A stretch of 64,000 bases of DNA from Ancylobacter polymorphus. Lineage in GTDB: Bacteria > Pseudomonadota > Alphaproteobacteria > Rhizobiales > Xanthobacteraceae. The notes under the pieces are model-generated. The model did no database searches and had not been told where the DNA came from. It saw only the letters and a list, made by a program, of their open reading frames with translations. The position numbers and the translations under genes are program-made. This document shows, piece by piece, positions 1 through 64,000 of this stretch (its first letter is position 1; the number at the start of each line of letters is the position of its first letter). The DNA is taken from assembly GCF_022836935.1 (NCBI RefSeq), contig NZ_CP083239.1, positions 1,750,001 through 1,814,000 on the forward strand, given 5' to 3'.

Positions 1-120
1 AAGAGTGCGGCTATGAAAAAAGGGCGCGCCGTGGTTCACACGACACGCCCAGCAAAGTCTTTGGGAGAGCGGCCGCCCGTTCGTGGCGGGCGACCGATAG
101 CCGCCTTAGTGTCGCGCGTT

Positions 121-1326
121 CTAACCCGCCTTCTTGAACTTCGCCGCTTCTTCCGAACCGCCGGTCGCGTTGCCCTTGGAATAGGAATGCGCGCCGACGC
201 CGGCGAGGTTGCCGCCCTGGACGATGAGATATTCGTCGCGGATCGGCCGGCCCTCGAAGAAGCATTCGAGGATCTCCCGCGTGCCGGCGGCATAGCGGGT
301 CTGGGCGGTGAGCGAGGTGCCCGACATGTGCGGCGTCATGCCGTTCCACGCCATGGTGCGCCAGGGGTGATCGGCCGGCGCCGGCTGCGGGAACCACACA
401 TCGCCGGCATAGCCGGCCAACGTGCCGTTCTCCAACGCCCGGGCGATGGCGTCGCGGTCGCAGAGCTTGCCGCGCGCGGTGTTGACGATATAGGCGCCGC
501 GCTTGAACAGCTTCAGCGTCTCCTCATTGACCATATGCTCGGTCTCGGGATGCAGCGGGCAGTTCAGCGTCACCACATCGCAATGCGGGTACATGTCGGT
601 GGGCGAGGCGTGCCAGGTGAGGTTCAGCTCCTTCTCGACCGACTCAGGCAGCCGGTGACGGTCGGTGTAGTGCAGCTTCACGTCGAAGGGCGCGAGCCTG
701 CGCAGCACGGCGAGGCCGATGCGGCCGGCGGCGACGGTGCCGACGCTCATCGCTTCGAGATCGTAGGAGTGCTTCACGCAGTCGGCTATGTTCCAACCGC
801 CCTTGCGCGCCCAGTCATGCGCGGGCAGATAGTTGCGCACCAGGCCCAGGATCATCATCACCACATGCTCGGCGACGCTGATCGAGTTGCAATAGGTGAC
901 TTCGGCCACGGTGACGCCACGATCAATAGCCGACTGAAGGTCGACATGGTCGGAGCCGATGCCGGCCGTGAGCGCGAGTTTCAGGTTCTTCGCCTTGGCG
1001 AAGCGCTCGGGCGTGAGATAGGCCGGCCAGAAGGGCTGGGAGATGACGATATCCGCGTCGACCAGTTCCTTCTCGAACACCGAATCCGGGCCGTCCTTGT
1101 CGGAGGTCACCACCAGCGTGTGGCCATTGGATTCGAGATATTTGCGCAGGCCCAGTTCACCGGACACGCTGCCGAGCATGGTGCCGGGCGTGAAGTCGAT
1201 CGCCTTGGGCGTCGGCAGGGTCTGGCCGCCGGGATAATGGTCGATCTTCGGCAGGTCGTCGCGGGCATAGGTGGTGGGGTAGCCGTCGATCGGGTCATCG
1301 TAGAGAACGCACAGAACCTTTGCCAT
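121..1326 (-). CDS. fdh: NAD-dependent formate dehydrogenase
   Basis: Oxidises formate to CO2 with reduction of NAD+, in the cytoplasm; a cofactor-free D-2-hydroxyacid dehydrogenase family enzyme. The 401-residue length and residue spacing match the well-studied Pseudomonas sp. 101 enzyme. Visible are N147 in TYCNS, the dinucleotide loop GTVAAGRIG (196-204), D222 in TDRH that favours NAD over NADP, R285 in NTARGK and catalytic H333 in TPHMSGTS. The ATG at 1326 is chosen over upstream in-frame starts because a GAGGAAA Shine-Dalgarno lies just before it and it gives the family length. A LysR gene lies upstream on the same strand. Formate may come from the formamidases or C1 metabolism of this organism (inference). 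Confidence 0.96.
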   Translation of the reverse strand: MAKVLCVLYDDPIDGYPTTYARDDLPKIDHYPGGQTLPTPKAIDFTPGTMLGSVSGELGLRKYLESNGHTLVVTSDKDGPDSVFEKELVDADIVISQPFWPAYLTPERFAKAKNLKLALTAGIGSDHVDLQSAIDRGVTVAEVTYCNSISVAEHVVMMILGLVRNYLPAHDWARKGGWNIADCVKHSYDLEAMSVGTVAAGRIGLAVLRRLAPFDVKLHYTDRHRLPESVEKELNLTWHASPTDMYPHCDVVTLNCPLHPETEHMVNEETLKLFKRGAYIVNTARGKLCDRDAIARALENGTLAGYAGDVWFPQPAPADHPWRTMAWNGMTPHMSGTSLTAQTRYAAGTREILECFFEGRPIRDEYLIVQGGNLAGVGAHSYSKGNATGGSEEAAKFKKAG

Positions 1327-1657
1327 CGGGCCATTTCCTCGCTTGGGGTTGAGCGGGGACGTTTCCGCCGCGTCACGCGGCAGAGCCTGCCTGCCGGACG
1401 GGCCGGCGTCTTGATCTCTGCAGGGGTGGCCGGTCCGGAAGAGCGTCCCGAAACGGCGCGGCGGTCGTCCTTGTGCCGGGTGGGGCGGGGTGATCGGCTC
1501 CGCCTCTCGCCGGCCCCTGGACACTGGCCCGGGCGGGGCGGCGGTTCAAATTGAAAGCGCTGAACAATTGATAGACGGCGGATATGAAGGTTCGCGCGCC
1601 GCTTCGCCCCGCGCGGGGCCACCGGTGGCGGGGCGGAACAGCCACGCCCGTCATGCC
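1327..1657. promoter_or_regulatory. Intergenic region upstream of fdh with palindrome
   Basis: This gene-free 331 bp lies between the LysR stop and the fdh start and should hold the fdh promoter on the minus strand. It contains the perfect 11-bp palindrome TTCAAATTGAA at 1545-1555, followed by an ATTG-rich patch to about 1580, in otherwise very GC-rich DNA. This is the most operator-like site for the neighbouring LysR protein, but no clear -35/-10 pair is visible. Confidence 0.4.
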
Positions 1658-2569
1658 TCAGCCGAACAGCCCTTCCAGCGTCCCCTCGCGCGCCAGCTTC
1701 TGCGCCAGCCGGTGCAGCGCGCCGGCCACGGGGCTCAGCGGGTCGCGTTCGGACAGCACCAGCCCGATGGGCTGCACGTGCACTGGGTCCACCAGCGGCA
1801 CGGCGGCGAGATCGGCGCCGTCGCCGAGCCCGCGAAAGCTCGCCTCCGGCACCAGGCTGTTCCACGGGCCGCGCCGCACAAAGGACCACACGCCCATGAA
1901 GGAATTCGTCTCGATAACAGGGGCGGAGGCGAGGCCGGCCTCACCCATCACCTGGTCGATGATGCGGCGGTTCTGCATGTCCGGGGTGAGCAGGCACAAG
2001 GGCTGCGCCGCCGCTTCTGCCCAGCGCAGGCTGCGCCGGCGGGCGAGCGGCTCGTCGGGGCGGGTGATGAAGACATAATGCTCGCGGTAGAGCGGCACGC
2101 GGCGCACGCGGTTCAGCGGCTCATTGTCGAGATAGGTGATGCCGGCGTCGAGCTCCATCGCGTCGAGCCCGCGCTGGATCGCCGCCGAGGAGAGGGTGAG
2201 CATCTGCACCTTCACCCCGGGATGGCGGTCGCGGAAAGGGGCGAGCAGGGCCGGCGCGGCGGCGGTCGCGGCGGGAATGGCGCCGACGCGCAGCGTGCCG
2301 GTTATGCTGCTGCCGGTCTCCACCCTTTCCTGCTTCAGGCTCTCATAATCGGCGGCGATCTGCCTAGCCCAGCCGAGCACGCGCTCGCCCTCCGCGGTGA
2401 AGCCGAGAAAGCGATGGCCGCGCGCGACGATGGGCACGCCGAGCTCCTGCTCCAGCTTGCGGATGCCGGCGGACAGCGTCGGCTGGGTGACATGGCAGGC
2501 GGCCGCCGCACGGCCGAAATGCTTCTCGCGGGCCAAGGCGACGAGATAGTGCATCTGCCGCACGAACAT
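1658..2569 (-). CDS. LysR family transcriptional regulator
   Basis: A 303-residue LysR-type regulator. The N-terminal winged HTH covers about residues 1-60 (HFGRAAAACHVTQPTLS, then the KLEQELG recognition segment), followed by a periplasmic-binding-protein-like effector domain. It sits directly upstream of formate dehydrogenase on the same strand, so it probably controls fdh and perhaps itself; this is inferred from position. The ATG at 2569 is preferred; a TTG at 2581 sits too close to the GAGGAG sequence to be convincing. The effector is unknown. Confidence 0.9.
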   Translation of the reverse strand: MFVRQMHYLVALAREKHFGRAAAACHVTQPTLSAGIRKLEQELGVPIVARGHRFLGFTAEGERVLGWARQIAADYESLKQERVETGSSITGTLRVGAIPAATAAAPALLAPFRDRHPGVKVQMLTLSSAAIQRGLDAMELDAGITYLDNEPLNRVRRVPLYREHYVFITRPDEPLARRRSLRWAEAAAQPLCLLTPDMQNRRIIDQVMGEAGLASAPVIETNSFMGVWSFVRRGPWNSLVPEASFRGLGDGADLAAVPLVDPVHVQPIGLVLSERDPLSPVAGALHRLAQKLAREGTLEGLFG

Positions 2570-2617
2570 GGGCGGTTCCAAAGCTCCTCAAGGGTGCGGC
2601 GTGGCGTCCCGGCCCCG

Positions 2618-3568
2618 CTATTTCCGCTCGGATACAGCAGACATATAGGCGGAAAGCCGACGGCGAAAGGCCTTCGGCTTCTCCGCAAACAGCCGGGCAT
2701 GGAGAAGCAGGGCGGTGTGGGCCAGCTTGCCCTGCCGCGCGGCGATGGCGGCGAGCAGCGGGGCGCACCAGGCCGGGCGCCGGCCGGCGCGCGCGGGATG
2801 CGCTTCGACCAGCGTGCGCAGCACGGCGAGATCGTGATGCTTGCCGAGCTTGTCGCGCAGCCGCTGCAATTCGTCGACCCAGAACTGGCCGAGCCCCGGC
2901 CAGTCGGCGACCACCAGCTCCATCTGGTAGCGCTGGGCGATCACATCCTTGCGCAACTCATGCAGGCTTTCGTCGTCTTGTGGGTCGACGGCGCGGCCGG
3001 CGCGGCGCGCCTTGGCATAGGAGGCGGCCAGCGCCGCACACAGCGCGCCGTCATCCAGCGCGGCGCCAAGCCGGGGGAGGGCTTCGGCCAGAGCCGCCAT
3101 TTCTGCCTCCAGCGCGGCGCGATGCGCGCCGACGCCATCGCCCTGCGGCACCGGCGCGTCGGTGCTGGCGAGGGCGCGGCCGGCGGCCCGGCGCGTCGCC
3201 TTGGCAAGGCCGGCCTTGGCGACGAGATCGTCCAGCGCGTCCTCCCGCGCCGCCGCGTCGCGGGCCTGGGCGAGATGGCGGGCGGTTTGTGCCAAGGCGC
3301 GCCGGGCGGCGCGGGCGCGCTGGGAGACCGCGCGCGCGCGGGCGGCCTCGGCGAGCCGCAGCAGCGCCCGCAGCCGCTTGAAGCCCTTGCGCACCCCGTG
3401 CACCGCCGCTTCCGGATCGCGGAGGGCAAGAGCGTCGTGGGCCTCGGTGAAGGCGTCGTCCAATGCCAGCGCGAGGCGCGTCGGCGGCGCATCGCCCGCC
3501 GGAGCGGGACTATCCACCGGCGCCGCAGCGCTGTCCGAAACCTTCTCCGTCATGAAAGACCTTTCCAA
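2618..3568 (-). CDS. CHAD domain protein
   Basis: A conserved histidine alpha-helical domain (CHAD) protein of about 316 residues (311 if translation starts at the MTEK methionine at 3553). Two basic helices carry the diagnostic His/Arg/Lys pattern: VHGVRKGFKRLR near residue 60 and LHELRKD in the second half. CHAD proteins bind inorganic polyphosphate; many are fused to a CYTH triphosphatase domain, but this one is not. The sequence is alanine- and arginine-rich. No partner gene is adjacent, so its role here is unknown. Confidence 0.88.
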   Translation of the reverse strand: MERSFMTEKVSDSAAAPVDSPAPAGDAPPTRLALALDDAFTEAHDALALRDPEAAVHGVRKGFKRLRALLRLAEAARARAVSQRARAARRALAQTARHLAQARDAAAREDALDDLVAKAGLAKATRRAAGRALASTDAPVPQGDGVGAHRAALEAEMAALAEALPRLGAALDDGALCAALAASYAKARRAGRAVDPQDDESLHELRKDVIAQRYQMELVVADWPGLGQFWVDELQRLRDKLGKHHDLAVLRTLVEAHPARAGRRPAWCAPLLAAIAARQGKLAHTALLLHARLFAEKPKAFRRRLSAYMSAVSERK

Positions 3569-3706
3569 ATCAGTCTGTTAGGTGCTTTCTCAACGTCCGA
3601 GACGACGATAGGGTGACAAAAAGATAGCCCGGCCCCCTTTCATTTGGCCATGCGGATTGCTAGATAGCCGCCATCGGCAAGACGCCACGGCGACTTCCGT
3701 CTCTGA

Positions 3707-3783
<77 letters not shown>

Positions 3784-3794
3784 CTGATACAGAC

Positions 3795-3824
3795 AAACCC
3801 GCAGCCTCGGCTGCGGGTTTTGTT
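3795..3824 (+). terminator. Rho-independent terminator of tRNA-fMet
   Basis: A perfect 11-bp stem (AAACCCGCAGC pairing with GCTGCGGGTTT) around a CTCG tetraloop, running into TTTTGTTGTT. It follows the tRNA by 11 bases. Confidence 0.93.
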
Positions 3825-4038
3825 GTTCTGGCGTCCCGCTTCCGCCACGCCGCGTCGCGACCCACCCGCTGCGTTCATGGCCGGGCGTCCGCGTCCGCGC
3901 CCGCTCGCGGCTGAAGCGCCTCGCATGCCCGGATCTGATGGTTGCATGCCTGAAAAGCATTGCCGCTACGGCATTTAGCTCCGGTAGTCTCCAGTCTTCC
4001 CGATCGCCGGGGGCGATGGGTCGGAAGGAGATCAGGTC

Positions 4039-5124
4039 ATGCGGCAGGTCGAGGTAGCGGTGATTGGCACGGGCTGGTGCGGCGGGATCCGCGCCGAGAC
4101 TCTTTCGCGATCGGCACTGGTGGACAAGCTGCACATCTGCGACATCCGGCCCGAGCGGCTCGCGGAGGTGCGCACCCTCACCAACGCGGCGACGGCGACG
4201 CTGGACTATCGTGACATCGTCGCGAACGACGCCATTCAGGTGGTCTACATCTCGACCACGCCAGAGAGCACGCACTACCCGATCGCCCGCGACTGCCTCA
4301 AGGCCGGCAAGCATGTCCTGCTGGAGAAGCCGATCGCGATGGAGCTGTGGGAGGCCAATGAGCTGATCGAGCTGGCGAACCGCAACGGGGTGAAATTCAC
4401 CATCGGCTATTCCCAGCGCTTCAACCCCAAGATCGCCTACGCCAAGAAGCAGATCGCCGAGGGGACTCTGGGGCGCGTGGTCAATGTGATGGTGTCGCGC
4501 CATTTGTCGCGCAGCCTCGGCAAGAAGATCGCCTCGCGGGTGAAGCTGTCGCCGGCCGCGATGGAATCGACCCATGACCTCGATTTCGTGTTCTGGCTCC
4601 TGGAGCCGGCCAAGCCTGTCCGCGTCTATTCGCAGGGCGCCTATGGCTACATGCAGGCCGTCAACGGCTCTTATGACTGCATGTGGTCCACCGTGACCAT
4701 GGATAACGGCATGCTGGTGGTGATCGGCGGCGGCTGGAACCTGCCGCCGGCCTATCCCAACTATTGCGGCACCTGGATCGAGATCACCGGCACCGAGGGC
4801 GCGCTGATCCTCGACGACACGCAGCGCGACAATTGGCTGAGCACGGTGAGCGGGGGCACGCGCTTCCCGATGTCGACCATGCCCGGCGAGCAGGTCGATC
4901 ATGTCTTTGCCGGCCAGATGGGACCGGAGACGCTGCATTTCCTTGAATCGGTGCTGCTCGACCGCGCGCCCATGGTGGCGCCCGAACATGCCCGCATGGT
5001 GATGGAGAGCTATCTGGCGGCCGATCTCTCGGCGGCGGTCAACGAGCCGGTGGATCTGCCGCTGTCGAACCGCTCCATCGCCCAGATCAACGATCTGAAA
5101 GCGGCGATGATCGCCGCTTCCTGA
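4039..5124 (+). CDS. Gfo/Idh/MocA family oxidoreductase
   Basis: A 361-residue NAD(P)-dependent dehydrogenase. The N-terminal Rossmann fold starts with VAVIGTGWCG (residues 5-14), the nucleotide-side lysine motif is LEKPI near residue 97, and the C-terminal half is the family's open alpha/beta domain (STHDLDFVFWLLE). These enzymes act on sugars, inositols or other hydroxy compounds. A strong GGAAGGAGA Shine-Dalgarno precedes the ATG. It is a single gene facing the first TTT operon across a shared terminator, so its substrate could be what that transporter brings in (inference). It is the first of four family members in the window. Confidence 0.92.
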   Translation: MRQVEVAVIGTGWCGGIRAETLSRSALVDKLHICDIRPERLAEVRTLTNAATATLDYRDIVANDAIQVVYISTTPESTHYPIARDCLKAGKHVLLEKPIAMELWEANELIELANRNGVKFTIGYSQRFNPKIAYAKKQIAEGTLGRVVNVMVSRHLSRSLGKKIASRVKLSPAAMESTHDLDFVFWLLEPAKPVRVYSQGAYGYMQAVNGSYDCMWSTVTMDNGMLVVIGGGWNLPPAYPNYCGTWIEITGTEGALILDDTQRDNWLSTVSGGTRFPMSTMPGEQVDHVFAGQMGPETLHFLESVLLDRAPMVAPEHARMVMESYLAADLSAAVNEPVDLPLSNRSIAQINDLKAAMIAAS

Positions 5125-5150
5125 CCTCCAACAAAGCGATGCCGGCCAGC

Positions 5151-5173
5151 GACCGGCGCCCTTGGCGCCGGTC
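5151..5173. terminator. Bidirectional hairpin between convergent genes
   Basis: A perfect 10-bp stem (GACCGGCGCC with GGCGCCGGTC) around CTT lies between the stop of the plus-strand oxidoreductase and the stop of the minus-strand tctA. There is no long T-run, so termination strength is uncertain. Confidence 0.7.
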
Positions 5174-5181
5174 GTCTCATG

Positions 5182-6705
5182 TCAGGCGGTCGCCGGGCGC
5201 GTGCCGCTCCGGCGCGCCTGACTGGACCGCCGGAACGCCAGGACCACGGTGATCAGGGCGATCAGCAGCAGGCCCATCGTGATCGGTCGGGTCAGCATGA
5301 AGCTGAGATCGCCGCCATGGATCACCATGGCCCGGTTGAGATTGGATTCGACGATGGGGCCCATGACGAAGGCGAGCACGATGGGGATCACCGGCATCTG
5401 GATCTTGTCGAACCAGAAGGCGACCGCCCCAAGCATCAGCGCCATGATGATGTGCGGGGTATAGGTCTGGTCGGCGAACACGCCGATGATCAAAAGGATG
5501 AGCACGAACGGGCCTAGAATGTAGCGGGGAATCTGCGCGACGAGCGCGAAGACGCGGACACCCGCCATGCCGACGAGCAGCATCAGCAGCGCCGAGGCGA
5601 TGAGGCCGACAAACACCGCCATCACCAGCAATCCGTTGCGCTCGAACAGCAGTGGGCCGGGCACCACACCCTTGGAGATCAGCAGGCCGAGCAGGATCGC
5701 GATGGCGCCCGATCCCGGCACACCCAGTGCCAGCGAGGGAATGAGCGCGCCGGCGACGATGGCGTTGTTGGCGGTCTCCGGCGCGGCGACGCCTTCATCG
5801 CAGCCGGTGCCGAATTTCTCCGGGTGCTTGGAGGCGCGGCGTTCCTCATTATAGGCGACAATCGAGGACACGGTGGCGCCGGGGCCGGGAATGGAGCCGA
5901 TGGCGGTGCCGATCACCGTCGCGCGCAGCATGGTCGGCGAGAGCTTCTTCATCTCCTTCCAGCCGACATGGTTCTTCTCGCGATCCGCGCCCTTGATCGA
6001 CTGCAGGTCGAGCCCGGCCTCGCCCTTGCGCGCCATCAGCAGCCGGAACGCTTCCGGCATCGCCATCAGGCCGGTGATGACGACGATCAGCGGCAGGCCT
6101 TCCATCAGCGATTCCAGGCCGAAGGTGAAGCGCAGGCCGGCAAAACCGGAACTGCCGATGGTCGCCAGGAACAGGCCGATGCCGGTGGCGACGAAGCCCT
6201 TCACCGGGCTGTTGCCGAAGAACGAGCCGATCATCGACAGGCCGAACACGCCGACCGCGAACATTTCACTGGGGCCGAACTGCAGGCCGATCCAGGCCAG
6301 GCCCGACGCGGCGAACAGGAAGATCAGGCTGGAGGCGATGGAGCCGACCACGCCGGTATAGAGCGAGATCTTGAGCGCGCGCGCCGCCTTGCCCTGCTGG
6401 GCCATCGGGTAGCCGTCGAGCAGCGTGACCGCCGCCGCGGCGGTGCCGGGCGTGCGGATCAGGATCGCCGGGATGGAGCCGCCATATTCCGCCGCCGCAT
6501 AGATCGAGATGAAGAACAGCGCTCCCGCTTCCGGCGACATGAAGAAGGTGAAAGGGAACATCAGCGCCAGCGCCTGCGCCGCGCCGAAGCCGGGCAGGGC
6601 GCCCAGCACCGTGCCGACGACGACGCCGGCCAGCATGATCAGGATATTGGTCGGCGACAGGACCAGAAGCGTCGCCGGGATCAGGTTGTCGAGTAGAACC
6701 TCCAT
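5182..6705 (-). CDS. TTT permease, large subunit (TctA family)
   Basis: The 507-residue large membrane subunit of a tripartite tricarboxylate transporter. It shows the family pattern of many hydrophobic helices, the N-terminal GALPGFGAAQALALMFPF segment, the mid-protein repeat GSIPGPGATVSSIVAY and the conserved PETANNA motif before SLALGVPGSGA. It couples ion gradients to uptake of a carboxylate handed over by a periplasmic TctC protein. Its start lies 10 bases downstream of the tctB stop, and the operon order is cupin, tctC, tctB, tctA. The substrate cannot be told from sequence. Confidence 0.95.
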   Translation of the reverse strand: MEVLLDNLIPATLLVLSPTNILIMLAGVVVGTVLGALPGFGAAQALALMFPFTFFMSPEAGALFFISIYAAAEYGGSIPAILIRTPGTAAAAVTLLDGYPMAQQGKAARALKISLYTGVVGSIASSLIFLFAASGLAWIGLQFGPSEMFAVGVFGLSMIGSFFGNSPVKGFVATGIGLFLATIGSSGFAGLRFTFGLESLMEGLPLIVVITGLMAMPEAFRLLMARKGEAGLDLQSIKGADREKNHVGWKEMKKLSPTMLRATVIGTAIGSIPGPGATVSSIVAYNEERRASKHPEKFGTGCDEGVAAPETANNAIVAGALIPSLALGVPGSGAIAILLGLLISKGVVPGPLLFERNGLLVMAVFVGLIASALLMLLVGMAGVRVFALVAQIPRYILGPFVLILLIIGVFADQTYTPHIIMALMLGAVAFWFDKIQMPVIPIVLAFVMGPIVESNLNRAMVIHGGDLSFMLTRPITMGLLLIALITVVLAFRRSSQARRSGTRPATA

Positions 6706-6715
6706 CGCGGCCTCC

Positions 6716-7240
6716 TCAGAAGGTGATGTAGCTGGGCAGGAAGGCCAGCGGGATCGACACGCCGAGGGCCAGCACGAAGACGAGATAGATCGTCAGCATG
6801 GTCGCGACGGCGGCGAAGGCGCTCGTCGCCGGGGAATCCAGCCGCGGATAGAGCAGCGCGAAGGTGATCGCCACGCAGGTGATCTCGAAGCCGACCGTGT
6901 CGAGACCGACCGCGAACAGGGCGCCTGCGCCGATGGCGAGGGCGAAATCGCGATATTCGAAGACGATCGGCGCCGCCTCCGCTTCCGCTTCGGGCGAGCC
7001 GGGATCATGCCGACGGCCTCCCCGGCCGAGATAGAGCCGGCCGAGCCAGAGCAGGGCGAAGGCGCCGGTGAAGAGCAGGATGATGCGGGGAATGAAGCCG
7101 GGGCCGGGATAGCCGCGCATGGGCGAGGGCGGCAGGCTCAGGCTGTTGACGAACAGGGCGATGACGGCGGCGAGAACCACGAGGGCGGTGACCACCTCCG
7201 CGACGCCGCGATTGATACGGACGATGCCACGCTCTTCCAT
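6716..7240 (-). CDS. TTT small membrane subunit (TctB family)
   Basis: A 174-residue protein with four hydrophobic segments (about residues 14-34, 50-70, 97-118 and 140-168), as in TctB. The loop after helix 1 carries PGPGFIPRI, the usual TctB signature of a Gly/Pro-rich turn before helix 2. It lies between tctC and tctA and forms the membrane complex with TctA. Confidence 0.9.
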   Translation of the reverse strand: MEERGIVRINRGVAEVVTALVVLAAVIALFVNSLSLPPSPMRGYPGPGFIPRIILLFTGAFALLWLGRLYLGRGGRRHDPGSPEAEAEAAPIVFEYRDFALAIGAGALFAVGLDTVGFEITCVAITFALLYPRLDSPATSAFAAVATMLTIYLVFVLALGVSIPLAFLPSYITF

Positions 7241-7317
7241 AGCGATGCTCCCTTGGATCGGGGCCGTTGACAGGCCGTCCGCGCCCCTTGGCCGGGCGCG
7301 GACAGAAGGGGCGTGGC

Positions 7318-8286
7318 TCAGAGAATGCCGTTCTGCTGCATGAAGGTGCGGTAGCCCTCACGTTCTTCGTCGAACGACTTCTTCAGCTTGGCGCCATCGG
7401 TCTCGAACGCCTTTTCGACATGCGGGCTGTTCTTGAGATATTCGGCATATTCCGGCCCATCGACCACCTTCTGGAAGGCGGCGCGCACCTTGGCCTTGAC
7501 GTCCTCGGGGGTGCCCTTCTTGACGAAGATGCCCTGCCATTGATGCGAGATCGGGTAGACGTAGCCCAGCTCCTGAATGGTGGGTACATCGGGCATTTTG
7601 GGCGAGCGCGTCTCGTTGAGCACCACGAGGGTGCGCAGCTTGCCGGCCTCCTGATGCGGCATGATCTGGCCGATCGTGCCGAGCCCCGCTGGCACATGGC
7701 CGCCGAGCAGGTCGCGGATCGCGTCGCCCGAACCTTCATAGGGAATGTGGTTGACGGTGGCGCCCGCCGCCGTGAAGGCCGAGAGGATGTGCTTGTGGTG
7801 GATCGAGCCGATCTTGTTGCCGGCGACGCCGATGCTGCCCGGCGCCAGCTTGGCGGCGGTGACGAGCTCGCCGAAGGTCTGGTACTTGCTGTCCGAGCGG
7901 ACGGCGAGCCCGTAGACGAACTTCTCGACCTTCACCAGGAACTCGAAATCGTCCGGCTTGGCGGAGAAGGTCGGCAGGTTCATGTAGCCCGAGAAGCTCG
8001 CGCTGGCGTGCAGCAGCGTGTAGCCATCCGCGGGGCGGCTCATGACATAGACCGCCGCCTCATTGCCGGAGCCGGCACCCTTGTAGACCACGTTCACCGG
8101 CTTGCCGAGCACGTCGGGCTTGGCGAGCACCTGCGCCATGAGCTGGCACCATTGCGCCGCAGTGGAGCCGGGCGAGGTCGAGCAGACAAGTTCGATCGGC
8201 TTGGTGGGGTAGGTCTGCGCCTGCGCCGCCGGGGCGGCGACGGCAGACAGCATCACGGCCGCGAGGCCGGCGGCGAATTTGATCAT
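7318..8286 (-). CDS. TTT periplasmic binding protein (TctC/Bug family)
   Basis: A 322-residue Bug-type receptor. A Sec signal peptide ends near AAQA (about residue 23), followed by the family opening YPTKPIELVCSTSPGSTAAQW, where most Bug proteins have PFAPGGGTD; the central DGYTLLHAS and the HIPYEGSGDAIRDLLGGHV segment are typical. The opening carries a cysteine and a tryptophan instead of the usual Gly/Thr/Asp run, so the ligand may not be a simple dicarboxylate. GGGAGGA precedes the ATG. It heads tctC-tctB-tctA. Confidence 0.93.
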   Translation of the reverse strand: MIKFAAGLAAVMLSAVAAPAAQAQTYPTKPIELVCSTSPGSTAAQWCQLMAQVLAKPDVLGKPVNVVYKGAGSGNEAAVYVMSRPADGYTLLHASASFSGYMNLPTFSAKPDDFEFLVKVEKFVYGLAVRSDSKYQTFGELVTAAKLAPGSIGVAGNKIGSIHHKHILSAFTAAGATVNHIPYEGSGDAIRDLLGGHVPAGLGTIGQIMPHQEAGKLRTLVVLNETRSPKMPDVPTIQELGYVYPISHQWQGIFVKKGTPEDVKAKVRAAFQKVVDGPEYAEYLKNSPHVEKAFETDGAKLKKSFDEEREGYRTFMQQNGIL

Positions 8287-8369
8287 GTGGTATCCTCCCA
8301 GGTTTTGGCCGCGCGGTTTTTGTGCGCTGGCCGGCCCGCGCGCACCGGTGCGGTGCGGGCGGTCGAGAA

Positions 8370-8399
8370 GAGACGCGGGTGTTGGCGCAGCCGCGTCTC
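8370..8399. other. Intercistronic hairpin between cupin and tctC
   Basis: A perfect 9-bp stem (GAGACGCGG with CCGCGTCTC) around a 12-base loop, between the cupin stop and the tctC start. It lacks a T-run and could tune transcription or mRNA stability of the highly expressed binding protein. Confidence 0.45.
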
Positions 8400-8418
8400 C
8401 CGGGCGATCAGGCTTGCA

Positions 8419-8883
8419 TCAGGCCTTGGGCTCGAAGCCCTTCTCATAGAAAGCGCCGGTGTTCTTGCCGTCGGCGGCGACACCGGCAATGCCGAAGGAC
8501 AGGTCCTTGGCGACAAAGAAGATCACGTCTTCGTCCGGCAGGGCGACGGTGGAATGGATCTTGTTGGCGGGAAAGAAGATCAGCGTGCCGGGTCCGGCGA
8601 TCCGTTCCGGCTCGCCCTCGATGTTCACGCGCAGCCGTCCCTGAATGACGTAGTTCCACTGCTCATTGGGGTGTGAATGCGGCCGGGCGCCGGTTCCGCG
8701 CGCCTTGCGCATCAAGCCGACCTGCGTGCGCTCGCCTTCGACCACAGGCCCGATGGCGGTGCTGTAGGTCGGGCCGGCTTCCATCTTGTCGAGGGTGAGC
8801 AGGTCGAAAATATAGGCGCCTTCGCCGGCTTTCACCGCGCCTTCGTTCTTGGTTTCACGCGACATGGCGGCTTGTGCGGACAT
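8419..8883 (-). CDS. Cupin domain protein
   Basis: A 154-residue single-domain cupin. The first metal motif is RPHSHPNEQWNYVIQG (two His and a Glu at about residues 69-75), and the second is centred on NKIHST. It lies first in the tctCBA operon, 130 bp upstream of tctC, so it probably acts on, senses or isomerises the imported compound; this is inference. A GGGAGGAAG Shine-Dalgarno supports the ATG at 8883; the second methionine seven codons in is possible. Confidence 0.85.
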   Translation of the reverse strand: MSAQAAMSRETKNEGAVKAGEGAYIFDLLTLDKMEAGPTYSTAIGPVVEGERTQVGLMRKARGTGARPHSHPNEQWNYVIQGRLRVNIEGEPERIAGPGTLIFFPANKIHSTVALPDEDVIFFVAKDLSFGIAGVAADGKNTGAFYEKGFEPKA

Positions 8884-9290
8884 GTGTGGCTTCCTCCCGT
8901 TGCAGTCCCGCCGGCTCGTTCTCGGTTTGCCGTGTCAGGATCAAGGTCCGGACGTGTTGAGCGCACGCTCCAGGCGGAAGGATGCGCCGTGCCGGATCAG
9001 ATTAACATATGAACGATGTTTGAACATTTCTCATAAGTCAATAAATTCCGACGAATTGTCGAATTGTCACCCGGAGGTGCCGCTCCGACCTTGGTGCCGG
9101 TCCTGCATCCATGCCCTTTCACTATGTCCCAATGGCGAAAGAGCATTTGCGCGGCCTGGAAACGCATGGTCCGCTCACCCTCAACAACAATGATTGAACG
9201 GGTGGAAACCATGAGGAACATGGACGACGACGCCATCAATGCGCGTCCGCAGGGCGAAGTCTATGCGGCGGCGGCAGAGGGAGCGCGGTG
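8884..9290. promoter_or_regulatory. Divergent promoter region with dyads
   Basis: About 400 bp between the minus-strand cupin/TTT operon and the plus-strand oxidoreductase. The stretch 8998-9070 is strikingly AT-rich for this genome. It holds AACAT-N7-ATGTT at about 9004-9020, the dyad CGAC-GAATT-GTCG at 9049-9061 and a tandem GAATTGTC repeat at 9053-9068. These are plausible operator and promoter elements, but no regulator gene is adjacent. A possible 33-codon ORF (9190-9291) ends in the same region. Confidence 0.45.
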
Positions 9291-9291
9291 A
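9190..9291 (+). CDS. Possible short upstream ORF coupled to the oxidoreductase
   Basis: A 33-codon frame opening at the ATG at 9190, with an internal ATG at 9211 that is also possible. Its TGA overlaps the next gene's ATG as TGATG, an arrangement common for translational coupling. The peptide is acidic at first and ends in an alanine run; it resembles nothing I recognise. It may only be a leader, or chance. Confidence 0.25.
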   Translation: MIERVETMRNMDDDAINARPQGEVYAAAAEGAR

Positions 9292-10427
9292 TGCGCCGGC
9301 AGTCTCCCAAGGGTATCGGCCTCGCCATTATCGGCGCCGGACGTGTCGGCCTGTTTCGCGGCGCGGTCGCCGCGCGCCATCCGGCGGTGGGTTGGATCGG
9401 CCTCGCCGAGATCAATCCCGAGCGCGGCCAGCGCGTCGGCGCCGAGATCGACGCCGACTTCATCACCACCGATCATCGCGAATTGCTGAAGCGGCCCGAG
9501 GTGACGGCGGTGATCGTCGCCACCGACGAGCATCTGCATGTCGATCCTGTTATGGCGGCGCTCGAACGCAACCTGCCGATGCTGATCGAAAAGCCGCTCG
9601 CCACCCATCTCGACGATTCCCTGCGCGTGCTGCGCGAGATCGAGAACGCCGGTGTCGACGCGGTGGTGGGCTATACGCAGCGCTTCCGCCGCCGCTGGCT
9701 CGCCGCCAAGGAAAAGGTACGCACGGGCGCGCTTGGCGACGTCACCATGGTGACCTCGCGCGCCTTCATGAACCGGCTGGTCGCCATCGACAATTACCGG
9801 CGCTCCGATGCGCCGAAGACCATCTCGCCCATGGTGATTTCCGGCACCCACGCGCTCGATATCGTCATGTGGTACCTGGAGGCGAAGACCCCGGTCGAGG
9901 TTTATGCCCGCTCGGTCGACAAGGTGCTCGGCACCGACTGGCAGGGCATCGACGGCACGGCCGGCATGATCATGATGAGCGACGGCTCGGTCTATCACCT
10001 CGCCATCTCGTGGGCGCTGCCGGTGACCTGGCCCGGCGCGGTCTACAGCCTTGAGGTGGGCATCGTTGGCACCACCGGCGTGCTCACCATCGACGACACC
10101 CATCGCGACATCGTGCTGGCGGTCTCGGCGCCGCAGGAAGAGGGCTACCTGCCGGACAAGACCCGGCTCGTCGACTTCATGGGCAGCTATCCGCCGGGCG
10201 ACATGGCCCTTGGCGAGCTGCGCGGCCCGATGCGTACCGAGACCGAATCCTGGCTCAACCGCATTGCGCTCGACCTTCCGACCCAGCACGCGACCGCGGC
10301 CGAGGCGCATAACCGGCTCATGCTGACCAAGGCGCTCGATCTTTCCGCCAAGCTCAGGCGTCCGGTGAAGCTGCCGCTCGAAGTGGAAGGCGAGCGCGAG
10401 ATGATGCGTGAGGCCGTCATGGCCTGA
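9291..10427 (+). CDS. Gfo/Idh/MocA family oxidoreductase
   Basis: A 378-residue NAD(P)-dependent dehydrogenase. Rossmann motif AIIGAGRVGLFRGA near residue 13, LIEKPLATH near residue 100 and the C-terminal substrate domain with ISGTHALDIVMWYLE. It is followed after 80 bp by tctC of the second TTT system on the same strand, so importer and dehydrogenase probably form one transcription unit and handle one substrate. An upstream GTG at 9288 is in frame, but the ATG at 9291 is better placed behind GAGGGAG. Confidence 0.9.
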   Translation: MRRQSPKGIGLAIIGAGRVGLFRGAVAARHPAVGWIGLAEINPERGQRVGAEIDADFITTDHRELLKRPEVTAVIVATDEHLHVDPVMAALERNLPMLIEKPLATHLDDSLRVLREIENAGVDAVVGYTQRFRRRWLAAKEKVRTGALGDVTMVTSRAFMNRLVAIDNYRRSDAPKTISPMVISGTHALDIVMWYLEAKTPVEVYARSVDKVLGTDWQGIDGTAGMIMMSDGSVYHLAISWALPVTWPGAVYSLEVGIVGTTGVLTIDDTHRDIVLAVSAPQEEGYLPDKTRLVDFMGSYPPGDMALGELRGPMRTETESWLNRIALDLPTQHATAAEAHNRLMLTKALDLSAKLRRPVKLPLEVEGEREMMREAVMA

Positions 10428-10506
10428 AAGTGCCGTGCCTGACATCGCCAAAGCGAGCCGGCGTCAGCCAGAACAATAAGCGGCGCGGCTATCCTGGGAG
10501 GGAACG

Positions 10507-11517
10507 ATGAACATGTCCGTCACCCGCCGTGCCGTTAATTCCTTAGCCGTGTGTGCCGCCGCCGCACTCGCCGTCGGCCTCGCCACTTCGCTTCCCGCAT
10601 CGGCACAGTCCGACTATCCGAACCAGCCGATCACGCTGATCGTGCCCTTCGCGCCCGGTGGCGCGTCGGACTTTGCCGCCCGGCTGCTGCAGCCGCGCCT
10701 CTCGGAAATCCTCGGTCAGCAGATCGTCATCGAAAACCGTGACGGCGCGGCCGGCAATGTCGGCATGGACTTCGCCGCGCGGGCGAAGCCCGACGGCTAT
10801 ACGCTGTTCCTCGGCAATGTCGGCACGGTGTCGATCAACCCGTCGCTGTTCTCCAGCCTGCGGGTGAAGCCGCTGCAGGACTTCATCCCGATCTCCATCG
10901 TCGCCGACACGCCCGGCCTGCTGATCGCCAACCCGCAATTCCCGCCGAACAATGTCAAGGAACTGGTGGAATATGTGAAGGCGCGCCCCGGGCAGGTGAA
11001 TTTCGCCTCGCCCGGAACCGGCTCGGTGAACCGGCTGGAGATGGAGGCGTTCCGCCGCGAGGCGGGGCTCGACATGATCCATGTCCCCTATAAGGGCGGT
11101 GCCGGCCCGGCCACGGCCGATGTGATGGGCGGCCATGTCAGCCTGATGTTCGTGACCATCTCGTCCGGCATCAACCATGTGAAGGGCGGCCGGCTCAAGG
11201 CGCTGGGCGTTTCCACCAAGGAACGCGTGTCGCAACTGCCCGACGTGGCCACCATGACCGAGCAGGGCTTCCCCAAGAGCGTGTCCTCGTCCTGGCAGGG
11301 CATTCTGGCGCCGGCCGGCACGCCGCAGCCGATCATCGACAAGCTGCATGCCGCCATCGTCGAGGCGATGAAGGATCCGACCATCAAGGCGCGCATGGCG
11401 GAGGCCGGCGTCAGCGCGGTGTCGAGCCCCAGCCCGGCCGACTTCAAGGCCTATATCCAGGCCGACGCCGACAAATGGAGCGCCGTCATCAAGGATATCG
11501 GCGCCAAGGCCGATTGA
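10507..11517 (+). CDS. TTT periplasmic binding protein (TctC/Bug family)
   Basis: A 336-residue receptor with a signal peptide (cleavage after about residue 34, ASAQS) and the canonical Bug opening YPNQPITLIVPFAPGGASD, then DGYTLFLGN and MIHVPYKGGAGPATADVMGGHV. The intact PFAPGG segment suggests an ordinary carboxylate ligand. GGGAGGGA stands just before the ATG. It begins a tctC-tctB-tctA cluster in standard order. Confidence 0.95.
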   Translation: MNMSVTRRAVNSLAVCAAAALAVGLATSLPASAQSDYPNQPITLIVPFAPGGASDFAARLLQPRLSEILGQQIVIENRDGAAGNVGMDFAARAKPDGYTLFLGNVGTVSINPSLFSSLRVKPLQDFIPISIVADTPGLLIANPQFPPNNVKELVEYVKARPGQVNFASPGTGSVNRLEMEAFRREAGLDMIHVPYKGGAGPATADVMGGHVSLMFVTISSGINHVKGGRLKALGVSTKERVSQLPDVATMTEQGFPKSVSSSWQGILAPAGTPQPIIDKLHAAIVEAMKDPTIKARMAEAGVSAVSSPSPADFKAYIQADADKWSAVIKDIGAKAD

Positions 11518-11632
11518 TGTCCCGCCGGCGAAGGTGCCGCGCCCCCGGGCACCGGCCCCTCGCCGGTTCCGACCGATCCTCTCCCCCTCGACGCGGCCTG
11601 AAGCTGCGGCGGACCATCCATTGGGGTTGTGC

Positions 11633-12079
11633 ATGGACATCAGGATTTCCTCCGATTTCGTGACCGGGCTGTTCTTCTGCGCCCTCGGCGCGGTCGCCAT
11701 GATCATCGGCTCCGACTATCCCATCGGCACCGCGGCCCGCATGGGTGCCGGCTATTTCCCCTTGATGATCAGCTGCGGGCTGATCCTGCTCGGCGGCATC
11801 CTCGTCCTGCGGTCCTTCCTCACCGAGACCGAAGAGGTCGGCTCGATCGACCTCCGGCCGCTGGCGCTGCTGATCGTCAGCATCCTGCTGTTCGGCCTGC
11901 TGATCGAGGACTGGGGTTTCCCGGTCGCCGGCCTGGTGGTCGTCATCGGCGCGCGCATCGCCGGCAAGCATTACAAGCCGCTGGAAACCGGGCTGCTCGC
12001 GGTCGGGCTGGTCGGCTTCTGCGTGCTCCTATTCTCCTATGGGCTGGGCCTGCATCTGCCCGCCACGCATCTGTGGTGA
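11633..12079 (+). CDS. TTT small membrane subunit (TctB family)
   Basis: A 148-residue four-helix membrane protein. RMGAGYFPLMI after helix 1 is the TctB signature. The ATG at 11633 is chosen because the upstream extension is arginine/proline-rich and untypical. It ends 9 bases before tctA. Confidence 0.9.
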   Translation: MDIRISSDFVTGLFFCALGAVAMIIGSDYPIGTAARMGAGYFPLMISCGLILLGGILVLRSFLTETEEVGSIDLRPLALLIVSILLFGLLIEDWGFPVAGLVVVIGARIAGKHYKPLETGLLAVGLVGFCVLLFSYGLGLHLPATHLW

Positions 12080-12088
12080 GGGGCGGTC

Positions 12089-13597
12089 ATGGAACTCTTC
12101 AACGATGTCTTCCTCGGTTTCTCGGTGGCGATGACGCCGGCGAACCTGGTCTATGGTTTTCTCGGCGTGCTGCTCGGCACGATCATCGGCGTGCTGCCCG
12201 GCCTCGGGCCGGTGGCGACGATCTCGATCCTGCTGCCGGTCACCTTCGCGCTGCCGGCGCCGGCGGCGCTGATCATGCTCGCCGGCATTTATTACGGCGC
12301 GCAATATGGCGGCTCGACCACGGCGATCCTCGTCAATCTTCCCGGTGAAAGTTCCTCGGTGGTGACGGCCATTGACGGCTACCAGATGGCCCGCAAGGGA
12401 CAGGCCGGGCTGGCGCTCGCTACGGCGGCGCTGTGTTCCTTCATTGCCGGCACGCTGGCCACCGTCGTGATCGCGGTGGCGGCGCCGGCGCTGGCGGAGG
12501 TCGCGCTCGATTTCGGGCCGGCCGACTATTTCTCGCTGATGCTGTTCGGCCTGGTGGCGGCCGTGATCCTCGCGCACGGATCGGTCGTCAAGGCGGTGGG
12601 GATGATCCTCGTCGGCATCCTGTTCGGGACGATGGGCATCGACGCGAATACCAGCCTGGAGCGCTACACGTTCGGCGTTCCCGCTTTTGCCGATGGCATC
12701 GACTTCGCGGTGATCGCCATGGGCATGTTCGGCATCGGCGAGACCATCTCGAATCTCACGCAGAAGGACGAGGAGCGCAGCTTCGTGAAGGAGGTGCGCG
12801 GGCTCTGGCCACGCTGGGCGGATTTCCGCCGCTTCGTGCCGCCGGCCTTGCGCGGCACCCTGCTCGGCGGCGCGCTCGGCCTGCTGCCGGGCGGGGGGCC
12901 GGTGCTGGCGTCGTTCTCCACCTATGCGCTGGAAAAGAAGCTGTCGAAGACCCCCGGCGAATTCGGCAAGGGCGCCATCGCCGGCGTCGCCGGGCCGGAG
13001 GCGGCCAACAATGCCGCGGCGCAGACGGCCTTCATTCCCATGCTGACGCTGGGCCTGCCGTCGAGCGCGGTGATGGCGCTGATGATCGGCGCGCTGATGA
13101 TGCAGGGCCTGTCGCCCGGCCCGCAGCTCATGACCCAGCGGCCGGATCTGTTCTGGGGCCTCATCGCCTCGATGTGGTTGGGCAATCTCATGCTGGTTGT
13201 GCTCAACCTGCCGCTGGTCGGCATCTGGGTGAAGCTGCTCTCGGTGCCCTACCGCATGCTCTATCCCGCCATCATGCTGTTCTGCTGCATCGGCGTGTAC
13301 AGCATCAACAATAATGCGCTCGATGTGGTGCTGGCGGCGGTGTTCGGTGCGTTCGGCTATCTGATGAAGCGCCTGCATTGCGAGCCGGCGCCCCTGCTGC
13401 TCGGCTTCATCCTTGGCCCGATGATCGAGGAAACGCTGCGCCGCGCGCTGCTGATCTCCCATGGTGACCCGATGGTGTTCGTCCAGCGGCCGATCAGCCT
13501 CAGCTTCCTGGTGCTGACGGTGCTGCTGCTGATCGTGCTGGTGGCGCCGATGATCCGCATGACGCGCCAGCGTGCCTTTGAGGAGAGCACGGATTAG
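12089..13597 (+). CDS. TTT permease, large subunit (TctA family)
   Basis: A 502-residue TctA protein with the N-terminal GVLPGLGPVATISILLP and the mid-protein GLLPGGGPVLASFSTYALEKK repeat, then PEAANNAAAQ before LTLGLPSS. It completes the second TTT system and is followed by a strong terminator, so the transcription unit ends here. Confidence 0.95.
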   Translation: MELFNDVFLGFSVAMTPANLVYGFLGVLLGTIIGVLPGLGPVATISILLPVTFALPAPAALIMLAGIYYGAQYGGSTTAILVNLPGESSSVVTAIDGYQMARKGQAGLALATAALCSFIAGTLATVVIAVAAPALAEVALDFGPADYFSLMLFGLVAAVILAHGSVVKAVGMILVGILFGTMGIDANTSLERYTFGVPAFADGIDFAVIAMGMFGIGETISNLTQKDEERSFVKEVRGLWPRWADFRRFVPPALRGTLLGGALGLLPGGGPVLASFSTYALEKKLSKTPGEFGKGAIAGVAGPEAANNAAAQTAFIPMLTLGLPSSAVMALMIGALMMQGLSPGPQLMTQRPDLFWGLIASMWLGNLMLVVLNLPLVGIWVKLLSVPYRMLYPAIMLFCCIGVYSINNNALDVVLAAVFGAFGYLMKRLHCEPAPLLLGFILGPMIEETLRRALLISHGDPMVFVQRPISLSFLVLTVLLLIVLVAPMIRMTRQRAFEESTD

Positions 13598-13621
13598 GAG
13601 CTGCTCTCCGGCTCAAACGAC

Positions 13622-13650
13622 AACGGCCGGGCAGGGAGCCCGGCCGTTTT
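13622..13650. terminator. Terminator between tctA and LysR
   Basis: A perfect 10-bp stem (AACGGCCGGG with CCCGGCCGTT), 7-base loop, followed by TT on the plus strand and preceded by AA, so it can serve both convergent genes. Confidence 0.9.
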
Positions 13651-13672
13651 GCGTTGGGAGGCGGAAAGAGGA

Positions 13673-14635
13673 TCAGGCGACGCCGGCAAGGGTCCGGCGC
13701 TGCGGTGCCGCCCAGTGCGAGGCGTTGGTGTCCGGGAGCGCGCTGAAGAGGCCGCGCTGGGCCAGGGCGTCGATCTCGGCGCGCAGCAGTCCCATCACCG
13801 CATGTGCCGCCGGGCTGACCTTGTCGCCGACATGCGAGAGCATGATGGTGCGGCTGAGATTGACGCCGCCCACCGCGAGCCCGGTGAGCTGGCCTTCGTC
13901 GATCTCCTTGCGAAAGGTCGAGATCGGCATGATCGAGGCCCCACGCCCCCGCAGCAGCATCCGCCGAATGGCTTCCACCGCGTCGATCTCGCAATCCACC
14001 TCGACGCAGACGCCGTGCGAGGCGAGCTGCTCGTCGACCAGCGCGCGGATGCCGCGCGTGACCAGCATGGGCGTCGAGGCCAGCTCATCCAGCGTCACCA
14101 CCGGCGAGACACCGCGCTGCTGGCGCGGCATGACCACGACGATCGGCTCGGTCAGCACCGCCGTGAAGCGCAGCGCACGGTTCGGCGGCGGGTTGGTGAG
14201 CAGGGCGAGATCGACCTGGGCATTGACCAGATCGACCTGCAGCCGCCGGGTGAATTCCTCGACGATGGTGAGGTTAATCGCCGGGTAGGTCGCGATACAG
14301 CGCTCGATGAGGCCGGGGGCGAGAAGCGAGGACAGGGTCGGCGAGATGCCGACCACCACCTTGCCCGACACGCCGTCGCCGCCAATGTTCATCTCCTGCG
14401 CGGCGTGAGCCACTTCCTGGAGGATGCGGCGGCTGTGCTGGAGGAAACGACGACCCGCCAGGGTGAGCTGTACCCCGCGCGGCAACCGGACGAGGAGCTG
14501 GGCGCCGATTTCCGTCTCGATGCGCTGGATATGCCGGCTCAGCGCCGGCTGGACGATACCGAGATCGCGGGAGGCGCGTGTGATGCTGCCAAGTTCGGCA
14601 ACGCGCACGAAGGCTTCGATGCTACGCAATTCCAT
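13673..14635 (-). CDS. LysR family transcriptional regulator
   Basis: A 320-residue LysR regulator. The HTH (GSITRASRDLGIVQPALSRHIQ) is at residues 16-37 and the effector domain follows from about residue 90. It lies downstream of the flavin-reductase/monooxygenase operon on the same strand, separated by 70 bp, and converges with the second TTT operon. Either set could be its target. GGAGGAAG precedes the ATG. Confidence 0.92.
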   Translation of the reverse strand: MELRSIEAFVRVAELGSITRASRDLGIVQPALSRHIQRIETEIGAQLLVRLPRGVQLTLAGRRFLQHSRRILQEVAHAAQEMNIGGDGVSGKVVVGISPTLSSLLAPGLIERCIATYPAINLTIVEEFTRRLQVDLVNAQVDLALLTNPPPNRALRFTAVLTEPIVVVMPRQQRGVSPVVTLDELASTPMLVTRGIRALVDEQLASHGVCVEVDCEIDAVEAIRRMLLRGRGASIMPISTFRKEIDEGQLTGLAVGGVNLSRTIMLSHVGDKVSPAAHAVMGLLRAEIDALAQRGLFSALPDTNASHWAAPQRRTLAGVA

Positions 14636-14705
14636 GGCGTCTTCCTCCGGGAAGGGCGCCTGTTGTTTTGTGGCGCGCCCTTCGTGCTGAACGCAAAAAA
14701 TCCTC

Positions 14706-15254
14706 TCACGCAGGCGAGGGAACCCGAAACACCCGCAGGGCGATGGCGAGCATCGAGTAGTAGCCGAGCAAGCCGGTCAACTCGATCACCGTGCGACGGC
14801 CAAAGCGCGTCACCGCCGCCGCGAACAGCTCGTCCGGCACATCCTTGTGCTGGTAGATCGCGGCGGAAAAATCATGCACCAGCGCGGCGTCGTCATCCGT
14901 GAAATCCGGACGGCGTCCGTCGGCGAGCGCCTCGATCTCGAACTCCGGCACCCCGGCCTTGCGCGCCTCGCCGGCATGCACGCCGAACTCATATTCCGCG
15001 CCCCAGAAGGAGGCGGTGGTGAGAATGGCGAGTTCCGACAGGCGCGGCGGAAGGCCGGTGCGATAGCGACAGAAGGCGCCGACCGCCTGCGCGGTCTCGG
15101 CCAGCTCCGGGCTCTCGACATAGATGTGGAACGGCGCCGGCACCGCGCCGGCCCGCGGACGGCCGATGGCGTCGAAGATGCGGAGCTGCTCGGCGTCGAG
15201 ATCGGCGGGGTTCAGTTCGCGATAGCGCGGGGGAGTGCCGGTCTGGCTGTTCAT
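14706..15254 (-). CDS. Carboxymuconolactone decarboxylase family protein
   Basis: A 182-residue all-helical CMD/AhpD-superfamily protein (LSELAILTTASFWGAEYEFGVHAGEARKAG across residues 72-101). The AhpD CxxC pair is absent, so peroxidase activity is not expected. A decarboxylase or uncharacterised catabolic role is more likely. It is the last gene of the operon flavin reductase, LLM monooxygenase, Gfo/Idh/MocA, CMD, 9 bases after its neighbour, with a near-perfect GAGGAGGTGA Shine-Dalgarno. Confidence 0.87.
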   Translation of the reverse strand: MNSQTGTPPRYRELNPADLDAEQLRIFDAIGRPRAGAVPAPFHIYVESPELAETAQAVGAFCRYRTGLPPRLSELAILTTASFWGAEYEFGVHAGEARKAGVPEFEIEALADGRRPDFTDDDAALVHDFSAAIYQHKDVPDELFAAAVTRFGRRTVIELTGLLGYYSMLAIALRVFRVPSPA

Positions 15255-15263
15255 GTCACCTCC

Positions 15264-16298
15264 TCAGGCGCTGGCGGCGAGGGAGGGACGGCCGGACGGC
15301 GCGGCGGCCTCGACCGTGACCGGCATGTTGGTCGCCACCGAGCGGCAGATCGCTTCAAGCACGGCGATGTTGCCGACCTTCTGCTCGTCGGTGAACACAT
15401 AGGGCGCGCCGGTCTCGATCGAGCGGGCGAAGGCTTCGAGATTGGCGCGCACCGTGTCGGTCCACTCATATTCGCGCACATCCCGCCGTCCGTCCTTGTG
15501 CTGGACGGTCAGCGTCGTCGGGCCCGGCGTGTCGGGGTGCGTCTGGTTGCGCGCCTCGACCCAGGCCTCGGTGCCGAACACGGTGATGCCGATATAGAGC
15601 GGCGTGACCAGAATGGCGTTGAGATAGCCGGTGGCGCCGGACGCGAAGCGCGTGTGGACGGAAACCACATCGCCATTCGGCCGGTCGGTCGCCCGCGTCG
15701 AGGTCGCGGCATAGACCTCGCGGATCGGACCGAACAGTTCGAGAAAACCGTCGGTCAGATGAATGCCCATGGCGGTCATGCCGGCGGCGGGAGCGTCCAC
15801 TGTGGAGGCGCGCCAGTCGGTCTTCGGCACGGCGGCAAGCTTGTCATGGCTGAAATTCGCCTCGACATGCATGATCGTGCCGAGCGCGCCGGACTGCACA
15901 AGCTCCTTGATCTGCAGCATGGCGAGCTCGTAGCGCCGCTCATGGCCGATGCCGAGCCGGACACCTGCGGCGCGGCAGGCGGCGACCGAACGTTCGGCGT
16001 CGGCACGGGTCAAAGCGAGGGGCTTCTCGCAGAACACATGCTTGCCCGCCTGCGCGACCATGGCGACCTGCGCGGTGTGCAGCGAATGCGGGGTGCACAG
16101 GATCACCGCGTCGATCGAGGGATCGGACAGCACGTCGTCCCAGTTCGTGGTGAGCGGGATGCCATGCTCGGCGGCAAAGGCGGCCTGCGCATCCGATGTG
16201 TCGATGGCGGCGACGATGCGAAGCTGGTCGGAATCCGCCATGCGACGGATCATGTGCTTGCCCCACCAGCCAAGGCCGGCAATTGCGGCGCGGATCAT
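15264..16298 (-). CDS. Gfo/Idh/MocA family oxidoreductase
   Basis: A 344-residue NAD(P)-dependent dehydrogenase: AIAGLGWWGKHM (residues 5-16), FCEKPLAL near residue 94, and AMGIHLTDGFLELFG in the C-terminal domain. The GIHL(T/V)DG segment is shared with the fourth homologue at 38686-39687, so those two are closer to each other than to the other two in the window. It lies third in the monooxygenase operon, 48 bases after the LLM gene. Confidence 0.92.
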   Translation of the reverse strand: MIRAAIAGLGWWGKHMIRRMADSDQLRIVAAIDTSDAQAAFAAEHGIPLTTNWDDVLSDPSIDAVILCTPHSLHTAQVAMVAQAGKHVFCEKPLALTRADAERSVAACRAAGVRLGIGHERRYELAMLQIKELVQSGALGTIMHVEANFSHDKLAAVPKTDWRASTVDAPAAGMTAMGIHLTDGFLELFGPIREVYAATSTRATDRPNGDVVSVHTRFASGATGYLNAILVTPLYIGITVFGTEAWVEARNQTHPDTPGPTTLTVQHKDGRRDVREYEWTDTVRANLEAFARSIETGAPYVFTDEQKVGNIAVLEAICRSVATNMPVTVEAAAPSGRPSLAASA

Positions 16299-16346
16299 AT
16301 GGTCCTCCCCTGCCGCCTTGACCGGCGGCTTCTGATCTTGAGACTG

Positions 16347-17447
16347 CTATTCGGCGGCTGCGGAGTGGCGCCCGGCATTCACCGCCGGCATCACTTTCTC
16401 CGCCATCAGTTCCAGGGAACGTATGGCGAGCTGTTTGTCCGCCCAGTCATGGCCGGCATAGAGCAGGGTTCCGAATTCGCCGATCTCATCCTGAAACGCG
16501 GCGAGTTCGTCGGCAACCTTGTCCGGCGTGCCCCAGATGACGAGATCGGACAGCACGCTGTCGACCGTCACCGAGCTGTCCGGCGCGTTCGGGTCGCGCT
16601 TGAACAGGTTCGCCCGGCCATTGCTCACCAGCTTGGTCGCCAGCGAGTTGTAATAGGCATAATAGGGGCTGCCGGGCTCGGTCGCGTAGCGCTTCGCCGT
16701 GGCGAGATCATCGGCCACGAAGATGCTCTTGGCCACGCGCCAGTTGGCGGGGTCGGCCGGCCGGCCGCCCTTCTCGCAGCCCTCGACATAGCGCGGCCAG
16801 TGGGTCTTGACCCAGCAGGGCAGCAGGAAATTCGCCGAGATCGGGTCCCAGCCGCGTTGCGCGGCCTCGGTTACGCCCTTGGAGAACGGCGCGACCGCGG
16901 TGATGACGATCGGGGGGTGCGGCGTTTGATAGGGCTTGTGCATCGCCCCCTGTCCGAGCGCGGGGATGTAGGTGCGCTCGGTGGTGATGTTCCAGTACTT
17001 GCCTTGCAGATTGTAGGGCGGCTCGCCCGACCAGATGGCGAGGATGTGGTCGATGGCCTCGACGAACATCTCGGTGCGGTTCTTGTCGAGATTACCGAAC
17101 ACTTCGGCATCGGACAGCAGGCCGCCAGGGCTGATGCCCATGAGATAGCGGCCCCTGGCCATGTGATCGAGCATCGCCACCTCGCCGGCCACGCGCGCGG
17201 GGTGCTGGTTCGGCAGGTTGATGGTGCCGGAGCCGAGCTTGATGGTCTTGGTCTCGTTCAGCAGCCAGGCGATGAAGATGAGGGAAGAGGTGATGGTCTC
17301 GGCGCCGTCGGTCACATGCTCGCCGAAATAGCCCTCGCAGAACCCCAGCTTCTCGGCGATGAGGCAGAATTCCCGGTCCTCCTGCAGCGTCTCGCTCAGC
17401 GGACGGTGCAGCGGGTGGATCGGCATGGTGAAAAAGCCGAGTTTCAT
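16347..17447 (-). CDS. LLM-class flavin-dependent monooxygenase
   Basis: A 366-residue bacterial-luciferase-like TIM barrel that uses reduced FMN and O2. MKLGFFTMPIHP opens strand 1 and FGEHVTDGAE holds the active-site His/Asp region near residue 45; RGRYLMGISPGG is the phosphate-binding side. Its ATG overlaps the stop of the flavin reductase gene (ATGA), the classical arrangement of a two-component monooxygenase. The substrate is unknown; the downstream dehydrogenase and CMD protein suggest a cyclic compound or ketone (inference). Confidence 0.92.
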   Translation of the reverse strand: MKLGFFTMPIHPLHRPLSETLQEDREFCLIAEKLGFCEGYFGEHVTDGAETITSSLIFIAWLLNETKTIKLGSGTINLPNQHPARVAGEVAMLDHMARGRYLMGISPGGLLSDAEVFGNLDKNRTEMFVEAIDHILAIWSGEPPYNLQGKYWNITTERTYIPALGQGAMHKPYQTPHPPIVITAVAPFSKGVTEAAQRGWDPISANFLLPCWVKTHWPRYVEGCEKGGRPADPANWRVAKSIFVADDLATAKRYATEPGSPYYAYYNSLATKLVSNGRANLFKRDPNAPDSSVTVDSVLSDLVIWGTPDKVADELAAFQDEIGEFGTLLYAGHDWADKQLAIRSLELMAEKVMPAVNAGRHSAAAE

Positions 17448-18016
17448 GATGCGCGTTCCCGGTTCGCGAAAGCGTTGTTCGCGGTGCTGTCATGGGCCGG
17501 CGCGTCGGCCGGCAGAGTGGCGGCGCTGCAAAGGGCGCCGGTGGCGAAAATCAGCGGTTCACCGTCGCGATGCGCGGCGCGCAGCACCCGGCCGAGGAAG
17601 ATGAGATGGTCGCCGGCCTCGATGATCTGCTCGGTGCGGCATTCGAAACGGGCGATCGCCTCCTCGATCAGCGGCGCGCCGTGATCACCGATGCGGTGCG
17701 CGACGGTTTCGAACTTGTCCGGCTGCGGCGTCGCGAAATGCCGGCACAGATGCTTCTGGTGCGTGCCCAGCACATTGACCGCGAAATGGCCCGCCATCGT
17801 GAAATTCGCGAGGGAAGGGGCCTGCCGGCGCAGGCTCCACAGCACCAGCGGCGGGTCGAGCGAGACCGAGGAGAAGCTGTTGGCGGTCAGCCCTTCGAGC
17901 TTTCCGTCGGCCGTGCGCGTGGTGACGACGGTGACCCCGGTGGCGAAGCGCCCGAGCGCCCGTCGGAAATGACCATGATCGTCGCTGGATCGGAAATCGA
18001 TGACATGTTCGCTCAT
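17444..18016 (-). CDS. Flavin reductase (NADH:FMN), monooxygenase component
   Basis: A 190-residue flavin reductase-like protein of the FMN-binding split barrel. FRRALGRFATGVTVVTTRTADG (residues 14-35) and LTANSFSSVSLDPPLVLWSL are the standard signatures, and GDHLIFLGRV closes the fold. It supplies reduced flavin to the overlapping LLM monooxygenase. The start at 18016 gives the family length; a frame extension to 18076 would overlap the divergent LysR promoter. Confidence 0.92.
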   Translation of the reverse strand: MSEHVIDFRSSDDHGHFRRALGRFATGVTVVTTRTADGKLEGLTANSFSSVSLDPPLVLWSLRRQAPSLANFTMAGHFAVNVLGTHQKHLCRHFATPQPDKFETVAHRIGDHGAPLIEEAIARFECRTEQIIEAGDHLIFLGRVLRAAHRDGEPLIFATGALCSAATLPADAPAHDSTANNAFANRERAS

Positions 18017-18087
18017 GAGGACGACGTTAAGGCGGTCGCGCTCGCTGTAGAAATGATATGATATGCTCGCCTCCATCAGGAAACATA
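18017..18087. promoter_or_regulatory. Divergent LysR/monooxygenase promoter
   Basis: Only 71 bp separate the two divergent starts. An AT-rich tandem ATGATATGATATG (about 18052-18064) is the obvious candidate for LysR binding and polymerase contact. The LysR gene probably regulates both itself and the monooxygenase operon, as is usual for divergent LysR pairs. Confidence 0.5.
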
Positions 18088-19065
18088 ATGGCGATGAGCG
18101 AGACCCTGCGGGATATCCGACTGTTCGTGGCGGCCTATGAGGAGCGCTCCTTCACCGCCGCCGCCGAGCGGGAAAACGCCACCCAGTCCGGCGTCTCGCA
18201 GCACATCCGCAAGATCGAGGACCGCTTCGGGGTGAAGCTCTTCGCGCGCGGTGGCGGCACGGTGCAGCCGACACCGGCCGGCGAGAGCTATTACCGGCAC
18301 TGCATCGAGCTGCTGCGGCTCAACGAGGCGGCCAATCGCTCGGTGGGCCGGTTCGGCACCGGTCTCGACGGCGAGATGGTGGTGGGCCTGATGCCGACCA
18401 TGACCCGCTCCGTGCTGGCCCCGGCGCTCGCCCGCTTCGTCGCGTTGCATCCCAATGTCGTGGTGCGCGTGACCGAAGCCTATTCGGCGACCCTCACCCA
18501 GCAGGTGCGGGCCGGCGAGCTCGCCTTTGCCATCGTGCCGGCCTCGACCGCGACGGTGGGCGTGAAGACCACGCGCTTCGCCTATACGCCGGAAGTTCTG
18601 GTCTCGGCGGCGGACGCGGCGCGGGAGCATATGCGGCCGGTGCGACTGGCCGATCTCGGCCCGTTGAAAGTGGTGGTGCCGAGCGCGCAGAACGCCCGGC
18701 GCGCCAGCATCGAAACCTATCTCGCCTCCAACGGCGTCGCGGTGGAGCAGCGGCTCGAACTCGATGCCATGATGGGCACGCTGGACTTCGTCGCCTCGAC
18801 CGACTGGGTGGCGATCCTGCCCGGGCTGATGATGGCGCAGGAGGTCGAATGGTCGGCCGGAGCGCAGGCCATGCGCCGCTTCACCGTCAATCCGATCGAC
18901 GCGCCCCCGCTCGGCATCGACCTCGTGCAGATCGAGCCGGCGCGGCGGTCGCTGGACCCGGCCGCGGCGGCCTTTCTCGATATCCTCGCGCAGGAGACCG
19001 CGCGGATCGGCCGGGTCTGGGGCGAGCGCGCCGGGCTATATGGAGATGCCGGCGTGTCGTCGTGA
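18088..19065 (+). CDS. LysR family transcriptional regulator
   Basis: A LysR regulator of about 325 residues, with HTH SFTAAAERENATQSGVSQHIRKIE near residues 20-43 and a standard effector domain. It is transcribed divergently from the two-component monooxygenase operon and so is its likely regulator. The ATG at 18088 follows AGGAAA at the right distance; the longer frame starting at 18058 lacks such a signal. Confidence 0.92.
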   Translation: MAMSETLRDIRLFVAAYEERSFTAAAERENATQSGVSQHIRKIEDRFGVKLFARGGGTVQPTPAGESYYRHCIELLRLNEAANRSVGRFGTGLDGEMVVGLMPTMTRSVLAPALARFVALHPNVVVRVTEAYSATLTQQVRAGELAFAIVPASTATVGVKTTRFAYTPEVLVSAADAAREHMRPVRLADLGPLKVVVPSAQNARRASIETYLASNGVAVEQRLELDAMMGTLDFVASTDWVAILPGLMMAQEVEWSAGAQAMRRFTVNPIDAPPLGIDLVQIEPARRSLDPAAAAFLDILAQETARIGRVWGERAGLYGDAGVSS

Positions 19066-19146
19066 CCGCCGGTCATCGCGTCGCCGGGCTTGAAGGCCCC
19101 GTTGTCGATGGTTTGGGCGTCGGCCGTCGCGGGCTGCCGGGTTCCG

Positions 19147-20241
19147 TCACACCGGACCGGCAAGCGGGGGAATGGCGAGATCGGCGGCGAGCGTGTCGAG
19201 CTGGCGTCGCAGTGCGGCCGGCATCGGCACGCCCTCGCGGGCGCGGGCCTCGCGCAGCACGGCGCGCCGATCGCCGGGAATGCGCACCCCCTCGGTGCCG
19301 GGCAGCGGGGTGTCGTTGCGCAGCTCATCGAGCTGCCTCGCCAGCAGCGCCGCGAAGGCTTCCGGCGGCATGAAGCGGGCGACATCCAGCGCCAGGATGA
19401 AATGGCCGGTATTGGTTTCGGTCGAGGAATCGGCGTTGAAGTCGACCACCTCGCTGCCGAAGGCCGCGCCGTTCAGCGTGCCGGCGAGCAGGCCGAGCAT
19501 CAGGGCGAGGCCGGAGCCCTTATAGCCGCCGATCGGCAGCAGCAGGCCTTCCCCGCTGCGCTTGGGGTCGGTGATGGCGCTGCCGTCGGCTTTGCTCACC
19601 AGCCAGCCTTCCGGCATTGGAACGTCGTTCAACAGGTGCTTCTTCACCGTGCCATAGGAGACGACGGTGGTGGCGATGTCGAGCAGCACCGGCGGCTTGC
19701 CCTCGCCGGCGGGAATGGCGATGGCGAGCGGGTTGGTGCCTAGCAGGGACGAGGTGCCGCCCCAGATCGCCATATGGTTGGAACTCGCGACCACCGAGTA
19801 GATGCCGACCATGCCGCGCCTTGCCAGCATGTCGACATAGAGCGAGGCCGGGCCGGCATGGTTGGAACGGCGCACGCCGACCCAGGCGACACCGATCTCG
19901 CGGGCCATCGCGACGGCGGTGTCGGCCGCGGTTGACATCACCAGGTGACCCATGCCGTTGTCGCCATCGACCAGCGCGACGCCGGGGGCGGATCGCGCGA
20001 CGGAAATGGTCGGGGTCGGATTGACCGCGCCACCCTTCAGCCGCCGCACATATTGCGGCAGGCGGAAGATGCCGTGGCCGTCGGCGCCGGTAAGGTCGGC
20101 CTCGACCATGAGGGTGGCGACGCGCTGCGCGTCCGTGGCCGGCAGGCCGCACACCCGCATCGCGTCGGTGATCAGGCGTTCAAGCGCGGCCGGGGGTAGA
20201 GTGGCGGGGGCGCCGGAATCCGGCTTCACGGCGGCATTCAT
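19147..20241 (-). CDS. Ldh family NAD(P)-dependent oxidoreductase
   Basis: A 364-residue member of the malate/L-lactate/ureidoglycolate dehydrogenase family (the non-Rossmann Ldh_2 type). Seen are ADGHGIFRLPQYV near residue 54, VRRSNHAGPASLYVD with the catalytic His, and LLGTNPLAIAIP. It reduces or oxidises an alpha-keto/alpha-hydroxy acid. It is the last gene of the third TTT operon and overlaps the cupin gene by ATGA, so it likely acts on the acid imported by that transporter. Confidence 0.92.
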   Translation of the reverse strand: MNAAVKPDSGAPATLPPAALERLITDAMRVCGLPATDAQRVATLMVEADLTGADGHGIFRLPQYVRRLKGGAVNPTPTISVARSAPGVALVDGDNGMGHLVMSTAADTAVAMAREIGVAWVGVRRSNHAGPASLYVDMLARRGMVGIYSVVASSNHMAIWGGTSSLLGTNPLAIAIPAGEGKPPVLLDIATTVVSYGTVKKHLLNDVPMPEGWLVSKADGSAITDPKRSGEGLLLPIGGYKGSGLALMLGLLAGTLNGAAFGSEVVDFNADSSTETNTGHFILALDVARFMPPEAFAALLARQLDELRNDTPLPGTEGVRIPGDRRAVLREARAREGVPMPAALRRQLDTLAADLAIPPLAGPV

Positions 20242-20684
20242 TGGGGCGTACCTGCGGAAGGGGTTTTCGGGCCTGCCGAATGTTCGGAAGCGATGGAGCG
20301 GGTCTCGCCGCTTGCCGTCAGGGTGCGGGTGGCCGCGACATCGGCATAGGTCCAGAAGATGGCGAGCGGCGCGCTGTCCGAGGCGTTGCGGAAGCGGTGC
20401 GGCACATCAGGGGGAATCCACGTCGTGTCGTGCTGCGACAGCGCATAGGTGACGCCGTCGATCTCGAACACCGCGTCGCCTTCGAGGATGATCACGCTCT
20501 CCTCGCAATTATGGCTGTGCAGCGGAATGGAGGCGCCCGGCCCGAAGCGGGTGATGCCGTTGAGCAGCTTCTGCGAGCCGATCTCGGCGGTGACGAGCCG
20601 GACAGTGCGGGCACCGCCGCCACGCTCGGTCACGGGCAGGTCGTTCGGGCGCAGGATGGCGGGGGCGGGGGGCAGCGTGCTCAT
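20238..20684 (-). CDS. Cupin domain protein
   Basis: A 148-residue cupin. Motif 1 is PLHSHNCEESVIILEGDA (two His and a Glu, about residues 55-62), motif 2 is PPDVPHRFRN. It overlaps both the amidohydrolase gene and the Ldh gene by 4 bp (ATGA), so the three are translated together. A small-molecule enzyme or sensor role is likely. The start is fixed by that overlap. Confidence 0.88.
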   Translation of the reverse strand: MSTLPPAPAILRPNDLPVTERGGGARTVRLVTAEIGSQKLLNGITRFGPGASIPLHSHNCEESVIILEGDAVFEIDGVTYALSQHDTTWIPPDVPHRFRNASDSAPLAIFWTYADVAATRTLTASGETRSIASEHSAGPKTPSAGTPQ

Positions 20685-21721
20685 GCGTTCACCGCCTTGC
20701 GGGTCTGCGCGTCGAGGCCGAACCAGCCGGCGGCGGTGCTGCCGAGGATCGCGGTCTCGTCCGCTTTCGACAGGCCGGCGGCGCGGACCTGCCGGGCGCC
20801 TTCCAGCGTGCCCATGTCGAACGGGTAGTCGCTGCCCAGCAGCACATGATCGGCACCGAACGTATCGGTGAGATAGCGCAGCGCCGGGCCGAAATGGGTC
20901 AGCGTGTCGAAATACAGCCGCCGGATCGACACTTCCGGGCTCTCGCTGATGAAGCGCCGGCATTCCGGCCGCTCCTTCCAGCCATGAATCATGCGGCCGG
21001 TCTGGAACGGCAGAAAGCCGCCGCCATGCACCAGGCAGATCTTCAGGTCGGGGTAGCGCTCCAGCACGCCGCCGAACACCAGCGAGGCCGCCGCGATGGT
21101 GGTTTCCAGCGGGTTGCCGATCAGGTTCTTGAGATAGAATTCGTTGGTGCGGTTCGCGGCCGCGGTCTTCTGCGGATGGATCAGGATGAAGGCGCCGAGT
21201 TCCTCGGCGGTGGCCCAGACCGGTTCCAGCGCCGGATCGTCGAGGTTCTTGCCTTCGATATGCGAGCCGATCTGCGCGCCTTTCAGCCCCAGCTTGGTCA
21301 CCGCGCGCCGCAATTCGTCCGCCGCGCGGGCGGGATCCTGCATCGGCAGGGTGGCGATGCCGAGGAACCGGGTCGGGTGGCGCCGCGCCAGATCGGCAAT
21401 CGCCTCGTTCTGAATCTGGCACAGCGCCCCGGTCAGCGCCGCCTCGCGCTCATAAAGGAAGGTCTGCGGGCAGTTGGAGAGCACCTGAAGATCGAAGCCG
21501 GCATGATCGAGATCGGCCAGGCGCCGGTCGAGATCCCAGCCGCCGCGCGGAAACGGCCGCTGCACGATGTCGCCGACCTTCAGGACGCCGCCCTCTTCGT
21601 CGACCTCCGAGAGTGTCGGCCCGATCTCGGGCGCCTCGCGCCGCATGCGGGCCATCATGTCCTCGGTGAGGATATGGGCGTGAACGTCGATGACGGGAGC
21701 GGCAGGCGCGAGAGGGGTCAT
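20681..21721 (-). CDS. Amidohydrolase 2 (ACMSD-like)
   Basis: A 346-residue metal-dependent TIM-barrel enzyme of the aminocarboxymuconate-semialdehyde decarboxylase family. The metal site is DVHAHIL with H14 and H16; LIHPQKTAA (about residue 170), LVHGGGFLPFQ (about 220) and LLGSDYPFDMG (about 288) bring the further His and Asp ligands. These enzymes decarboxylate or hydrolyse unsaturated or aromatic acids. It follows tctA by 9 bases, which suggests an aromatic or unsaturated carboxylate is imported and processed (inference). Confidence 0.92.
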   Translation of the reverse strand: MTPLAPAAPVIDVHAHILTEDMMARMRREAPEIGPTLSEVDEEGGVLKVGDIVQRPFPRGGWDLDRRLADLDHAGFDLQVLSNCPQTFLYEREAALTGALCQIQNEAIADLARRHPTRFLGIATLPMQDPARAADELRRAVTKLGLKGAQIGSHIEGKNLDDPALEPVWATAEELGAFILIHPQKTAAANRTNEFYLKNLIGNPLETTIAAASLVFGGVLERYPDLKICLVHGGGFLPFQTGRMIHGWKERPECRRFISESPEVSIRRLYFDTLTHFGPALRYLTDTFGADHVLLGSDYPFDMGTLEGARQVRAAGLSKADETAILGSTAAGWFGLDAQTRKAVNA

Positions 21722-21730
21722 GCTTATATC

Positions 21731-23260
21731 CTAGTCAGAGGAATGCGACAGGGCCTCGGCGACGCCGGCACGGCGCGCCGCGCGGCGGGCGAGGAGAAAG
21801 CTGAGCAGGGGCAGGCAGAGCGAGCCGATGACCAGCAGGGCCAGCACGGCGGAGAGCGGGCGCTGCACGAAGATCGCCGCGCTGCCTTCCGACAGCATCA
21901 GGCTCTGGCGCAGCGCGCTTTCCATCATCGGCGCCAGCACCACGGCGAGCACCAGCGGCGCCCGCGGTATGTCGGCACGGATCATGAGATAGCCGATCAT
22001 GCCGAACAGCAGCGTCAGTCCGACATTGAACAGGCTGAGGCTGATGGCGTAGGCGCCGACCAGCGACACGATGAGGATGCCGGCGACGAGATAGGAATAG
22101 GGGATGCGCAGCACGCTCGCGAATAGCGGGGCGAGCGGCAGGTTCATGATGAGCAGGATCGCATTGCCGATGAACATCGACGCGATGAGGCCCCAGACCA
22201 GATCGGCCTGCTCGGTGAGCAGCATCGGCCCCGGCCGGATGCCGAGCAGCACCAGCGCGGCGAGCAGCACGGCGGTCGAGGCCGAGCCGGGAATGCCGAG
22301 CGCGAGCATCGGGATCATCGCGCCATGCGCCGCCGAATTATTGGCGGATTCCGCAGCGGCCACGCCATCGAGCGCGCCATGGCCGAATTTCTCCGGGTGG
22401 CGGCTCGCCTTCTTCTCCACGACATAGGCGAGCAGCGCCGCAACCGTCGGCCCCGCGCCGGGCATCAGCCCGATGATGAGGCCGATGAAGCCGCCGCGCG
22501 CGATCGCCATCCGGCATTCCGCCCAGTCCCTGCTCGTCAGCCACATATCCTTGAGCCGGGTGCGGATGACCTGACCGGACTGGGTCTGCTCCATCGACAC
22601 CAGGATCTCGGCGATGCCGAACACGCCGATGGCGACGGGAAGGAAATCGATGCCTTCCAGCAGATCCAGCGAGCCGAAGGTGAGCCGCGACGTGCCCTGG
22701 ATCGGGTCGGTGCCGACAAGGGCGATCATCAGGCCGAGCGTGGCGCCGATCATCGCCTTGAGCGCCGAGCCGGTGCCGAGGCTCGCCGTGGCGGTGATGC
22801 CGAGCAGCGCCAGCAGGAAATATTCCGGCGCGGAGAAATTGAGCGCGAAGGAACTGAGCGCCGGGGTGAGGAACACCAGCGCGGTGACGGAGCCGATGCC
22901 GGCGAGGAACGAGCCGATGGCCGCCACGGCCAGCGCCTGCCCGGCGCGCCCCTGCTTCGCGAGCTGGTTGCCGTCGATCGCGGTCATGACGCTCGCGGCT
23001 TCGCCGGGCACGTTCACCAGCACCGAGGTGAGCGTGCCGCCATACATGCCGCCATACATGATGCCGGACAGCATCACGAGCGCGGTGACGGGATCGAGGC
23101 CGAAGGTGATGGGCAGCAGCAGCGCCATGCCGGCCGATGGCCCGATGCCGGGCAGCGCGCCGATGAGCTGGCCGAGCGTGACGCCGATCAGCACGAACAG
23201 CAGGTTGGTGGGCGTAAGCGCGACGGCGAAACCGTTGGCGAGCGAGACGAGTGCGTCCAT
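21731..23260 (-). CDS. TTT permease, large subunit (TctA family)
   Basis: A 509-residue TctA protein: GALPGIGPSAGMALLLP at the N-terminus, GLMPGAGPTVAALLAYVVEKK at mid-protein and AAESANNSAAHGAMIP before LALGIPGSAS. It belongs to the third TTT system of the window, 15 bases after tctB. Confidence 0.95.
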   Translation of the reverse strand: MDALVSLANGFAVALTPTNLLFVLIGVTLGQLIGALPGIGPSAGMALLLPITFGLDPVTALVMLSGIMYGGMYGGTLTSVLVNVPGEAASVMTAIDGNQLAKQGRAGQALAVAAIGSFLAGIGSVTALVFLTPALSSFALNFSAPEYFLLALLGITATASLGTGSALKAMIGATLGLMIALVGTDPIQGTSRLTFGSLDLLEGIDFLPVAIGVFGIAEILVSMEQTQSGQVIRTRLKDMWLTSRDWAECRMAIARGGFIGLIIGLMPGAGPTVAALLAYVVEKKASRHPEKFGHGALDGVAAAESANNSAAHGAMIPMLALGIPGSASTAVLLAALVLLGIRPGPMLLTEQADLVWGLIASMFIGNAILLIMNLPLAPLFASVLRIPYSYLVAGILIVSLVGAYAISLSLFNVGLTLLFGMIGYLMIRADIPRAPLVLAVVLAPMMESALRQSLMLSEGSAAIFVQRPLSAVLALLVIGSLCLPLLSFLLARRAARRAGVAEALSHSSD

Positions 23261-23275
23261 GTGCGGTCCCTCGCC

Positions 23276-23728
23276 TCAGATGCCGAGCGGGCCGGTCGGC
23301 AAAGCGATGCCGAGCCACGCGATGAAGACGCCATAGACCAGCCCGACCACGATCACGGTGGTGAACAGGCTGGCCATGACCGGGCGCCGCTCGATGCCGA
23401 GCAGCAGGAACAGACAGAACAGGACGCTGGCGGTGACGAAGCCCAGCGACGGGATCAGCAGCACCATCAGCCAGAGCCCGCCGGTGAGCGCGCCAATGCG
23501 CAGGAGGCCGGACCGACCGGGGAAGCTGTGAGGCTCGGTGCTGTCCTCCATCACCGATGTGACGAGCAGGCCGAGCCCCAGAACGACGCCGATGACGCCG
23601 ACCCAGAACGCGGCGAAGGACGAGCCGGGAGCAAAGTCCGCCCAATAGGGCAACTGCCATGTCCCGAGCAGCACCACGGCGGAGAGGACGAGCAGCACCA
23701 GCGCGGCGATGATGTTGGTTGAGCGCAT
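23276..23728 (-). CDS. TTT small membrane subunit (TctB family)
   Basis: A 150-residue four-helix membrane protein. The segment PGSSFAAFWVGVIGVVLG after helix 1 takes the place of the usual Gly/Pro turn. It lies between tctC and tctA of the third TTT system. Confidence 0.88.
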   Translation of the reverse strand: MRSTNIIAALVLLVLSAVVLLGTWQLPYWADFAPGSSFAAFWVGVIGVVLGLGLLVTSVMEDSTEPHSFPGRSGLLRIGALTGGLWLMVLLIPSLGFVTASVLFCLFLLLGIERRPVMASLFTTVIVVGLVYGVFIAWLGIALPTGPLGI

Positions 23729-23794
23729 GCCGAACCCTTGCGTGACGACGGAGAATGGCGGGCCGGGGATCGCCCGGCCCGCCGGGTCAGCTTC

Positions 23795-24829
23795 TCATTG
23801 CACTGTCGTCTGCTTGGCGAGGCCGAGATCGCGCAGCAGGGCGAGGTGCTCGTCATGCAGTTTCTGCATGTAGGGCTTCACCTGGGCGGCCGGGATCATC
23901 TGGCTGCGCAGGAAGTTCTCCTTCAGGCTCGCCTGCCATTCCGGGTTGGCGACCAGCTTGGCGATGGCGTCGTCCCAGAACTTCACGGTCTCGGCGTCGA
24001 GGCCGGGCGGGCCGGCGAGGCCCCAGGCCTGACCCCACACCACGTCGTAGCCCTGCTCCTTCGCGGTCGGGATGTCCTTAAGCTCGGGCGCGGTGCGGCG
24101 CTCGCTGGCGAGGATGGCGATGATCCGCGCCTTGCCGGCCTTCACCAGAGGCAGGGCCTCGCCCGGCGTCAGGGTCATGAAGTCGACATTGCCGCCGAGG
24201 AAGGCCGCCTGCGCGGCGCCGCCGCCGTCGAACGGCACATAGTTCAGCTTCACCTTGCCGGCCTTTTCGACCAGGCCGGACACCATATGGTCGGTCGAGC
24301 CCGACTGGGCGCCGGCGACCTTGACCGAGCGCTCGCGCTTGGCGGCCAGCTCGACGAGCTGCTTCATGTCCTTGATCGGCGAGCTTTCCGGGACGACCAG
24401 AACCAGATCGCCCTGGATGAACATGCTGATCGGGGTCAGCTTGTCATAGAGCGTCGGCAGGCCCTGCGTGATCGGCGTGGTCAGGATCGGCTGGGCGATG
24501 CACAGCACGACGTTGCGGTCGCCCTGCTTGCCCATGACGAAATTGCCCGCGACCATCCACGAGCCGCCGGTGCGGTTCTGCACCACCAGCGGGTTGGTGA
24601 TGATCTTCTGCTCGTTGAGGATCTTGGCGGCACGGCGCATCAGCACATCAGGCGTGCCACCCGGGCTGGTGCCCGTGGTGATTTCGATCGGGCCGGTGGG
24701 GGCGCCCTGCGCCTGCAGGGCGGTGGGCGCGGCGAGGCAGGCGGCGCCAAGCGCGAACGCGATGGCGGTGTGCTTCAGGCGCAGATGAAGCGGCACGTGC
24801 GGCCGCCTCTCAGTGTGTGTCTGGATCAT
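23795..24829 (-). CDS. TTT periplasmic binding protein (TctC/Bug family)
   Basis: A 344-residue receptor with a long basic N-region followed by a Sec signal ending at about residue 41 (ALQAQG). The mature part begins PIEITTGTSPGGTPDVLMRRAAK, a Bug variant opening with threonines in place of PFAPGG. LNYVPFDGGGAAQAAFLGGNV is typical. The ATG at 24829 is preceded by GGAAGGAAC, unlike the longer frame. It heads the operon tctC, tctB, tctA, amidohydrolase, cupin, Ldh. Confidence 0.93.
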   Translation of the reverse strand: MIQTHTERRPHVPLHLRLKHTAIAFALGAACLAAPTALQAQGAPTGPIEITTGTSPGGTPDVLMRRAAKILNEQKIITNPLVVQNRTGGSWMVAGNFVMGKQGDRNVVLCIAQPILTTPITQGLPTLYDKLTPISMFIQGDLVLVVPESSPIKDMKQLVELAAKRERSVKVAGAQSGSTDHMVSGLVEKAGKVKLNYVPFDGGGAAQAAFLGGNVDFMTLTPGEALPLVKAGKARIIAILASERRTAPELKDIPTAKEQGYDVVWGQAWGLAGPPGLDAETVKFWDDAIAKLVANPEWQASLKENFLRSQMIPAAQVKPYMQKLHDEHLALLRDLGLAKQTTVQ

Positions 24830-25338
24830 GTGGCGTTCCTTCCCAGGCTTGCGGCGGCACAGCGTCTTTTGACGTCTTGTGGTGCAGAGGAAATGGCGAC
24901 TATCCGGTGATGTCAAGTTAAAATGAAATAAATACGCTCGATGATCCATGTCGAAACGGCATTGGTATAGTACAAATCGGCATTGATTATGTATGTGCGA
25001 TGTAAAGTATCCAATTCATGTTGTGTTCTAATGTCTGGCTGCCATTGGCGCGCGGTCTGACAGCGCGCCCCTTGGTCCGGAGGTGCGTTGGTCTCTCGGT
25101 CAACTGGAGCGCTTTTGGCGCTCGAATCAGAAATTGACGGTCGATATTCTTTGAAGGAGAAATTTCACGTGCTAATATAAGAAAAATAAAACGAAGTCCG
25201 GAGGAAGCAGAAATGTCAGCACTACTGACAAAGTTCGTGAATTATGTATACCAATGCTTGATCGTTACTGGAGCGTCGCACTGTATCGTGGCCGATGAGG
25301 GCGCGGCGGTGGGCCGTTCCAGAGGGCGCGATCCGGCA
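24830..25338. other. AT-richer gene-poor gap
   Basis: About 500 bp, with 24900-25020 and 25130-25260 clearly richer in A+T than the rest of the window. It holds the minus-strand tctC promoter region, two CGGCATTG copies with starts 21 bp apart (24957 and 24978), GC-rich hairpins at about 25049-25075 (GGCGCGC with GCGCGCC) and about 25107-25125 (GAGCGC with GCGCTC), and a plus-strand promoter plus short ORF described separately. The base composition may mark foreign or eroded DNA. Confidence 0.5.
25151..25178 (+). promoter_or_regulatory. Candidate sigma-70 promoter for a short ORF
   Basis: TTGAAG at 25151-25156 and TAATAT at 25173-25178 are spaced by 16 bp, in AT-rich DNA. They stand 20-35 bases upstream of a GGAGGAAG Shine-Dalgarno (about 25200) and the ATG at 25213. 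Confidence 0.4.
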
Positions 25339-25383
25339 TCAAGCGGCGTTTCCCATCGCGAGGGTGTCCAGACTCCGCTGTAG
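25213..25383 (+). pseudogene. Short ORF, possible Flp pilin remnant
   Basis: A 56-codon frame behind a strong GGAGGAAGCAGAA ribosome site. It begins MSALLTKFVN, the way many alphaproteobacterial Flp/Fap type IVb pilins begin, but then loses the expected DESGATAIEYGLI core and drifts into YVYQCLIVTG and an unrelated arginine/glycine-rich tail. The last 45 bases overlap the 3' end of the cobW-like gene in antisense. I read it as the 5' end of a pilin gene joined to other DNA. A real short peptide, or chance, is also possible. Confidence 0.3.
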
Positions 25384-26361
25384 CGCGGCGGGCGGTATGT
25401 TGCGGGTGATGAAAACGATCCGCGTGGTGTGGTCCGCGCTCGGCCACGCTTCCAGCTGCACCGGCGGATGCAGCACGTTCTGCACCGCGTGGACGACGAG
25501 AGGCGCCGCTTCGCCGCGCAGCGCCACGATGCCCTTCATGCGCAGGAGATCGCGGCCGCGCAGCGAGAGGATGGCGCGCAGCCATCCGCGCAGCGCCTCA
25601 CGGCTGACCGGACGATCCAGCGTGATCGCGAAGGCCTGGATGCCCTTGTCGTGGTGGGAAGGACTATGCCCGGCCGGTGCGTGGGGCGCGTGAGCGGCTG
25701 CGAAAGCGGCTTCGTTCAGCCAGCCCAGCACGTCGCCACTGTCGCGCGTCGGTGCCCGCGCGGCGTGGGCGAACAGATCGTCCGGGGCGATGTGTCCCTG
25801 AACCACGGTCAGGATTTCAGCGCCGGGATTTATCGCTCTCAGCCGCTCGCGCAGCGTTGCGATCGCCTCCGGCGTGGCGAGATCGGATTTAGTGAGCACC
25901 AGCACATCCGCGAGCCCCACCTGATGCCGTGATTCCTCGAACTCGTCGAGCTGGCCGGCGCCATTGGCGGCATCCACCGTGGTGATCACCGCGCGCAGCG
26001 CGAAGCGCTCCGTCAGCGTGCGCTCGGTCAGGAACATCTGCACCAGCGAGGCCGGGTCCGCCAGGCCCGTGGTTTCGACGACGATGCGCGAGAAGGCCGG
26101 CACCTCACCCCGCGCCGCTTTGCCGGTCAGGTCGTCCAGCGTGTCCACAAGGTCGCCGCGCACGGTGCAGCAGATGCAGCCGCTTTGCAGCACGACCGTG
26201 TTCTCGATCGAACTCTCGACCAGCAGATGGTCGATGGCGACATCGCCAAACTCGTTGATGATCACCGCGCTGTCCGCCATGCCGGGATCGCGCAGCAAAT
26301 GGTTCAGCAGCGTGGTCTTGCCGCTGCCGAGAAAGCCGGTGATCAGCACGACGGGGATCAT
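25339..26361 (-). CDS. CobW/P47K family GTPase (metallochaperone)
   Basis: A 340-residue G3E GTPase of the COG0523 group. Walker A is GFLGSGKTT (residues 9-17), the metal-binding CxCC is C62-I-C64-C65, followed by a Walker B region (VVETTGLADPA) and TKSD guanine specificity. The C-terminal CobW domain includes RGRDLLRMKGIVAL. These proteins deliver Zn or Co to target enzymes. It follows the LVIVD-repeat gene by 14 bases, so that protein or a linked enzyme may be its client (inference). The start is the ATG giving the standard N-terminus. Confidence 0.93.
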   Translation of the reverse strand: MIPVVLITGFLGSGKTTLLNHLLRDPGMADSAVIINEFGDVAIDHLLVESSIENTVVLQSGCICCTVRGDLVDTLDDLTGKAARGEVPAFSRIVVETTGLADPASLVQMFLTERTLTERFALRAVITTVDAANGAGQLDEFEESRHQVGLADVLVLTKSDLATPEAIATLRERLRAINPGAEILTVVQGHIAPDDLFAHAARAPTRDSGDVLGWLNEAAFAAAHAPHAPAGHSPSHHDKGIQAFAITLDRPVSREALRGWLRAILSLRGRDLLRMKGIVALRGEAAPLVVHAVQNVLHPPVQLEAWPSADHTTRIVFITRNIPPAALQRSLDTLAMGNAA

Positions 26362-26375
26362 GGCGACGTCTCCCC

Positions 26376-27614
26376 CTAGAGGTCGAGTTCCAGGATATAG
26401 AGCCCGCCCGCGTGACGGTCGGCGCAATAGACGATGCCGTTCTCGTCGACATAGACCTCGTTGATCTGGGTCGCGGGCACGCGCGCACCGGGCGCCGCGG
26501 CGGGCACGAACGCCCCGACCTCGCGCGGGATCAGCGGGTCGCTGATGTCGTGGATGCGCAGGCCGCCATTGAACAGCGTCGAGAACAAAAGGGTCTCGGA
26601 ATGCAGCGCCGTCTCGCGCGGCGGGTTCTCATGCAGATTATGGCAGCCGAACCGGCCGCCCTTGCGGGAATATTCGTCGAAGGAGGGCATGGGCAGCGTC
26701 GAAAGCGGCACCGGGTTGTCCTCGCAGCGTATGTCGAGGAGCCAGGTGAGCTTCGGCCAGTCGAAGCCGTCATCATGGATGCACTCATGGCTTGCGACCG
26801 CCAGATCGCGGCCGAACAGCGGCATCAGCGTATGTGCGAAGCCCGGGAAGGGCGGATTGGGGCTGAATCGGGAGATGACGGTCGGGCGCGACTTGTCCGA
26901 AATGTCCATCACGAAGAAGCCGCCGTCGATATAGCCGACATAGGCGCGGTCCGGACGGGCCGGATAGACATTGGTGTTGTGGCAGCGAATGCCGGTGTCG
27001 ATCTTCAGGCGCGGCGGCGGCGGGGCGTCATCGCCTTCCGCCGTGCCGGGCATCCACCAGCGGCCCGCCTCGACCGGCTTCGAGGGATTGCGCACGTCGA
27101 TGATGCGGTAGGGCTGGTCGTCGAGCGGGTTGCGCGGGGTGAAGTCGGGCGCCCCGGCGGCGCAGTGGACGAATTCGCCATCGACGAACCAGACCTGATG
27201 CACACCGCGCGAATGCGGGCCGGAGCAGTCGAAAAAGCTGACGGAGCGCGGATGCTCCGGCACGGAGATGTCGAACAGCTCGATGCCGGCCGGCTGCGCG
27301 CCGTGCTCATAGGTCTGATAGGCCACCGCCATCAGATTGCCCGAGGTCTCCAGCGAGTTCGAGCGCACCCGGTTATGCGGCAGATCCGTCTGGACGATCA
27401 CCTTGGGGCGGCCCGGATCGGTAACGTCGACGCCGGTGAAGTTCTTCGGCGGGCCTTCATGCGCCAGCCAGAGAATGCGGCGGCCGTCCGGTGCCTTCTG
27501 GAGCGACATGCCCTCGCCGATGCCGCCGAAGCCGGCGATCGGATCATGAGCGATCAGCTTCATGCCGTGGATCAGGTCGATCTTAACGTCGGCAACCCTG
27601 GTGTGGTCGAGCAT
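26376..27614 (-). CDS. LVIVD-repeat beta-propeller protein
   Basis: A 412-residue repeat protein. Several copies of a strand-turn unit are visible (IELFDISVPEHPRSV, YRIIDVRNPSKPVEAG, FFVMDISDKSRPTVIS, WLLDIRCEDNPVPL, LRIHDISDPLIPREVG), as in LVIVD and SBP56-type propellers. Conserved His/Cys positions (GVHQVWF, IRCHNTNVYP, HTLMPLFG, FGCHNLHEN) could bind a metal. No signal peptide is evident. SBP56 proteins are methanethiol oxidases, but this assignment is not secure. The ATG at 27614 follows GGGAGGA. It precedes a CobW metallochaperone in an operon. Confidence 0.8.
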   Translation of the reverse strand: MLDHTRVADVKIDLIHGMKLIAHDPIAGFGGIGEGMSLQKAPDGRRILWLAHEGPPKNFTGVDVTDPGRPKVIVQTDLPHNRVRSNSLETSGNLMAVAYQTYEHGAQPAGIELFDISVPEHPRSVSFFDCSGPHSRGVHQVWFVDGEFVHCAAGAPDFTPRNPLDDQPYRIIDVRNPSKPVEAGRWWMPGTAEGDDAPPPPRLKIDTGIRCHNTNVYPARPDRAYVGYIDGGFFVMDISDKSRPTVISRFSPNPPFPGFAHTLMPLFGRDLAVASHECIHDDGFDWPKLTWLLDIRCEDNPVPLSTLPMPSFDEYSRKGGRFGCHNLHENPPRETALHSETLLFSTLFNGGLRIHDISDPLIPREVGAFVPAAAPGARVPATQINEVYVDENGIVYCADRHAGGLYILELDL

Positions 27615-27664
27615 GCACGGTCCTCCCGGATGGACCCACGCGGACACGACCCGTCGAACGGTCC

Positions 27665-27696
27665 TTCTGATTGTTAATCAGAAAAATGTTCGAACA
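27665..27696. promoter_or_regulatory. Two adjacent palindromes upstream of LVIVD gene
   Basis: TTCTGATT-GTT-AATCAGAA is a perfect 8-bp inverted repeat (27665-27683), immediately followed by the perfect palindrome TGTTCGAACA (27687-27696). They lie 51-82 bp upstream of the LVIVD start, where a repressor or activator would bind. The GntR gene ending at 27743 is the nearest regulator. Confidence 0.6.
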
Positions 27697-27742
27697 AAGC
27701 TGCTATGTCAATAAAGATGATTGTTGTTTGTTCGCTGCTCGG

Positions 27743-28486
27743 CTAGTTCCCGTCGTCGCCATTGCCCGCCGAGAGGCTCCGGGACACCTCCTCATAGTTG
27801 CGGACCACCACCTCGACACTGCCCTGAAAATGCTCGGCGAGCACGGCGGTGGCGCGCTCCGCGTCGCGGGCGATCGCGGCTTCCGCGATGGTGCGATGCT
27901 GGTCGCGCACGCGTTTCAGCAGTTCCTGCGACGAGGAGGTGACGACGATCACGCCGCGCCGATAGCGCTGGAAATGATCGGACAGCGCCCCGCAGAAATG
28001 CAGCAGCCAGGGCGAGTCGCAGGCGGCGATCAGGCTGTAATGGAAGCGGTCGTGCCGCAGCTCCCATTCGTCCACCGTCTTGCGGTCCTCGACCGAATGC
28101 GGCACCGGCGTGCGCTCCAGCCGGTGCAGGGCGGCAAGAATCTCCGCCTCCCAATCCTCGTCGCCACGGGCGATGGCGCGGCGCAGGGCGTTGCAGCTCA
28201 ACTCGGTGCGCAGCGCGCACAGATCATGCAGGTCCGACAGCGAGAGCGGGGCGACGGTGTAGCCACGGTGGCCTTCGAAACGCACCAGCTGGTCGGACAC
28301 CAGACGCGACAGCGCCTCGCGCAGCGGCGCGATGCCGACCCCATAGATCGCGCTGAGCTGGCGAAAGCGCAGCCGCTCGCCGGGCTTGAGATGTCCGGCG
28401 ATCAGGTCGCGGCGCAGCCGGGCGTAAATCTCGATGCCGAGCGTTGTCGATTCGTCGTCCGCGACTGCGACGGGCTGAAGGGACAC
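27743..28486 (-). CDS. GntR family regulator (FCD domain)
   Basis: A 247-residue FadR-subfamily regulator. The winged HTH at residues 17-80 contains FRQLSAIYGVGIAPLREALSRLVSDQLV and GHRGYTVAPLS; the C-terminal FCD helical domain has the metal-ligand pattern HDRFHYSLIAAC and DQHRTIAEAAIARD. Translation starts at a GTG behind GGAGAG. It lies upstream of and in line with the LVIVD-CobW unit, with palindromes in between, so it is their probable regulator. Confidence 0.9.
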   Translation of the reverse strand: MSLQPVAVADDESTTLGIEIYARLRRDLIAGHLKPGERLRFRQLSAIYGVGIAPLREALSRLVSDQLVRFEGHRGYTVAPLSLSDLHDLCALRTELSCNALRRAIARGDEDWEAEILAALHRLERTPVPHSVEDRKTVDEWELRHDRFHYSLIAACDSPWLLHFCGALSDHFQRYRRGVIVVTSSSQELLKRVRDQHRTIAEAAIARDAERATAVLAEHFQGSVEVVVRNYEEVSRSLSAGNGDDGN

Positions 28487-28580
28487 AGGGCACTCTCCAC
28501 GGCTACAATTACCGGTGGATCATACGCGCGGGGGACGTTCGATCAAAGTGAAGATGTTCGAGGCGCGCTTGGCCAATCGT

Positions 28581-29282
28581 CTAGCGCTTGGCGTTATCCT
28601 CGGTTTCCTGATCGGCGAGTTGCGTCAGAACCGGGCCGACGCCGGCGAGGAAGGTGTCGACCGCATTGCGGATCATGGTCGGCCGGTCGACAGGCATCGG
28701 GAACTGGTACACGATCTCGCGGACGCCGTAATAGAAGATGCCGCCCTGGAGGGTCCAGGCCAATTCGACCTCTTCCGGCCTCGGCGGTTCGGACCCGCTG
28801 AGCCCGAAACTCTGCCGGGTCGCCAAGGCGATGGGCCGGAGGATTTCGCTCTCCACCTTCGCCGCATAGCGCCGGTTGATGTCGACGCCGCGCAGCCCCG
28901 CGAAGATGTAGATGCGGATCCATTCCGGCGTGAAGATGGTGCGCGTGTAGTCCTCATAGAAGCGGACGATGCGCTCGCGGATCGGACGGCTCTCGTCCAT
29001 CAGCCCCTCGCGCCATTCGCTCTTCCAGCGATTGACGTAGATCTCCTGGTAGACGGCGGCGATCAGGTCGTCCTTGCTGGGGAAATAGCGGTAGAGCAGC
29101 GGCTGGGTCACGCCGAGGCGCTGGGCGAGTTCGCGGGTGCCGGCTTCGAACCCGACCTCCGCGAACAGCTCGATGGCCTTGCGGACGAATTCGCGATGCC
29201 GGTCCTCGGGCTTGTTGCGGGTGCGCCGGGCCGCGCGAACCGGGCCGGCGGCCTCAGCGGAGGGAGATGACGAGCCGTCCAT
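28581..29282 (-). CDS. TetR family regulator, candidate master of the catabolic regulon
   Basis: A 233-residue TetR protein. The HTH spans about residues 32-75 (AIELFAEVGFEAGTRELAQRLGVTQPLLYRYFPSKDDLIAAVY), followed by a helical ligand domain. It is the third gene of the VOC/monooxygenase operon, 35 bases after the monooxygenase. That operon has a TTATC-N4-GATAAATAA site at its head, and the same site stands before three further promoters, so autoregulation and control of the wider block are the simplest reading (inference). The ATG at 29282 matches the family's usual N-terminus. Confidence 0.9.
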   Translation of the reverse strand: MDGSSSPSAEAAGPVRAARRTRNKPEDRHREFVRKAIELFAEVGFEAGTRELAQRLGVTQPLLYRYFPSKDDLIAAVYQEIYVNRWKSEWREGLMDESRPIRERIVRFYEDYTRTIFTPEWIRIYIFAGLRGVDINRRYAAKVESEILRPIALATRQSFGLSGSEPPRPEEVELAWTLQGGIFYYGVREIVYQFPMPVDRPTMIRNAVDTFLAGVGPVLTQLADQETEDNAKR

Positions 29283-29317
29283 TGATCTTGCGTCGATATC
29301 CTTGTCGCGGCCGTGTC

Positions 29318-30532
29318 TCACACGGCCGGGTTGTCGGCTTCCATACCGAGCGCAAGGCGGCCGAAAGCGGCGTTTGCGACATCGGTGCTGAAGGCGATAT
29401 GGGCGCTTATAGCATGGGCGTCGCGAAAGCGGCGCTGCGCGCTGCCCGAGAGATAGAGCGCCTGCGCGCCGCCTGCGCCATTGATTTCGTCCACCGCCTG
29501 CGTCGTCAAGCCGGTGGCGAAGGCCAGATCCCGGCGATAGGCGAATTTCGTCACCGGGTCGGGGACATGCCCGCGCGCGGCATCGCGCATCGCCTCCTGA
29601 CAGATCGCCAGCATCATGCGCCGGGCGTGGGACAGCCGGGTCGCGGCGCTGCCAATGTGAATCTGCACGCTCTGCAGTTCGGCCAGCCGCGCGCCGCTGT
29701 AGCGCGCCGCCCGCATGCGGGTGGACGCGACGTGATCGGTGAGCGCGCCTTCGCCATTGCCGAGCCCGACACCCGAGAGGATGGCCGGGAACAGGGCGAA
29801 CACCGGCAGGCGGTAGAGCGGCGCGGGATGCCGCTCGGCGCCCGGCGTGCCCCCGCCTTTCAGATGCGCGACGGAGACGGTCATCTCCTCCGGCACGAAA
29901 ACCTCTTCGCACACCACGTCGTTGGAGCCGGTGCCCTTGAGCCCCGTGACCTGCCACGTATCGAGAATCCGATAGTCCGTGCGGGGGAGCAGGAACACGC
30001 GGTGGTCCGGCGCCGCGCCGTCCTCGCGCACGATGCCGGCGAGCATGTTCCAGCCGCAGACATCGACGCCCGAGGAGAAGGGCCAGCGCCCGGAAAGCAC
30101 ATAGCCGCCCGGCGCCTTGGCGACCCTGGCGGCGGGAAAGACGAAGGAGGAGGCGATCAGCGCGTCGCGGTCCTCGTTCCAGACGCGGTCCTGCGCGGCC
30201 GGCGGGAACATGGCCAGCATCCAGTGATGGCTGGCGAGGTTGGTGAGGTTCCACGCCGTCGAAGCGCAGCCGGCGGCGAGCGCGGCGCCGATGGTGATCA
30301 GGCTTTCATAACCGAGTTCGGCGCCGCCGACCGCCTGCGGCTGCAGCATCCGGTAGAGGCCGCTCTCATGCAGATCGCGCTCGCTCTCCGGTGGCAGGCG
30401 CCGCAAATCCTCGGTGCGCGGGGCGCGTTCGGCAAACACCGAGGCGAGCTCGACGGCGCGCCCGAGCAGTTCATCGTGGCGTCGCTCCACCGGCGAGCGG
30501 GCGAGGGCGGGCGCCGAGATCGTGTCGCGCAT
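29318..30532 (-). CDS. Acyl-CoA dehydrogenase-like flavin monooxygenase
   Basis: A 404-residue protein of the acyl-CoA dehydrogenase fold, group D flavin monooxygenase type (HsaA/DszC/HpaB-like). LHESGLYRMLQPQAVGGAELGYE and AAGCASTAWNLTNLASHHWMLAMFP are the typical N-domain, GRWPFSSGVDVCGW the beta-domain and a helical C-domain follows. The fatty-acid catalytic Glu context is not visible, which fits oxygenation rather than dehydrogenation. These enzymes need FADH2/FMNH2 from a separate reductase; none is adjacent. The ATG at 30532 has AGGGAGG before it; a GTG at 30547 overlapping the VOC stop is the alternative. Confidence 0.88.
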   Translation of the reverse strand: MRDTISAPALARSPVERRHDELLGRAVELASVFAERAPRTEDLRRLPPESERDLHESGLYRMLQPQAVGGAELGYESLITIGAALAAGCASTAWNLTNLASHHWMLAMFPPAAQDRVWNEDRDALIASSFVFPAARVAKAPGGYVLSGRWPFSSGVDVCGWNMLAGIVREDGAAPDHRVFLLPRTDYRILDTWQVTGLKGTGSNDVVCEEVFVPEEMTVSVAHLKGGGTPGAERHPAPLYRLPVFALFPAILSGVGLGNGEGALTDHVASTRMRAARYSGARLAELQSVQIHIGSAATRLSHARRMMLAICQEAMRDAARGHVPDPVTKFAYRRDLAFATGLTTQAVDEINGAGGAQALYLSGSAQRRFRDAHAISAHIAFSTDVANAAFGRLALGMEADNPAV

Positions 30533-30543
30533 CACCGCCTCCC

Positions 30544-31023
30544 TCACACGCGCCGGCGGCGGTCGAGGTAAAGGGTCGCCTCAAGATTTTCGCCGACCTG
30601 TTCAAAGCGGTCGGCGAGGCGCTTGAGCTCGGGAATCCGCGAGGTGTCGAGGCTGGAAACATCCGGCCAGTCGACCTCGACGAGATTGCCGCCGGGGTCG
30701 CGCAGATAAAGCTGCACCGTGCCGTCGGGCATCTCGTTCACGCCATTGCCGAAGGTCGTGTGGTCGATGAGGCCCGAGTCGCGCGCCCGTTCATACACGC
30801 CCATGAAGTCGTCCACGTTGAGAGCGAAATGCTGGTAGTGCGGCGTGGTGTCGGGCAGGCCGAAGATGTGCAGCTGCTGGTTTCCGCAGCGCAGATACTG
30901 GGTGCGGAAGCCGAAATTATAGGTCGGGATGATCTCCATCCCGAACAGCTCGACATAGAAGCGGACGGACTCCTCGACATCGCGGGCGCCGATCGAGAGA
31001 TGGTTCAGGCCGGTGGCGGGCAT
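30544..31023 (-). CDS. VOC family protein (glyoxalase/dioxygenase fold)
   Basis: A 159-residue vicinal-oxygen-chelate protein with the metal triad apparently H8 (LNHLSI), H65 (YQHFAL) and E116 (NLVEVDWP). LYLRDPGGNLVEVDW is the classical C-terminal signature. A single-domain VOC of this kind may be an extradiol dioxygenase, lyase or epimerase. It is first in the operon with the monooxygenase and TetR genes. The ATG at 31023 lies 21 bases downstream of operator A. Confidence 0.9.
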   Translation of the reverse strand: MPATGLNHLSIGARDVEESVRFYVELFGMEIIPTYNFGFRTQYLRCGNQQLHIFGLPDTTPHYQHFALNVDDFMGVYERARDSGLIDHTTFGNGVNEMPDGTVQLYLRDPGGNLVEVDWPDVSSLDTSRIPELKRLADRFEQVGENLEATLYLDRRRRV

Positions 31024-31043
31024 GGCGTTCGCTCTGCTTTTAA

Positions 31044-31061
31044 TTATCGAATGATAAATAA
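31044..31061. promoter_or_regulatory. Operator A, TTATC-N4-GATAAATAA
   Basis: TTATCGAATGATAAATAA, with perfect TTATC/GATAA arms, stands 21-38 bases upstream of the VOC start in the divergent VOC/hisD-like promoter region. The position overlaps where polymerase or the transcript start would be, which suits repression. Confidence 0.7.
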
Positions 31062-31087
31062 CATGGGCTGAGGGACCCCGGCAAGGC

Positions 31088-31127
31088 TTGACACTTATCG
31101 GCGATCTAGTTTTCACTCGATAAATAA
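31088..31127. promoter_or_regulatory. Operator D and TTGACA upstream of hisD-like gene
   Basis: TTGACA at 31088-31093 resembles a -35 box for the plus strand. It is followed by TTATCGGCGATC (31096-31107, a partial site) and TTTTCACTCGATAAATAA at 31110-31127, which matches operators A-C except for one base in the left arm. It lies 78-117 bp upstream of the hisD-like ATG. Confidence 0.6.
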
Positions 31128-31204
31128 GAGCAGATAGCGATGGGCCGCGCCGAGCCTCGCCGCTCGCGTGAATGTTTGGCCCCGCGCGGCGCCAGGAGGA
31201 AAAC

Positions 31205-32524
31205 ATGCCCCGCCATTTGAAGACCGCCCGTTCCAGCGCGGAGCGGGCCGACGCCGATGCGCAGGTACGCGCCACGGTCGAGACCATCCTGAAGGAGATC
31301 GAGACCGGCGGCGACGCGGCGGTCCGCGCCTATTCCGAGTGTTTCGACAAATGGTCGCCGGCGAGCTTCAGGCTGTCCGAGCCGGAGATCGAAGCGGCGC
31401 TGTCGAAGGTCTCGAAATCCGATCTCGACGACATCCGCTTCGCCCAGGCACAGGTGCGCAACTTCGCCCAGAAGCAGCGCGCCTGCATCACCGACCTTGA
31501 GGTGGAAACCCTCCCGGGCGTGGTTCTCGGCCACCGCAATGTGCCGGTGGAGCGTGTCGGCTGCTATGTGCCGGGCGGCAAATATCCCATGGTCGCCTCT
31601 GCCCATATGAGCGTGGTCACCGCCAAGGTCGCCGGCGTGAAGAGCGTCGTGGCGGCGGCCCCGCCCTTCCACAACGGACCGCATCCCGCCATCGTCGCGG
31701 CGATGCATCTGGCGGGAGCCGACGAGATTCTCGTGCTCGGCGGCGTTCAGGCCGTGGCCGCGATGGCGCTCGGCACCGAGACGGTCGCCCCGGTCGACAT
31801 GCTGGTGGGGCCGGGCAACGCCTTCGTCGCCGAGGCCAAGCGTCAGCTTTATGGCCGCGTCGGCATCGACCTGTTCGCCGGCCCGACCGAGACGCTGGTG
31901 ATCGCCGACGACACCGTCGATGCCGAGATCTGCGCGACCGATCTTCTGGGGCAGGCCGAACACGGGCCGACCTCACCGGCCGTGCTGCTCACCACGTCCG
32001 AGACGCTGGCGCGCGCGACCCTGGCGGAAATTGAGCGACTGCTCGACATCCTGCCGACCCGCGAGATCGCCTCGGCGTCCTGGCGCGATTTCGGCGAGGT
32101 GATCGTCTGCGACAGCCTCGACGAGATGGTGGCGGAAGCCGACCGCATCGCATCCGAGCATGTGCAGGTTATGACCGCCGACCCCGACTACTTCCTGAAC
32201 AACATGCGCAATTACGGCGCGCTGTTCCTTGGCCCGCGCACCAATGTCGCCTATGGCGACAAGGTGATCGGCACCAACCACACGCTGCCGACCAAGAAGG
32301 CGGCGCGCTACACCGGCGGGCTCTGGGTCGGCAAATTCCTCAAGACCTGCACCTATCAGAAGGTGACCAGCGACGCGGCGAGCGCGGAAATCGGCGCGTA
32401 CTGCTCGCGGCTCTGCGTGCTCGAAGGCTTCCTCGGCCATGCCGAGCAGGCCAATGTCCGGGTGCGCCGCTATGGCGGCGGCAATGTCGACTATGCGGCG
32501 GCGGCGGCCCCCGGGGTCGGGTGA
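31205..32524 (+). CDS. HisD-like dehydrogenase (catabolic paralogue)
   Basis: A 439-residue histidinol-dehydrogenase-family enzyme. All key positions are retained: Q250 and H253 (LGQAEHG), E318-H319 (ASEHVQV), D352 (AYGDK), H359 (TNHTLPT) and H412 (LGHAEQ), corresponding to the Zn and catalytic residues of HisD. The context is not histidine biosynthesis: it pairs with a deacetylase-like gene and an ABC importer under a shared operator. Such paralogues oxidise alcohols, for example HpsN on dihydroxypropanesulfonate. Function here is a Zn/NAD alcohol dehydrogenase on an unknown substrate. GGAGGAAA precedes the ATG. Confidence 0.9.
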
Positions 32525-32576
32525 TGCCGGCCTGCCGCGCCCCTCGGATTCCCTCTGCCATGCCCGGAGCCGCAGC

Positions 32577-33449
32577 ATGAGTCTTCTCAGCGAACGCGCG
32601 CCTTATCTCGCCTTTCCGGACCGGCCGCGCCTGCATCTGCCCGATGATGCCCGCGTCGCGGTGTGGATCATCGTCAATGTCGAGGAATGGTCCATCGCCC
32701 GGGCCATGCCGCGCACCGTGCTGCCGCCGCCCATGGGTCAGCCGCTGATGCCCGATCTGCCCAACTGGGCCTGGCATGAATACGGCATGCGGGTCGGCTT
32801 CTGGCGGCTGCTCAAAGCCATCGAATCCCGCGGGCTGCGCGCCACTTTCGCGGTGAACGGCCATGTCTGCCGTTCCTATGAGCGGGTGGCGCGGGCGGCG
32901 CGCGATGCCGGCTGGGAGTTCATGGGCCACGGCTATGTGCAGCAGCCCATGCATCAGGCGGAGGACCAGCGCAAAGCAATCTTCGACACGGTGGAGGCGA
33001 TCCGCGATTTCACCGGCCGCCCGCCGCCGGGCTGGGAGAGTCCTGGCCTTACCGAAAACGAGGCGACGCTCGACCTGCTGAAGGAGGCGGGCGTCGGCTA
33101 TGTCGCCAATTGGGTGATCGACGACCTGCCGCTGGAACTCGCCACCGCCCATGGGCCGATGCTGTCGGTGCCCTATTCGGTGGAGACCAACGACATCGTC
33201 GTGCATGCCGTGCAGCATCAGCCTTCCGACGCCTTTCTGCGCCGCTGCACGCTGCAGTTCGACCGGTTGTGGGAGGAGGGCGCGGAGAACGCCAAGGTGA
33301 TGGCGATCAGCACCCACCCCTATCTCACCGGCGTGCCGCACCGTATCGGCTATTTCGAACAGCTGCTGGACTATGTGCGGACCCGGCCGCAGGTGGCGAT
33401 GATGACCGGCGAGGCGATCGCCGATTGGTATCGCACGGCGAGCCGTTAA
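32577..33449 (+). CDS. Polysaccharide deacetylase-like hydrolase (PuuE/allantoinase type)
   Basis: A 290-residue NodB-fold protein. WIIVNVEEWS near residue 32 replaces the catalytic TFDDG, RATFAVNGHVCRSYERV follows, then GHGYVQQPMHQ supplies the metal histidines and ISTHPYLTG the C-terminal motif. This pattern is that of the PuuE-like subgroup acting on amides or cyclic ureides rather than chitin. It follows the HisD-like gene by 52 bases and converges with the ABC operon, only 8 bases away. Confidence 0.85.
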   Translation: MSLLSERAPYLAFPDRPRLHLPDDARVAVWIIVNVEEWSIARAMPRTVLPPPMGQPLMPDLPNWAWHEYGMRVGFWRLLKAIESRGLRATFAVNGHVCRSYERVARAARDAGWEFMGHGYVQQPMHQAEDQRKAIFDTVEAIRDFTGRPPPGWESPGLTENEATLDLLKEAGVGYVANWVIDDLPLELATAHGPMLSVPYSVETNDIVVHAVQHQPSDAFLRRCTLQFDRLWEEGAENAKVMAISTHPYLTGVPHRIGYFEQLLDYVRTRPQVAMMTGEAIADWYRTASR

Positions 33450-33457
33450 GGCGTGCT

Positions 33458-34135
33458 CTAGAAGCTCGGCAGCCGGGGCGCTCCGGGCGCGATGGGCAGC
33501 ACATTGTCGCGCCAGAAGCCGTTGCCGCGCTCGCCGAGCAGTTCGGCGAAGAGGTCGGGTCGGCTAAGATCGGCGGCGCTGATCCTGCGCACCACTATCC
33601 CCGCAGCGGCGAGGTGTTCCTGCCGCCGGCGCTCGGCCGACGGAAGCAGGGGCGAGGGGTCGAAAAGCACCGCCAGCGCGGTCTCGCCCAGCCACAGGAA
33701 CATGTCCACCGGGATCTGCACCCCAGCGGCCAGCGGCACCAGGGCGCGCGGCAGCGGCAGGGGGGCGGCGTAGAGCACGTCCTCCGGCGCGAAGAGCCCG
33801 GCCATCCCGCCCAAACGCTCGTCGATCTCCTCGCGATGGCGGGCGATGAGCGAGCGCAGATGCGCGAAATAGACGTCGATGAACAGGCCGGCGCTGCGGT
33901 TCCAGCCACCCGCCAGCCGCTTCAGATGCTCGGCCAGCCGCACATCCGTCGGCGTGGTCTCCTGTCCGATCGCGGGCGGTGGCAGATCGAGCGCCTCGTC
34001 ATTGAGACGCAGCAATTCCCCCGGACGCACGGGCATCCGGAGGAAACCGTCGAGGGAGCCATTGGCCGGTGCCTTCTCGACGCCATAGGCGACGAGCGGC
34101 GGCGCGCCGGCGAGGGTGGGTAGACGGCCCGTCAC
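33458..34135 (-). CDS. Unknown protein coupled to ABC importer
   Basis: A 225-residue soluble protein with no signal or membrane segment that I can place in no family. It has a proline/leucine-rich start (MPVRPGELLRLNDEALDLPPPAIG), a helical middle and a C-terminal part with FLWLGETALAVLFDPSP and RRRQEHLAAAGIVVRRISAADL, faintly like a restriction-endonuclease-type fold but without its acidic residues. The GTG start overlaps the permease stop as GTGA, so it is the fifth gene of the importer operon and likely processes the substrate. Confidence 0.7.
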   Translation of the reverse strand: MTGRLPTLAGAPPLVAYGVEKAPANGSLDGFLRMPVRPGELLRLNDEALDLPPPAIGQETTPTDVRLAEHLKRLAGGWNRSAGLFIDVYFAHLRSLIARHREEIDERLGGMAGLFAPEDVLYAAPLPLPRALVPLAAGVQIPVDMFLWLGETALAVLFDPSPLLPSAERRRQEHLAAAGIVVRRISAADLSRPDLFAELLGERGNGFWRDNVLPIAPGAPRLPSF

Positions 34136-34977
34136 CGCCGGCTCTCGGGATGCCAGACCAGCAGGCGGCGGCGGACGATTTCGAGACTCTTCACCACGAT
34201 GAAACCGAGAAGGATGATCTGGACGATGCCAGCGAACACGCCGACCGAGTCGGCGAAGCGCCCGGCCATGATCATCGAGCCGCCCACCCCGCGTCCACCC
34301 ATCAGCATCTCTGTGACGATGGTAGTGATCATGCCGGTCGGCAAGGCGACCTGGAGGCCGGTGATGATCTGCGGCATGGCCATGGGCAGATACACCTCCC
34401 ACAGCAAGGCGCGCTCCCTGGCGCCCAGCGACCGGGCCGACCAGATCGGCCATTTGTCGAGGCCGGAGCAGCCGGCATAGGTGGCCGCGACGATCGGGAA
34501 GAAGCAGGAGAACGCCACCATGATGATCTTCGACGTGTCGTAAATGTCGAACCACAGGATGAAGATCGGCAGAAAGGCGATCTTCGGCATCGGGAAGCCG
34601 ACGGACACCAGCGGGTCGAGGAACCAGCGCATCACCGCCGAGCGCGCCATGAGAATGCCGGCGGGAATGCCGATCGCCGCGCCGATGACGAAGCCGAGCA
34701 GGGCCCGATAGAGCGTGAGGCCGAGATCGACCAGCACGGTGCCCGCGAGCACATCCTCCCAGATCCGCCCCAGCACCACGCTAAGTGGCGGCAGCAGGAA
34801 AGGATTGAGCGCGCCGAAGCGTGCGCCGAACTCCCAGATGCCGGCAAGCAGGGCGACCACCGCGATCTGAACGAGGGTGTCGACCGTCTTCGCTGAGACC
34901 GCGCGTGCCGGACGCGGCGCCGTCACCTTCCCGGCGGGCCTGTCGGGAGCGATGTCGCGGGCCTGAGCCATGGTCAT
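34132..34977 (-). CDS. ABC transporter permease (NitT/TauT type)
   Basis: A 281-residue inner-membrane permease with about six helices. The EAA loop is LGARERALLWEVYLPMAMPQIITGLQVALP (residues 173-202), the ATPase docking motif. It is one of two different permeases here, suggesting a heterodimer. The ATG at 34977 shares its A with the TGA of the preceding permease (TGATG). Confidence 0.92.
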   Translation of the reverse strand: MTMAQARDIAPDRPAGKVTAPRPARAVSAKTVDTLVQIAVVALLAGIWEFGARFGALNPFLLPPLSVVLGRIWEDVLAGTVLVDLGLTLYRALLGFVIGAAIGIPAGILMARSAVMRWFLDPLVSVGFPMPKIAFLPIFILWFDIYDTSKIIMVAFSCFFPIVAATYAGCSGLDKWPIWSARSLGARERALLWEVYLPMAMPQIITGLQVALPTGMITTIVTEMLMGGRGVGGSMIMAGRFADSVGVFAGIVQIILLGFIVVKSLEIVRRRLLVWHPESRR

Positions 34978-35774
34978 CACGCCTCCCTCCAGCGCAGCGA
35001 ACGCCGGGCGAACATCGCGTACAGGCGATCCGCCGCGAAACCGATGCCGGCGACGAAAAAGATGGCGGCGAACATGGCCGGATACTGACCGCCATCGCCG
35101 AGCGAGGAAATCATGAAGCCGACGCCGTCGGTGGCGATGACGAATTCCGAGCTCACCATCAGGATGAAGGAGAAGGCGAGCGCGGTGCGGCAGCCGTTGA
35201 GAATGTCCGGCATCGCCCCGCGCAGCACCACTTCACGCAGCACGTCGAAGCGCGAGGCACCGAGGCTTGCCGCCGACCACAGCAGGAACGGGTTGACGCC
35301 TCGCGCGCCATTATACGTGCCGACCACGACCGGGAGCAGGCAGCCGAGAAAGATCAGCAGGATCTTGGAGGAATCCCCGAGGCCCAGCCAGATCATGACC
35401 ACGGGGATCAGAGCGGATTTCGGCATGGGATAGAAGATCTGCACGATCGGATTGACCAGCAGCCGGGCGGGGCGGAACTGCGCCATCATCAGCCCGACGA
35501 TCACGCCCACAATCACCGCACCGCCCAGTCCTGCCGCCGCGCGGCTGATCGAGCGGGCGGTGTTGTAGGGCAGGTCGCCATTGACCAGCATCTCGACGAA
35601 GGCGGAAAACACCTCGCCGAGCCCCGGCAGCATCTGCTGCGAGACGATGCCACTGAGGCCCAGGAACTCCCAGAAGAACGCCAGCAGAAGAAGCGGCGAG
35701 AAGCGGAACGCCGTGTCGATGAGGGTGTAGCCAAAGTCGGCGGAGCGCCGCCGGCCGGCGGAGATGTCGCTCAT
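34977..35774 (-). CDS. ABC transporter permease (NitT/TauT type)
   Basis: A 265-residue permease. The docking loop is LGASRFDVLREVVLRGAMPDILNGCRTAL in the second half. It pairs with the permease at 34132-34977. The ATG at 35774 overlaps the ATPase stop as TGATG; a TTG one codon earlier is in frame but less likely. Confidence 0.92.
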   Translation of the reverse strand: MSDISAGRRRSADFGYTLIDTAFRFSPLLLLAFFWEFLGLSGIVSQQMLPGLGEVFSAFVEMLVNGDLPYNTARSISRAAAGLGGAVIVGVIVGLMMAQFRPARLLVNPIVQIFYPMPKSALIPVVMIWLGLGDSSKILLIFLGCLLPVVVGTYNGARGVNPFLLWSAASLGASRFDVLREVVLRGAMPDILNGCRTALAFSFILMVSSEFVIATDGVGFMISSLGDGGQYPAMFAAIFFVAGIGFAADRLYAMFARRSLRWREA

Positions 35775-36604
35775 CAATGCACCCCCCGCGTCGCCGCCAC
35801 TGCCTGCTCGCGCACGAGACGCCAGATGTGCTCGCTGAGCCCGATGAAGTCGCGATTTTCGAGGATTTCCTCGCCGCGCTCCTTGGGCAGGTTGACATCG
35901 ATGACGTGCTGGATGCGGCCCGGCCGCGCGCTCATGATCGAGATGCGGTCGGCGAGGAACACCGCTTCCTGCACGTCATGGGTCACGAACACCACGGTCT
36001 TGCGGCTCTCGCGCCAGATCGCGCGCAGCTCTTCCTGCATCACGCGCCTTGTCTGGGCGTCGAGCGCGCCGAACGGTTCGTCCATCAGCAGGATACCCGG
36101 ATCGACCGCGAGCGTGCGGGCGATGGCGGCGCGCTGCTGCATGCCGCCGGACAGCTGCGAGGGGTAGGCGTTCTCGAAGCCGCTGAGATGCACCATGTCG
36201 ATATAGTGCTGGGCGCGTGGCCCGCGCTCGGCGCTGGGATAGCCGGCTTTCTTCAGACCGTAGAGTACATTGTCCTTCACCGTCTTCCACGGGAACAGCG
36301 CGAAGTTCTGGAACACGATGCTGCGGTCCGGCCCCGGCGCCGTCACCGGGCCGGCGGCGGTGGAGATGGTCCCGGATTGCACCGGGATGAAGCCACCGAC
36401 CAGATAGAGCAGCGTGCTCTTGCCGCAGCCCGAGGGGCCGAGCAGGCAATGGAACTCGCCATCGCCGATTTCGAGATTGATGCCGTCCAGAGCCAACACC
36501 CCGCCGCCCTGCCCGCCATAGCTGTGCGACACATCGCGGATCGAGATGCCGCTGGCGAGATGGGCGCCCTGTCGCGGGGCGGCCGATGCGTCGGTCCTGC
36601 TCAT
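35774..36604 (-). CDS. ABC transporter ATPase (NitT/TauT type)
   Basis: A 276-residue nucleotide-binding subunit of the SsuB/TauB/NrtD group: Walker A GPSGCGKST near residue 57, Q-loop FQNFALFPW, signature LSGGMQQRAAIARTL, Walker B ILLMDEPFGALD and H-loop VTHDVQEA. It powers the two-permease importer. The start overlaps the binding-protein stop as ATGA. Confidence 0.95.
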   Translation of the reverse strand: MSRTDASAAPRQGAHLASGISIRDVSHSYGGQGGGVLALDGINLEIGDGEFHCLLGPSGCGKSTLLYLVGGFIPVQSGTISTAAGPVTAPGPDRSIVFQNFALFPWKTVKDNVLYGLKKAGYPSAERGPRAQHYIDMVHLSGFENAYPSQLSGGMQQRAAIARTLAVDPGILLMDEPFGALDAQTRRVMQEELRAIWRESRKTVVFVTHDVQEAVFLADRISIMSARPGRIQHVIDVNLPKERGEEILENRDFIGLSEHIWRLVREQAVAATRGVH

Positions 36605-37629
36605 TGGCTCGCCTCGATCCGCTTCTGTGCCTCCTTGACGAAGCTGAGGTCGACATAATCGGGTTCGACCTTGATGCCGCGCTGGGCGAGGCCGAGATCG
36701 ACCGCAATATCGATGCTTTCCTGAATCGCCTTCACATTCGGCACCATGAAGGGATCGCGGAAATAGTCTTCGTTGGTGAACAGGTAGCTCAGCGACTCCG
36801 GCGGCTGCTGCATGAAGTTGGCGATGATCTTCACCGCCTCGTCATGGTTCTTCGGGTCGGTGAACCAGCGCACGGCGCGCACATGGTCCTCGAAGAAGTC
36901 CATCATCGCCGGGCGGTTATCCGCGAGGAATTTGCCATTGGCGACGAGAAAGACGAGCTGCGACGGCCCCATCGCATCCTTGGAGGTGAACAGCACCTTG
37001 TAATTGCCGGTGGCCAGCAGCTGCTTCGACATCGGCTGCAGCACGGTGCCGAGGTCGATCTTCTTCTCGTCGAGCATCGCCGGGATGTTGGGGAAGGCGA
37101 CCTCGACCATCGTGTAGTCGCGCTTGTCCTGCATGTTGTTCTTGCGGAACATGGCGCGGATGCCGGTGTCGGACGCCGAGCCGATGGCGTTGGTGCCGAC
37201 CCGCTTGCCCTTCATGTCGGCGATGCTGTTGATGCCGGAATCGGCGCGGACCATGAAGGTCTCGCTGTGGCTGTCGCCGACGCCGTCCTGGATGATGTCG
37301 GCCACCACCTTCACGTCGAGCCGGGCATTGGTCGCGGCGAGCGCGAGCACCAGCGGGCCGAAGGCGGCCATGTCGATCTCGTTCGCCGCCATGGCGGTGA
37401 TCTGCGGCGAGGACCCGCGGAACCGAATGGGCTCCACCGTGTAGCTTTTGCCGTAATATTTGAGGATGTCCGGCTTGCTGTAGAGCACCGGAATGAGATG
37501 GCCCGGCATGGTGGACCAGCCGATGCGGATCTTGACCGGGTCCGCCTTTGCCGGGGTCAGCCCGCCGGGGGCGAGGATGAGGGCCGCCATCGCGGCCGCG
37601 AGCGCCAGGGCGCCGCGTCGTGTTGCCAT
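36601..37629 (-). CDS. ABC transporter substrate-binding protein (NMT1/SsuA-like)
   Basis: A 342-residue periplasmic receptor. The signal peptide runs to about residue 29 (TPAKAD). The mature start VKIRIGWSTMPGHLIPVLYSKPDILKYYGK and FRGSSPQITAMAANEIDMAAFGPLVLALA are standard for the nitrate/taurine/sulfonate group, members of which also bind pyrimidines and phthalates. A GGGAGAAAA site fits the ATG. Operator B lies 154-171 bases upstream, tying import to the regulon. Confidence 0.92.
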   Translation of the reverse strand: MATRRGALALAAAMAALILAPGGLTPAKADPVKIRIGWSTMPGHLIPVLYSKPDILKYYGKSYTVEPIRFRGSSPQITAMAANEIDMAAFGPLVLALAATNARLDVKVVADIIQDGVGDSHSETFMVRADSGINSIADMKGKRVGTNAIGSASDTGIRAMFRKNNMQDKRDYTMVEVAFPNIPAMLDEKKIDLGTVLQPMSKQLLATGNYKVLFTSKDAMGPSQLVFLVANGKFLADNRPAMMDFFEDHVRAVRWFTDPKNHDEAVKIIANFMQQPPESLSYLFTNEDYFRDPFMVPNVKAIQESIDIAVDLGLAQRGIKVEPDYVDLSFVKEAQKRIEASQ

Positions 37630-37782
37630 GATCGTTTTCTCCCGATGCGCCCGGGCTTTGGCCGGATCACGTGTTTCTGAGCAGAGAAGATCGGGGCGTC
37701 CCACGGACTCCGCGCGGGAGAGGCGAGCGTCCCGGTCGGCTTGGCGTCACCCGCCGCTGGTTCTTTGCGCGGCAGTTCCTGC

Positions 37783-37800
37783 TTATTTATCGATTGATAA
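37783..37800. promoter_or_regulatory. Operator B, TTATC-N4-GATAAATAA (reverse)
   Basis: On the minus strand this reads TTATCAATCGATAAATAA, with perfect TTATC/GATAA arms. It lies between the SDR stop and the ABC operon start, 154 bases before the binding-protein ATG. Confidence 0.7.
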
Positions 37801-37882
37801 TCGCTCTGATTTTCGATCATGTCAACGATGCATGACGATCCCGCGCTCGTTCGCGAGCCGTATGGCCTGATCGCGACGCCGG

Positions 37883-38674
37883 CTAACGTCCTCCGCCGAC
37901 GGGAATAATCGCGCCCGTGACATAGGCGCTGGCCGGCGAGGCCAGCCACATCACGACATCGGCAACTTCCCCTGCCGTGCCGGGACGCTGCATCGGAATC
38001 AGCGGCCCGAGCCGCTCCAGCCGCTCGGGCGCGCCGGCGGCGGCGTGCAGATTGGTGGCGATGAGCCCTGGCGCGACGGCGTTGACGCGAATGCCTTCCG
38101 CCGCCACCTCGCGTGCAAGGCCGATGGTGAGGCTGTCCACCGCACCCTTGCTGGCGGCATAATGCACCCACTCGCCGGCACCGCCGAGTTCAGCGGCGCG
38201 CGAGGACATGTTGATGATGACACCGCCGCGCCCGCCATGGCGCGTCGACATGCGCTTCACCGCCTCCCGGCAGCACAGGAAGCTGCCGACGACGTTCACC
38301 GCCATGATGTCGGTCAGCGCGCGGGCGGTGATCGCCTCGACCCGGCCGAGCGGGCCGACACCGCCGGCATTGTTGACCAGCACGTCGGGCGGGCCGAACC
38401 GGGCCTCCACCGTGCGGAACAGCGCGAGGACATCGGCCTCTTCGGCGATATCCGCCTTGACGATGAACGCGTCGCCGCCGGCCGTCGTGACGGCCTCGGC
38501 AACCGCTTCGGCGCCGGCCGCGTCCTCCTTGTAGGTGAGGGCGACCCGGTAACCGGCGGCACCAGCGGCATGGGCGATGGCCGCACCGATGCCCTTGGAG
38601 CCTCCCGTGACGATGAGGGTTCGCGGCGCGGCGGATGACGGCATGGCTGATACAGGCATGGCGGATGCAGGCAT
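37883..38674 (-). CDS. SDR family oxidoreductase (FabG-like)
   Basis: A 263-residue short-chain dehydrogenase: TGGSKGIG (residues 23-30), NNAGG near residue 101, catalytic S (NMSSR), Y-x3-K (YAASK) and PG (VAPGLIATN). The N-terminus carries three 5-residue repeats, MPASA-MPVSA-MPSSA, from a 15-bp tandem repeat with three in-frame ATG codons, so the true start is ambiguous within 30 bases; GAGGAGGAGC favours the first. It is last in the operon cyclase, BKACE, Gfo/Idh/MocA, SDR. Confidence 0.92.
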   Translation of the reverse strand: MPASAMPVSAMPSSAAPRTLIVTGGSKGIGAAIAHAAGAAGYRVALTYKEDAAGAEAVAEAVTTAGGDAFIVKADIAEEADVLALFRTVEARFGPPDVLVNNAGGVGPLGRVEAITARALTDIMAVNVVGSFLCCREAVKRMSTRHGGRGGVIINMSSRAAELGGAGEWVHYAASKGAVDSLTIGLAREVAAEGIRVNAVAPGLIATNLHAAAGAPERLERLGPLIPMQRPGTAGEVADVVMWLASPASAYVTGAIIPVGGGR

Positions 38675-38685
38675 GGCGCTCCTCC

Positions 38686-39687
38686 TCAGGCGACGGCGAC
38701 GAAGCGGTCCGTGCCGACGGCGGCAATGATGGCTTCCAGCACCGCGACGCCGTGGATCATCTCGGCGGATGTCAGGGGATAAGGCGTGCCGCCTTGGGCG
38801 GCCCGCGCAAAGGCGTCGAGCTCCGCCCGCAACGTATCGAAGCCGGCGATCGTGTCCTGCGTCGCTGGCGCCGCCGGCGCGCCGGATGCGGCCGGTACCG
38901 GCTGCAGGCTGAAATCGTCCAGCGTCGCCCCGGTAATGGTCGCGGTCGCGGCCGAGCCAGCGACCATGAAGCGATAGGTCGGCGCCGCGGTGGTGAAGGC
39001 GAGCAGCGAGCCGGTCTGTCCGCTCCGGAAGCGCAGCAGCACCGAGGTGGTATCGTCCGTGCCCGAGGGCGCGGCGCGGTGAACGCTCTGGCAGGCCACG
39101 GCCTCCACCGCGCCGAACAGGTCGATCATGCCATCCACGAGGTGGATGCCGAGCCCGGTCATCCCGCCGGCCGGCGACTGATCGGGATCGGTGCGCCACC
39201 CGCCGGGCGGCAGGAACAGCCCGGTCGGCGAGGCCATTTCGCCATGGCAATGCAGCACCGTGCCGAGTTCGCCCGCCCGCACGAGAGCACGCAGCCGGTT
39301 CATGTGGGGATGGAAGCGCCGGTTATGGCCGAGCGCCAGCGTCACCCCGGCGCGCTCCGCTGCGGCCACGGCGTGCTGGGCGCTCGCCTTCGTCAGGGTG
39401 AAGGGCTTTTCGACGAAGATGTGCTTGCCCGCTTCCGCCGCCCGCGCGACCTGCTCGGCGTGCTGGAGATGCGGCGTCGCCAGCACCACCGCCTCGACCG
39501 ACGGGTCGGCGAGCACGGCCTCAAGGCTGTCCTTGAGTTCGAGGCCGGCGGAGGACGCGAAGCCCTCCGCCTTGGCGCGGGTCCCGGTCGCGGCGCAGGT
39601 GAAGCGGATGAGGTCGCTTTTCCCCTGCACCGAACGGACGAGAGACTGGCCCCAGCGGCCGAGCCCGATGATTGCGGTGCGCAGCAT
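38686..39687 (-). CDS. Gfo/Idh/MocA family oxidoreductase
   Basis: A 333-residue NAD(P)-dependent dehydrogenase: AIIGLGRWGQSLV (residues 5-17), FVEKPFTL near residue 92, MTGLGIHLVDGMIDLFG near 180. It is closest in the window to the copy at 15264-16298. It sits 3 bases after the BKACE gene and 11 before the SDR gene, in the operon headed by the cyclase and operator C. Confidence 0.92.
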   Translation of the reverse strand: MLRTAIIGLGRWGQSLVRSVQGKSDLIRFTCAATGTRAKAEGFASSAGLELKDSLEAVLADPSVEAVVLATPHLQHAEQVARAAEAGKHIFVEKPFTLTKASAQHAVAAAERAGVTLALGHNRRFHPHMNRLRALVRAGELGTVLHCHGEMASPTGLFLPPGGWRTDPDQSPAGGMTGLGIHLVDGMIDLFGAVEAVACQSVHRAAPSGTDDTTSVLLRFRSGQTGSLLAFTTAAPTYRFMVAGSAATATITGATLDDFSLQPVPAASGAPAAPATQDTIAGFDTLRAELDAFARAAQGGTPYPLTSAEMIHGVAVLEAIIAAVGTDRFVAVA

Positions 39688-39690
39688 CGC

Positions 39691-40623
39691 CTAGAAATCC
39701 ACCTGGTCCGCGCCCTTGAGCGCGAGCATGTCGCGGGCCTCCTCGGGCGTGGCGAGTTCAAGACCCATGCCTTCGAGGATCTGCCGTGCCTTGCGCACCT
39801 GCGCAGCGCTGGACGGCGCGAGTTCGCCCGGCCCGAGCCACAGCGAATCCTCCAGCCCGACGCGGACATTGGCCCCCATCGAGGCGGCCATGGCGGCGAC
39901 CCGAAGCTGCGAGGCCCCGGCGCCGAGCACCGACCAGCGATACTGGTCGCCGAACAGCCGGTCGGCCGTGCGCTTCATGTGGATGATGTCTTCGGGATGT
40001 GTGCCGATGCCGCCGAGAATGCCGAACACCGACTGCACGAAGAGCGGCGGCTTGACCAGGCCGCGATCGAGGAAATGCTTGAGATTGTAGAGATGGGCGA
40101 TGTCGTAGCACTCGAACTCGAAGCGCGTGCCATTGCCGTAGCAGGTCTGGAGTATGTACTCGATGTCCTTGAAGGAGTTCCGGAAAACCAGATCCCGCGT
40201 TGCTTCCAGGTGCTGGCGCTCCCACGCGAACTTGAAGTCCTTGTAGCGGTCGAGCAGGTGATACAGGCCGAAATTGATCGATCCCATATTGAGTGAGGCG
40301 ACTTCCGGCTTGAACCGCGCCGCGGGCAGCACACGCTCTTCCACCTTCATATAGGGGCTGCCGCCCGTGGTGATGTTGATGGCGGCCGAGGTTCGCTGCT
40401 TCAGCTGCGGCAGGAAGCGCCCGAACGCCTCGGGTGTCTGGTCCGGCTTGCCCGTCTCCGGGTCGCGGGCGTGAAGATGCAGGATCGCGGCACCGGCTTC
40501 GGCGGCGCCGATGGCGTCGGCGATGATCTCGTCCGGCGTGATCGGCAGATGCGGCGACATGGAAGGCGTGTGGATCGCGCCGGTGCAGGCGCAGGTGACG
40601 ATGACCTTGCGGGCGGCAGCCAT
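39691..40623 (-). CDS. Beta-keto acid cleavage enzyme (BKACE, DUF849)
   Basis: A 310-residue TIM-barrel Zn enzyme that condenses a beta-keto acid with acetyl-CoA, releasing acetoacetate and a new acyl-CoA. Zn ligands appear as H49 and H51 (LHLHARDP) and E258 (VGLEDSLW); TCACTGAIHTPSMSPHLP at the N-terminus and GGIGTHPEDIIHMKRTADRLFG are family hallmarks. Its presence implies the pathway generates a beta-keto acid. It follows the cyclase by 78 bases. Confidence 0.95.
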   Translation of the reverse strand: MAAARKVIVTCACTGAIHTPSMSPHLPITPDEIIADAIGAAEAGAAILHLHARDPETGKPDQTPEAFGRFLPQLKQRTSAAINITTGGSPYMKVEERVLPAARFKPEVASLNMGSINFGLYHLLDRYKDFKFAWERQHLEATRDLVFRNSFKDIEYILQTCYGNGTRFEFECYDIAHLYNLKHFLDRGLVKPPLFVQSVFGILGGIGTHPEDIIHMKRTADRLFGDQYRWSVLGAGASQLRVAAMAASMGANVRVGLEDSLWLGPGELAPSSAAQVRKARQILEGMGLELATPEEARDMLALKGADQVDF

Positions 40624-40701
40624 GATCGGCTCCAGTGAGGCGAGAGGCGAGGGGACGGCGCGGGTCTGCGCCGCCCTGCGATATCGGCCGAGGCGGCGGC
40701 G

Positions 40702-41655
40702 CTACTTGATCGCCTGCGGATTGATCGGCGAGCCGGTGCCGCCGGTGATGATCAGCGGTGGGCCGCAGAAGAAGAACTCATAGACGCCGTCCCTGGCGCA
40801 GTCCTCGGCGAGTTCCTTGACGTAAAAAATCTCGCCCATGCACAGGCCCATGGCGGGGATCACCACCCAGTGCCAAGGCTGGTTGGCCTCCGTGGTTTCG
40901 TTCGGCCGCACCTCGACACCCCAGGTGTCGGAGCAGATCGCCGCGATTTCCTTCTCGTGGCACCAGTAGCAGTTCTCGAACTTCACGCCCGGCGCGTCGC
41001 CACCGGCATAGCCGCCCCATTCGCCCTCGGCGAGGCAGCGTTCCATCTGGCCTGTGCGCAGGATCACGAAATCGGCCCGGCGGATGTCGACCCCCTGCTT
41101 TTTGGCGCAGGCGTCGAGTTCGTCATTGGAGATGGATTCGCCGTCCTGCAGCCAGTCGACACCGCGGAAGCGGGCGATGTCGAGCAGCACGCCGCGCCCG
41201 GTCATCTTCGACTTGGAGTGCTCGATGCCGAGAACGTTGAGCCCGCGCGCATTGATGTGGCGGGGATCGTGACCGTTATAGGCCTTGTCCTCATAGAAGA
41301 TATGGCCGAGCGCATCCCAATGGGTCGCGCCCTGCACGCACAGATTCAGCGTGTCGTCGGCATAGCGGATCTTGTTCCAGTCCTGCTGGCCGGCGATGGC
41401 ATCGGTGCCGGTGGCGAGCATCTGGTGGATCGGATTGAAGCGTCCGCCGAACAGGCCGTTCTGCGGCCCCTCGCGATCGAGCGGGATGCCGAGCGAGAAC
41501 ACACGGCCGGTCTTGATGAGCCCGGCGGCGTCGATGATGTCCTGCGGCGTGATGTGATTGAGGGTGCCGCTGTGATCGTCCTTGCCCCAGCGCCCCCAGT
41601 TGGAGAGCGTGCGGGAGGCTTCTTCGATGGCGGCAAGGCCGACATTGATGTCCAT
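40702..41655 (-). CDS. Cyclase family protein (kynurenine-formamidase-like hydrolase)
   Basis: A 317-residue metal-dependent amidase/lactamase of the cyclase (PF04199) type. The metal motif HxxTHxDxxxH appears as QGATHWDALGH (residues 108-118). Relatives hydrolyse N-formylkynurenine or isatin. It is first in the operon, 135 bases downstream of operator C, with GTGAGGAAA before the ATG. Ring or amide opening early in the pathway is a reasonable inference. Confidence 0.88.
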   Translation of the reverse strand: MDINVGLAAIEEASRTLSNWGRWGKDDHSGTLNHITPQDIIDAAGLIKTGRVFSLGIPLDREGPQNGLFGGRFNPIHQMLATGTDAIAGQQDWNKIRYADDTLNLCVQGATHWDALGHIFYEDKAYNGHDPRHINARGLNVLGIEHSKSKMTGRGVLLDIARFRGVDWLQDGESISNDELDACAKKQGVDIRRADFVILRTGQMERCLAEGEWGGYAGGDAPGVKFENCYWCHEKEIAAICSDTWGVEVRPNETTEANQPWHWVVIPAMGLCMGEIFYVKELAEDCARDGVYEFFFCGPPLIITGGTGSPINPQAIK

Positions 41656-41989
41656 GGGTTTCCTCACTTTTTCTGGTTCTTGATCTCCGGCCCGGAGAAG
41701 TGGCGTTGGCCGGTGGCGGGTCAGGCACGCGGAGGGCTTTTCTCGGCAGGGCCAGTCACGTCCGGGCTTTTCAAACCTGTACGGTTTGTTTATCGTTCGA
41801 TAAATATCAGGGTGGCGTGACGGTTTTGTCAATCGCCCACCGTGGATCGGAGCCACCATCGCGGGCGATCAGCATTGATGATCGACCGGATCAGAACTCA
41901 TGGTTTCGAGCCCGGCGGGGAGGTCGCTAGCGTTCACCCGGACCGGAGGCGGCCAACGCCCCGGCAAGACAAAGGGAGAGGAGCCGCCC
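41656..41989. other. Divergent promoter region cyclase/hydrolase
   Basis: This gene-free 334 bp separates the minus-strand cyclase operon from the plus-strand alpha/beta hydrolase operon. Apart from operator C it shows no clear structure; the AT-rich patch around 41780-41830 is the likely promoter for one or both sides. Confidence 0.5.
41790..41807. promoter_or_regulatory. Operator C, TTATC-N4-GATAAATA
   Basis: TTATCGTTCGATAAATAT, with a perfect TTATCG-TT-CGATAA dyad, in the region between the divergent cyclase and alpha/beta hydrolase operons (135 and 183 bases from the respective starts). It can serve both. Confidence 0.7.
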
Positions 41990-42802
41990 ATGACGACCGA
42001 CTTCGTCACCTCAGGCGATGCCGAGATCGCCGTTCGCATCGATGGGGCGGCGCATCTGCCCTGGATCGTGCTGTCGAACTCGCTCGCCGCCGATCTCAGC
42101 ATGTGGGACGACCAGATCCCGTTCCTCACCCGCAGCTACCGCGTGTTGCGCTACGACACCCGTGGCCATGGTAAGAGTTCGGCGCCGGCCGGGCCCTACA
42201 GCTTCGATAGTCTCGTCGGCGATCTCGTCGCGGTCATGGACCATTTCGGCATCGAACGGGCGGATATTCTCGGTCTGTCGATGGGCGGCATGACGGCGCT
42301 GGGGCTTGGCCTGCGCTCCCCCGGGCGCGTCGGCCGGCTGATCTGCGCCGATGCCCGCGCCGATGCGCCGCCGGCCTTTGTGGCCGGGTGGGATCAGCGG
42401 ATCGCGGCGGTGGAAGCCGGCGGCATGGCGGCGATCCTTTCGGGCACCCTGGAGCGCTGGTTCACCGCCGCGACGCGCGAGACGCGGCCGGAGGTCGTCG
42501 ATCGCGCGGCACGCATGGTGCTGTCGACCGCGCCGGTTGGCTATATCGGCTGCGCCAATGCGTTGAAGGGGCTCGATTACCTGCGCCATCTCTCGCGCAT
42601 GGAGCCGCCGACGCTCTACCTCGTCGGTGCCGAGGATGGCGCCGCGCCGGCCGATGCGATGCGTCAGATGGCGGCGGAAACGCCGCGCGGGCGGTTCGAG
42701 ATGCTGCCGGCCGTCGCGCATATCGCCAACATGGAAGACGTGGCCGGCTTCAACAGGGCGGTCGGCGATTTTCTCGACATTTCCCGACAAGCGGCGGAGT
42801 GA
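41990..42802 (+). CDS. Alpha/beta hydrolase (enol-lactonase-like)
   Basis: A 270-residue alpha/beta hydrolase similar in layout to 3-oxoadipate enol-lactonase (PcaD). Oxyanion region VLSNSLAADLSMWDDQIPFL near residue 24, nucleophile elbow GLSMGGM (Ser near 96), acid Asp in LVGAEDGAAP, catalytic His in AVAHIANME. It likely opens a lactone or ester. GGGAGAGGAG precedes the ATG. First of four co-directional genes. Confidence 0.92.
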   Translation: MTTDFVTSGDAEIAVRIDGAAHLPWIVLSNSLAADLSMWDDQIPFLTRSYRVLRYDTRGHGKSSAPAGPYSFDSLVGDLVAVMDHFGIERADILGLSMGGMTALGLGLRSPGRVGRLICADARADAPPAFVAGWDQRIAAVEAGGMAAILSGTLERWFTAATRETRPEVVDRAARMVLSTAPVGYIGCANALKGLDYLRHLSRMEPPTLYLVGAEDGAAPADAMRQMAAETPRGRFEMLPAVAHIANMEDVAGFNRAVGDFLDISRQAAE

Positions 42803-42807
42803 GACGC

Positions 42808-43707
42808 GTGACGAGCGAGACCAAAGCGACCGTTGGCATCATCGGTCTCGGCATTATGGGTTCGGCCTATGCCGCTAATCTGCTGGCGGACGGCTTTCGG
42901 GTGATCGGCACCGATGTTGCCGACGACGCGAGGACGGCGCTGGCAGGGCAGGGCGGCCATCCGGTCGGCTCGGCCGGGGAGGTGGCGGCGGGTGCCGATA
43001 TTCTCCTGCTCGCCCTGCCCTCGGTGAAGGCACTTGAGACGGTGACGGCCGAGATCGCCGACACGATCCGACCCGGAGCGGTGGCCTGCGAGATGGGCAC
43101 CCTGCCGATCGAGGCGAAGGAGGCGTGCCGCGTCGCGCTGGCGGCGAAGGGTGCCGATGTGCTCGATTGCCCGGTGAGCGGCACCGGCGCGCAGGCGGCC
43201 CGACGCGACCTCTCCATCTATGCCAGCGGCGACGAGGCCGCCTTCCGGAAGGTTGAAGCGTCCTTCGCCGCCTTCGCCCGAGACGTGCGCTATTGCGGCA
43301 GTTTCGGCACTGGAATGAAGCTGAAATACATCGCGAACCTGCTGGTCACGATCCACAATCTTTCGACCGCCGAAGCGCTGCTGCTCGCCGAGCGCGCGGG
43401 GCTCGATCTCAACCTTGTCTATGACGCCATTCGTCCGGGGGCCGGCGGTTCGCGCATGTTCGACGTGCGCGCGCCGATGATGATCGAGAACCGCTACGAA
43501 CCGGCGACGATGAAGATGGATATCTACATCAAGGATTTGCAGCTCATCATGGACTTCGCCCGCGACATGCGCACGCCCACCCCGCTGATGGCGGCGAGCC
43601 TGCCGTTCTATTACGCGGCGCTGGCGGAGGGCCGTGGCAAGCAGGACACCGCCTCGCTGTTCGCCGTGCTGAAGGGCATGACCGCGCCGCACGACAAGGG
43701 AGAGTAA
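42808..43707 (+). CDS. HIBADH-type NAD(P)-dependent dehydrogenase
   Basis: A 299-residue beta-hydroxyacid dehydrogenase of the 3-hydroxyisobutyrate/tartronate semialdehyde reductase family. VGIIGLGIMGSAYAANLL (residues 9-26) is the NAD site, DCPVSGTGAQA the substrate Ser loop and GTGMKLKYIANLL carries the catalytic Lys. Translation starts at a GTG behind GGAGTGAG, 5 bases after the hydrolase stop. Confidence 0.92.
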   Translation: MTSETKATVGIIGLGIMGSAYAANLLADGFRVIGTDVADDARTALAGQGGHPVGSAGEVAAGADILLLALPSVKALETVTAEIADTIRPGAVACEMGTLPIEAKEACRVALAAKGADVLDCPVSGTGAQAARRDLSIYASGDEAAFRKVEASFAAFARDVRYCGSFGTGMKLKYIANLLVTIHNLSTAEALLLAERAGLDLNLVYDAIRPGAGGSRMFDVRAPMMIENRYEPATMKMDIYIKDLQLIMDFARDMRTPTPLMAASLPFYYAALAEGRGKQDTASLFAVLKGMTAPHDKGE

Positions 43708-43708
43708 C

Positions 43709-44149
43709 ATGGCCGGTCTCACCCTGGCTCAGGCCGATGTGATCGGCCGTGTCGCGCTGGAGGACGGTCGGCGGCGCGACGCCAAGCCCCTGACCGTGGT
43801 GGTTCTCGATGCCGGTGGCCATGTGACGCTGGTGCGCCGCGAGGATGGCAGCGGGATCGCGCGATTCGACATCGCCTTCGGCAAGGCCTGGGGCGCGCTG
43901 GGCATGGGCATTTCCTCGCGGGGCCTGTCGGTGCGGGCGGCGAAGACTCCCGGCTTCTTCACCGCGCTCGCCGCGGCGACCGAGGGGCGGATGGTGCCGG
44001 TGCCCGGCGGCGTGCTGGTGCGCGCCGGCGCGGACGGGCCGATCATCGGCGCCGTCGGCATCAGCGGCGATACCTCCGATGTCGACGAATTCTGCGCGGT
44101 CGCCGGCATCGAGGCGGCCGGTCTCGTGGCGGATATCGAGGAGCGCTGA
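43709..44149 (+). CDS. GlcG/HbpS family protein (DUF336)
   Basis: A 146-residue heme-degrading/HbpS-like domain protein: TVVVLDAGGHVTLVRREDG (residues 29-47), FGKAWGALGM and IIGAVGISGDTSDVDEF near the end. GlcG relatives accompany many catabolic operons without known catalytic role. It starts one base after the preceding stop. Confidence 0.9.
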   Translation: MAGLTLAQADVIGRVALEDGRRRDAKPLTVVVLDAGGHVTLVRREDGSGIARFDIAFGKAWGALGMGISSRGLSVRAAKTPGFFTALAAATEGRMVPVPGGVLVRAGADGPIIGAVGISGDTSDVDEFCAVAGIEAAGLVADIEER

Positions 44150-44152
44150 GCG

Positions 44153-44872
44153 ATGCGGCTGCAGGGCAAGACGGCGCTGGTCACCGGCGCCGGCCGCGGC
44201 ATCGGGCGGGCGACGGCGCTCGCCCTGGCGAAGGCGGGAGCCAAGGTCATCGCAGTGGCCCGCACGCAGGCCGATCTCGACGACCTCGCGCAGGAGGGCG
44301 GCGGTCGCATTGAACCATGGGCCGCAGATGTGCGCGACGCGGGCTTGCTCATGCGGATCGAGGCGATGCGCGATCTCGACATTCTCGTCAACAATGCGGG
44401 CGGTAATCGTCCCAAGCTGATGGTCGATGTCGATGACGAGACGCTCGACTGGATGATCGACCTCAATATCCGCTCGGTCTACCGGGTGGCGCGGGCCGCG
44501 GCGCGGGCGATGGGCCAAGGGGGTGTCATCGTCAACATGTCCTCGCAGATGGGCCATGTCGGCTCGCCCAAGCGCACGGTCTACTGCATGACCAAGCATG
44601 CGGTGGAGGGGCTGACCAAGGCGATGGCGGTGGAACTCGCCCCGCGCGGCATCCGGGTCGTCGCGATCGCGCCGACCTTCGTGATGACGCCGATGACCCA
44701 CGGCATGTTCGAGGATGCCGAGTTCCGGCGCTTCGTCTACGACATGGTGCCGCTGAACGAGCTGCCGACGCCCGAGGATATCGCGGAGGGCATCCTGTTC
44801 CTCGTGTCGCCGGGGGCGCGCTTCATCACCGGCGACAGCCTGCGTGTCGATGGCGGCTGGACGGCGCGCTAG
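44153..44872 (+). CDS. SDR family oxidoreductase
   Basis: A 239-residue short-chain dehydrogenase: TGAGRGIGRA (residues 11-20), NNAGG near 81, NMSSQMG with the catalytic Ser, Y-x3-K (YCMTK), PTFVMTPMT. Fourth and last gene of the alpha/beta hydrolase operon, 3 bases after its neighbour; a palindromic element follows. Confidence 0.93.
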   Translation: MRLQGKTALVTGAGRGIGRATALALAKAGAKVIAVARTQADLDDLAQEGGGRIEPWAADVRDAGLLMRIEAMRDLDILVNNAGGNRPKLMVDVDDETLDWMIDLNIRSVYRVARAAARAMGQGGVIVNMSSQMGHVGSPKRTVYCMTKHAVEGLTKAMAVELAPRGIRVVAIAPTFVMTPMTHGMFEDAEFRRFVYDMVPLNELPTPEDIAEGILFLVSPGARFITGDSLRVDGGWTAR

Positions 44873-44883
44873 AGAACGTTTTA

Positions 44884-44910
44884 CCGATCAGGTTGATTCA
44901 ACCTGATCGG
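44884..44910. repeat. Perfect palindromic element, repeat or terminator
   Basis: CCGATCAGGTTG-ATT-CAACCTGATCGG, a perfect 12-bp stem with 3-base loop. It is embedded in GAACGTTTTACC...ATCAGGCTCTAG, which recalls short interspersed palindromes found in Hyphomicrobiales genomes. It sits between two convergent genes, where it may also terminate transcription. A single copy was found in this window. Confidence 0.6.
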
Positions 44911-44974
44911 ATCAGGCTCTAGCGCGCATGTGCCAAACGCGGCGGCTGGCGGTGAAAGCCGCCGCCGCGCCCGA

Positions 44975-45898
44975 TCACGGCGCGAACTGGGCGAGGATCG
45001 CTTTGTCGACCTTGCAGATATAGGTGTATTTCGGGTTCACCACCTGGGTGCAGCGGGCCTCCGCGATCTGGCCGAGCAGCATGTAGCCCTCCGGCGCCGG
45101 GATGCCGTACTCGTCCTCCATCCAGTAGATCATCTCCTGGAAGGCGGTGCGCATGGCATCCTCCAGCGGGCGGGCGCAGCCGAGCGTGCAGATATGCGTC
45201 GGCGTCTCGATGCGGGGATGGGTGAGCCGTGCCGGGGCCTTTTCCAGCGTCACCCGCACGGTAAGCGTCGCCGCCACCTCGATGGCGCCCATGCCATTGG
45301 CTTCGCCATCGCCCTGCAGCGCGTGGCAGTCGCCGAGGAAGAGATGGGCGCCGGCATGGTTGACGCGGAACATCACCTTGTTGCCGGCGGTGATTTCCTG
45401 CACGTCGAGATTGCCGCCATGGGTGCCGTTGTCGACGGTCAGCACCGCGCCATGCACCGGGGCGACGCCGGCGACGCCGATCATCGGCCGCACCGGCAGC
45501 TTCACCTTGTCGCTCCAGTGGACGACCCCGTCCTTTATCTCCACCACATGGGTGCGCAGGCCGAATTCCTTCTGCCGCACCCAGTCCGGGAACATGCCGA
45601 TGCCGGGCCACAGCGCGGTGAAGCCGAGCGTGTCCACCTCCATCTTCACGATCTCCAGCACCAGCATGTCGCCGGGCTTTGCGCCTCCGACCTCGATCGG
45701 CCCGGTGGCGCCGTTGACGAAGGGCAGGGTCACGTCCGCCTCGGTCAATTGCTGGCCGACATGGCGGATGGTGCCGTCATTGGCGTTGATGGCGCACTCC
45801 ACCACGAAGGTCTCGCCGGGCACGACGCGGGCGATGAAGGCGTCGGCGGCGGAGAGGGCGTATTTGATGTTGCCTTCTTTGGCGACACGCTGGGTCAT
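44975..45898 (-). CDS. Acetamidase/formamidase family amidase
   Basis: A 307-residue FmdA/AmdA-type amidohydrolase releasing ammonia and a short carboxylate from formamide or acetamide. HALQGDGEANGMGAIEV carries the family's conserved HxxQGDGE motif, and GVAPVHGAVLTVDNGTHGGNLDV precedes it. It is the last gene of an operon with a NitT/TauT importer, 37 bases after the permease. A diverged paralogue is at 52406-53341. Confidence 0.9.
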   Translation of the reverse strand: MTQRVAKEGNIKYALSAADAFIARVVPGETFVVECAINANDGTIRHVGQQLTEADVTLPFVNGATGPIEVGGAKPGDMLVLEIVKMEVDTLGFTALWPGIGMFPDWVRQKEFGLRTHVVEIKDGVVHWSDKVKLPVRPMIGVAGVAPVHGAVLTVDNGTHGGNLDVQEITAGNKVMFRVNHAGAHLFLGDCHALQGDGEANGMGAIEVAATLTVRVTLEKAPARLTHPRIETPTHICTLGCARPLEDAMRTAFQEMIYWMEDEYGIPAPEGYMLLGQIAEARCTQVVNPKYTYICKVDKAILAQFAP

Positions 45899-45935
45899 GG
45901 TCACTCCGTTGGGCACTGGGGCAGGGGCGGGCGGT

Positions 45936-46787
45936 TCAGCCGAGGCGGCGCCAGGGCATGAGCCGCTTTTCCACCTTGCCGACGAGGAAGGTGAGGAGAA
46001 GGGCGAGGGCGATGGTGGCGACCAGCGCCGCGAACACTTTCGGGATGATGTAGAGCGAGCCGGCCTTGAAGATGGCGTGACCGAGCCCTTCCGAGGACGA
46101 CATGAACTCGCCGACAATGGCGCCGATCAGCGCGAAGCCGACGGTGAGCTTCAGCCCGGCGAAAATGTCGGTGAGCGAGGCCGGCACCACCAGCTTGCGG
46201 AAGATCTGGAATTTCGAGGCGCCGAGCGTGCGCATCAGGTTGATCTGGTCCTCATCGACGCCGATGGCGCCCTTGTAGGAGGTGACCAGCGCCACGATCA
46301 CCACCGAGAGCGTCGACATGGCGATTTTCGACATCAGCCCGGTGCCGAACCAGATGATGATGATCGGTGCCAGCGCGATGATCGGGATCGAGCCCAGCGC
46401 GATGACGAAGGGCTGGATGACGCGGGAGACGAAGCGCGAATACCACAGCGACAGGCCGATCAGCGTGCCGATGACATTGCCGACGGCAAAGCCCAGCAGC
46501 GTTTCGACGCCGGTGACATAGGTGTCGCGCCACAGGCTGCCGTCGCTGGCCATGGTCACGAGGAAGCCGGCGATGGCCGAGGGCGAGCCGAACATGAAGG
46601 CCGCCTGCCGGTCAAAGGCGGTCATGTATTCCCAGAAGCCGATGAAGGCGGCGAGCAGGGCGATCTGGCTGAGGAGCACCAGCGCCGTGGCGCGCCGGCG
46701 GGCGCGCCGGTGGGCGGCGAGGCGCGCCGCCGCATGGTCGTCGGCTGCGCCGGTATCAGTCGGGATGAAGCGGGCGGATGCGTCCAT
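45936..46787 (-). CDS. ABC transporter permease (NitT/TauT type)
   Basis: A 283-residue permease with a basic arginine/alanine-rich cytoplasmic N-terminus and about six helices. The docking loop is LGASKFQIFRKLVVPASLTDIFAGLKLTVGFA. Only one permease gene is present, so a homodimer is expected. CTAGGAGGAGC stands before the ATG. Confidence 0.93.
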   Translation of the reverse strand: MDASARFIPTDTGAADDHAAARLAAHRRARRRATALVLLSQIALLAAFIGFWEYMTAFDRQAAFMFGSPSAIAGFLVTMASDGSLWRDTYVTGVETLLGFAVGNVIGTLIGLSLWYSRFVSRVIQPFVIALGSIPIIALAPIIIIWFGTGLMSKIAMSTLSVVIVALVTSYKGAIGVDEDQINLMRTLGASKFQIFRKLVVPASLTDIFAGLKLTVGFALIGAIVGEFMSSSEGLGHAIFKAGSLYIIPKVFAALVATIALALLLTFLVGKVEKRLMPWRRLG

Positions 46788-46797
46788 GCCGCTCCTC

Positions 46798-47619
46798 CTA
46801 GTTCCGCGCCACGTCGAGATCGGCCCAGATGCGCCGGACATAGTCGACGAATCCGGGGCTCTCGCGGGCGGCGATCATGTCGGTGCGGTCGCTGTCGAGG
46901 GCGATGTCGTACACCGCCTTCACCCGCGTCGGCCGTTTCGTCAGCACGATGACACGGTCGGCGATGGAGACCGCCTCCTCGATGTCATGGGTGATGAGCA
47001 GCACCGAGCGGCGGCTTTCGCGCACCAGCCGGGCGGTGTCGCTCTCGATCAGCAGTTTGGTCTGGAAATCGAGCGCGGCGAAGGGCTCGTCCAGCAGCAG
47101 CACGTCCGGCTCGTTGACGAGGGTCCGCGCGAGCGCCACGCGCTGGCGCATGCCGCCAGAGAGGGTGGTGGGGTAATGCTCGGCGAAGCCGTGCAGGCCG
47201 AGCTTGTCGAGCACCACATGGCTGCGCTCCTCGGCGTCGGAAAGCGGCACGCCGCGTATTTCCAGCCCGAGCATGACGTTGCGCAGCGCGGTGCGCCAGG
47301 GCAGCAACAAATCCTTCTGCAGCATGTAGCCGACGCCGGCGGGCTGGCCGGCAATCTCGCGGCCGTGCCAGCGTATGCGCCCGGCATCGGCGGAAATGAG
47401 CCCGCACAGCGTGTTGAGCAGCGTGGTCTTGCCGCAGCCGGAAGGGCCGACAATGGCGACGATCTCGCCCTCGTTCAGGTTCAGCGACAGATCGCCGATG
47501 ACGGGCACGATGCGCCCGTCCGCGTCGTAGCTCTTGGCCACGTGCTCGACGACGAGAGGCGGCGCGCCAGCCGGCGCGGCCGCCCCTCCCGCGATGGCGG
47601 GGGGAGCCACCGCGCTCAC
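46798..47619 (-). CDS. ABC transporter ATPase (NitT/TauT type)
   Basis: A 273-residue nucleotide-binding subunit: Walker A GPSGCGKTT, Q-loop MLQKDLLLPW, signature LSGGMRQRVALARTL, Walker B VLLLDEPFAALD, H-loop ITHDIEEA. It starts at a GTG overlapping the binding-protein stop as GTGA. Confidence 0.94.
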   Translation of the reverse strand: MSAVAPPAIAGGAAAPAGAPPLVVEHVAKSYDADGRIVPVIGDLSLNLNEGEIVAIVGPSGCGKTTLLNTLCGLISADAGRIRWHGREIAGQPAGVGYMLQKDLLLPWRTALRNVMLGLEIRGVPLSDAEERSHVVLDKLGLHGFAEHYPTTLSGGMRQRVALARTLVNEPDVLLLDEPFAALDFQTKLLIESDTARLVRESRRSVLLITHDIEEAVSIADRVIVLTKRPTRVKAVYDIALDSDRTDMIAARESPGFVDYVRRIWADLDVARN

Positions 47620-48638
47620 CCGAGCTGCTTGATGGCTTTCTCGGCGAAGGAATTGTCGATGATCTCGTCGAACTTCACCGTGCCCTTGATGTTGCCGAGA
47701 TAGAGCTGCATGTCCATCAGATTGGCCCACTGGTCCGGCTTGGTGATCACCGACTGCGCCGGGATGAGGTATTTCAGCTCGGCGTCGATCGCCTTGTCGA
47801 CGACATCGCCCGGCAGATCGGGGAATTCCAGCCGTGCCACCTTCTTGGCGAAGGCGGGGTCGGCATAGGTCATGCGCGAGGCCTGCTCGAAGGAGGTGAC
47901 CAGCGCCTGCACCATGGCCGGGTCCTTGGCGATGGTGGAGGGCAGCACCATGATGCCGGTGTTGCAGAACGGGCCGATATAGTTGGAGAAGTCGAACACC
48001 ACCTTGGAGCCCTGCGCCTCGGCGGCGGCGACGCTCGGCTGATAGGCCACCGCCATATCGGCCTGTCCGGCGAGCATGGCGCCGATCTCGGTGCCGGGAT
48101 TGACCGGCACGATAGTGACATCGGTGCCGAGCTTCATGCCGGCCTTTTCCACCATGCGCTTGGTGACGGAATAATTGGTGTTCGGCTCGGGGGAGGTCAC
48201 CACCTTCTTGCCCTTCAGCGCCATCGGGTCGGTGAAGGGCTCCATGGTCTTCGACACGCCGAAATAATGCGCGCGCTGCACCACTGTGCCGACCACCACG
48301 CCGGGGCCGCCATTCTCGCGCGAGATCTGCGCCATGGTCGCGTCGCCAATGGCGAAATCGGCCGAGCCGCCGAGCACGGCGGCGAAGGTCTGGGTGTCGC
48401 CGCCGGCGGCGGAGACCTTCATGTCGAGGCCGTTCTTCTCGAAAATGCCGGCGTGCATGCCGACATAGAGATTAATGTAGCCGAGGTTGTGCACCGCCTC
48501 GCTGAAATTCACCGTCTTCAACGCCGCCGCGCTGGCGCGCCCGCCGAGATAGGGCGCGGCGATGAGGCCGCCGCCGATCAGGGCCGAGGTCTTGAGGAAG
48601 CCGCGACGGTTGAAGCCGTCGGTTGTAATCCGGGACAT
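47616..48638 (-). CDS. ABC transporter substrate-binding protein, Tat-exported
   Basis: A 340-residue NMT1/SsuA-like receptor. A twin-arginine signal is seen at R11-R12 (NRRGFLKTSALIGGGL), cleaved near ASAAA at about residue 37. The mature part begins KTVNFSEAVHNLGYINLYVGMHAGIFEKNG. First gene of the operon receptor, ATPase, permease, amidase, so a formamide- or amide-like ligand is plausible (inference). GGAGAG lies before the ATG at 48638. Confidence 0.92.
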   Translation of the reverse strand: MSRITTDGFNRRGFLKTSALIGGGLIAAPYLGGRASAAALKTVNFSEAVHNLGYINLYVGMHAGIFEKNGLDMKVSAAGGDTQTFAAVLGGSADFAIGDATMAQISRENGGPGVVVGTVVQRAHYFGVSKTMEPFTDPMALKGKKVVTSPEPNTNYSVTKRMVEKAGMKLGTDVTIVPVNPGTEIGAMLAGQADMAVAYQPSVAAAEAQGSKVVFDFSNYIGPFCNTGIMVLPSTIAKDPAMVQALVTSFEQASRMTYADPAFAKKVARLEFPDLPGDVVDKAIDAELKYLIPAQSVITKPDQWANLMDMQLYLGNIKGTVKFDEIIDNSFAEKAIKQLG

Positions 48639-48911
48639 GGGTTGCTCTCCACCGTGCTGAATGCCGCATGAGCCTCGGCGGAAAGGAAAAGACCGGGTGC
48701 GGCGTGGCGCAAGCGCAAATAGAGCGCAGTAATCTGCCGCCGGGAGGGGCATGTTCTTGGTGCGTCACCGAAAGCGGCGCTTCAGCGATGCTGTCGCAGC
48801 ATTCGCGGCCGCGTCGCGCACACGCAGTCGGCGAAATGATTATTTCCGCCGCGCGGCCCGGATCATTCTGTCAGTTTTGCCATTTGGCGCGCCTAAACAA
48901 GCGGCAGCGCC

Positions 48912-49307
48912 TCAGCGTGTGACGCGCACCGAGGCGAAGCGGCCGACCACCGCCCCGCCGCAGCGCTCCGCCGCCAGCATCGAGGCGCGGTGCGGCGGCA
49001 TCGCGCCGGGCGGCAAGGGAAGGCGACCGGGACGATGCGGCCGCTCGCCGGGCGGTTCGGTGCGCGGGGGCTCGTGCAACTGCTGCGACAGGTTCGACAC
49101 CAGCGCCCGCAGCCGGCGGTTCTCCGCTTCCAGTTCCTTCATCTGCATCACCGCCGGCGCGCTCAGTCCGCCGAAGCGGCGGCGCCAGCGGTAGAAGGTG
49201 CGCAGCGAGACCTGGGCGGTGCGGCAGATCTCGTCCACCGGCACGCCGGCATTCGCCTCCTGGATCAGGTGGATGATCTCGCTTTCGGTGAACTGCGAAC
49301 GTCGCAT
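48912..49307 (-). CDS. Orphan transposase-type HTH protein (IS3 OrfA-like)
   Basis: A 131-residue protein whose first 75 residues look like an IS3-family OrfA: RSQFTESEIIHLIQEANAGVPVDEICRTAQVSLRTFYRWRRRFGG, then a leucine-zipper MKELEAENRRLRALV. Residues 80-131 are proline/arginine-rich and not part of that family. No OrfB, inverted repeats or target duplication are visible. It is either a decayed element or a domesticated DNA-binding protein. Confidence 0.75.
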   Translation of the reverse strand: MRRSQFTESEIIHLIQEANAGVPVDEICRTAQVSLRTFYRWRRRFGGLSAPAVMQMKELEAENRRLRALVSNLSQQLHEPPRTEPPGERPHRPGRLPLPPGAMPPHRASMLAAERCGGAVVGRFASVRVTR

Positions 49308-49709
49308 CGGATCGTCCTCATGAACGTTGACGGATCGAACGGTCGAACCTGTCCCCACACCCCAAGCCGGTCATCTGGCGCCGCGGCTGTCAGCCGCACA
49401 TCAGATAAGCATGCGCTTAATATGAGCACAGTACCGCGTCTCGCCCCGCGCGGCGACCGAAATCCTGCGCCGCGTCAAAGCCGGCCCTCGGGCTTGGCGG
49501 CGCGGGCGGGCGCGGGCGGTTGCCGCCCTGGCCCGCGCGGTGGCGGGCAGGCAGGGGCGCGCGTCCACAAGTGGCAATCCTGCCAGAAACGGCGCGAGGG
49601 CAGGCCCGGTGCCGCGCCATTGGGCAGGGCTGAACATTATATGAAGTTGCGCCGGGACCGGGGTTCACCAGAATTCGCGGCATCTTCCGCTCATCGAGGT
49701 GTCCGTCCC
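49308..49709. other. Gene-free region before the broken urt operon
   Basis: About 400 bp between the HTH gene and the urtA remnant. It holds a hairpin GCGGCT-GTC-AGCCGC (49383-49397), the dyad TAAGC-ATGC-GCTTA (49406-49419) in a short AT-rich patch, and GC-rich sequence without coding character. The promoter of the urt-type operon should be here; the dyad is the best operator candidate. Confidence 0.45.
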
Positions 49710-49925
49710 ATGGTCAAGTTCTCGCGGCGTTCCTTCCTGCAGGCGAGTGGCGTTGCGGCCGCCGGCCTCGCGTCTCCCCTCGCCATGCCGGCCTATCTGC
49801 GCAGCGCCCGCGCCGCCGGTCCGGTGAAGCTCGGCTGTCTGTTCTCCTCCTCCGGCACCATGGCCAATCTGGAAGGCCGGCTGAACTCGCGCTGCTGCTC
49901 GCGCTGGTCGGCGTGGCGCTGGTGA
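49710..49925 (+). pseudogene. Truncated urtA/fmdD-type binding protein
   Basis: The first 59 codons encode a twin-arginine signal (R6-R7 in FSRRSFLQASG) and the mature start of a Urt/Fmd-type amide-binding protein (GPVKLGCLFSSSGTMANLEGRLN). Where some 350 further residues are expected, the frame meets an unrelated alternative frame of a permease and stops at TGA 49923-49925. Most of the receptor is therefore lost. GAGGTG precedes the ATG. Family by recognition; the deletion by direct reading. Confidence 0.85.
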
Positions 49926-50950
49926 TGGGGCTGCTCGCCGGCACGCCCTTCGCGTTGTCGCGCTATCTCGCCAACGCCATCGGCCAGCTCGCGGCCTTCG
50001 CGGTGCTCGCGATGGCGCTCGACCTCATCTGGGGCTATCTCGGCATCCTGTCGCTCGGCCATGGCCTGTTCTTCGCCATTGGCGGCTATGTCATGGCGAT
50101 GTATCTGCTCAAGCACTCCTTCGTCGTGACGGGGACGGTGCCGGACTTCCTGCAGTTCATGGGCTGGAAGGACTTCCCCTTCTACTGGGCGGGCTTCGAG
50201 TTTTTCCCCTATGCACTGTTCGTCGCCGTGGCAGTCACCGGGCTGATCGCCGGCATCTTCGGCTATGTCTCGTTCCGCTCGCGGGTGGGAGGGGTGTATT
50301 TCGCCATCATCACCCAGGCGCTGGTCTATGTCGCCATGCTGCTGATGTTCCGCAACGACACCGGCTTTGGCGGCAATAATGGCATGACCGGCTTTGCCGT
50401 GCTGTTCGGCTGGCCGATGGGCACATCAGGCATGATCACCGCGCTCGCCATTGCCTCGCTGCTTGTGCTGGCCGGCGTGCTGGTGGGCTGCCGCCTGCTC
50501 GTCGGCAGCCGCTTCGGCGCGCTGATGCTGGCGACGCGCGACGACGAAACCCGGCTGCGCACGCTGGGCTATGAGACGCTGCGGCTCAAGCTCGGCGTGT
50601 GGTGCCTGTCGGCGCTGATCGCCATGCTGGCCGGCATGCTCTATGTGCCGCAGGTCGGCATCATCAATCCGCGCGTGCTCTCGCCGGAACTGTCGCTGGA
50701 AATCGCGGTCTGGGTGGCGATCGGCGGGCGCGGCCATCTCGTCGGCGCGGTGATCGGGGCGCTGCTGGTGAACGCCGTGAAGTTCTGGCTGTCCTTTGCC
50801 GCGCCGGACATCTGGCCGTTCATCCTCTCCGGGCTGATCGTGCTCGTCGTGCTGGTCTTCCCCAATGGCTTGATGGATCTGGCGACGTTCAAACTCGTCC
50901 GCCCCATGGGCCCGCGGCGCGCGGCCGCCGCGCTGGAGGAGGGGCGCTGA
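49925..50950 (+). CDS. urtC: Branched-chain/urea-type ABC permease (UrtC/LivM), 5'-truncated
   Basis: A permease reading of about 341 residues. LDLIWGYLGILSLGHGLFFAIGGYVMAMYL and FRNDTGFGGNNGMTGF are signatures of UrtC/LivM; GARLRTLGYETLRLKL-like docking follows. The frame is open further upstream (ELALLLALVGVALVMGLL) and fused out of frame to the urtA remnant, so the natural start and cytoplasmic N-terminus are gone. ATG 49925 overlaps the remnant's TGA as TGATG, possibly allowing reinitiation inside the first helix. Its usual partner, UrtB, is absent. Confidence 0.85.
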   Translation: MGLLAGTPFALSRYLANAIGQLAAFAVLAMALDLIWGYLGILSLGHGLFFAIGGYVMAMYLLKHSFVVTGTVPDFLQFMGWKDFPFYWAGFEFFPYALFVAVAVTGLIAGIFGYVSFRSRVGGVYFAIITQALVYVAMLLMFRNDTGFGGNNGMTGFAVLFGWPMGTSGMITALAIASLLVLAGVLVGCRLLVGSRFGALMLATRDDETRLRTLGYETLRLKLGVWCLSALIAMLAGMLYVPQVGIINPRVLSPELSLEIAVWVAIGGRGHLVGAVIGALLVNAVKFWLSFAAPDIWPFILSGLIVLVVLVFPNGLMDLATFKLVRPMGPRRAAAALEEGR

Positions 50951-51678
50951 TGGCGGTCACCGCTCTCCTTGTCGATGGCCTCACTGTGCGCTTCGGCAGT
51001 TACCGCGCCATCGACGCCCTGTCGCTCGCCATTGATTATGGCGAGGTGCGCGCGGTAATCGGCCCAAATGGCGCGGGCAAGACCACGCTGCTCGATGTCA
51101 TCTCCGGCATCACGCGGCCGAAGGAGGGCCGGGTACTGTTCGACGGCGCGTTCGACCTGACGCAGGCCAGCGACTCCGCCATCGCCCGCGCCGGCATCCG
51201 CCGCAAGTTCCAGAAGCCCAGCGTGTTCGAGGGGCTGAGCGTGCGCCAGCACATCGCCATCGGCGCGGATGCCGGCTTTCGCCGCGACCTCGACGCGCCG
51301 GCGCTGGAGGACCGCGTGAGCGAGGTGCTGGAGACGGTCGGCCTCGCCGGTCACGCCACCCACCTTGCCGGCCAGCTCAGCCATGGCCAGAAGCAATGGC
51401 TGGAAATCGGCATGGTGCTGGCCTCCGACCCCAAGGTGCTGATGCTGGACGAGCCGGTCGCCGGCCTCACCGATGAGGAGACCGAGCGCACGGCGCAGCT
51501 GGTGCGCCGGCTCAACCGGCCGGACCGCGCCATTATCGTGGTCGAGCACGACATGGATTTCGTCGAGCGCATCGCCGACCGCGTCACCGTGCTGCATGAG
51601 GGCCGCACCTTGTTCGAAGGGCCCATGGACAAGGTCCGCGCCGATGCCGGCGTCATCGAGGTCTATCTGGGGCGCTGA
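50950..51678 (+). CDS. urtD: ABC transporter ATPase (UrtD type)
   Basis: A 242-residue nucleotide-binding subunit. Walker A GPNGAGKTT, signature LSHGQKQWLEIGMVLAS, which is characteristic of UrtD, Walker B VLMLDEPVAGLTDEE and H-loop VVEHDMDFV. The ATG overlaps the urtC stop as TGATG. Intact, although the transporter has lost its receptor and one permease. Confidence 0.93.
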   Translation: MAVTALLVDGLTVRFGSYRAIDALSLAIDYGEVRAVIGPNGAGKTTLLDVISGITRPKEGRVLFDGAFDLTQASDSAIARAGIRRKFQKPSVFEGLSVRQHIAIGADAGFRRDLDAPALEDRVSEVLETVGLAGHATHLAGQLSHGQKQWLEIGMVLASDPKVLMLDEPVAGLTDEETERTAQLVRRLNRPDRAIIVVEHDMDFVERIADRVTVLHEGRTLFEGPMDKVRADAGVIEVYLGR

Positions 51679-51680
51679 GC

Positions 51681-52373
51681 ATGCAGTTCCGTATCGAGGC
51701 ACTCGACCAGCATTACGGCTCCTCGCAGGTGCTGCGCCAAGTGGGGCTGGAGATCGCGCCGGGCGAATGCCTGGCCGTTCTCGGCCGCAACGGCGCCGGC
51801 AAGACCACGCTGCTCAAATGCGTGATGGGGCTGATCGCGCCGAGCGCGGGGCGGGTGCTGCTCGACGGCGCCGACATCACCGGCTGGTCGCCCAACCGCC
51901 GCTCCCGCGCCGGCATCGCCTATGTGCCGCAGGGCCGCGAGATCTTCTCGGAGCTGACGGTGGGCGAGAACATCGAGGCCGCCGCCCGCGCCCATGGCAC
52001 CTATGGCACGGCGGCGATGGAGGAGGCGGTGAGCCTGTTCCCGGTGCTGGCCGAGATGTGGAAGCGCCCCGGCGGCGCGCTGTCGGGCGGGCAGCAGCAG
52101 CAGCTCGCCATCGCCCGCGCCCTCGTCACCCGCCCGCGCCTCCTGATCCTCGACGAGCCGACCGAGGGCATCCAGCCCAATATCGTCGCCGCCATCGGCG
52201 AGGTGCTGCGCGCGCTGAAAGGCCGGCTGTCCATCCTGCTGGTCGAGCAATATCTCGACTTCGCCATCGAGACCGCCGACGCTTTCCTCATCCTCTCGCG
52301 CGGGGCCGTGGTGGAGAGCGGCCGCGCCGAGGCGATGAGCCGCGCCCATCTCACCCGCTTCATCGCCGTCTGA
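51681..52373 (+). CDS. urtE: ABC transporter ATPase (UrtE type)
   Basis: A 230-residue LivF/UrtE-like subunit: Walker A GRNGAGKTT, YVPQGREIFSELTVGENIE, signature LSGGQQQQLAIARAL, LLILDEPTEGIQPNIV, which is the UrtE form. It begins 2 bases after urtD. Confidence 0.93.
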   Translation: MQFRIEALDQHYGSSQVLRQVGLEIAPGECLAVLGRNGAGKTTLLKCVMGLIAPSAGRVLLDGADITGWSPNRRSRAGIAYVPQGREIFSELTVGENIEAAARAHGTYGTAAMEEAVSLFPVLAEMWKRPGGALSGGQQQQLAIARALVTRPRLLILDEPTEGIQPNIVAAIGEVLRALKGRLSILLVEQYLDFAIETADAFLILSRGAVVESGRAEAMSRAHLTRFIAV

Positions 52374-52405
52374 CACGCGCTCGCGCCTCGCATCAGGAGT
52401 TCCCC

Positions 52406-53341
52406 ATGTCGCGCCGCTTTGAAATCCCGGCCACTCCGGAAAACATGGTCTGGGGCTATCTCGACAGCCAGACCCCGCCCGTGCTCGAAGTCGCCTCGGG
52501 GGATGTGGTCACGCTGCATTCCTTCCCCGCCGGCGGCAAGGAGACGCTGCCCGAGACGCTGCCGGTTCCCGAGGATTACCGGCTGGCGCTCGACACGCTG
52601 CCGCAGGGGCCGGGACCGCATTTCATCACCGGCCCGATCTATGTGAAGGACGCCAAGCCCGGCGACGCGCTGCAGGTCGACATTCTCGACGTGAAGGTGC
52701 GCCAGGACTGGGGCTTCGTCTCCATCCTGCCGCTGCTCGGCACGCTGCCGGACGAGTTCACCGATTACGAGACCATCCACCCCGTGGTCGACCACGCCAA
52801 GAATGTCTGCGTGATGCCGTGGGGCACGGAGATTCCGCTCGACCCCTTCTTCGGCATCATCGCCACGGCGCCGCCGCCGGCCTGGGGGCGCTGCGGCTCG
52901 CCGGTGCCGCGCGCCTTTGGCGGCAATATGGACAATAAGGAGCTGCGCGCCGGCACCACGCTCTATCTGCCGGTCTTCAACGAGGGTGCGCTGTTCTTCG
53001 CCGGCGACGGCCACGGCGTGCAGGGCGATGGCGAAGTGTGCATCACGGCGCTGGAAACCGGCGTCACCGGCACGTTCCGCCTCACCGTGCGCAAGGACAT
53101 GGCGCTGGACTGGCCCTTCGCCGAGAGCGCGACGCATCTGATGTCGATCGGTCTCGACGAGGATCTCGACGACGCCGCCAAGCAGGCGACGCGCGAGATG
53201 GTCAAGCATGTGTGCGAGCGCACCAATCTCTCGCGCAACCAGGCCTATATGCTGTGCTCGCTGGCCGGAAATCTGCGGGTGACGCAGATGGTGGACGGCA
53301 ATAAGGGCGTGCACATGCTGCTGCGCAAATCGCTGCTGTGA
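52406..53341 (+). CDS. fmdA: Acetamidase/formamidase
   Basis: A 311-residue FmdA-like amidase: ITGPIYVKDAKPGDALQVDILDV (residues 73-95), GTEIPLDPFFGIIATAP, GGNMDNKEL and GHGVQGDGEVCITALE with the conserved HxxQGDGE. Formamide gives formate and ammonia. Urt-type importers next to fmdA (as in Methylophilus fmdDEF) carry short-chain amides or urea. It is the last gene of the broken operon, followed by a terminator. CAGGAG precedes the ATG. Confidence 0.94.
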   Translation: MSRRFEIPATPENMVWGYLDSQTPPVLEVASGDVVTLHSFPAGGKETLPETLPVPEDYRLALDTLPQGPGPHFITGPIYVKDAKPGDALQVDILDVKVRQDWGFVSILPLLGTLPDEFTDYETIHPVVDHAKNVCVMPWGTEIPLDPFFGIIATAPPPAWGRCGSPVPRAFGGNMDNKELRAGTTLYLPVFNEGALFFAGDGHGVQGDGEVCITALETGVTGTFRLTVRKDMALDWPFAESATHLMSIGLDEDLDDAAKQATREMVKHVCERTNLSRNQAYMLCSLAGNLRVTQMVDGNKGVHMLLRKSLL

Positions 53342-53360
53342 GCCCACGTCGGCGTTGAAG

Positions 53361-53390
53361 GGAAGCCGCCCGTGGGCGGCTTCCTTGTGT
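53361..53390 (+). terminator. Terminator after fmdA
   Basis: Perfect 11-bp stem (GGAAGCCGCCC with GGGCGGCTTCC) with a tight GT turn, followed by TTGTGTG. It separates fmdA from the convergent chemotaxis genes. Confidence 0.85.
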
Positions 53391-53472
53391 GCGGCTTGCC
53401 TGTCTTGTCCGGCCCGGGCGCGCGTTCTCCTTCCTCGGGAGGGCCGAGAACGCCGCGACGGCCGGAGCCGCG

Positions 53473-54285
53473 TCAGTTCTTGCGGATGTAGAAGCCGTGC
53501 TGGCTGCCGGGCACCAGCTCGGTGGACAGGCCCAGCACGCTTTCGGCGCCGCCGAGCACGAGATAGCCGTCCGGTGCCATGATGCTGGCAATGCGGCTGA
53601 GCACGTCGCTTTTCGTCGGCGCGTCGAAATAGATCAGCACGTTGCGGCAGAACACGACGTCGAACTGCCCGAGATGGCCGAAGGGCTGCAGCAGGTTCAG
53701 TCGGGAGAAGCGAACCATGGAGCGTATGTCGGCATTGATGCGCCACATGTCGCCCTCCTGGTTGAAGCACTTCAGCAGATACTGCACCGGCAGGCCGCGC
53801 TGCACCTCGAACTGGCTGTAGAGCCCCTCCTTCGCCCGGTCGATCACCTCGCCCGAGAGATCGGTGGCGACGATCTCCACCCGCCTTCCGCCCAGCAGCC
53901 GCTCATTGTCGCGCAGCAGCATGGCGATGGAATACGGCTCCTGCCCGGTCGAGGCCGCGGCGCACCAGATGCGCAGCGGCTGGCCCGGCGGGCGACGCGA
54001 GACGATGCCCGGCAGGAACAGCGAGGCGAGCTGTTCGAAGGGCCGCTTGTCGCGAAAGAACAGCGACTCGTTCGTCGTCATCGCCTCAATCACGGCCTCG
54101 GCGAGCGGGGAGGTGCCGCGCTCGCGCAGGGCGCCGACAAGATGCGCCACATTGGGGATCGAGGCCTTCCGCATGACCGGGTCGAGCCGTGTCTCCAGCA
54201 GATAGTGCTTGTCGTCGGAGAGGGCGAGACCGGATTTTTCCTTGAGGAAGCGACGGAGGAAGTCGAATTCGGCGGGCGCGATCAT
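53473..54285 (-). CDS. cheR: Chemotaxis protein methyltransferase CheR
   Basis: A 270-residue SAM-dependent methyltransferase that methylates glutamates of MCPs. The N-terminal helical domain ends with TTNESLFFRD near residue 70; the SAM site is WCAAASTGQEPYSIAM (about 107-122); FCRNVLIYFD lies near 213. Its ATG overlaps the cheB stop as ATGA. Last gene of the long flagellar-chemotaxis unit. Confidence 0.96.
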   Translation of the reverse strand: MIAPAEFDFLRRFLKEKSGLALSDDKHYLLETRLDPVMRKASIPNVAHLVGALRERGTSPLAEAVIEAMTTNESLFFRDKRPFEQLASLFLPGIVSRRPPGQPLRIWCAAASTGQEPYSIAMLLRDNERLLGGRRVEIVATDLSGEVIDRAKEGLYSQFEVQRGLPVQYLLKCFNQEGDMWRINADIRSMVRFSRLNLLQPFGHLGQFDVVFCRNVLIYFDAPTKSDVLSRIASIMAPDGYLVLGGAESVLGLSTELVPGSQHGFYIRKN

Positions 54286-55478
54286 TCGCGGCCTCCCGTA
54301 AGCAGCCGGTTGACCCGTGGACCGATCTCCACCAGCGGCAGGATGCCGGCGCAGGCGCCGATCGCCGCCGTGGCGCCGGGCATGCCCCAGACCACGCTGC
54401 TTTCTTCGTCCTGGGCGATGACGCTGCCGCCGAGATCGGCGATCTTCAGCGCGCCGCGCGCGCCGTCGCTGCCCATGCCGGTGAGCACGACGCTCAGTGC
54501 CGCGGCGCCATAGATGCCGGCGACCGATTCGAACATCGGGTCGACGGCGGGCTTGCAGAAATTCACCGGCGCGCTGTCCAAGAGGCGGATACGGCTCACG
54601 CCGCCGCTCTGCACCACATCCATGTGCAGGCCACCCGGCGCGACATAGATCTGGCCGGCGACGAGGTCTTCCCCGTCGCGCCCCTCGGCGCAGCGCCGGC
54701 CCGAGGCGCGGGCGATGTGCTCGGCCAGGATGGCGGTGAAGGTGGGGGGCATGTGCTGCACCACCAGCACCGGCACGCGGCCGATGAAGGGACCGATATC
54801 GGCGAACAGCTTTGTCAGCGCCTGCGGCCCGCCCGTGGAGCTGCCGATGGCGAGGAGAGCCGGCGGCATGCGCGAATAGGCGCGCAGCTTGCCATCGGGA
54901 CGGCCGAGGCCGGGGATCTTCGCCGGGGCGGCGGCCGGGGCCGTCGCGGGCGCGCCCGCAGCGGGCGTGCCGGCCGTCGAGCCGATCGGCGGCCGCGGCA
55001 TGGAGCGGCGGCGCACGCGCTGGCCGAGGCTGCGGGCCTTGGCCAGAAGCTCGGCGCGGAATTCCTCCGCCGCCACCGGGCCGCGCGCGCTGTCGGGCTT
55101 GGGCAGATAGTCCGCCGCGCCGAGGGTGAGCGCGCGCAGGCTGACCTCCGCGCCGCGGCGGCTCAGCGCCGAGGCGACCAGCACCGCGGTGTTGGGCTTG
55201 CGCTCAAGGATGAGCGGCAGGGCGGTGAGGCCGTCCATGTCGGGCATTTCGAGGTCGAGGATGACCACGTCCGGCTGCGAACTCTGGACATCGTCGGCGG
55301 CGCGGCGGCCATTGGGATGGGTGCCGACCACGGTGAACTCGCCGGATTCGCCGAGCCACTTGCTGAGGATGCCGCGCATGAACACCGAATCGTCGACGAT
55401 CATCACCTTGATCGGCGGACCGGAAGGCTGCGCCTGCGCCGGCGTTGCGGGGGCGCCCGGGGGGCGTGCGAGCGTCAT
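54282..55478 (-). CDS. cheB: Chemotaxis response regulator methylesterase CheB
   Basis: A 398-residue protein. The receiver domain (residues 23-145) has VDDS and phospho-Asp in VVILDLEMPDMDG; a proline/alanine linker follows, then the methylesterase domain with catalytic Ser (AIGSSTGGPQAL), His (VVQHMPPTFT) and Asp (GMGSDGARG). It demethylates or deamidates MCPs. The start overlaps the cheY stop as ATGA. Confidence 0.96.
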   Translation of the reverse strand: MTLARPPGAPATPAQAQPSGPPIKVMIVDDSVFMRGILSKWLGESGEFTVVGTHPNGRRAADDVQSSQPDVVILDLEMPDMDGLTALPLILERKPNTAVLVASALSRRGAEVSLRALTLGAADYLPKPDSARGPVAAEEFRAELLAKARSLGQRVRRRSMPRPPIGSTAGTPAAGAPATAPAAAPAKIPGLGRPDGKLRAYSRMPPALLAIGSSTGGPQALTKLFADIGPFIGRVPVLVVQHMPPTFTAILAEHIARASGRRCAEGRDGEDLVAGQIYVAPGGLHMDVVQSGGVSRIRLLDSAPVNFCKPAVDPMFESVAGIYGAAALSVVLTGMGSDGARGALKIADLGGSVIAQDEESSVVWGMPGATAAIGACAGILPLVEIGPRVNRLLTGGRE

Positions 55479-55855
55479 GTGGGCTCTTCCTCCAGCAGAC
55501 CGACCTCGACAAGCTTCTCCCGCAGGATGTCGGCGTCGAACGGCTTCATGATGTACTCGTCCGCGCCGGCCGAGAGGGCCGAGGCGATATGGGAGGCATC
55601 GTTATTGGTGCTGCAGAACACCACACGCGGCGCGGTGCCGCCGGCTTCGCTGCGCAGCTGCTCCAGGAATTCGACGCCGGTGAGCTCCGGCATGTTCCAG
55701 TCGAGCAGGATGCCGTCAGGCATCTGCTGGCGGCAGCGCACAAGCGCCACGGCGCCGTTCTCAGCCTCGTCGACCTCGAACGACCATTCTTCCAGCATTC
55801 GCCGCGCGACCTTGCGCACCACGCTGGAGTCGTCAACGACAAGAAACGTCTTCAT
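55475..55855 (-). CDS. cheY: Single-domain response regulator CheY
   Basis: A 126-residue receiver: D8-D9 (VVDDSS), phosphoacceptor D52 (LLDWNMP), switch residues FCSTN, and K in YIMKPFDA. It carries the CheA signal to the flagellar motor or acts as a phosphate sink. Start chosen by the standard KTFLVVDDS N-terminus. Confidence 0.95.
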   Translation of the reverse strand: MKTFLVVDDSSVVRKVARRMLEEWSFEVDEAENGAVALVRCRQQMPDGILLDWNMPELTGVEFLEQLRSEAGGTAPRVVFCSTNNDASHIASALSAGADEYIMKPFDADILREKLVEVGLLEEEPT

Positions 55856-55880
55856 CGGCTTCGTTCCCGGCTCCGTACGC

Positions 55881-56354
55881 TTAAGCCGCGCTGCGCACGC
55901 CACCGACGGTGGCGAGCACACGCTCGACATCGAGCACCACGAGCAGCTCCGTCTCCAGGCGGTGGACGCCCTCGGCGAACTGCGTCCACTCTTCCTCGAG
56001 ATTGGGCGGGTTGCTCTCATAGGTGCTGGGGTCGAGCAGCAGCACGTCCCCGACCCCGTCGATGAGCAGGGCGAACGCTTCGCCCGTGCGCTCGATGCCC
56101 ACAGCCATGCGGGCGAGGGTGCCGTCCGACAGGCCGAGCAGGCGGCGCATGTCGATCATGGTGACAATGCGGCCGCGCAGGTTCAGCACCCCGTCGATCT
56201 CGCGCGAGGCGAGCGGCACCGGGGTGATGCGATCGGGGACGAACACCTCGTTCACCGACGAGATCGGCAGGCCGAAGAGCTGTCCGCCGACGCGGACCGT
56301 CACATATTGATGGGCGTCGCTGCGCCCTTCCACATTGGCAGCTGCCGTGCTCAT
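55881..56354 (-). CDS. cheW: Chemotaxis coupling protein CheW
   Basis: A 157-residue SH3-like coupling protein (VTVRVGGQLFGLPISSVNEVF, then DGVLNLRGRIVTMIDMRRLLGL) linking MCPs to CheA. The ATG overlaps the cheA stop as ATGA. Confidence 0.95.
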   Translation of the reverse strand: MSTAAANVEGRSDAHQYVTVRVGGQLFGLPISSVNEVFVPDRITPVPLASREIDGVLNLRGRIVTMIDMRRLLGLSDGTLARMAVGIERTGEAFALLIDGVGDVLLLDPSTYESNPPNLEEEWTQFAEGVHRLETELLVVLDVERVLATVGGVRSAA

Positions 56355-59038
56355 GCCGCCTTCTCCTCATCCTCGTGGACCGCGAATTCGCGCAGCGCGG
56401 CGAGGAGGCCGTTGCGGTCGAACTTCGCGACATAATCGGTGAAACCGGCCATCCGGCCGCGTTCGATGGAATCCGCGTCGCCGCCGGTGGCGATGGCGAT
56501 GATCGGCAGGTTCTCCATGTGCAGCTCGCTGCGCACGCGCTCGGCGAAGCCGATGCCGTCGAGGCCGCGCAGATCGACCTCGCTGACCACCGCGTCGAAG
56601 CGGGCGTCGCCGGAGAGCTTCTCCAGCGCCTCGCTGGCGGAGGTGCAGGTGGTCACGGCATAGCCATTGCCCTTCAGCACCGGTTCCAGCATGGCGCGAT
56701 GGAAGGCGTTGTCGTCCACCAGCAGCAGCCGGCCGCTGCGCTCATGGCCATGCCCGACGGGAATGTCGAAGCTCTCGCCGAAGGCGCGCTGCACGAAATG
56801 GGCGACATCCAGCACCTCGGTCGCGGTGCCGTTGATGATCGCCCCGCCCATGATGTCCGGGGAGGCCGAGGACAGCTTGAGCTCGAAGGCGGTCTCGACG
56901 ATGTCGACGATCTGGTCGACGACGAGGCCCATGGTCCGCTCGCCTTCCGAGAAGATGAGCAGAGGCTGCTTGCCGGAGGTCTTCCGCTCCACTTCGTCAT
57001 TGGCGTAGAGGATCGGGATGAGCGTGCCGCGATACTGCGCGACGCAGCGATCCGACAGGCGCTCCACATCCTCGGCGTCGAGTTCTTCGAGGCGGGTGAC
57101 GAGGGCGAGCGGCACCGCCTTCAGCCCTTCCGCGCCGGCGCGGCAGAGCAGCAGCGACATCCGGTTGGTATCGGCGTTCTTGGCGGCATCCGCCTCGCTC
57201 TTGGTCGCCTCTCCGGTCTTGTCCGAGCGGGCGGCGGCGAGCTGGGACAGGCCGTTGGGGTCGATGATCATGATGACGCGCCCGTCGCCGAGAATGGTGC
57301 TGCCCGAGACCAGGGAGATGCCGCGCAGCACCGAGGCGAGCGGCTTCACCACGATTTCCTCGGTGTGCGAGACGCTGTCGACAACGACGCCGAAGCGCTG
57401 GCTGCCGACCTGCATCACCACGATCAGCTCGCCCTCGGGACGCTCGCCCCAATGGCAGGACAGGCCCATCACCGTGCCGAGATCGAGGATCGGCAGCAGC
57501 CGGTCGCGCAGGCGCAGCACATGGGCGTGCTTGATGAAGCTCAGCGAATGCTCGCTATCGCCGCGCACCCGCACCAGCTCGACCACCGAGGTCTGCGGCA
57601 GGGCGAAGCGCTCGCCGGTAGATTCGACGATCAGCGCCGGGACGATGGCCAGCGTCAGCGGGATCTTGATGGTGAAGGTGGTGCCTTCGCCGCGCTTGGA
57701 GCGGACATCGACCGTGCCGCCGATCGCCTCGATATTGCAGCGCACCACATCCATGCCGACGCCGCGGCCGGATACGCTGGTGACCTGCTGCGCGGTGGAG
57801 AAGCCAGCCTGGAAGATGAAGCGGAAGGCCTGCGCATCGGTCATGCGCGCGGCATCGGCTTCCGTGCACAGGCCGTTCTCGACCGCCTTCGCCTTGATGC
57901 GGCTGACATCGAGCCCGCGCCCGTCATCGGCAATCTCGACGATGACATGGCCACCCTCGTGATAGGCGGCGAGGCGGATCGTGCCCTTTTCCGGCTTGCC
58001 GGCGGCGCGCCGCGCGGCCGGCATCTCCAGACCGTGATCGGCGGAATTGCGCACCATATGGGTGAGCGGGTCCTTGATCTGGTCGAGCAACTGCCGGTCG
58101 AGTTCGGTCTCGGCGCCGTGCTGTTCCAGCTCGATATGCTTGCCGAGCTCATGGGCGAGGTCGCGCACGATGCGCGGCAGCTTCTGCCAGGCATTGCCGA
58201 TCGGCTGCATGCGGGTGCGCATCACCGCTTCCTGCAATTCGCCGGTCACGGTGGAGAGCCGCTGCAGCGGGCTCTTATATTCGCTGTCCTCGTTGCGGCG
58301 GCTGATTTCCATCAGCTGGTTGCGGGTCAGCACCAGCTCGGACACCATCGTCATCAGATGTTCGAGCACGGAAACGTTGACGCGGATGGTCTGCGCCGCC
58401 GCCGCCGCCGGGTCGTGCCCGGCCGCGGCCAGCTCACCCTCGGCGGCCTTCGGCGCGAGCGCGGGGGCGGGCGTGGCGACCGCCTTGGGGCGGGCTTCCA
58501 CCGCTGTCTCGCGGAACATGCGCTCAAGTTCGTCCAGCGGCACTTCGCCCGGCAGCAGTTCGCGCTCCAGCGTGCCGGCGGCAGAGACGGTTTCCACCGG
58601 CGCCGGCATGGCGGCGGCGAGCGGTGGGGCGACCACCTCTTCCTCGACGGTCTCCTGCGCGGCTTCCGCCTCCAGCGCCGTGATCAGGTCCTCGTCCGCG
58701 CCCGGAGGCTCGACGCCGTCGGTGCGCTCGATCTCGGCCAGGATCAGCTTGATCCGGTCGATGGTGCGCAGGATCAGGTCCACCGCGCCCGACTTCACCG
58801 GCCGGCCGTTGCGGAACTCATCCATCAGCGTCTCGGCGGCATGGGCGAGCCGTGCCAGCCGCGCCAGGCCGATGAAGCCGCACGTGCCCTTGATGGTGTG
58901 CACGAGGCGGAAGATGTTGTTGAGGATGTCCCGGTTGTTCGGGTCGGTTTCGAGCCTCAGAAGTTCGCCGTCGGCGACGTCGAGGCTTTCGCTGGTTTCC
59001 GTCAGGAATTCGCGGAGCAGATCGTCCATGACACTCAC
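56351..59038 (-). CDS. cheA: Chemotaxis histidine kinase CheA with C-terminal receiver
   Basis: An 895-residue hybrid kinase. The HPt domain carries H47 (VHTIKGTCGFIG), a dimerisation and HATPase core follow (MVRNSADHGLE, DDGRGLD, GRGVGMDVV), then two CheW-like domains and a receiver domain over about the last 125 residues. In that receiver the acidic pair is present (LVDDN), but the phosphoacceptor position reads VVSEVDLRGLDG, so Glu appears to replace Asp. ATP-dependent autophosphorylation controls CheY and CheB. Confidence 0.95.
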   Translation of the reverse strand: MSVMDDLLREFLTETSESLDVADGELLRLETDPNNRDILNNIFRLVHTIKGTCGFIGLARLARLAHAAETLMDEFRNGRPVKSGAVDLILRTIDRIKLILAEIERTDGVEPPGADEDLITALEAEAAQETVEEEVVAPPLAAAMPAPVETVSAAGTLERELLPGEVPLDELERMFRETAVEARPKAVATPAPALAPKAAEGELAAAGHDPAAAAAQTIRVNVSVLEHLMTMVSELVLTRNQLMEISRRNEDSEYKSPLQRLSTVTGELQEAVMRTRMQPIGNAWQKLPRIVRDLAHELGKHIELEQHGAETELDRQLLDQIKDPLTHMVRNSADHGLEMPAARRAAGKPEKGTIRLAAYHEGGHVIVEIADDGRGLDVSRIKAKAVENGLCTEADAARMTDAQAFRFIFQAGFSTAQQVTSVSGRGVGMDVVRCNIEAIGGTVDVRSKRGEGTTFTIKIPLTLAIVPALIVESTGERFALPQTSVVELVRVRGDSEHSLSFIKHAHVLRLRDRLLPILDLGTVMGLSCHWGERPEGELIVVMQVGSQRFGVVVDSVSHTEEIVVKPLASVLRGISLVSGSTILGDGRVIMIIDPNGLSQLAAARSDKTGEATKSEADAAKNADTNRMSLLLCRAGAEGLKAVPLALVTRLEELDAEDVERLSDRCVAQYRGTLIPILYANDEVERKTSGKQPLLIFSEGERTMGLVVDQIVDIVETAFELKLSSASPDIMGGAIINGTATEVLDVAHFVQRAFGESFDIPVGHGHERSGRLLLVDDNAFHRAMLEPVLKGNGYAVTTCTSASEALEKLSGDARFDAVVSEVDLRGLDGIGFAERVRSELHMENLPIIAIATGGDADSIERGRMAGFTDYVAKFDRNGLLAALREFAVHEDEEKAA

Positions 59039-59084
59039 TGGATTGGGGTGATCTCGGAGCCGGCGCGCACGGCGCCGGCGGGGC

Positions 59085-60758
59085 TCAGGCGGCGCGGATG
59101 CGTTCGATGAAGGTGTCGACCTGGGTGCGCAGGCGGCTGGCCTGAGACGACAGATCGGAGGCGGAGCGGACGATTTCGGCGGAGACGCGGCCGGTATCGG
59201 CAGCCGCGACGCTCACCGTCGAAATGCTGGAAGAGACTTCCTGCGTGCCCTGGGCCGCCTGGTGGACGTTCTGCGCGATCTCACCGGTCGCCGCCCCCTG
59301 CTCATCGATCGAGGTGGCGATGGCGCTGGAAATCTCGTCGATGCGGCGGATGGTGCCGGTGATGTTCTCGATCGCCCGCACCACATCGTTGGTGGCGCCC
59401 TGCACGGCGGCGATCTGCGAGGAAATCTCGTCGGTCGCCTTCGAGGTCTGCTCGGCGAGGGTCTTCACTTCCATCGCCACGACCGCGAAGCCGCGTCCCG
59501 CCTCGCCTGCCCGCGCCGCCTCGATGGTGGCGTTGAGGGCCAGCAGATTGGTCTGCGAGGCGATGTCGGTGATGAGGTTCACCACCTGGCCGATGCGCTG
59601 GGCGTTGGTGGCGAGGCCGCGCACCACATCGGCGGTGCCGGTCGCCTGCTCGGTCGCCTCGCCGGCGATCTTGGCGGCGGTGGCCACCTGATGGCCGATC
59701 TCGCGCACCGAGGCGGCGAGCTCCTCGGCGGCGGAGGCGGCGATCTGCACATTGCTGGTCGCCTGTTCGGCGGCCGCGGCGACGACGGTGGACTGCTTGC
59801 TGGTCTCGTCGGCGGACGAGCTCATGCTGGAAGCGGAATGTTCGAGCTGGGTGACGGCGGCCGCCACGGAGCGGACGACGCCGGAGACCTCGCTGTCGAA
59901 GCGTTCGGCGAGATCGCGCATGGCGACGCGCTTCTCGGCTTCCATACGTTCGGCATTGGTCGCCTGCTCGGCGCGCAGCTGCTCGGCATCGCGCAGCGTG
60001 CCCAGAAGCTCACCGGTGGAACGCCAGAGGTCGCCAATCTCGTCCTTGCCCGGATTGGGCTCGACCGCGACATCGAGCTTGCCGTCGGCCACGGCCTTCA
60101 CCGTTTCGATAACCCGACGGATGGGGCGGCTCAGCGTGACGACGCCGATATAGAGGCCGGTGCCGATGCCGATGAGAAGGCCGATGATCGTCGCGGCGAG
60201 GATGACGAAGCCGGCCCAGCTGCTGACGGTGTTGAACTCCTCGCGCAGCGGATCGGTCATGTCGCGCAGCCGCTCGACATGTTCGTTGAGCGAGGTCTGC
60301 AGTGCCTTGCGATTGGCGCGGTTGGCCTCGTTGTTGCCCTGGACATTGGCCGCCTGCGGGCCTTCCGAGGTGGCGAGGCGCGCGGTCTCGGTGCGGAAGG
60401 CGACGAAGTCGGCGACATCCTTGGCGACCGGGCCGAAGCTGGCCTGGACATCGGCATCCTTGGTCGAGGTCACTTCCTGCGCGGTCTCTTGCAGGTGGTT
60501 GAGGCTGCGCTTCAGGCCGGCGACGAAGGGCTTGGCGGCTTCCGTGTCCTTCGACATGTAGATGCCGCGCGCGTCCATGACGACGGTGCTGACCAGGCCG
60601 TTGATGCGTTCGGCGAGGAAGGCCTGGCGGTGCAATTGGTCGAGCTTGTTGGCGAGGCGCGTTTCATGCGCCAGCGTGTAGACCGAAATGCCGCCGACGA
60701 TCGCCGTTGTCAGGCCCAACGTGGCGACGATGGAATAGATTTTACCGGTGATCTTCAT
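59085..60758 (-). CDS. Methyl-accepting chemotaxis protein
   Basis: A 557-residue transducer: first membrane helix near residues 7-29, a helical (4HB-like) periplasmic sensor to about residue 185, second helix ([22 protein letters not shown]), a HAMP domain and the signalling coiled coil with tip [17 protein letters not shown]. It stands between the flagellar genes and cheA. The ATG at 60758 gives a normal basic N-terminus; the longer frame is not supported. Confidence 0.94.
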
Positions 60759-60777
60759 GTGGACATTCCGGGTGAGA

Positions 60778-61299
60778 TCAATGCGTTGCTTTTTCGCCTG
60801 AGGCGGCGGATGATTTCTTCTTCGGCGTGTCGCCGGTCCGGTCGACAAGGGCACGTATTTCGGACTTGTCGATGTAGTTGATGCCGTCGACCAGTATCTC
60901 GGTTATGACATCGCCTTTGAGCTTTTCATTGGCCCTCATGCGTATATTGGCCATCATCTCGGCGAGGTTGTATTTCGACAACTTGCCGAATTCGATGCGG
61001 CCTTCAGTGTAAATCTCGTCAAAGGCCGCGTTGGTGACGAAGATCTGCGGGTCGATCGGCAGCTTGCGCAGCGTCCCCGCGTCGGCGGTGAACACCAGCT
61101 TGGCGATGACATAGCCGCGCACGGTGCCGTCGATGATCATCGGCACGTTGATCGGGTCCAGCCGGCGATATTCGAGCCCGGCGAGGTAGGGTTCCTCGCT
61201 CTTGGCGCCGGCCGAGCCCGCCATCCAATAGGCCCCGCCATAGCTCGCCAGCAGCGTCACCAGGCAGGCCCAGAGGCCGATGAACAGCAGACGCATCAT
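60778..61299 (-). CDS. Membrane-anchored flagellar-locus protein, function unknown
   Basis: A 173-residue protein with one N-terminal membrane helix (residues 3-24) and a periplasmic domain ([29 protein letters not shown]). The topology and size recall FliL, but similarity is weak, and I do not claim it. It overlaps the next gene's stop and sits 19 bases before the MCP. Confidence 0.7.
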
Positions 61300-61673
61300 C
61301 GCGCGGCCTGCCGGTTGAGCTGGGCGAAGGAATAGGTGCCGTCGGATTCCGCCTCGCCCATTTCGCGGCCAAGAAGGGCGGCGATTTCCTGCGCGGCGGA
61401 AAGATGGATGCGCAGCATGTCCTGATTGGCCTCCAGCCCGGCCCGCAGCCGCGCCAGCCGCGCGGACAGCCCGCCTTCGCGGGCGGCGTCGAACGCCTCA
61501 GGCAGCGAGCGAATGGCGCGCGTCAGTTCCAGCAGGCTGCGGCTCTTGCGGCGGTTGATCTCCTCGAAGTCCAGCGGCCGGCGCTGGGCGAGCGCGGAGG
61601 TTTCCTCCTCCACCGTCTCTTCCAGCCGGTCGAGCAGGCCCTTCAGCGTCGCAAGGGCGGGGTTGGCGGTCAT
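61296..61673 (-). CDS. FlgN-like flagellar chaperone candidate
   Basis: A 125-residue, wholly helical protein (LATLKGLLDRLEETVEEETSALAQRRPLDFEEINRRKSRSLLELTRAI) of the size and helix layout of FlgN hook-junction chaperones in alphaproteobacteria. The assignment is by shape and position. Overlaps both neighbours by 4 bases. Confidence 0.6.
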   Translation of the reverse strand: MTANPALATLKGLLDRLEETVEEETSALAQRRPLDFEEINRRKSRSLLELTRAIRSLPEAFDAAREGGLSARLARLRAGLEANQDMLRIHLSAAQEIAALLGREMGEAESDGTYSFAQLNRQAAR

Positions 61674-62161
61674 GATGCGCTGGGCCCGCCCCGCGCGGCG
61701 GCGAGGTGCTGGGCGATGCCGATGCCGCCGGACTTCGCCACCTCGTCGGCGATGCGCTCGGCCAGCATGGAGCGCCAGACCTGCCCGGCGGTGCCGGCGC
61801 CGAACAGGGTGGCGCTGGATTTCGGCAGCAGCTGCTCGACGAAGCCGCTCAGCACCATCGCCTCGAAGCGCCGATAGGGCGAGGCGCCGGGCGTCTCGTG
61901 ACGGGCGGAAAGGGCGGTGGCGTTGGAAAGCGCCCGGGCGGAGAAGCCGCCGAGCGGGCTGGTGCCTTCACCGAGGGCCGGAGCGGCGACGCCTTCGCTG
62001 GCGAGGGCGTCATCGAAGCCCGCGCCCTCGGCGAGGTCCACGGCCCCGGCCGGACCGGCGGACGCGACCTCGCGCAGCCGCGCCGCCATGGCCTGCGCCT
62101 TGTGCGGATCGGCGGCTTTCACCACGTCGAGAAGGATATCGGAGGGCGGCTGAATGCTCAT
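61670..62161 (-). CDS. Rod-binding protein (FlgJ N-domain-like)
   Basis: A 163-residue protein whose C-terminal half (YRRFEAMVLSGFVEQLLPKSSATLFGAGTAGQVWRSMLAERIADEVAKSGGIGIA) is the rod-binding domain of FlgJ, without a muramidase domain, as in many rhizobia. It helps assemble the flagellar rod in the periplasm. The ATG at 62161 is chosen to remove an unrelated upstream extension. Confidence 0.85.
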   Translation of the reverse strand: MSIQPPSDILLDVVKAADPHKAQAMAARLREVASAGPAGAVDLAEGAGFDDALASEGVAAPALGEGTSPLGGFSARALSNATALSARHETPGASPYRRFEAMVLSGFVEQLLPKSSATLFGAGTAGQVWRSMLAERIADEVAKSGGIGIAQHLAAARGGPSAS

Positions 62162-62201
62162 CGGCTGCACCGTTACATTTTGACGGTTGCAGCCTCGCAG
62201 G

Positions 62202-62603
62202 TCAGGCTGCCGGGAAGCTTGCGCCACTCCGGGCGATGAAAGCCTCGAGCGCGTCGTCGAGATCGGCGCGCTCCTGCGCGGCGTTGGCGTGCGCGGCGGC
62301 CTTGCCGGTCAGACGCTCCGCCCGCTTCAGCCGCATGGCGGCGTCGAGTGCCACCACTTTCTGTTGCGCCACTTCCTGCTGCAGCCGGGCGATCTGCGCG
62401 TCGAGCGCGCGCAGGCGCGGGGCGGCGAGGGCGATGACGAAGGAGGGCACGGCCTCGTTGTTGAGCACGGCGAGCACCTCGCCCCGCTCCCGCTGCACCT
62501 CGGCCAGCGCCCGCTCCAGCTGGGCGAGCGCGCTTTCGGCGCGCTGGTGCATCTGCCCCTGCACCGATTCGATCCGCCGCGCCTTGCGCAGTGTGGCGAC
62601 CAT
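62202..62603 (-). CDS. FliJ/YscO-like coiled-coil protein
   Basis: A 133-residue coiled-coil protein (ALAQLERALAEVQRERGEVLAVLN, LDAQIARLQQEVAQQKVVALDAAMRLKRAERL). Size and pattern suit the FliJ escort protein of the flagellar export ATPase. It lies 3 bases after fliR. Name by pattern and position. Confidence 0.6.
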   Translation of the reverse strand: MVATLRKARRIESVQGQMHQRAESALAQLERALAEVQRERGEVLAVLNNEAVPSFVIALAAPRLRALDAQIARLQQEVAQQKVVALDAAMRLKRAERLTGKAAAHANAAQERADLDDALEAFIARSGASFPAA

Positions 62604-62606
62604 GGT

Positions 62607-63365
62607 TCAGCCTTTCACCAGCCAGGAGGCGAAGGCCTCCAGGAACATGCGCAGCACATCGTCTACCGTCGCATAGAGCAGCAGCAGCCCGCCGGCGGTG
62701 ATGATGGGCATGGCAATGAAATAGACGGGAATCTGCGGGGTCAGCTTGTTGATGAGGCCGACCGCGAAGTTCACCACCACGGAATAGATGAGGAACGGGC
62801 TCGCCAGCCGCAGCGCCAGCAGGAAGGTGTCGGTGAGCCGGTCCACGACCAAAGCGAGCGAGGCGCCGGTCTGGAAGGTGCCGGCCGGCGGCAGACGCGC
62901 ATAGGAATCGATGAGCGCGCGCAGGATTTCCCAGTGCTGTTCGGTGGCGAAGAGCAGGGCGACGGCGGACAGCGCCATCAGCGTGGCGATTTCCGGCACC
63001 TGGCCGCCTTCATCGTCCGCCATCATGCTGGAGGGGGTGGCGAGGCTCAGCGCCTGCGCCGCCGCCGTCATCAGCGTCTGCAGGGCGAGGAAGAAGATGC
63101 GCGCTAGCAGGCCGATAATGCCACCGGTGGCGAGTTCGCCGCCGATCGCCAGCAGGAGCTGGGCCTGCGACAGGCCGACCACGGTGCGGGCGATGCCGTC
63201 GCCCAGCAGCGGGGTGAGGGCATAGGAAATGCCCAGCGCCAGGAACAGCCGCACCTTGGCTGGCAGCCGGCTACTGGAAAAGGCCGGCATCAGCATGAAG
63301 CAGGCGCCGATGCGGCAGAAGATGAGGAACGCCGCGACGAGGGGCGCCTCCGCCGCGCTGTTCAC
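62607..63365 (-). CDS. fliR: Flagellar export protein FliR
   Basis: A 252-residue membrane protein of the export gate: [34 protein letters not shown] and [34 protein letters not shown] are FliR hallmarks. Its ATG overlaps the flhA stop as ATGA. Confidence 0.95.
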
Positions 63366-64000
63366 GCGATGGCCCCGAGCGAGGAGATTTCCACCCCGCG
63401 GGCGATTTCCACATGCGAGAGCACCGGCAGCGCCGGGAACATGCGCTCGATGATCATCCGCACATAGGGCCGGGCGTCGGGGGCGGTGACGAGGGCGAAG
63501 CTGCCGGCGCTGCGCATGCGCTCGCGAATGGCGGTGGAGGCCTCGGTGCCGAACTGCTCGACAAGGCGGGGGTCGATGTCGAACTCCGCCACCTCGCCCT
63601 TGGCGTCGCGCTTCAGGCTCTCATGGAAGGTGAGGTCCCATTTGCCGCCGAGCCGCAGCACCTTCAGCACCCCGCCCTCGGAAAGATCGCCGCAAATCTG
63701 CTGCGCCATGCGCATGCGCACATGTTCCACCACCTGCTCGGAACGGCGGGCATGCGGCACGATCTCGGCGATGGCTTCGAGGATGAGGTGGAGATTGCGG
63801 ATCGAGACGCGCTCGGCCAGCAGCAGCTTGAGCACCGCCTGCAGCCCGGAATAGGAAATCTGCGCGGGGCACATATCCTCGATCAGCCGCTTATATTCGG
63901 GATCGAGCCGGTCGAGCAGCGCGCGCATGTCCTTGTAGGACAGCAACTGCGCGAGATTGTTCGACACCACCTCGCTGACATGGGTGAGCATGATGGAGAG
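63362..64000 (-). CDS. flhA: Flagellar export gate protein FlhA (C-terminal part)
   Basis: The last 213 residues of FlhA, cut by the window end. Seen are [40 protein letters not shown] and the cytoplasmic nonamer-ring segment [32 protein letters not shown]. Together with FliR it forms the type III flagellar export gate. Confidence 0.93.

Follow-up and report, generated by a model that had tools for sequence, protein, structure and literature searches.

Four intergenic sites of related sequence in a 64,000-nucleotide stretch of Ancylobacter polymorphus DNA, here called the window, raise the question of whether the neighbouring catabolic and transport genes answer to one regulator and, if so, to which one. 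The initial annotation had described these sites as an 18-bp directional motif. The four sites are real, lie where it had placed them and are rare as compared to shuffled sequence: with up to three mismatches, the motif gave eight matches in the window, corresponding to the four sites read on both strands, as compared to a mean of 0.26 and a maximum of 3 in 100 shuffles. The directional description was not retained, as a 22-bp palindrome fits better. In its extended form, TTATTTATC-RNNY-GATAAATAA, the palindrome is present in four copies in the window. Scored against the 22-bp consensus, the four sites reach 16-19 of 20 and the next-best place in the window 13. A looser 10-base core with two mismatches had six window matches, as compared to a shuffle mean of 3.73, and 21 shuffles reached six. 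This core count is not unusual; therefore, the flanks matter.

Operator 1 (31040..31061, TTAATTATCGAATGATAAATAA) lies in the VOC-ACDH-TetR promoter region and has the best matrix score of the window (37.0). Operator 2 (31106..31127, CTAGTTTTCACTCGATAAATAA; matrix score 28.9) lies in the HisD-like promoter region. The site was indeed present there, but its left half is imperfect (TTTTC). Operator 3 (37783..37804; 28.6) is found in the ABC importer promoter region and operator 4 (41786..41807; 34.1) between the cyclase operon and the alpha/beta hydrolase operon, which are divergent. These promoter assignments, proposed earlier, agree with the open frames.

On the minus strand, the VOC/glyoxalase-fold gene (30544..31023; PF00903) is followed by an acyl-CoA dehydrogenase-fold gene (ACDH, 29318..30547), whose product is HsaA-like flavin monooxygenase in type (298.5 bits with the HsaA model, below the cut-off of 450), and by the gene of a TetR-family regulator, an inferred repressor (28581..29282), downstream of both on the same strand. 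On the plus strand, a histidinol-dehydrogenase-fold oxidoreductase gene (31205..32524) precedes that of a polysaccharide-deacetylase-fold hydrolase, weakly PuuE-like (32577..33449; 117.4 bits, below the cut-off of 424.6). The importer genes (34132..37629, minus strand) encode two permeases, an ATPase and an SsuA-like binding protein (36601-37629, minus strand; SsuA_fam 122.2 bits, below the cut-off of 163.5). The cyclase operon, also on the minus strand, begins with the cyclase-family gene (40702..41655; PF04199), continues with a predicted BKACE beta-keto acid cleavage enzyme (39691..40623), which passes the curated cut-off of the 3,5-dioxohexanoate-type model NF053538 (542.9 bits, cut-off 430), and a Gfo/Idh-type oxidoreductase (38686..39687), and ends with an SDR oxidoreductase (37883..38674). 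The hydrolase operon (plus strand) starts with a PcaD-like alpha/beta hydrolase gene (41990..42802; 244.7 bits, just below the cut-off of 255.85), and a 3-hydroxyisobutyrate-dehydrogenase-like, an HbpS-like and an SDR gene follow (42808..44872). The permeases, the ATPase, the Gfo/Idh-type protein and the last two products of the hydrolase operon were named from sequence.

The 5.2-Mb genome was searched by pattern, and matrix scoring was applied to selected loci. Without mismatch, TTATC-N4-GATAA was found five times genome-wide and its reversed control not once. The 16-bp core WTTATCRNNYGATAAW occurs four times without mismatch, three times in the window and once at position 225336 of contig C2, where paralogues of the TetR and cyclase genes flank it. 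Relaxed searches gave 17 matches to the TTATC-N4-GATAA core with one mismatch, as compared to 11 for the control, and 28 to WTTATCRNNYGATAAW with two mismatches, as compared to 13. Weak matches outside the clusters are therefore mostly background. Wide occurrence of the full motif at unrelated promoters, which the initial annotation had named as evidence against its proposal, was not seen in the pattern search.

Some isolated matches were looked at individually. An exact site at C3:41044 (L005) is devoid of AT-rich flanks and scores 9.9 by matrix. The site at C1:1491698 (L009/L017), before a gene named by eye as terminal-oxidase-like, scores 12.5, the match at C1:3943700 (L015) at most 9.5, and that at C1:270819 (L006), inside a coding region read by eye as BKACE-like, at most 3.4. 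An unexplained AT-rich site at C1:1927377 (L011), near a gene named by eye as IstB-like, scores 25.5.

The motif was then followed across 80 related TetR loci, which were recruited partly by the peptide QPLLYRYF, include many close relatives and also served to train the matrix. With 0 or 1 mismatch, it stands before a catalogued gene, at a distance of at most 350 bp, in 79 of these 80 loci, L089 being the only one with no such site. When the C2 locus was added (81 loci), 191 of 220 motif sites were so placed, as compared to 1/6, 4/17, 5/15 and 2/10 for four permuted control motifs. The flanks beyond the search core are conserved across loci as well. Among the loci holding the gene, a site was found upstream of the cyclase gene in 34/35, VOC in 20/20, DctP in 13/13 and CoxM in 44/51. 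Sites were less frequent before HisD (12/25), LucMO (23/42), ACDH (32/58) and TetR itself (12/81), and rare or absent before PDA (1/51) and LivBP (0/20). Some of the genes without an upstream site in this 81-locus count are internal operon genes. Within the genus, the two of seven genomes with the TetR (E <= 1e-40) have 5 and 4 exact motifs, as compared to 0 and 1 for the controls, and the other five have 0, 0, 1, 0 and 0, as compared to 0, 1, 0, 1 and 2. Judged from the occurrences across loci and genomes, the regulon would be spread over many alphaproteobacteria.

The TetR protein carries a TetR_N DNA-binding domain (PF00440, 55.7 bits, cut-off 24), and its recognition helix was compared with operator presence over all 73 TetR places in the family, a site being defined as a matrix score of at least 22 within 5 kb. 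Such a site accompanies the QPLLYRYF recognition helix in 31 of 34 places and other helices in 4 of 39 (Fisher p 6e-13, uncorrected for kinship). The helix-matched places with no site scoring at least 22 within 5 kb were L142, L146 and L156. With reversed sequences, one of the 73 places passes the score of 22. A smaller, hand-picked set of 23 TetR genes had given 19/19 and 0/4; it is superseded by the 73-place set, which is less clean.

The genome also contains a second copy of the system. The C2 TetR is a paralogue of the window TetR (47% identity) and stands beside paralogous cyclase and HisD-like genes, an SDR gene being kept too. Operators were found there before cyclase/TetR, HisD and a CoxM-like gene. 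The CoxMSL-like genes of this genome are on C2 and not among the block genes of the window. This TetR-cyclase-HisD cluster with the same operators supports the earlier proposal of one regulon, a regulon which, judged from its sequence, is duplicated within this genome. Both TetR proteins have QPLLYRYF and the same operators, so that cross-talk between the regulons may occur.

The presence of the motif at catalogued genes in nearly all related TetR loci, and the way in which operator presence follows the recognition helix, bear out the earlier choice of TetR as the best candidate. Thus, the four sites are very probably the operator of the TetR encoded at 28581-29282, which would control one regulon of catabolic and transport units. 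With a TetR dimer, or a pair of dimers, bound to the 22-bp palindrome, RNA polymerase would be blocked at all five units (VOC-ACDH-tetR, HisD-like, importer, cyclase and hydrolase). Release would come from the pathway itself, a substrate or intermediate of which would enter the TetR ligand domain and cause the repressor to leave, so that uptake and breakdown would be switched on together. The position of tetR behind an operator of its own makes autoregulation probable.

Alternatively, the sites could be genuine regulator sites while the units do not form one pathway, TetR sensing general stress or a class of aromatics and controlling mixed functions. The gene content under the operator does vary by clade, with sites at AhpC in 7/14 loci and at OsmC in 9/15, and with different transporter types. 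However, where cyclase, VOC and CoxM are present, an operator goes with them in nearly every locus, and in the C2 copy TetR, cyclase, HisD and SDR have stayed together, so that we regard this alternative as unlikely.

A less probable reading still, to which we give little credence, is that TetR binds the motif mainly as an activator, or as a repressor at some sites and an activator at others. The promoter boxes of the window, which are consensus matches without a background count, bear on this point. A TTGACA -35-like box precedes the HisD-like gene (31088..31093, plus strand), with an implied -10 from 31111 or 31112 that has three mismatches and lies inside operator 2. The box of the importer (37820..37825, minus strand) implies a -10 at 37802-37797, with two mismatches, in operator 3, and that of the cyclase operon (41827..41832, minus strand) a -10 at 41808-41803, with two mismatches, overlapping operator 4. 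A -10-like box thus falls at the operator in three of the five window promoters, that of HisD being a poor consensus match, which argues against activation, as does the fact that the majority of TetR-family regulators are repressors. In favour of activation, the consensus search yielded no good box at operator 1, and the position of the site relative to TTGACA varies across loci, with no single geometry and with peaks in the bins -30 to -26 and +10 to +14 from the centre; the motif itself (TTGATA) accounts for at least part of the 0 to +4 bin. The best box matches of the VOC and hydrolase promoters had 5 and 4 mismatches, respectively. Repression by TetR, probably through operators near the -10 region, remains our preferred reading.

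The GntR/FCD regulator encoded at 27743..28486 (minus strand) had been named as the other candidate for binding the motif. Its gene adjoins that of TetR, a neighbourhood conserved in the Ancylobacter-like loci (7/80, L018-L024). Yet 73 of the 80 loci have no GntR match (40% identity, half length) in the stretch analysed, and 72 of those have the motif. Over the 81 loci, the seven matches are all in L018-L024, none being detected in the C2 locus with the same cut-offs, and none of the seven loci has a site at most 350 bp upstream of GntR. With the gene in only 7/80 loci and the motif in 79/80, GntR was rejected as the main regulator of the operator, and that it binds the motif at all is very improbable. 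Finally, that the four sites are chance AT-rich matches in GC-rich DNA has a negligible probability: the near-control rate of one-mismatch core matches is in its favour, but the window shuffles, the exact genome counts, the permuted-control loci, the recognition-helix test and the co-conservation of the motif with TetR all contradict it.

RutR, KstR and AcuR are local TetR-family repressors of catabolic genes. The system described here resembles them by its TetR_N domain, its palindromic operator at target promoters and its linked catabolic genes. It differs in that the window TetR is below the cut-off of all 15 listed NCBIfam TetR models (RutR, KstR, AcuR, BetI and others), the best named model giving 39.5 bits for a cut-off of 265. 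Six literal operator strings had no occurrence in the literature searched.

Another parallel is a block on pRL8 of Rhizobium leguminosarum 3841, where the same TetR type is found with cyclase, SDR, XdhC/CoxI and CoxMSL genes, the latter having no counterpart among the window block genes. Operators lie there in the moaA-tetR and tetR-cyclase intervals and ahead of xdhC; by matrix scoring, neither CoxMSL nor hisD has a strong site before it. On a plasmid of Rhizobium sp. CIAT894 the sites number three: one past the tetR stop, one in the tetR-cyclase interval and one ahead of xdhC. For two of the operator-marked pRL8 genes, an increase in the pea rhizosphere has been reported, and coxG and coxM mutants were described as poorer competitors there (PMC3333776). 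The same report reads the cyclase as an N-formylkynurenine formamidase and CoxMSL as CO-dehydrogenase-like, in a separate clade, and the word TetR is absent from its available text (PMC3333776).

Which compound the TetR regulon handles was approached through the enzymes. The closest solved structure to the HisD-like protein is HpsN, a DHPS-3-dehydrogenase (402 bits). As far as described in the available text, HpsN is diagnosed by a GRY-A/S-H motif with the sulfonate-binding His126 (PMC11382572). In the window protein, GKYPM replaces GRYAH and this His is a Met. A sulfonate (DHPS) pathway, suggested by the HpsN-like, SsuA-like and TRAP genes, was rejected since the HisD-like protein does not have the diagnostic His. 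The 25 HisD-like matches in the 81 loci carry GGKYPM (12), GGKYPL (5), GGRYPM (4) or GGKFPM (4). Phloroglucinol degradation in Clostridium scatologenes uses cyclase-family and BKACE-family enzymes with a short-chain dehydrogenase, phloroglucinol reductase, three enzyme types also found in the window; no flavin monooxygenase, VOC protein or Mo-hydroxylase is named in the available part of that account (PMC10470551). A pathway of this type, suggested by the cyclase and BKACE, was set aside because BKACE is found in only 4/81 related loci. Isatin hydrolase was likewise rejected for the cyclase, whose only solved relative at E 0.001, 5ibz, is an uncharacterised protein; a joint literature search gave no match. 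As a guess from the enzyme types, the pathway probably handles an aromatic or N-heterocyclic acid derived from plants or algae.

We tentatively propose, as a reading that could be right but in which we have less than even confidence, that the operator marks one undescribed catabolic pathway for a common plant or algal heterocycle across alphaproteobacteria, with a third, GKYPM-type class of HisD-fold enzymes and a ring-opening cyclase, and with Ancylobacter, Bradyrhizobium, Afipia, Rhizobium and Roseobacter-type bacteria as carriers. If so, the pRL8 pea-rhizosphere "CO-dehydrogenase-like" and kynurenine formamidase genes would belong to this pathway, with its TetR as a ready sensor for the root compound concerned. 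Through the operator, catabolic genes that are scattered and loosely named can be tied into one candidate regulon in dozens of genomes; together with TetR, it would make the substrate accessible to reporter screening, and it gives a new reading to pea-specific Rhizobium plasmid genes. A tblastn search of plasmids with the cyclase gave 168 records, the six at 60-80% identity all being from Rhizobium.

The initial annotation had proposed that four sites sharing a motif define a single catabolic regulon. These sites are indeed present as palindromes at 31040-31061 (VOC-ACDH-TetR), 31106-31127 (HisD-like), 37783-37804 (ABC importer) and 41786-41807 (divergent cyclase and hydrolase operons), hereafter operators 1 to 4. 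Using a 22-base scoring, they reached 16-19 out of 20 and everything else in the window scored 13 or less. Genome-wide, there are five exact copies of the core TTATC-N4-GATAA. The longer WTTATCRNNYGATAAW has four mismatch-free copies: three in the window block and one on contig C2 of the same genome, beside paralogous cyclase and TetR genes rather than at an unrelated promoter. An operator-like site of high score (25.5) was also observed at L011:1497 (C1:1927373), in very AT-rich surroundings near an IstB-like gene. A second ABC importer, with a binding protein of similar type as named from its sequence, is found at 45936-48752; the matrix scan of the window listed no operator-like site there.

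The 288-kb contig C2 carries, at 2802-11827 of stretch L016 (C2:216000-235000), a paralogous TetR-cyclase-HisD-SDR cluster, which has operators of its own and is accompanied by CoxMSL-like genes. The exact site is located between the cyclase gene and the TetR gene, the product of which is 47% identical to the window TetR (28581-29282, minus strand). A second site is upstream of the HisD-like gene and a third, with a weaker core, is upstream of a CoxM-like molybdenum hydroxylase gene (Cox genes named from sequence). Cross-talk between the window and C2 regulons is possible.

Conservation of the motif was studied by searching the two TetR proteins against one genome per species; the top 80 loci, out of at least 417 confirmed relatives, were used. 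Most of these 80 are alphaproteobacterial by name (L029, L075 and L089 are named otherwise), and they are not independent, many being from Bradyrhizobium or Ancylobacter. When all 5-base inverted repeats with spacers of 0-12 were enumerated, TTATC-N4-GATAA was found in 48 of the 80 loci, tied with the top GC-rich repeat. Among repeats with no more than one G or C per half, the two runners-up (28 loci each) were longer forms of this palindrome, and 24 loci was the highest count for any repeat unrelated to it. Conservation extends beyond the search core, giving an extended palindrome. Allowing up to one mismatch, a site precedes a catalogued gene by no more than 350 bp in 79/80 loci, L089 being the one without; 68 loci have at least two such sites and 24 at least three. 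With C2 added (81 loci), 191 of 220 motif sites were so placed, as compared to 1/6, 4/17, 5/15 and 2/10 for four permuted controls. Among 149 family genomes, the exact motif was present somewhere in 14/16 of those whose best TetR match reached 48% identity or more (a threshold picked after inspection of the table), versus 50/133 of the others (Fisher p = 0.00015). Within the genus, the two TetR-bearing genomes hold 5 and 4 exact motifs, and the five without TetR hold 0, 0, 1, 0 and 0. One family genome, G021, has 25 exact core matches; every listed place reads TTATCAGGAGATAA or its complement, making a repeated element the probable source.

The neighbouring GntR gene (27743-28486, minus strand) had been put forward as the alternative regulator. 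As the main regulator it was rejected, GntR matches (40% identity, half the length) being found in just 7 of the 81 loci (L018-L024) and none at C2. A perfect palindrome, TGTTCGAACA, is located at 27687-27696, in the gap separating the GntR gene from the start of its neighbour (26376-27614), and is a candidate site for GntR itself.

The TetR recognition helix QPLLYRYF is present in all 80 loci; since it was among the two patterns used for their recruitment, this set is uninformative on the helix. For the helix comparison, all 73 TetR places listed for the family genomes, 35-100% identical to the query, were used, a site being defined by a matrix score of at least 22 within 5 kb. An operator-like site was found at 31/34 places with QPLLYRYF versus 4/39 with other helices (Fisher p = 6e-13, kinship ignored), with a matrix trained on the 80 loci and C2, which overlap some genomes of this set. 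In the reversed-sequence control, 1/73 places passed 22. Six loci on contigs apparently outside the training list (L128-L133) have sites scoring 26.8-31.0; at L133, a TetR 38% identical to the query and carrying QPLLYRYF accompanies a site scoring 29.5. The QPLLYRYF proteins without a site are those of L142, L146 and L156, the stretch searched at L146 being short. No site of at least 22 within 5 kb accompanies the proteins with HSAIYRHF, HSVIYRHF, HSAIYRYI or HATIYRHF, which are 36-43% identical, in contrast to the L133 TetR. Three of the four site-bearing exceptions (L152, L153, L175; scores 23.2-28.3) differ by one residue, QSLLYRYF or QALLYRYF, and the fourth (L186) has QALIFRYF; the helix may tolerate change at the proline. 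At L128, L129, L130 and L132, in genomes without the exact core and with TetRs 45-48% identical to the query, two near-consensus sites are spaced by about 50 bp, which may be a variant arrangement of the operator. The full set of 73 places points the same way as a smaller picked set did, leaving the strength of the TetR reading unchanged. Overall, the co-conservation and the helix comparison make it well supported that the palindrome is the operator of one regulon, assigned to TetR as initially favoured. Binding of TetR to the motif, and the direction of control, we infer from sequence.

TetR would act as a repressor blocking RNA polymerase, fitting the -10-like boxes found at operators 2, 3 and 4 downstream of TTGACA boxes at 31088 (+), 37825 (-) and 41832 (-). 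The -10 of the HisD-like gene is a poor match, no good boxes were seen for the VOC and hydrolase promoters, and over all loci the position of TTGACA relative to the operator is mixed. The ACDH gene ends 35 bp before tetR, with both on one strand, so that tetR is likely negatively autoregulated through operator 1. In 58 of the 80 loci, an ACDH, flavin reductase or VOC gene precedes TetR on its strand by no more than 700 bp; 11 of the 80 have an operator in the 350 bp preceding TetR itself.

The families under or beside the operator include an HsaA-like flavin monooxygenase, a VOC protein, a cyclase-family protein, a HisD-like dehydrogenase, a PuuE-like hydrolase, a CoxMSL-type hydroxylase and a luciferase-like monooxygenase, with alternative transporters (SsuA-like ABC, TRAP, Liv-type ABC). 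They also include a flavin reductase, found in 55/81 loci; for the 18-52 kb part of the window, no member of this family was listed. These enzymes fit an aromatic or heterocyclic acid as substrate. The HisD-like protein (31205-32524) does not match the published HpsN motif: it has GKYPM at the position where, according to PMC11382572, GRYAH is found in DHPS dehydrogenases and GSAPL in histidinol dehydrogenases. Across the loci its relatives have GG[KR][YF]P[ML], and such proteins possibly form a third functional class.

On plasmid pRL8 of Rhizobium johnstonii 3841, a matrix trained without this locus gave three sites of at least 28, the next best being 16. The first is in the 0.86-kb moaA-tetR gap, at roughly 0.7 kb from moaA, the second separates tetR from the cyclase gene, and the third is 0.14 kb upstream of xdhC. 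As the matrix scan gave no strong site at CoxMSL or hisD, another regulator may control these genes. With old and new gene names paired by gene order and product, the part of PMC3333776 covering these genes reports the cyclase gene pRL80036 as increased six- to ten-fold in the pea rhizosphere, and its SDR neighbour pRL80037 2.5- to 3.5-fold; it mentions no induction of moaA or xdhC. CoxMSL and CoxG are described there as specific to pea, and reduced competitiveness is reported for the coxG and coxM mutants.
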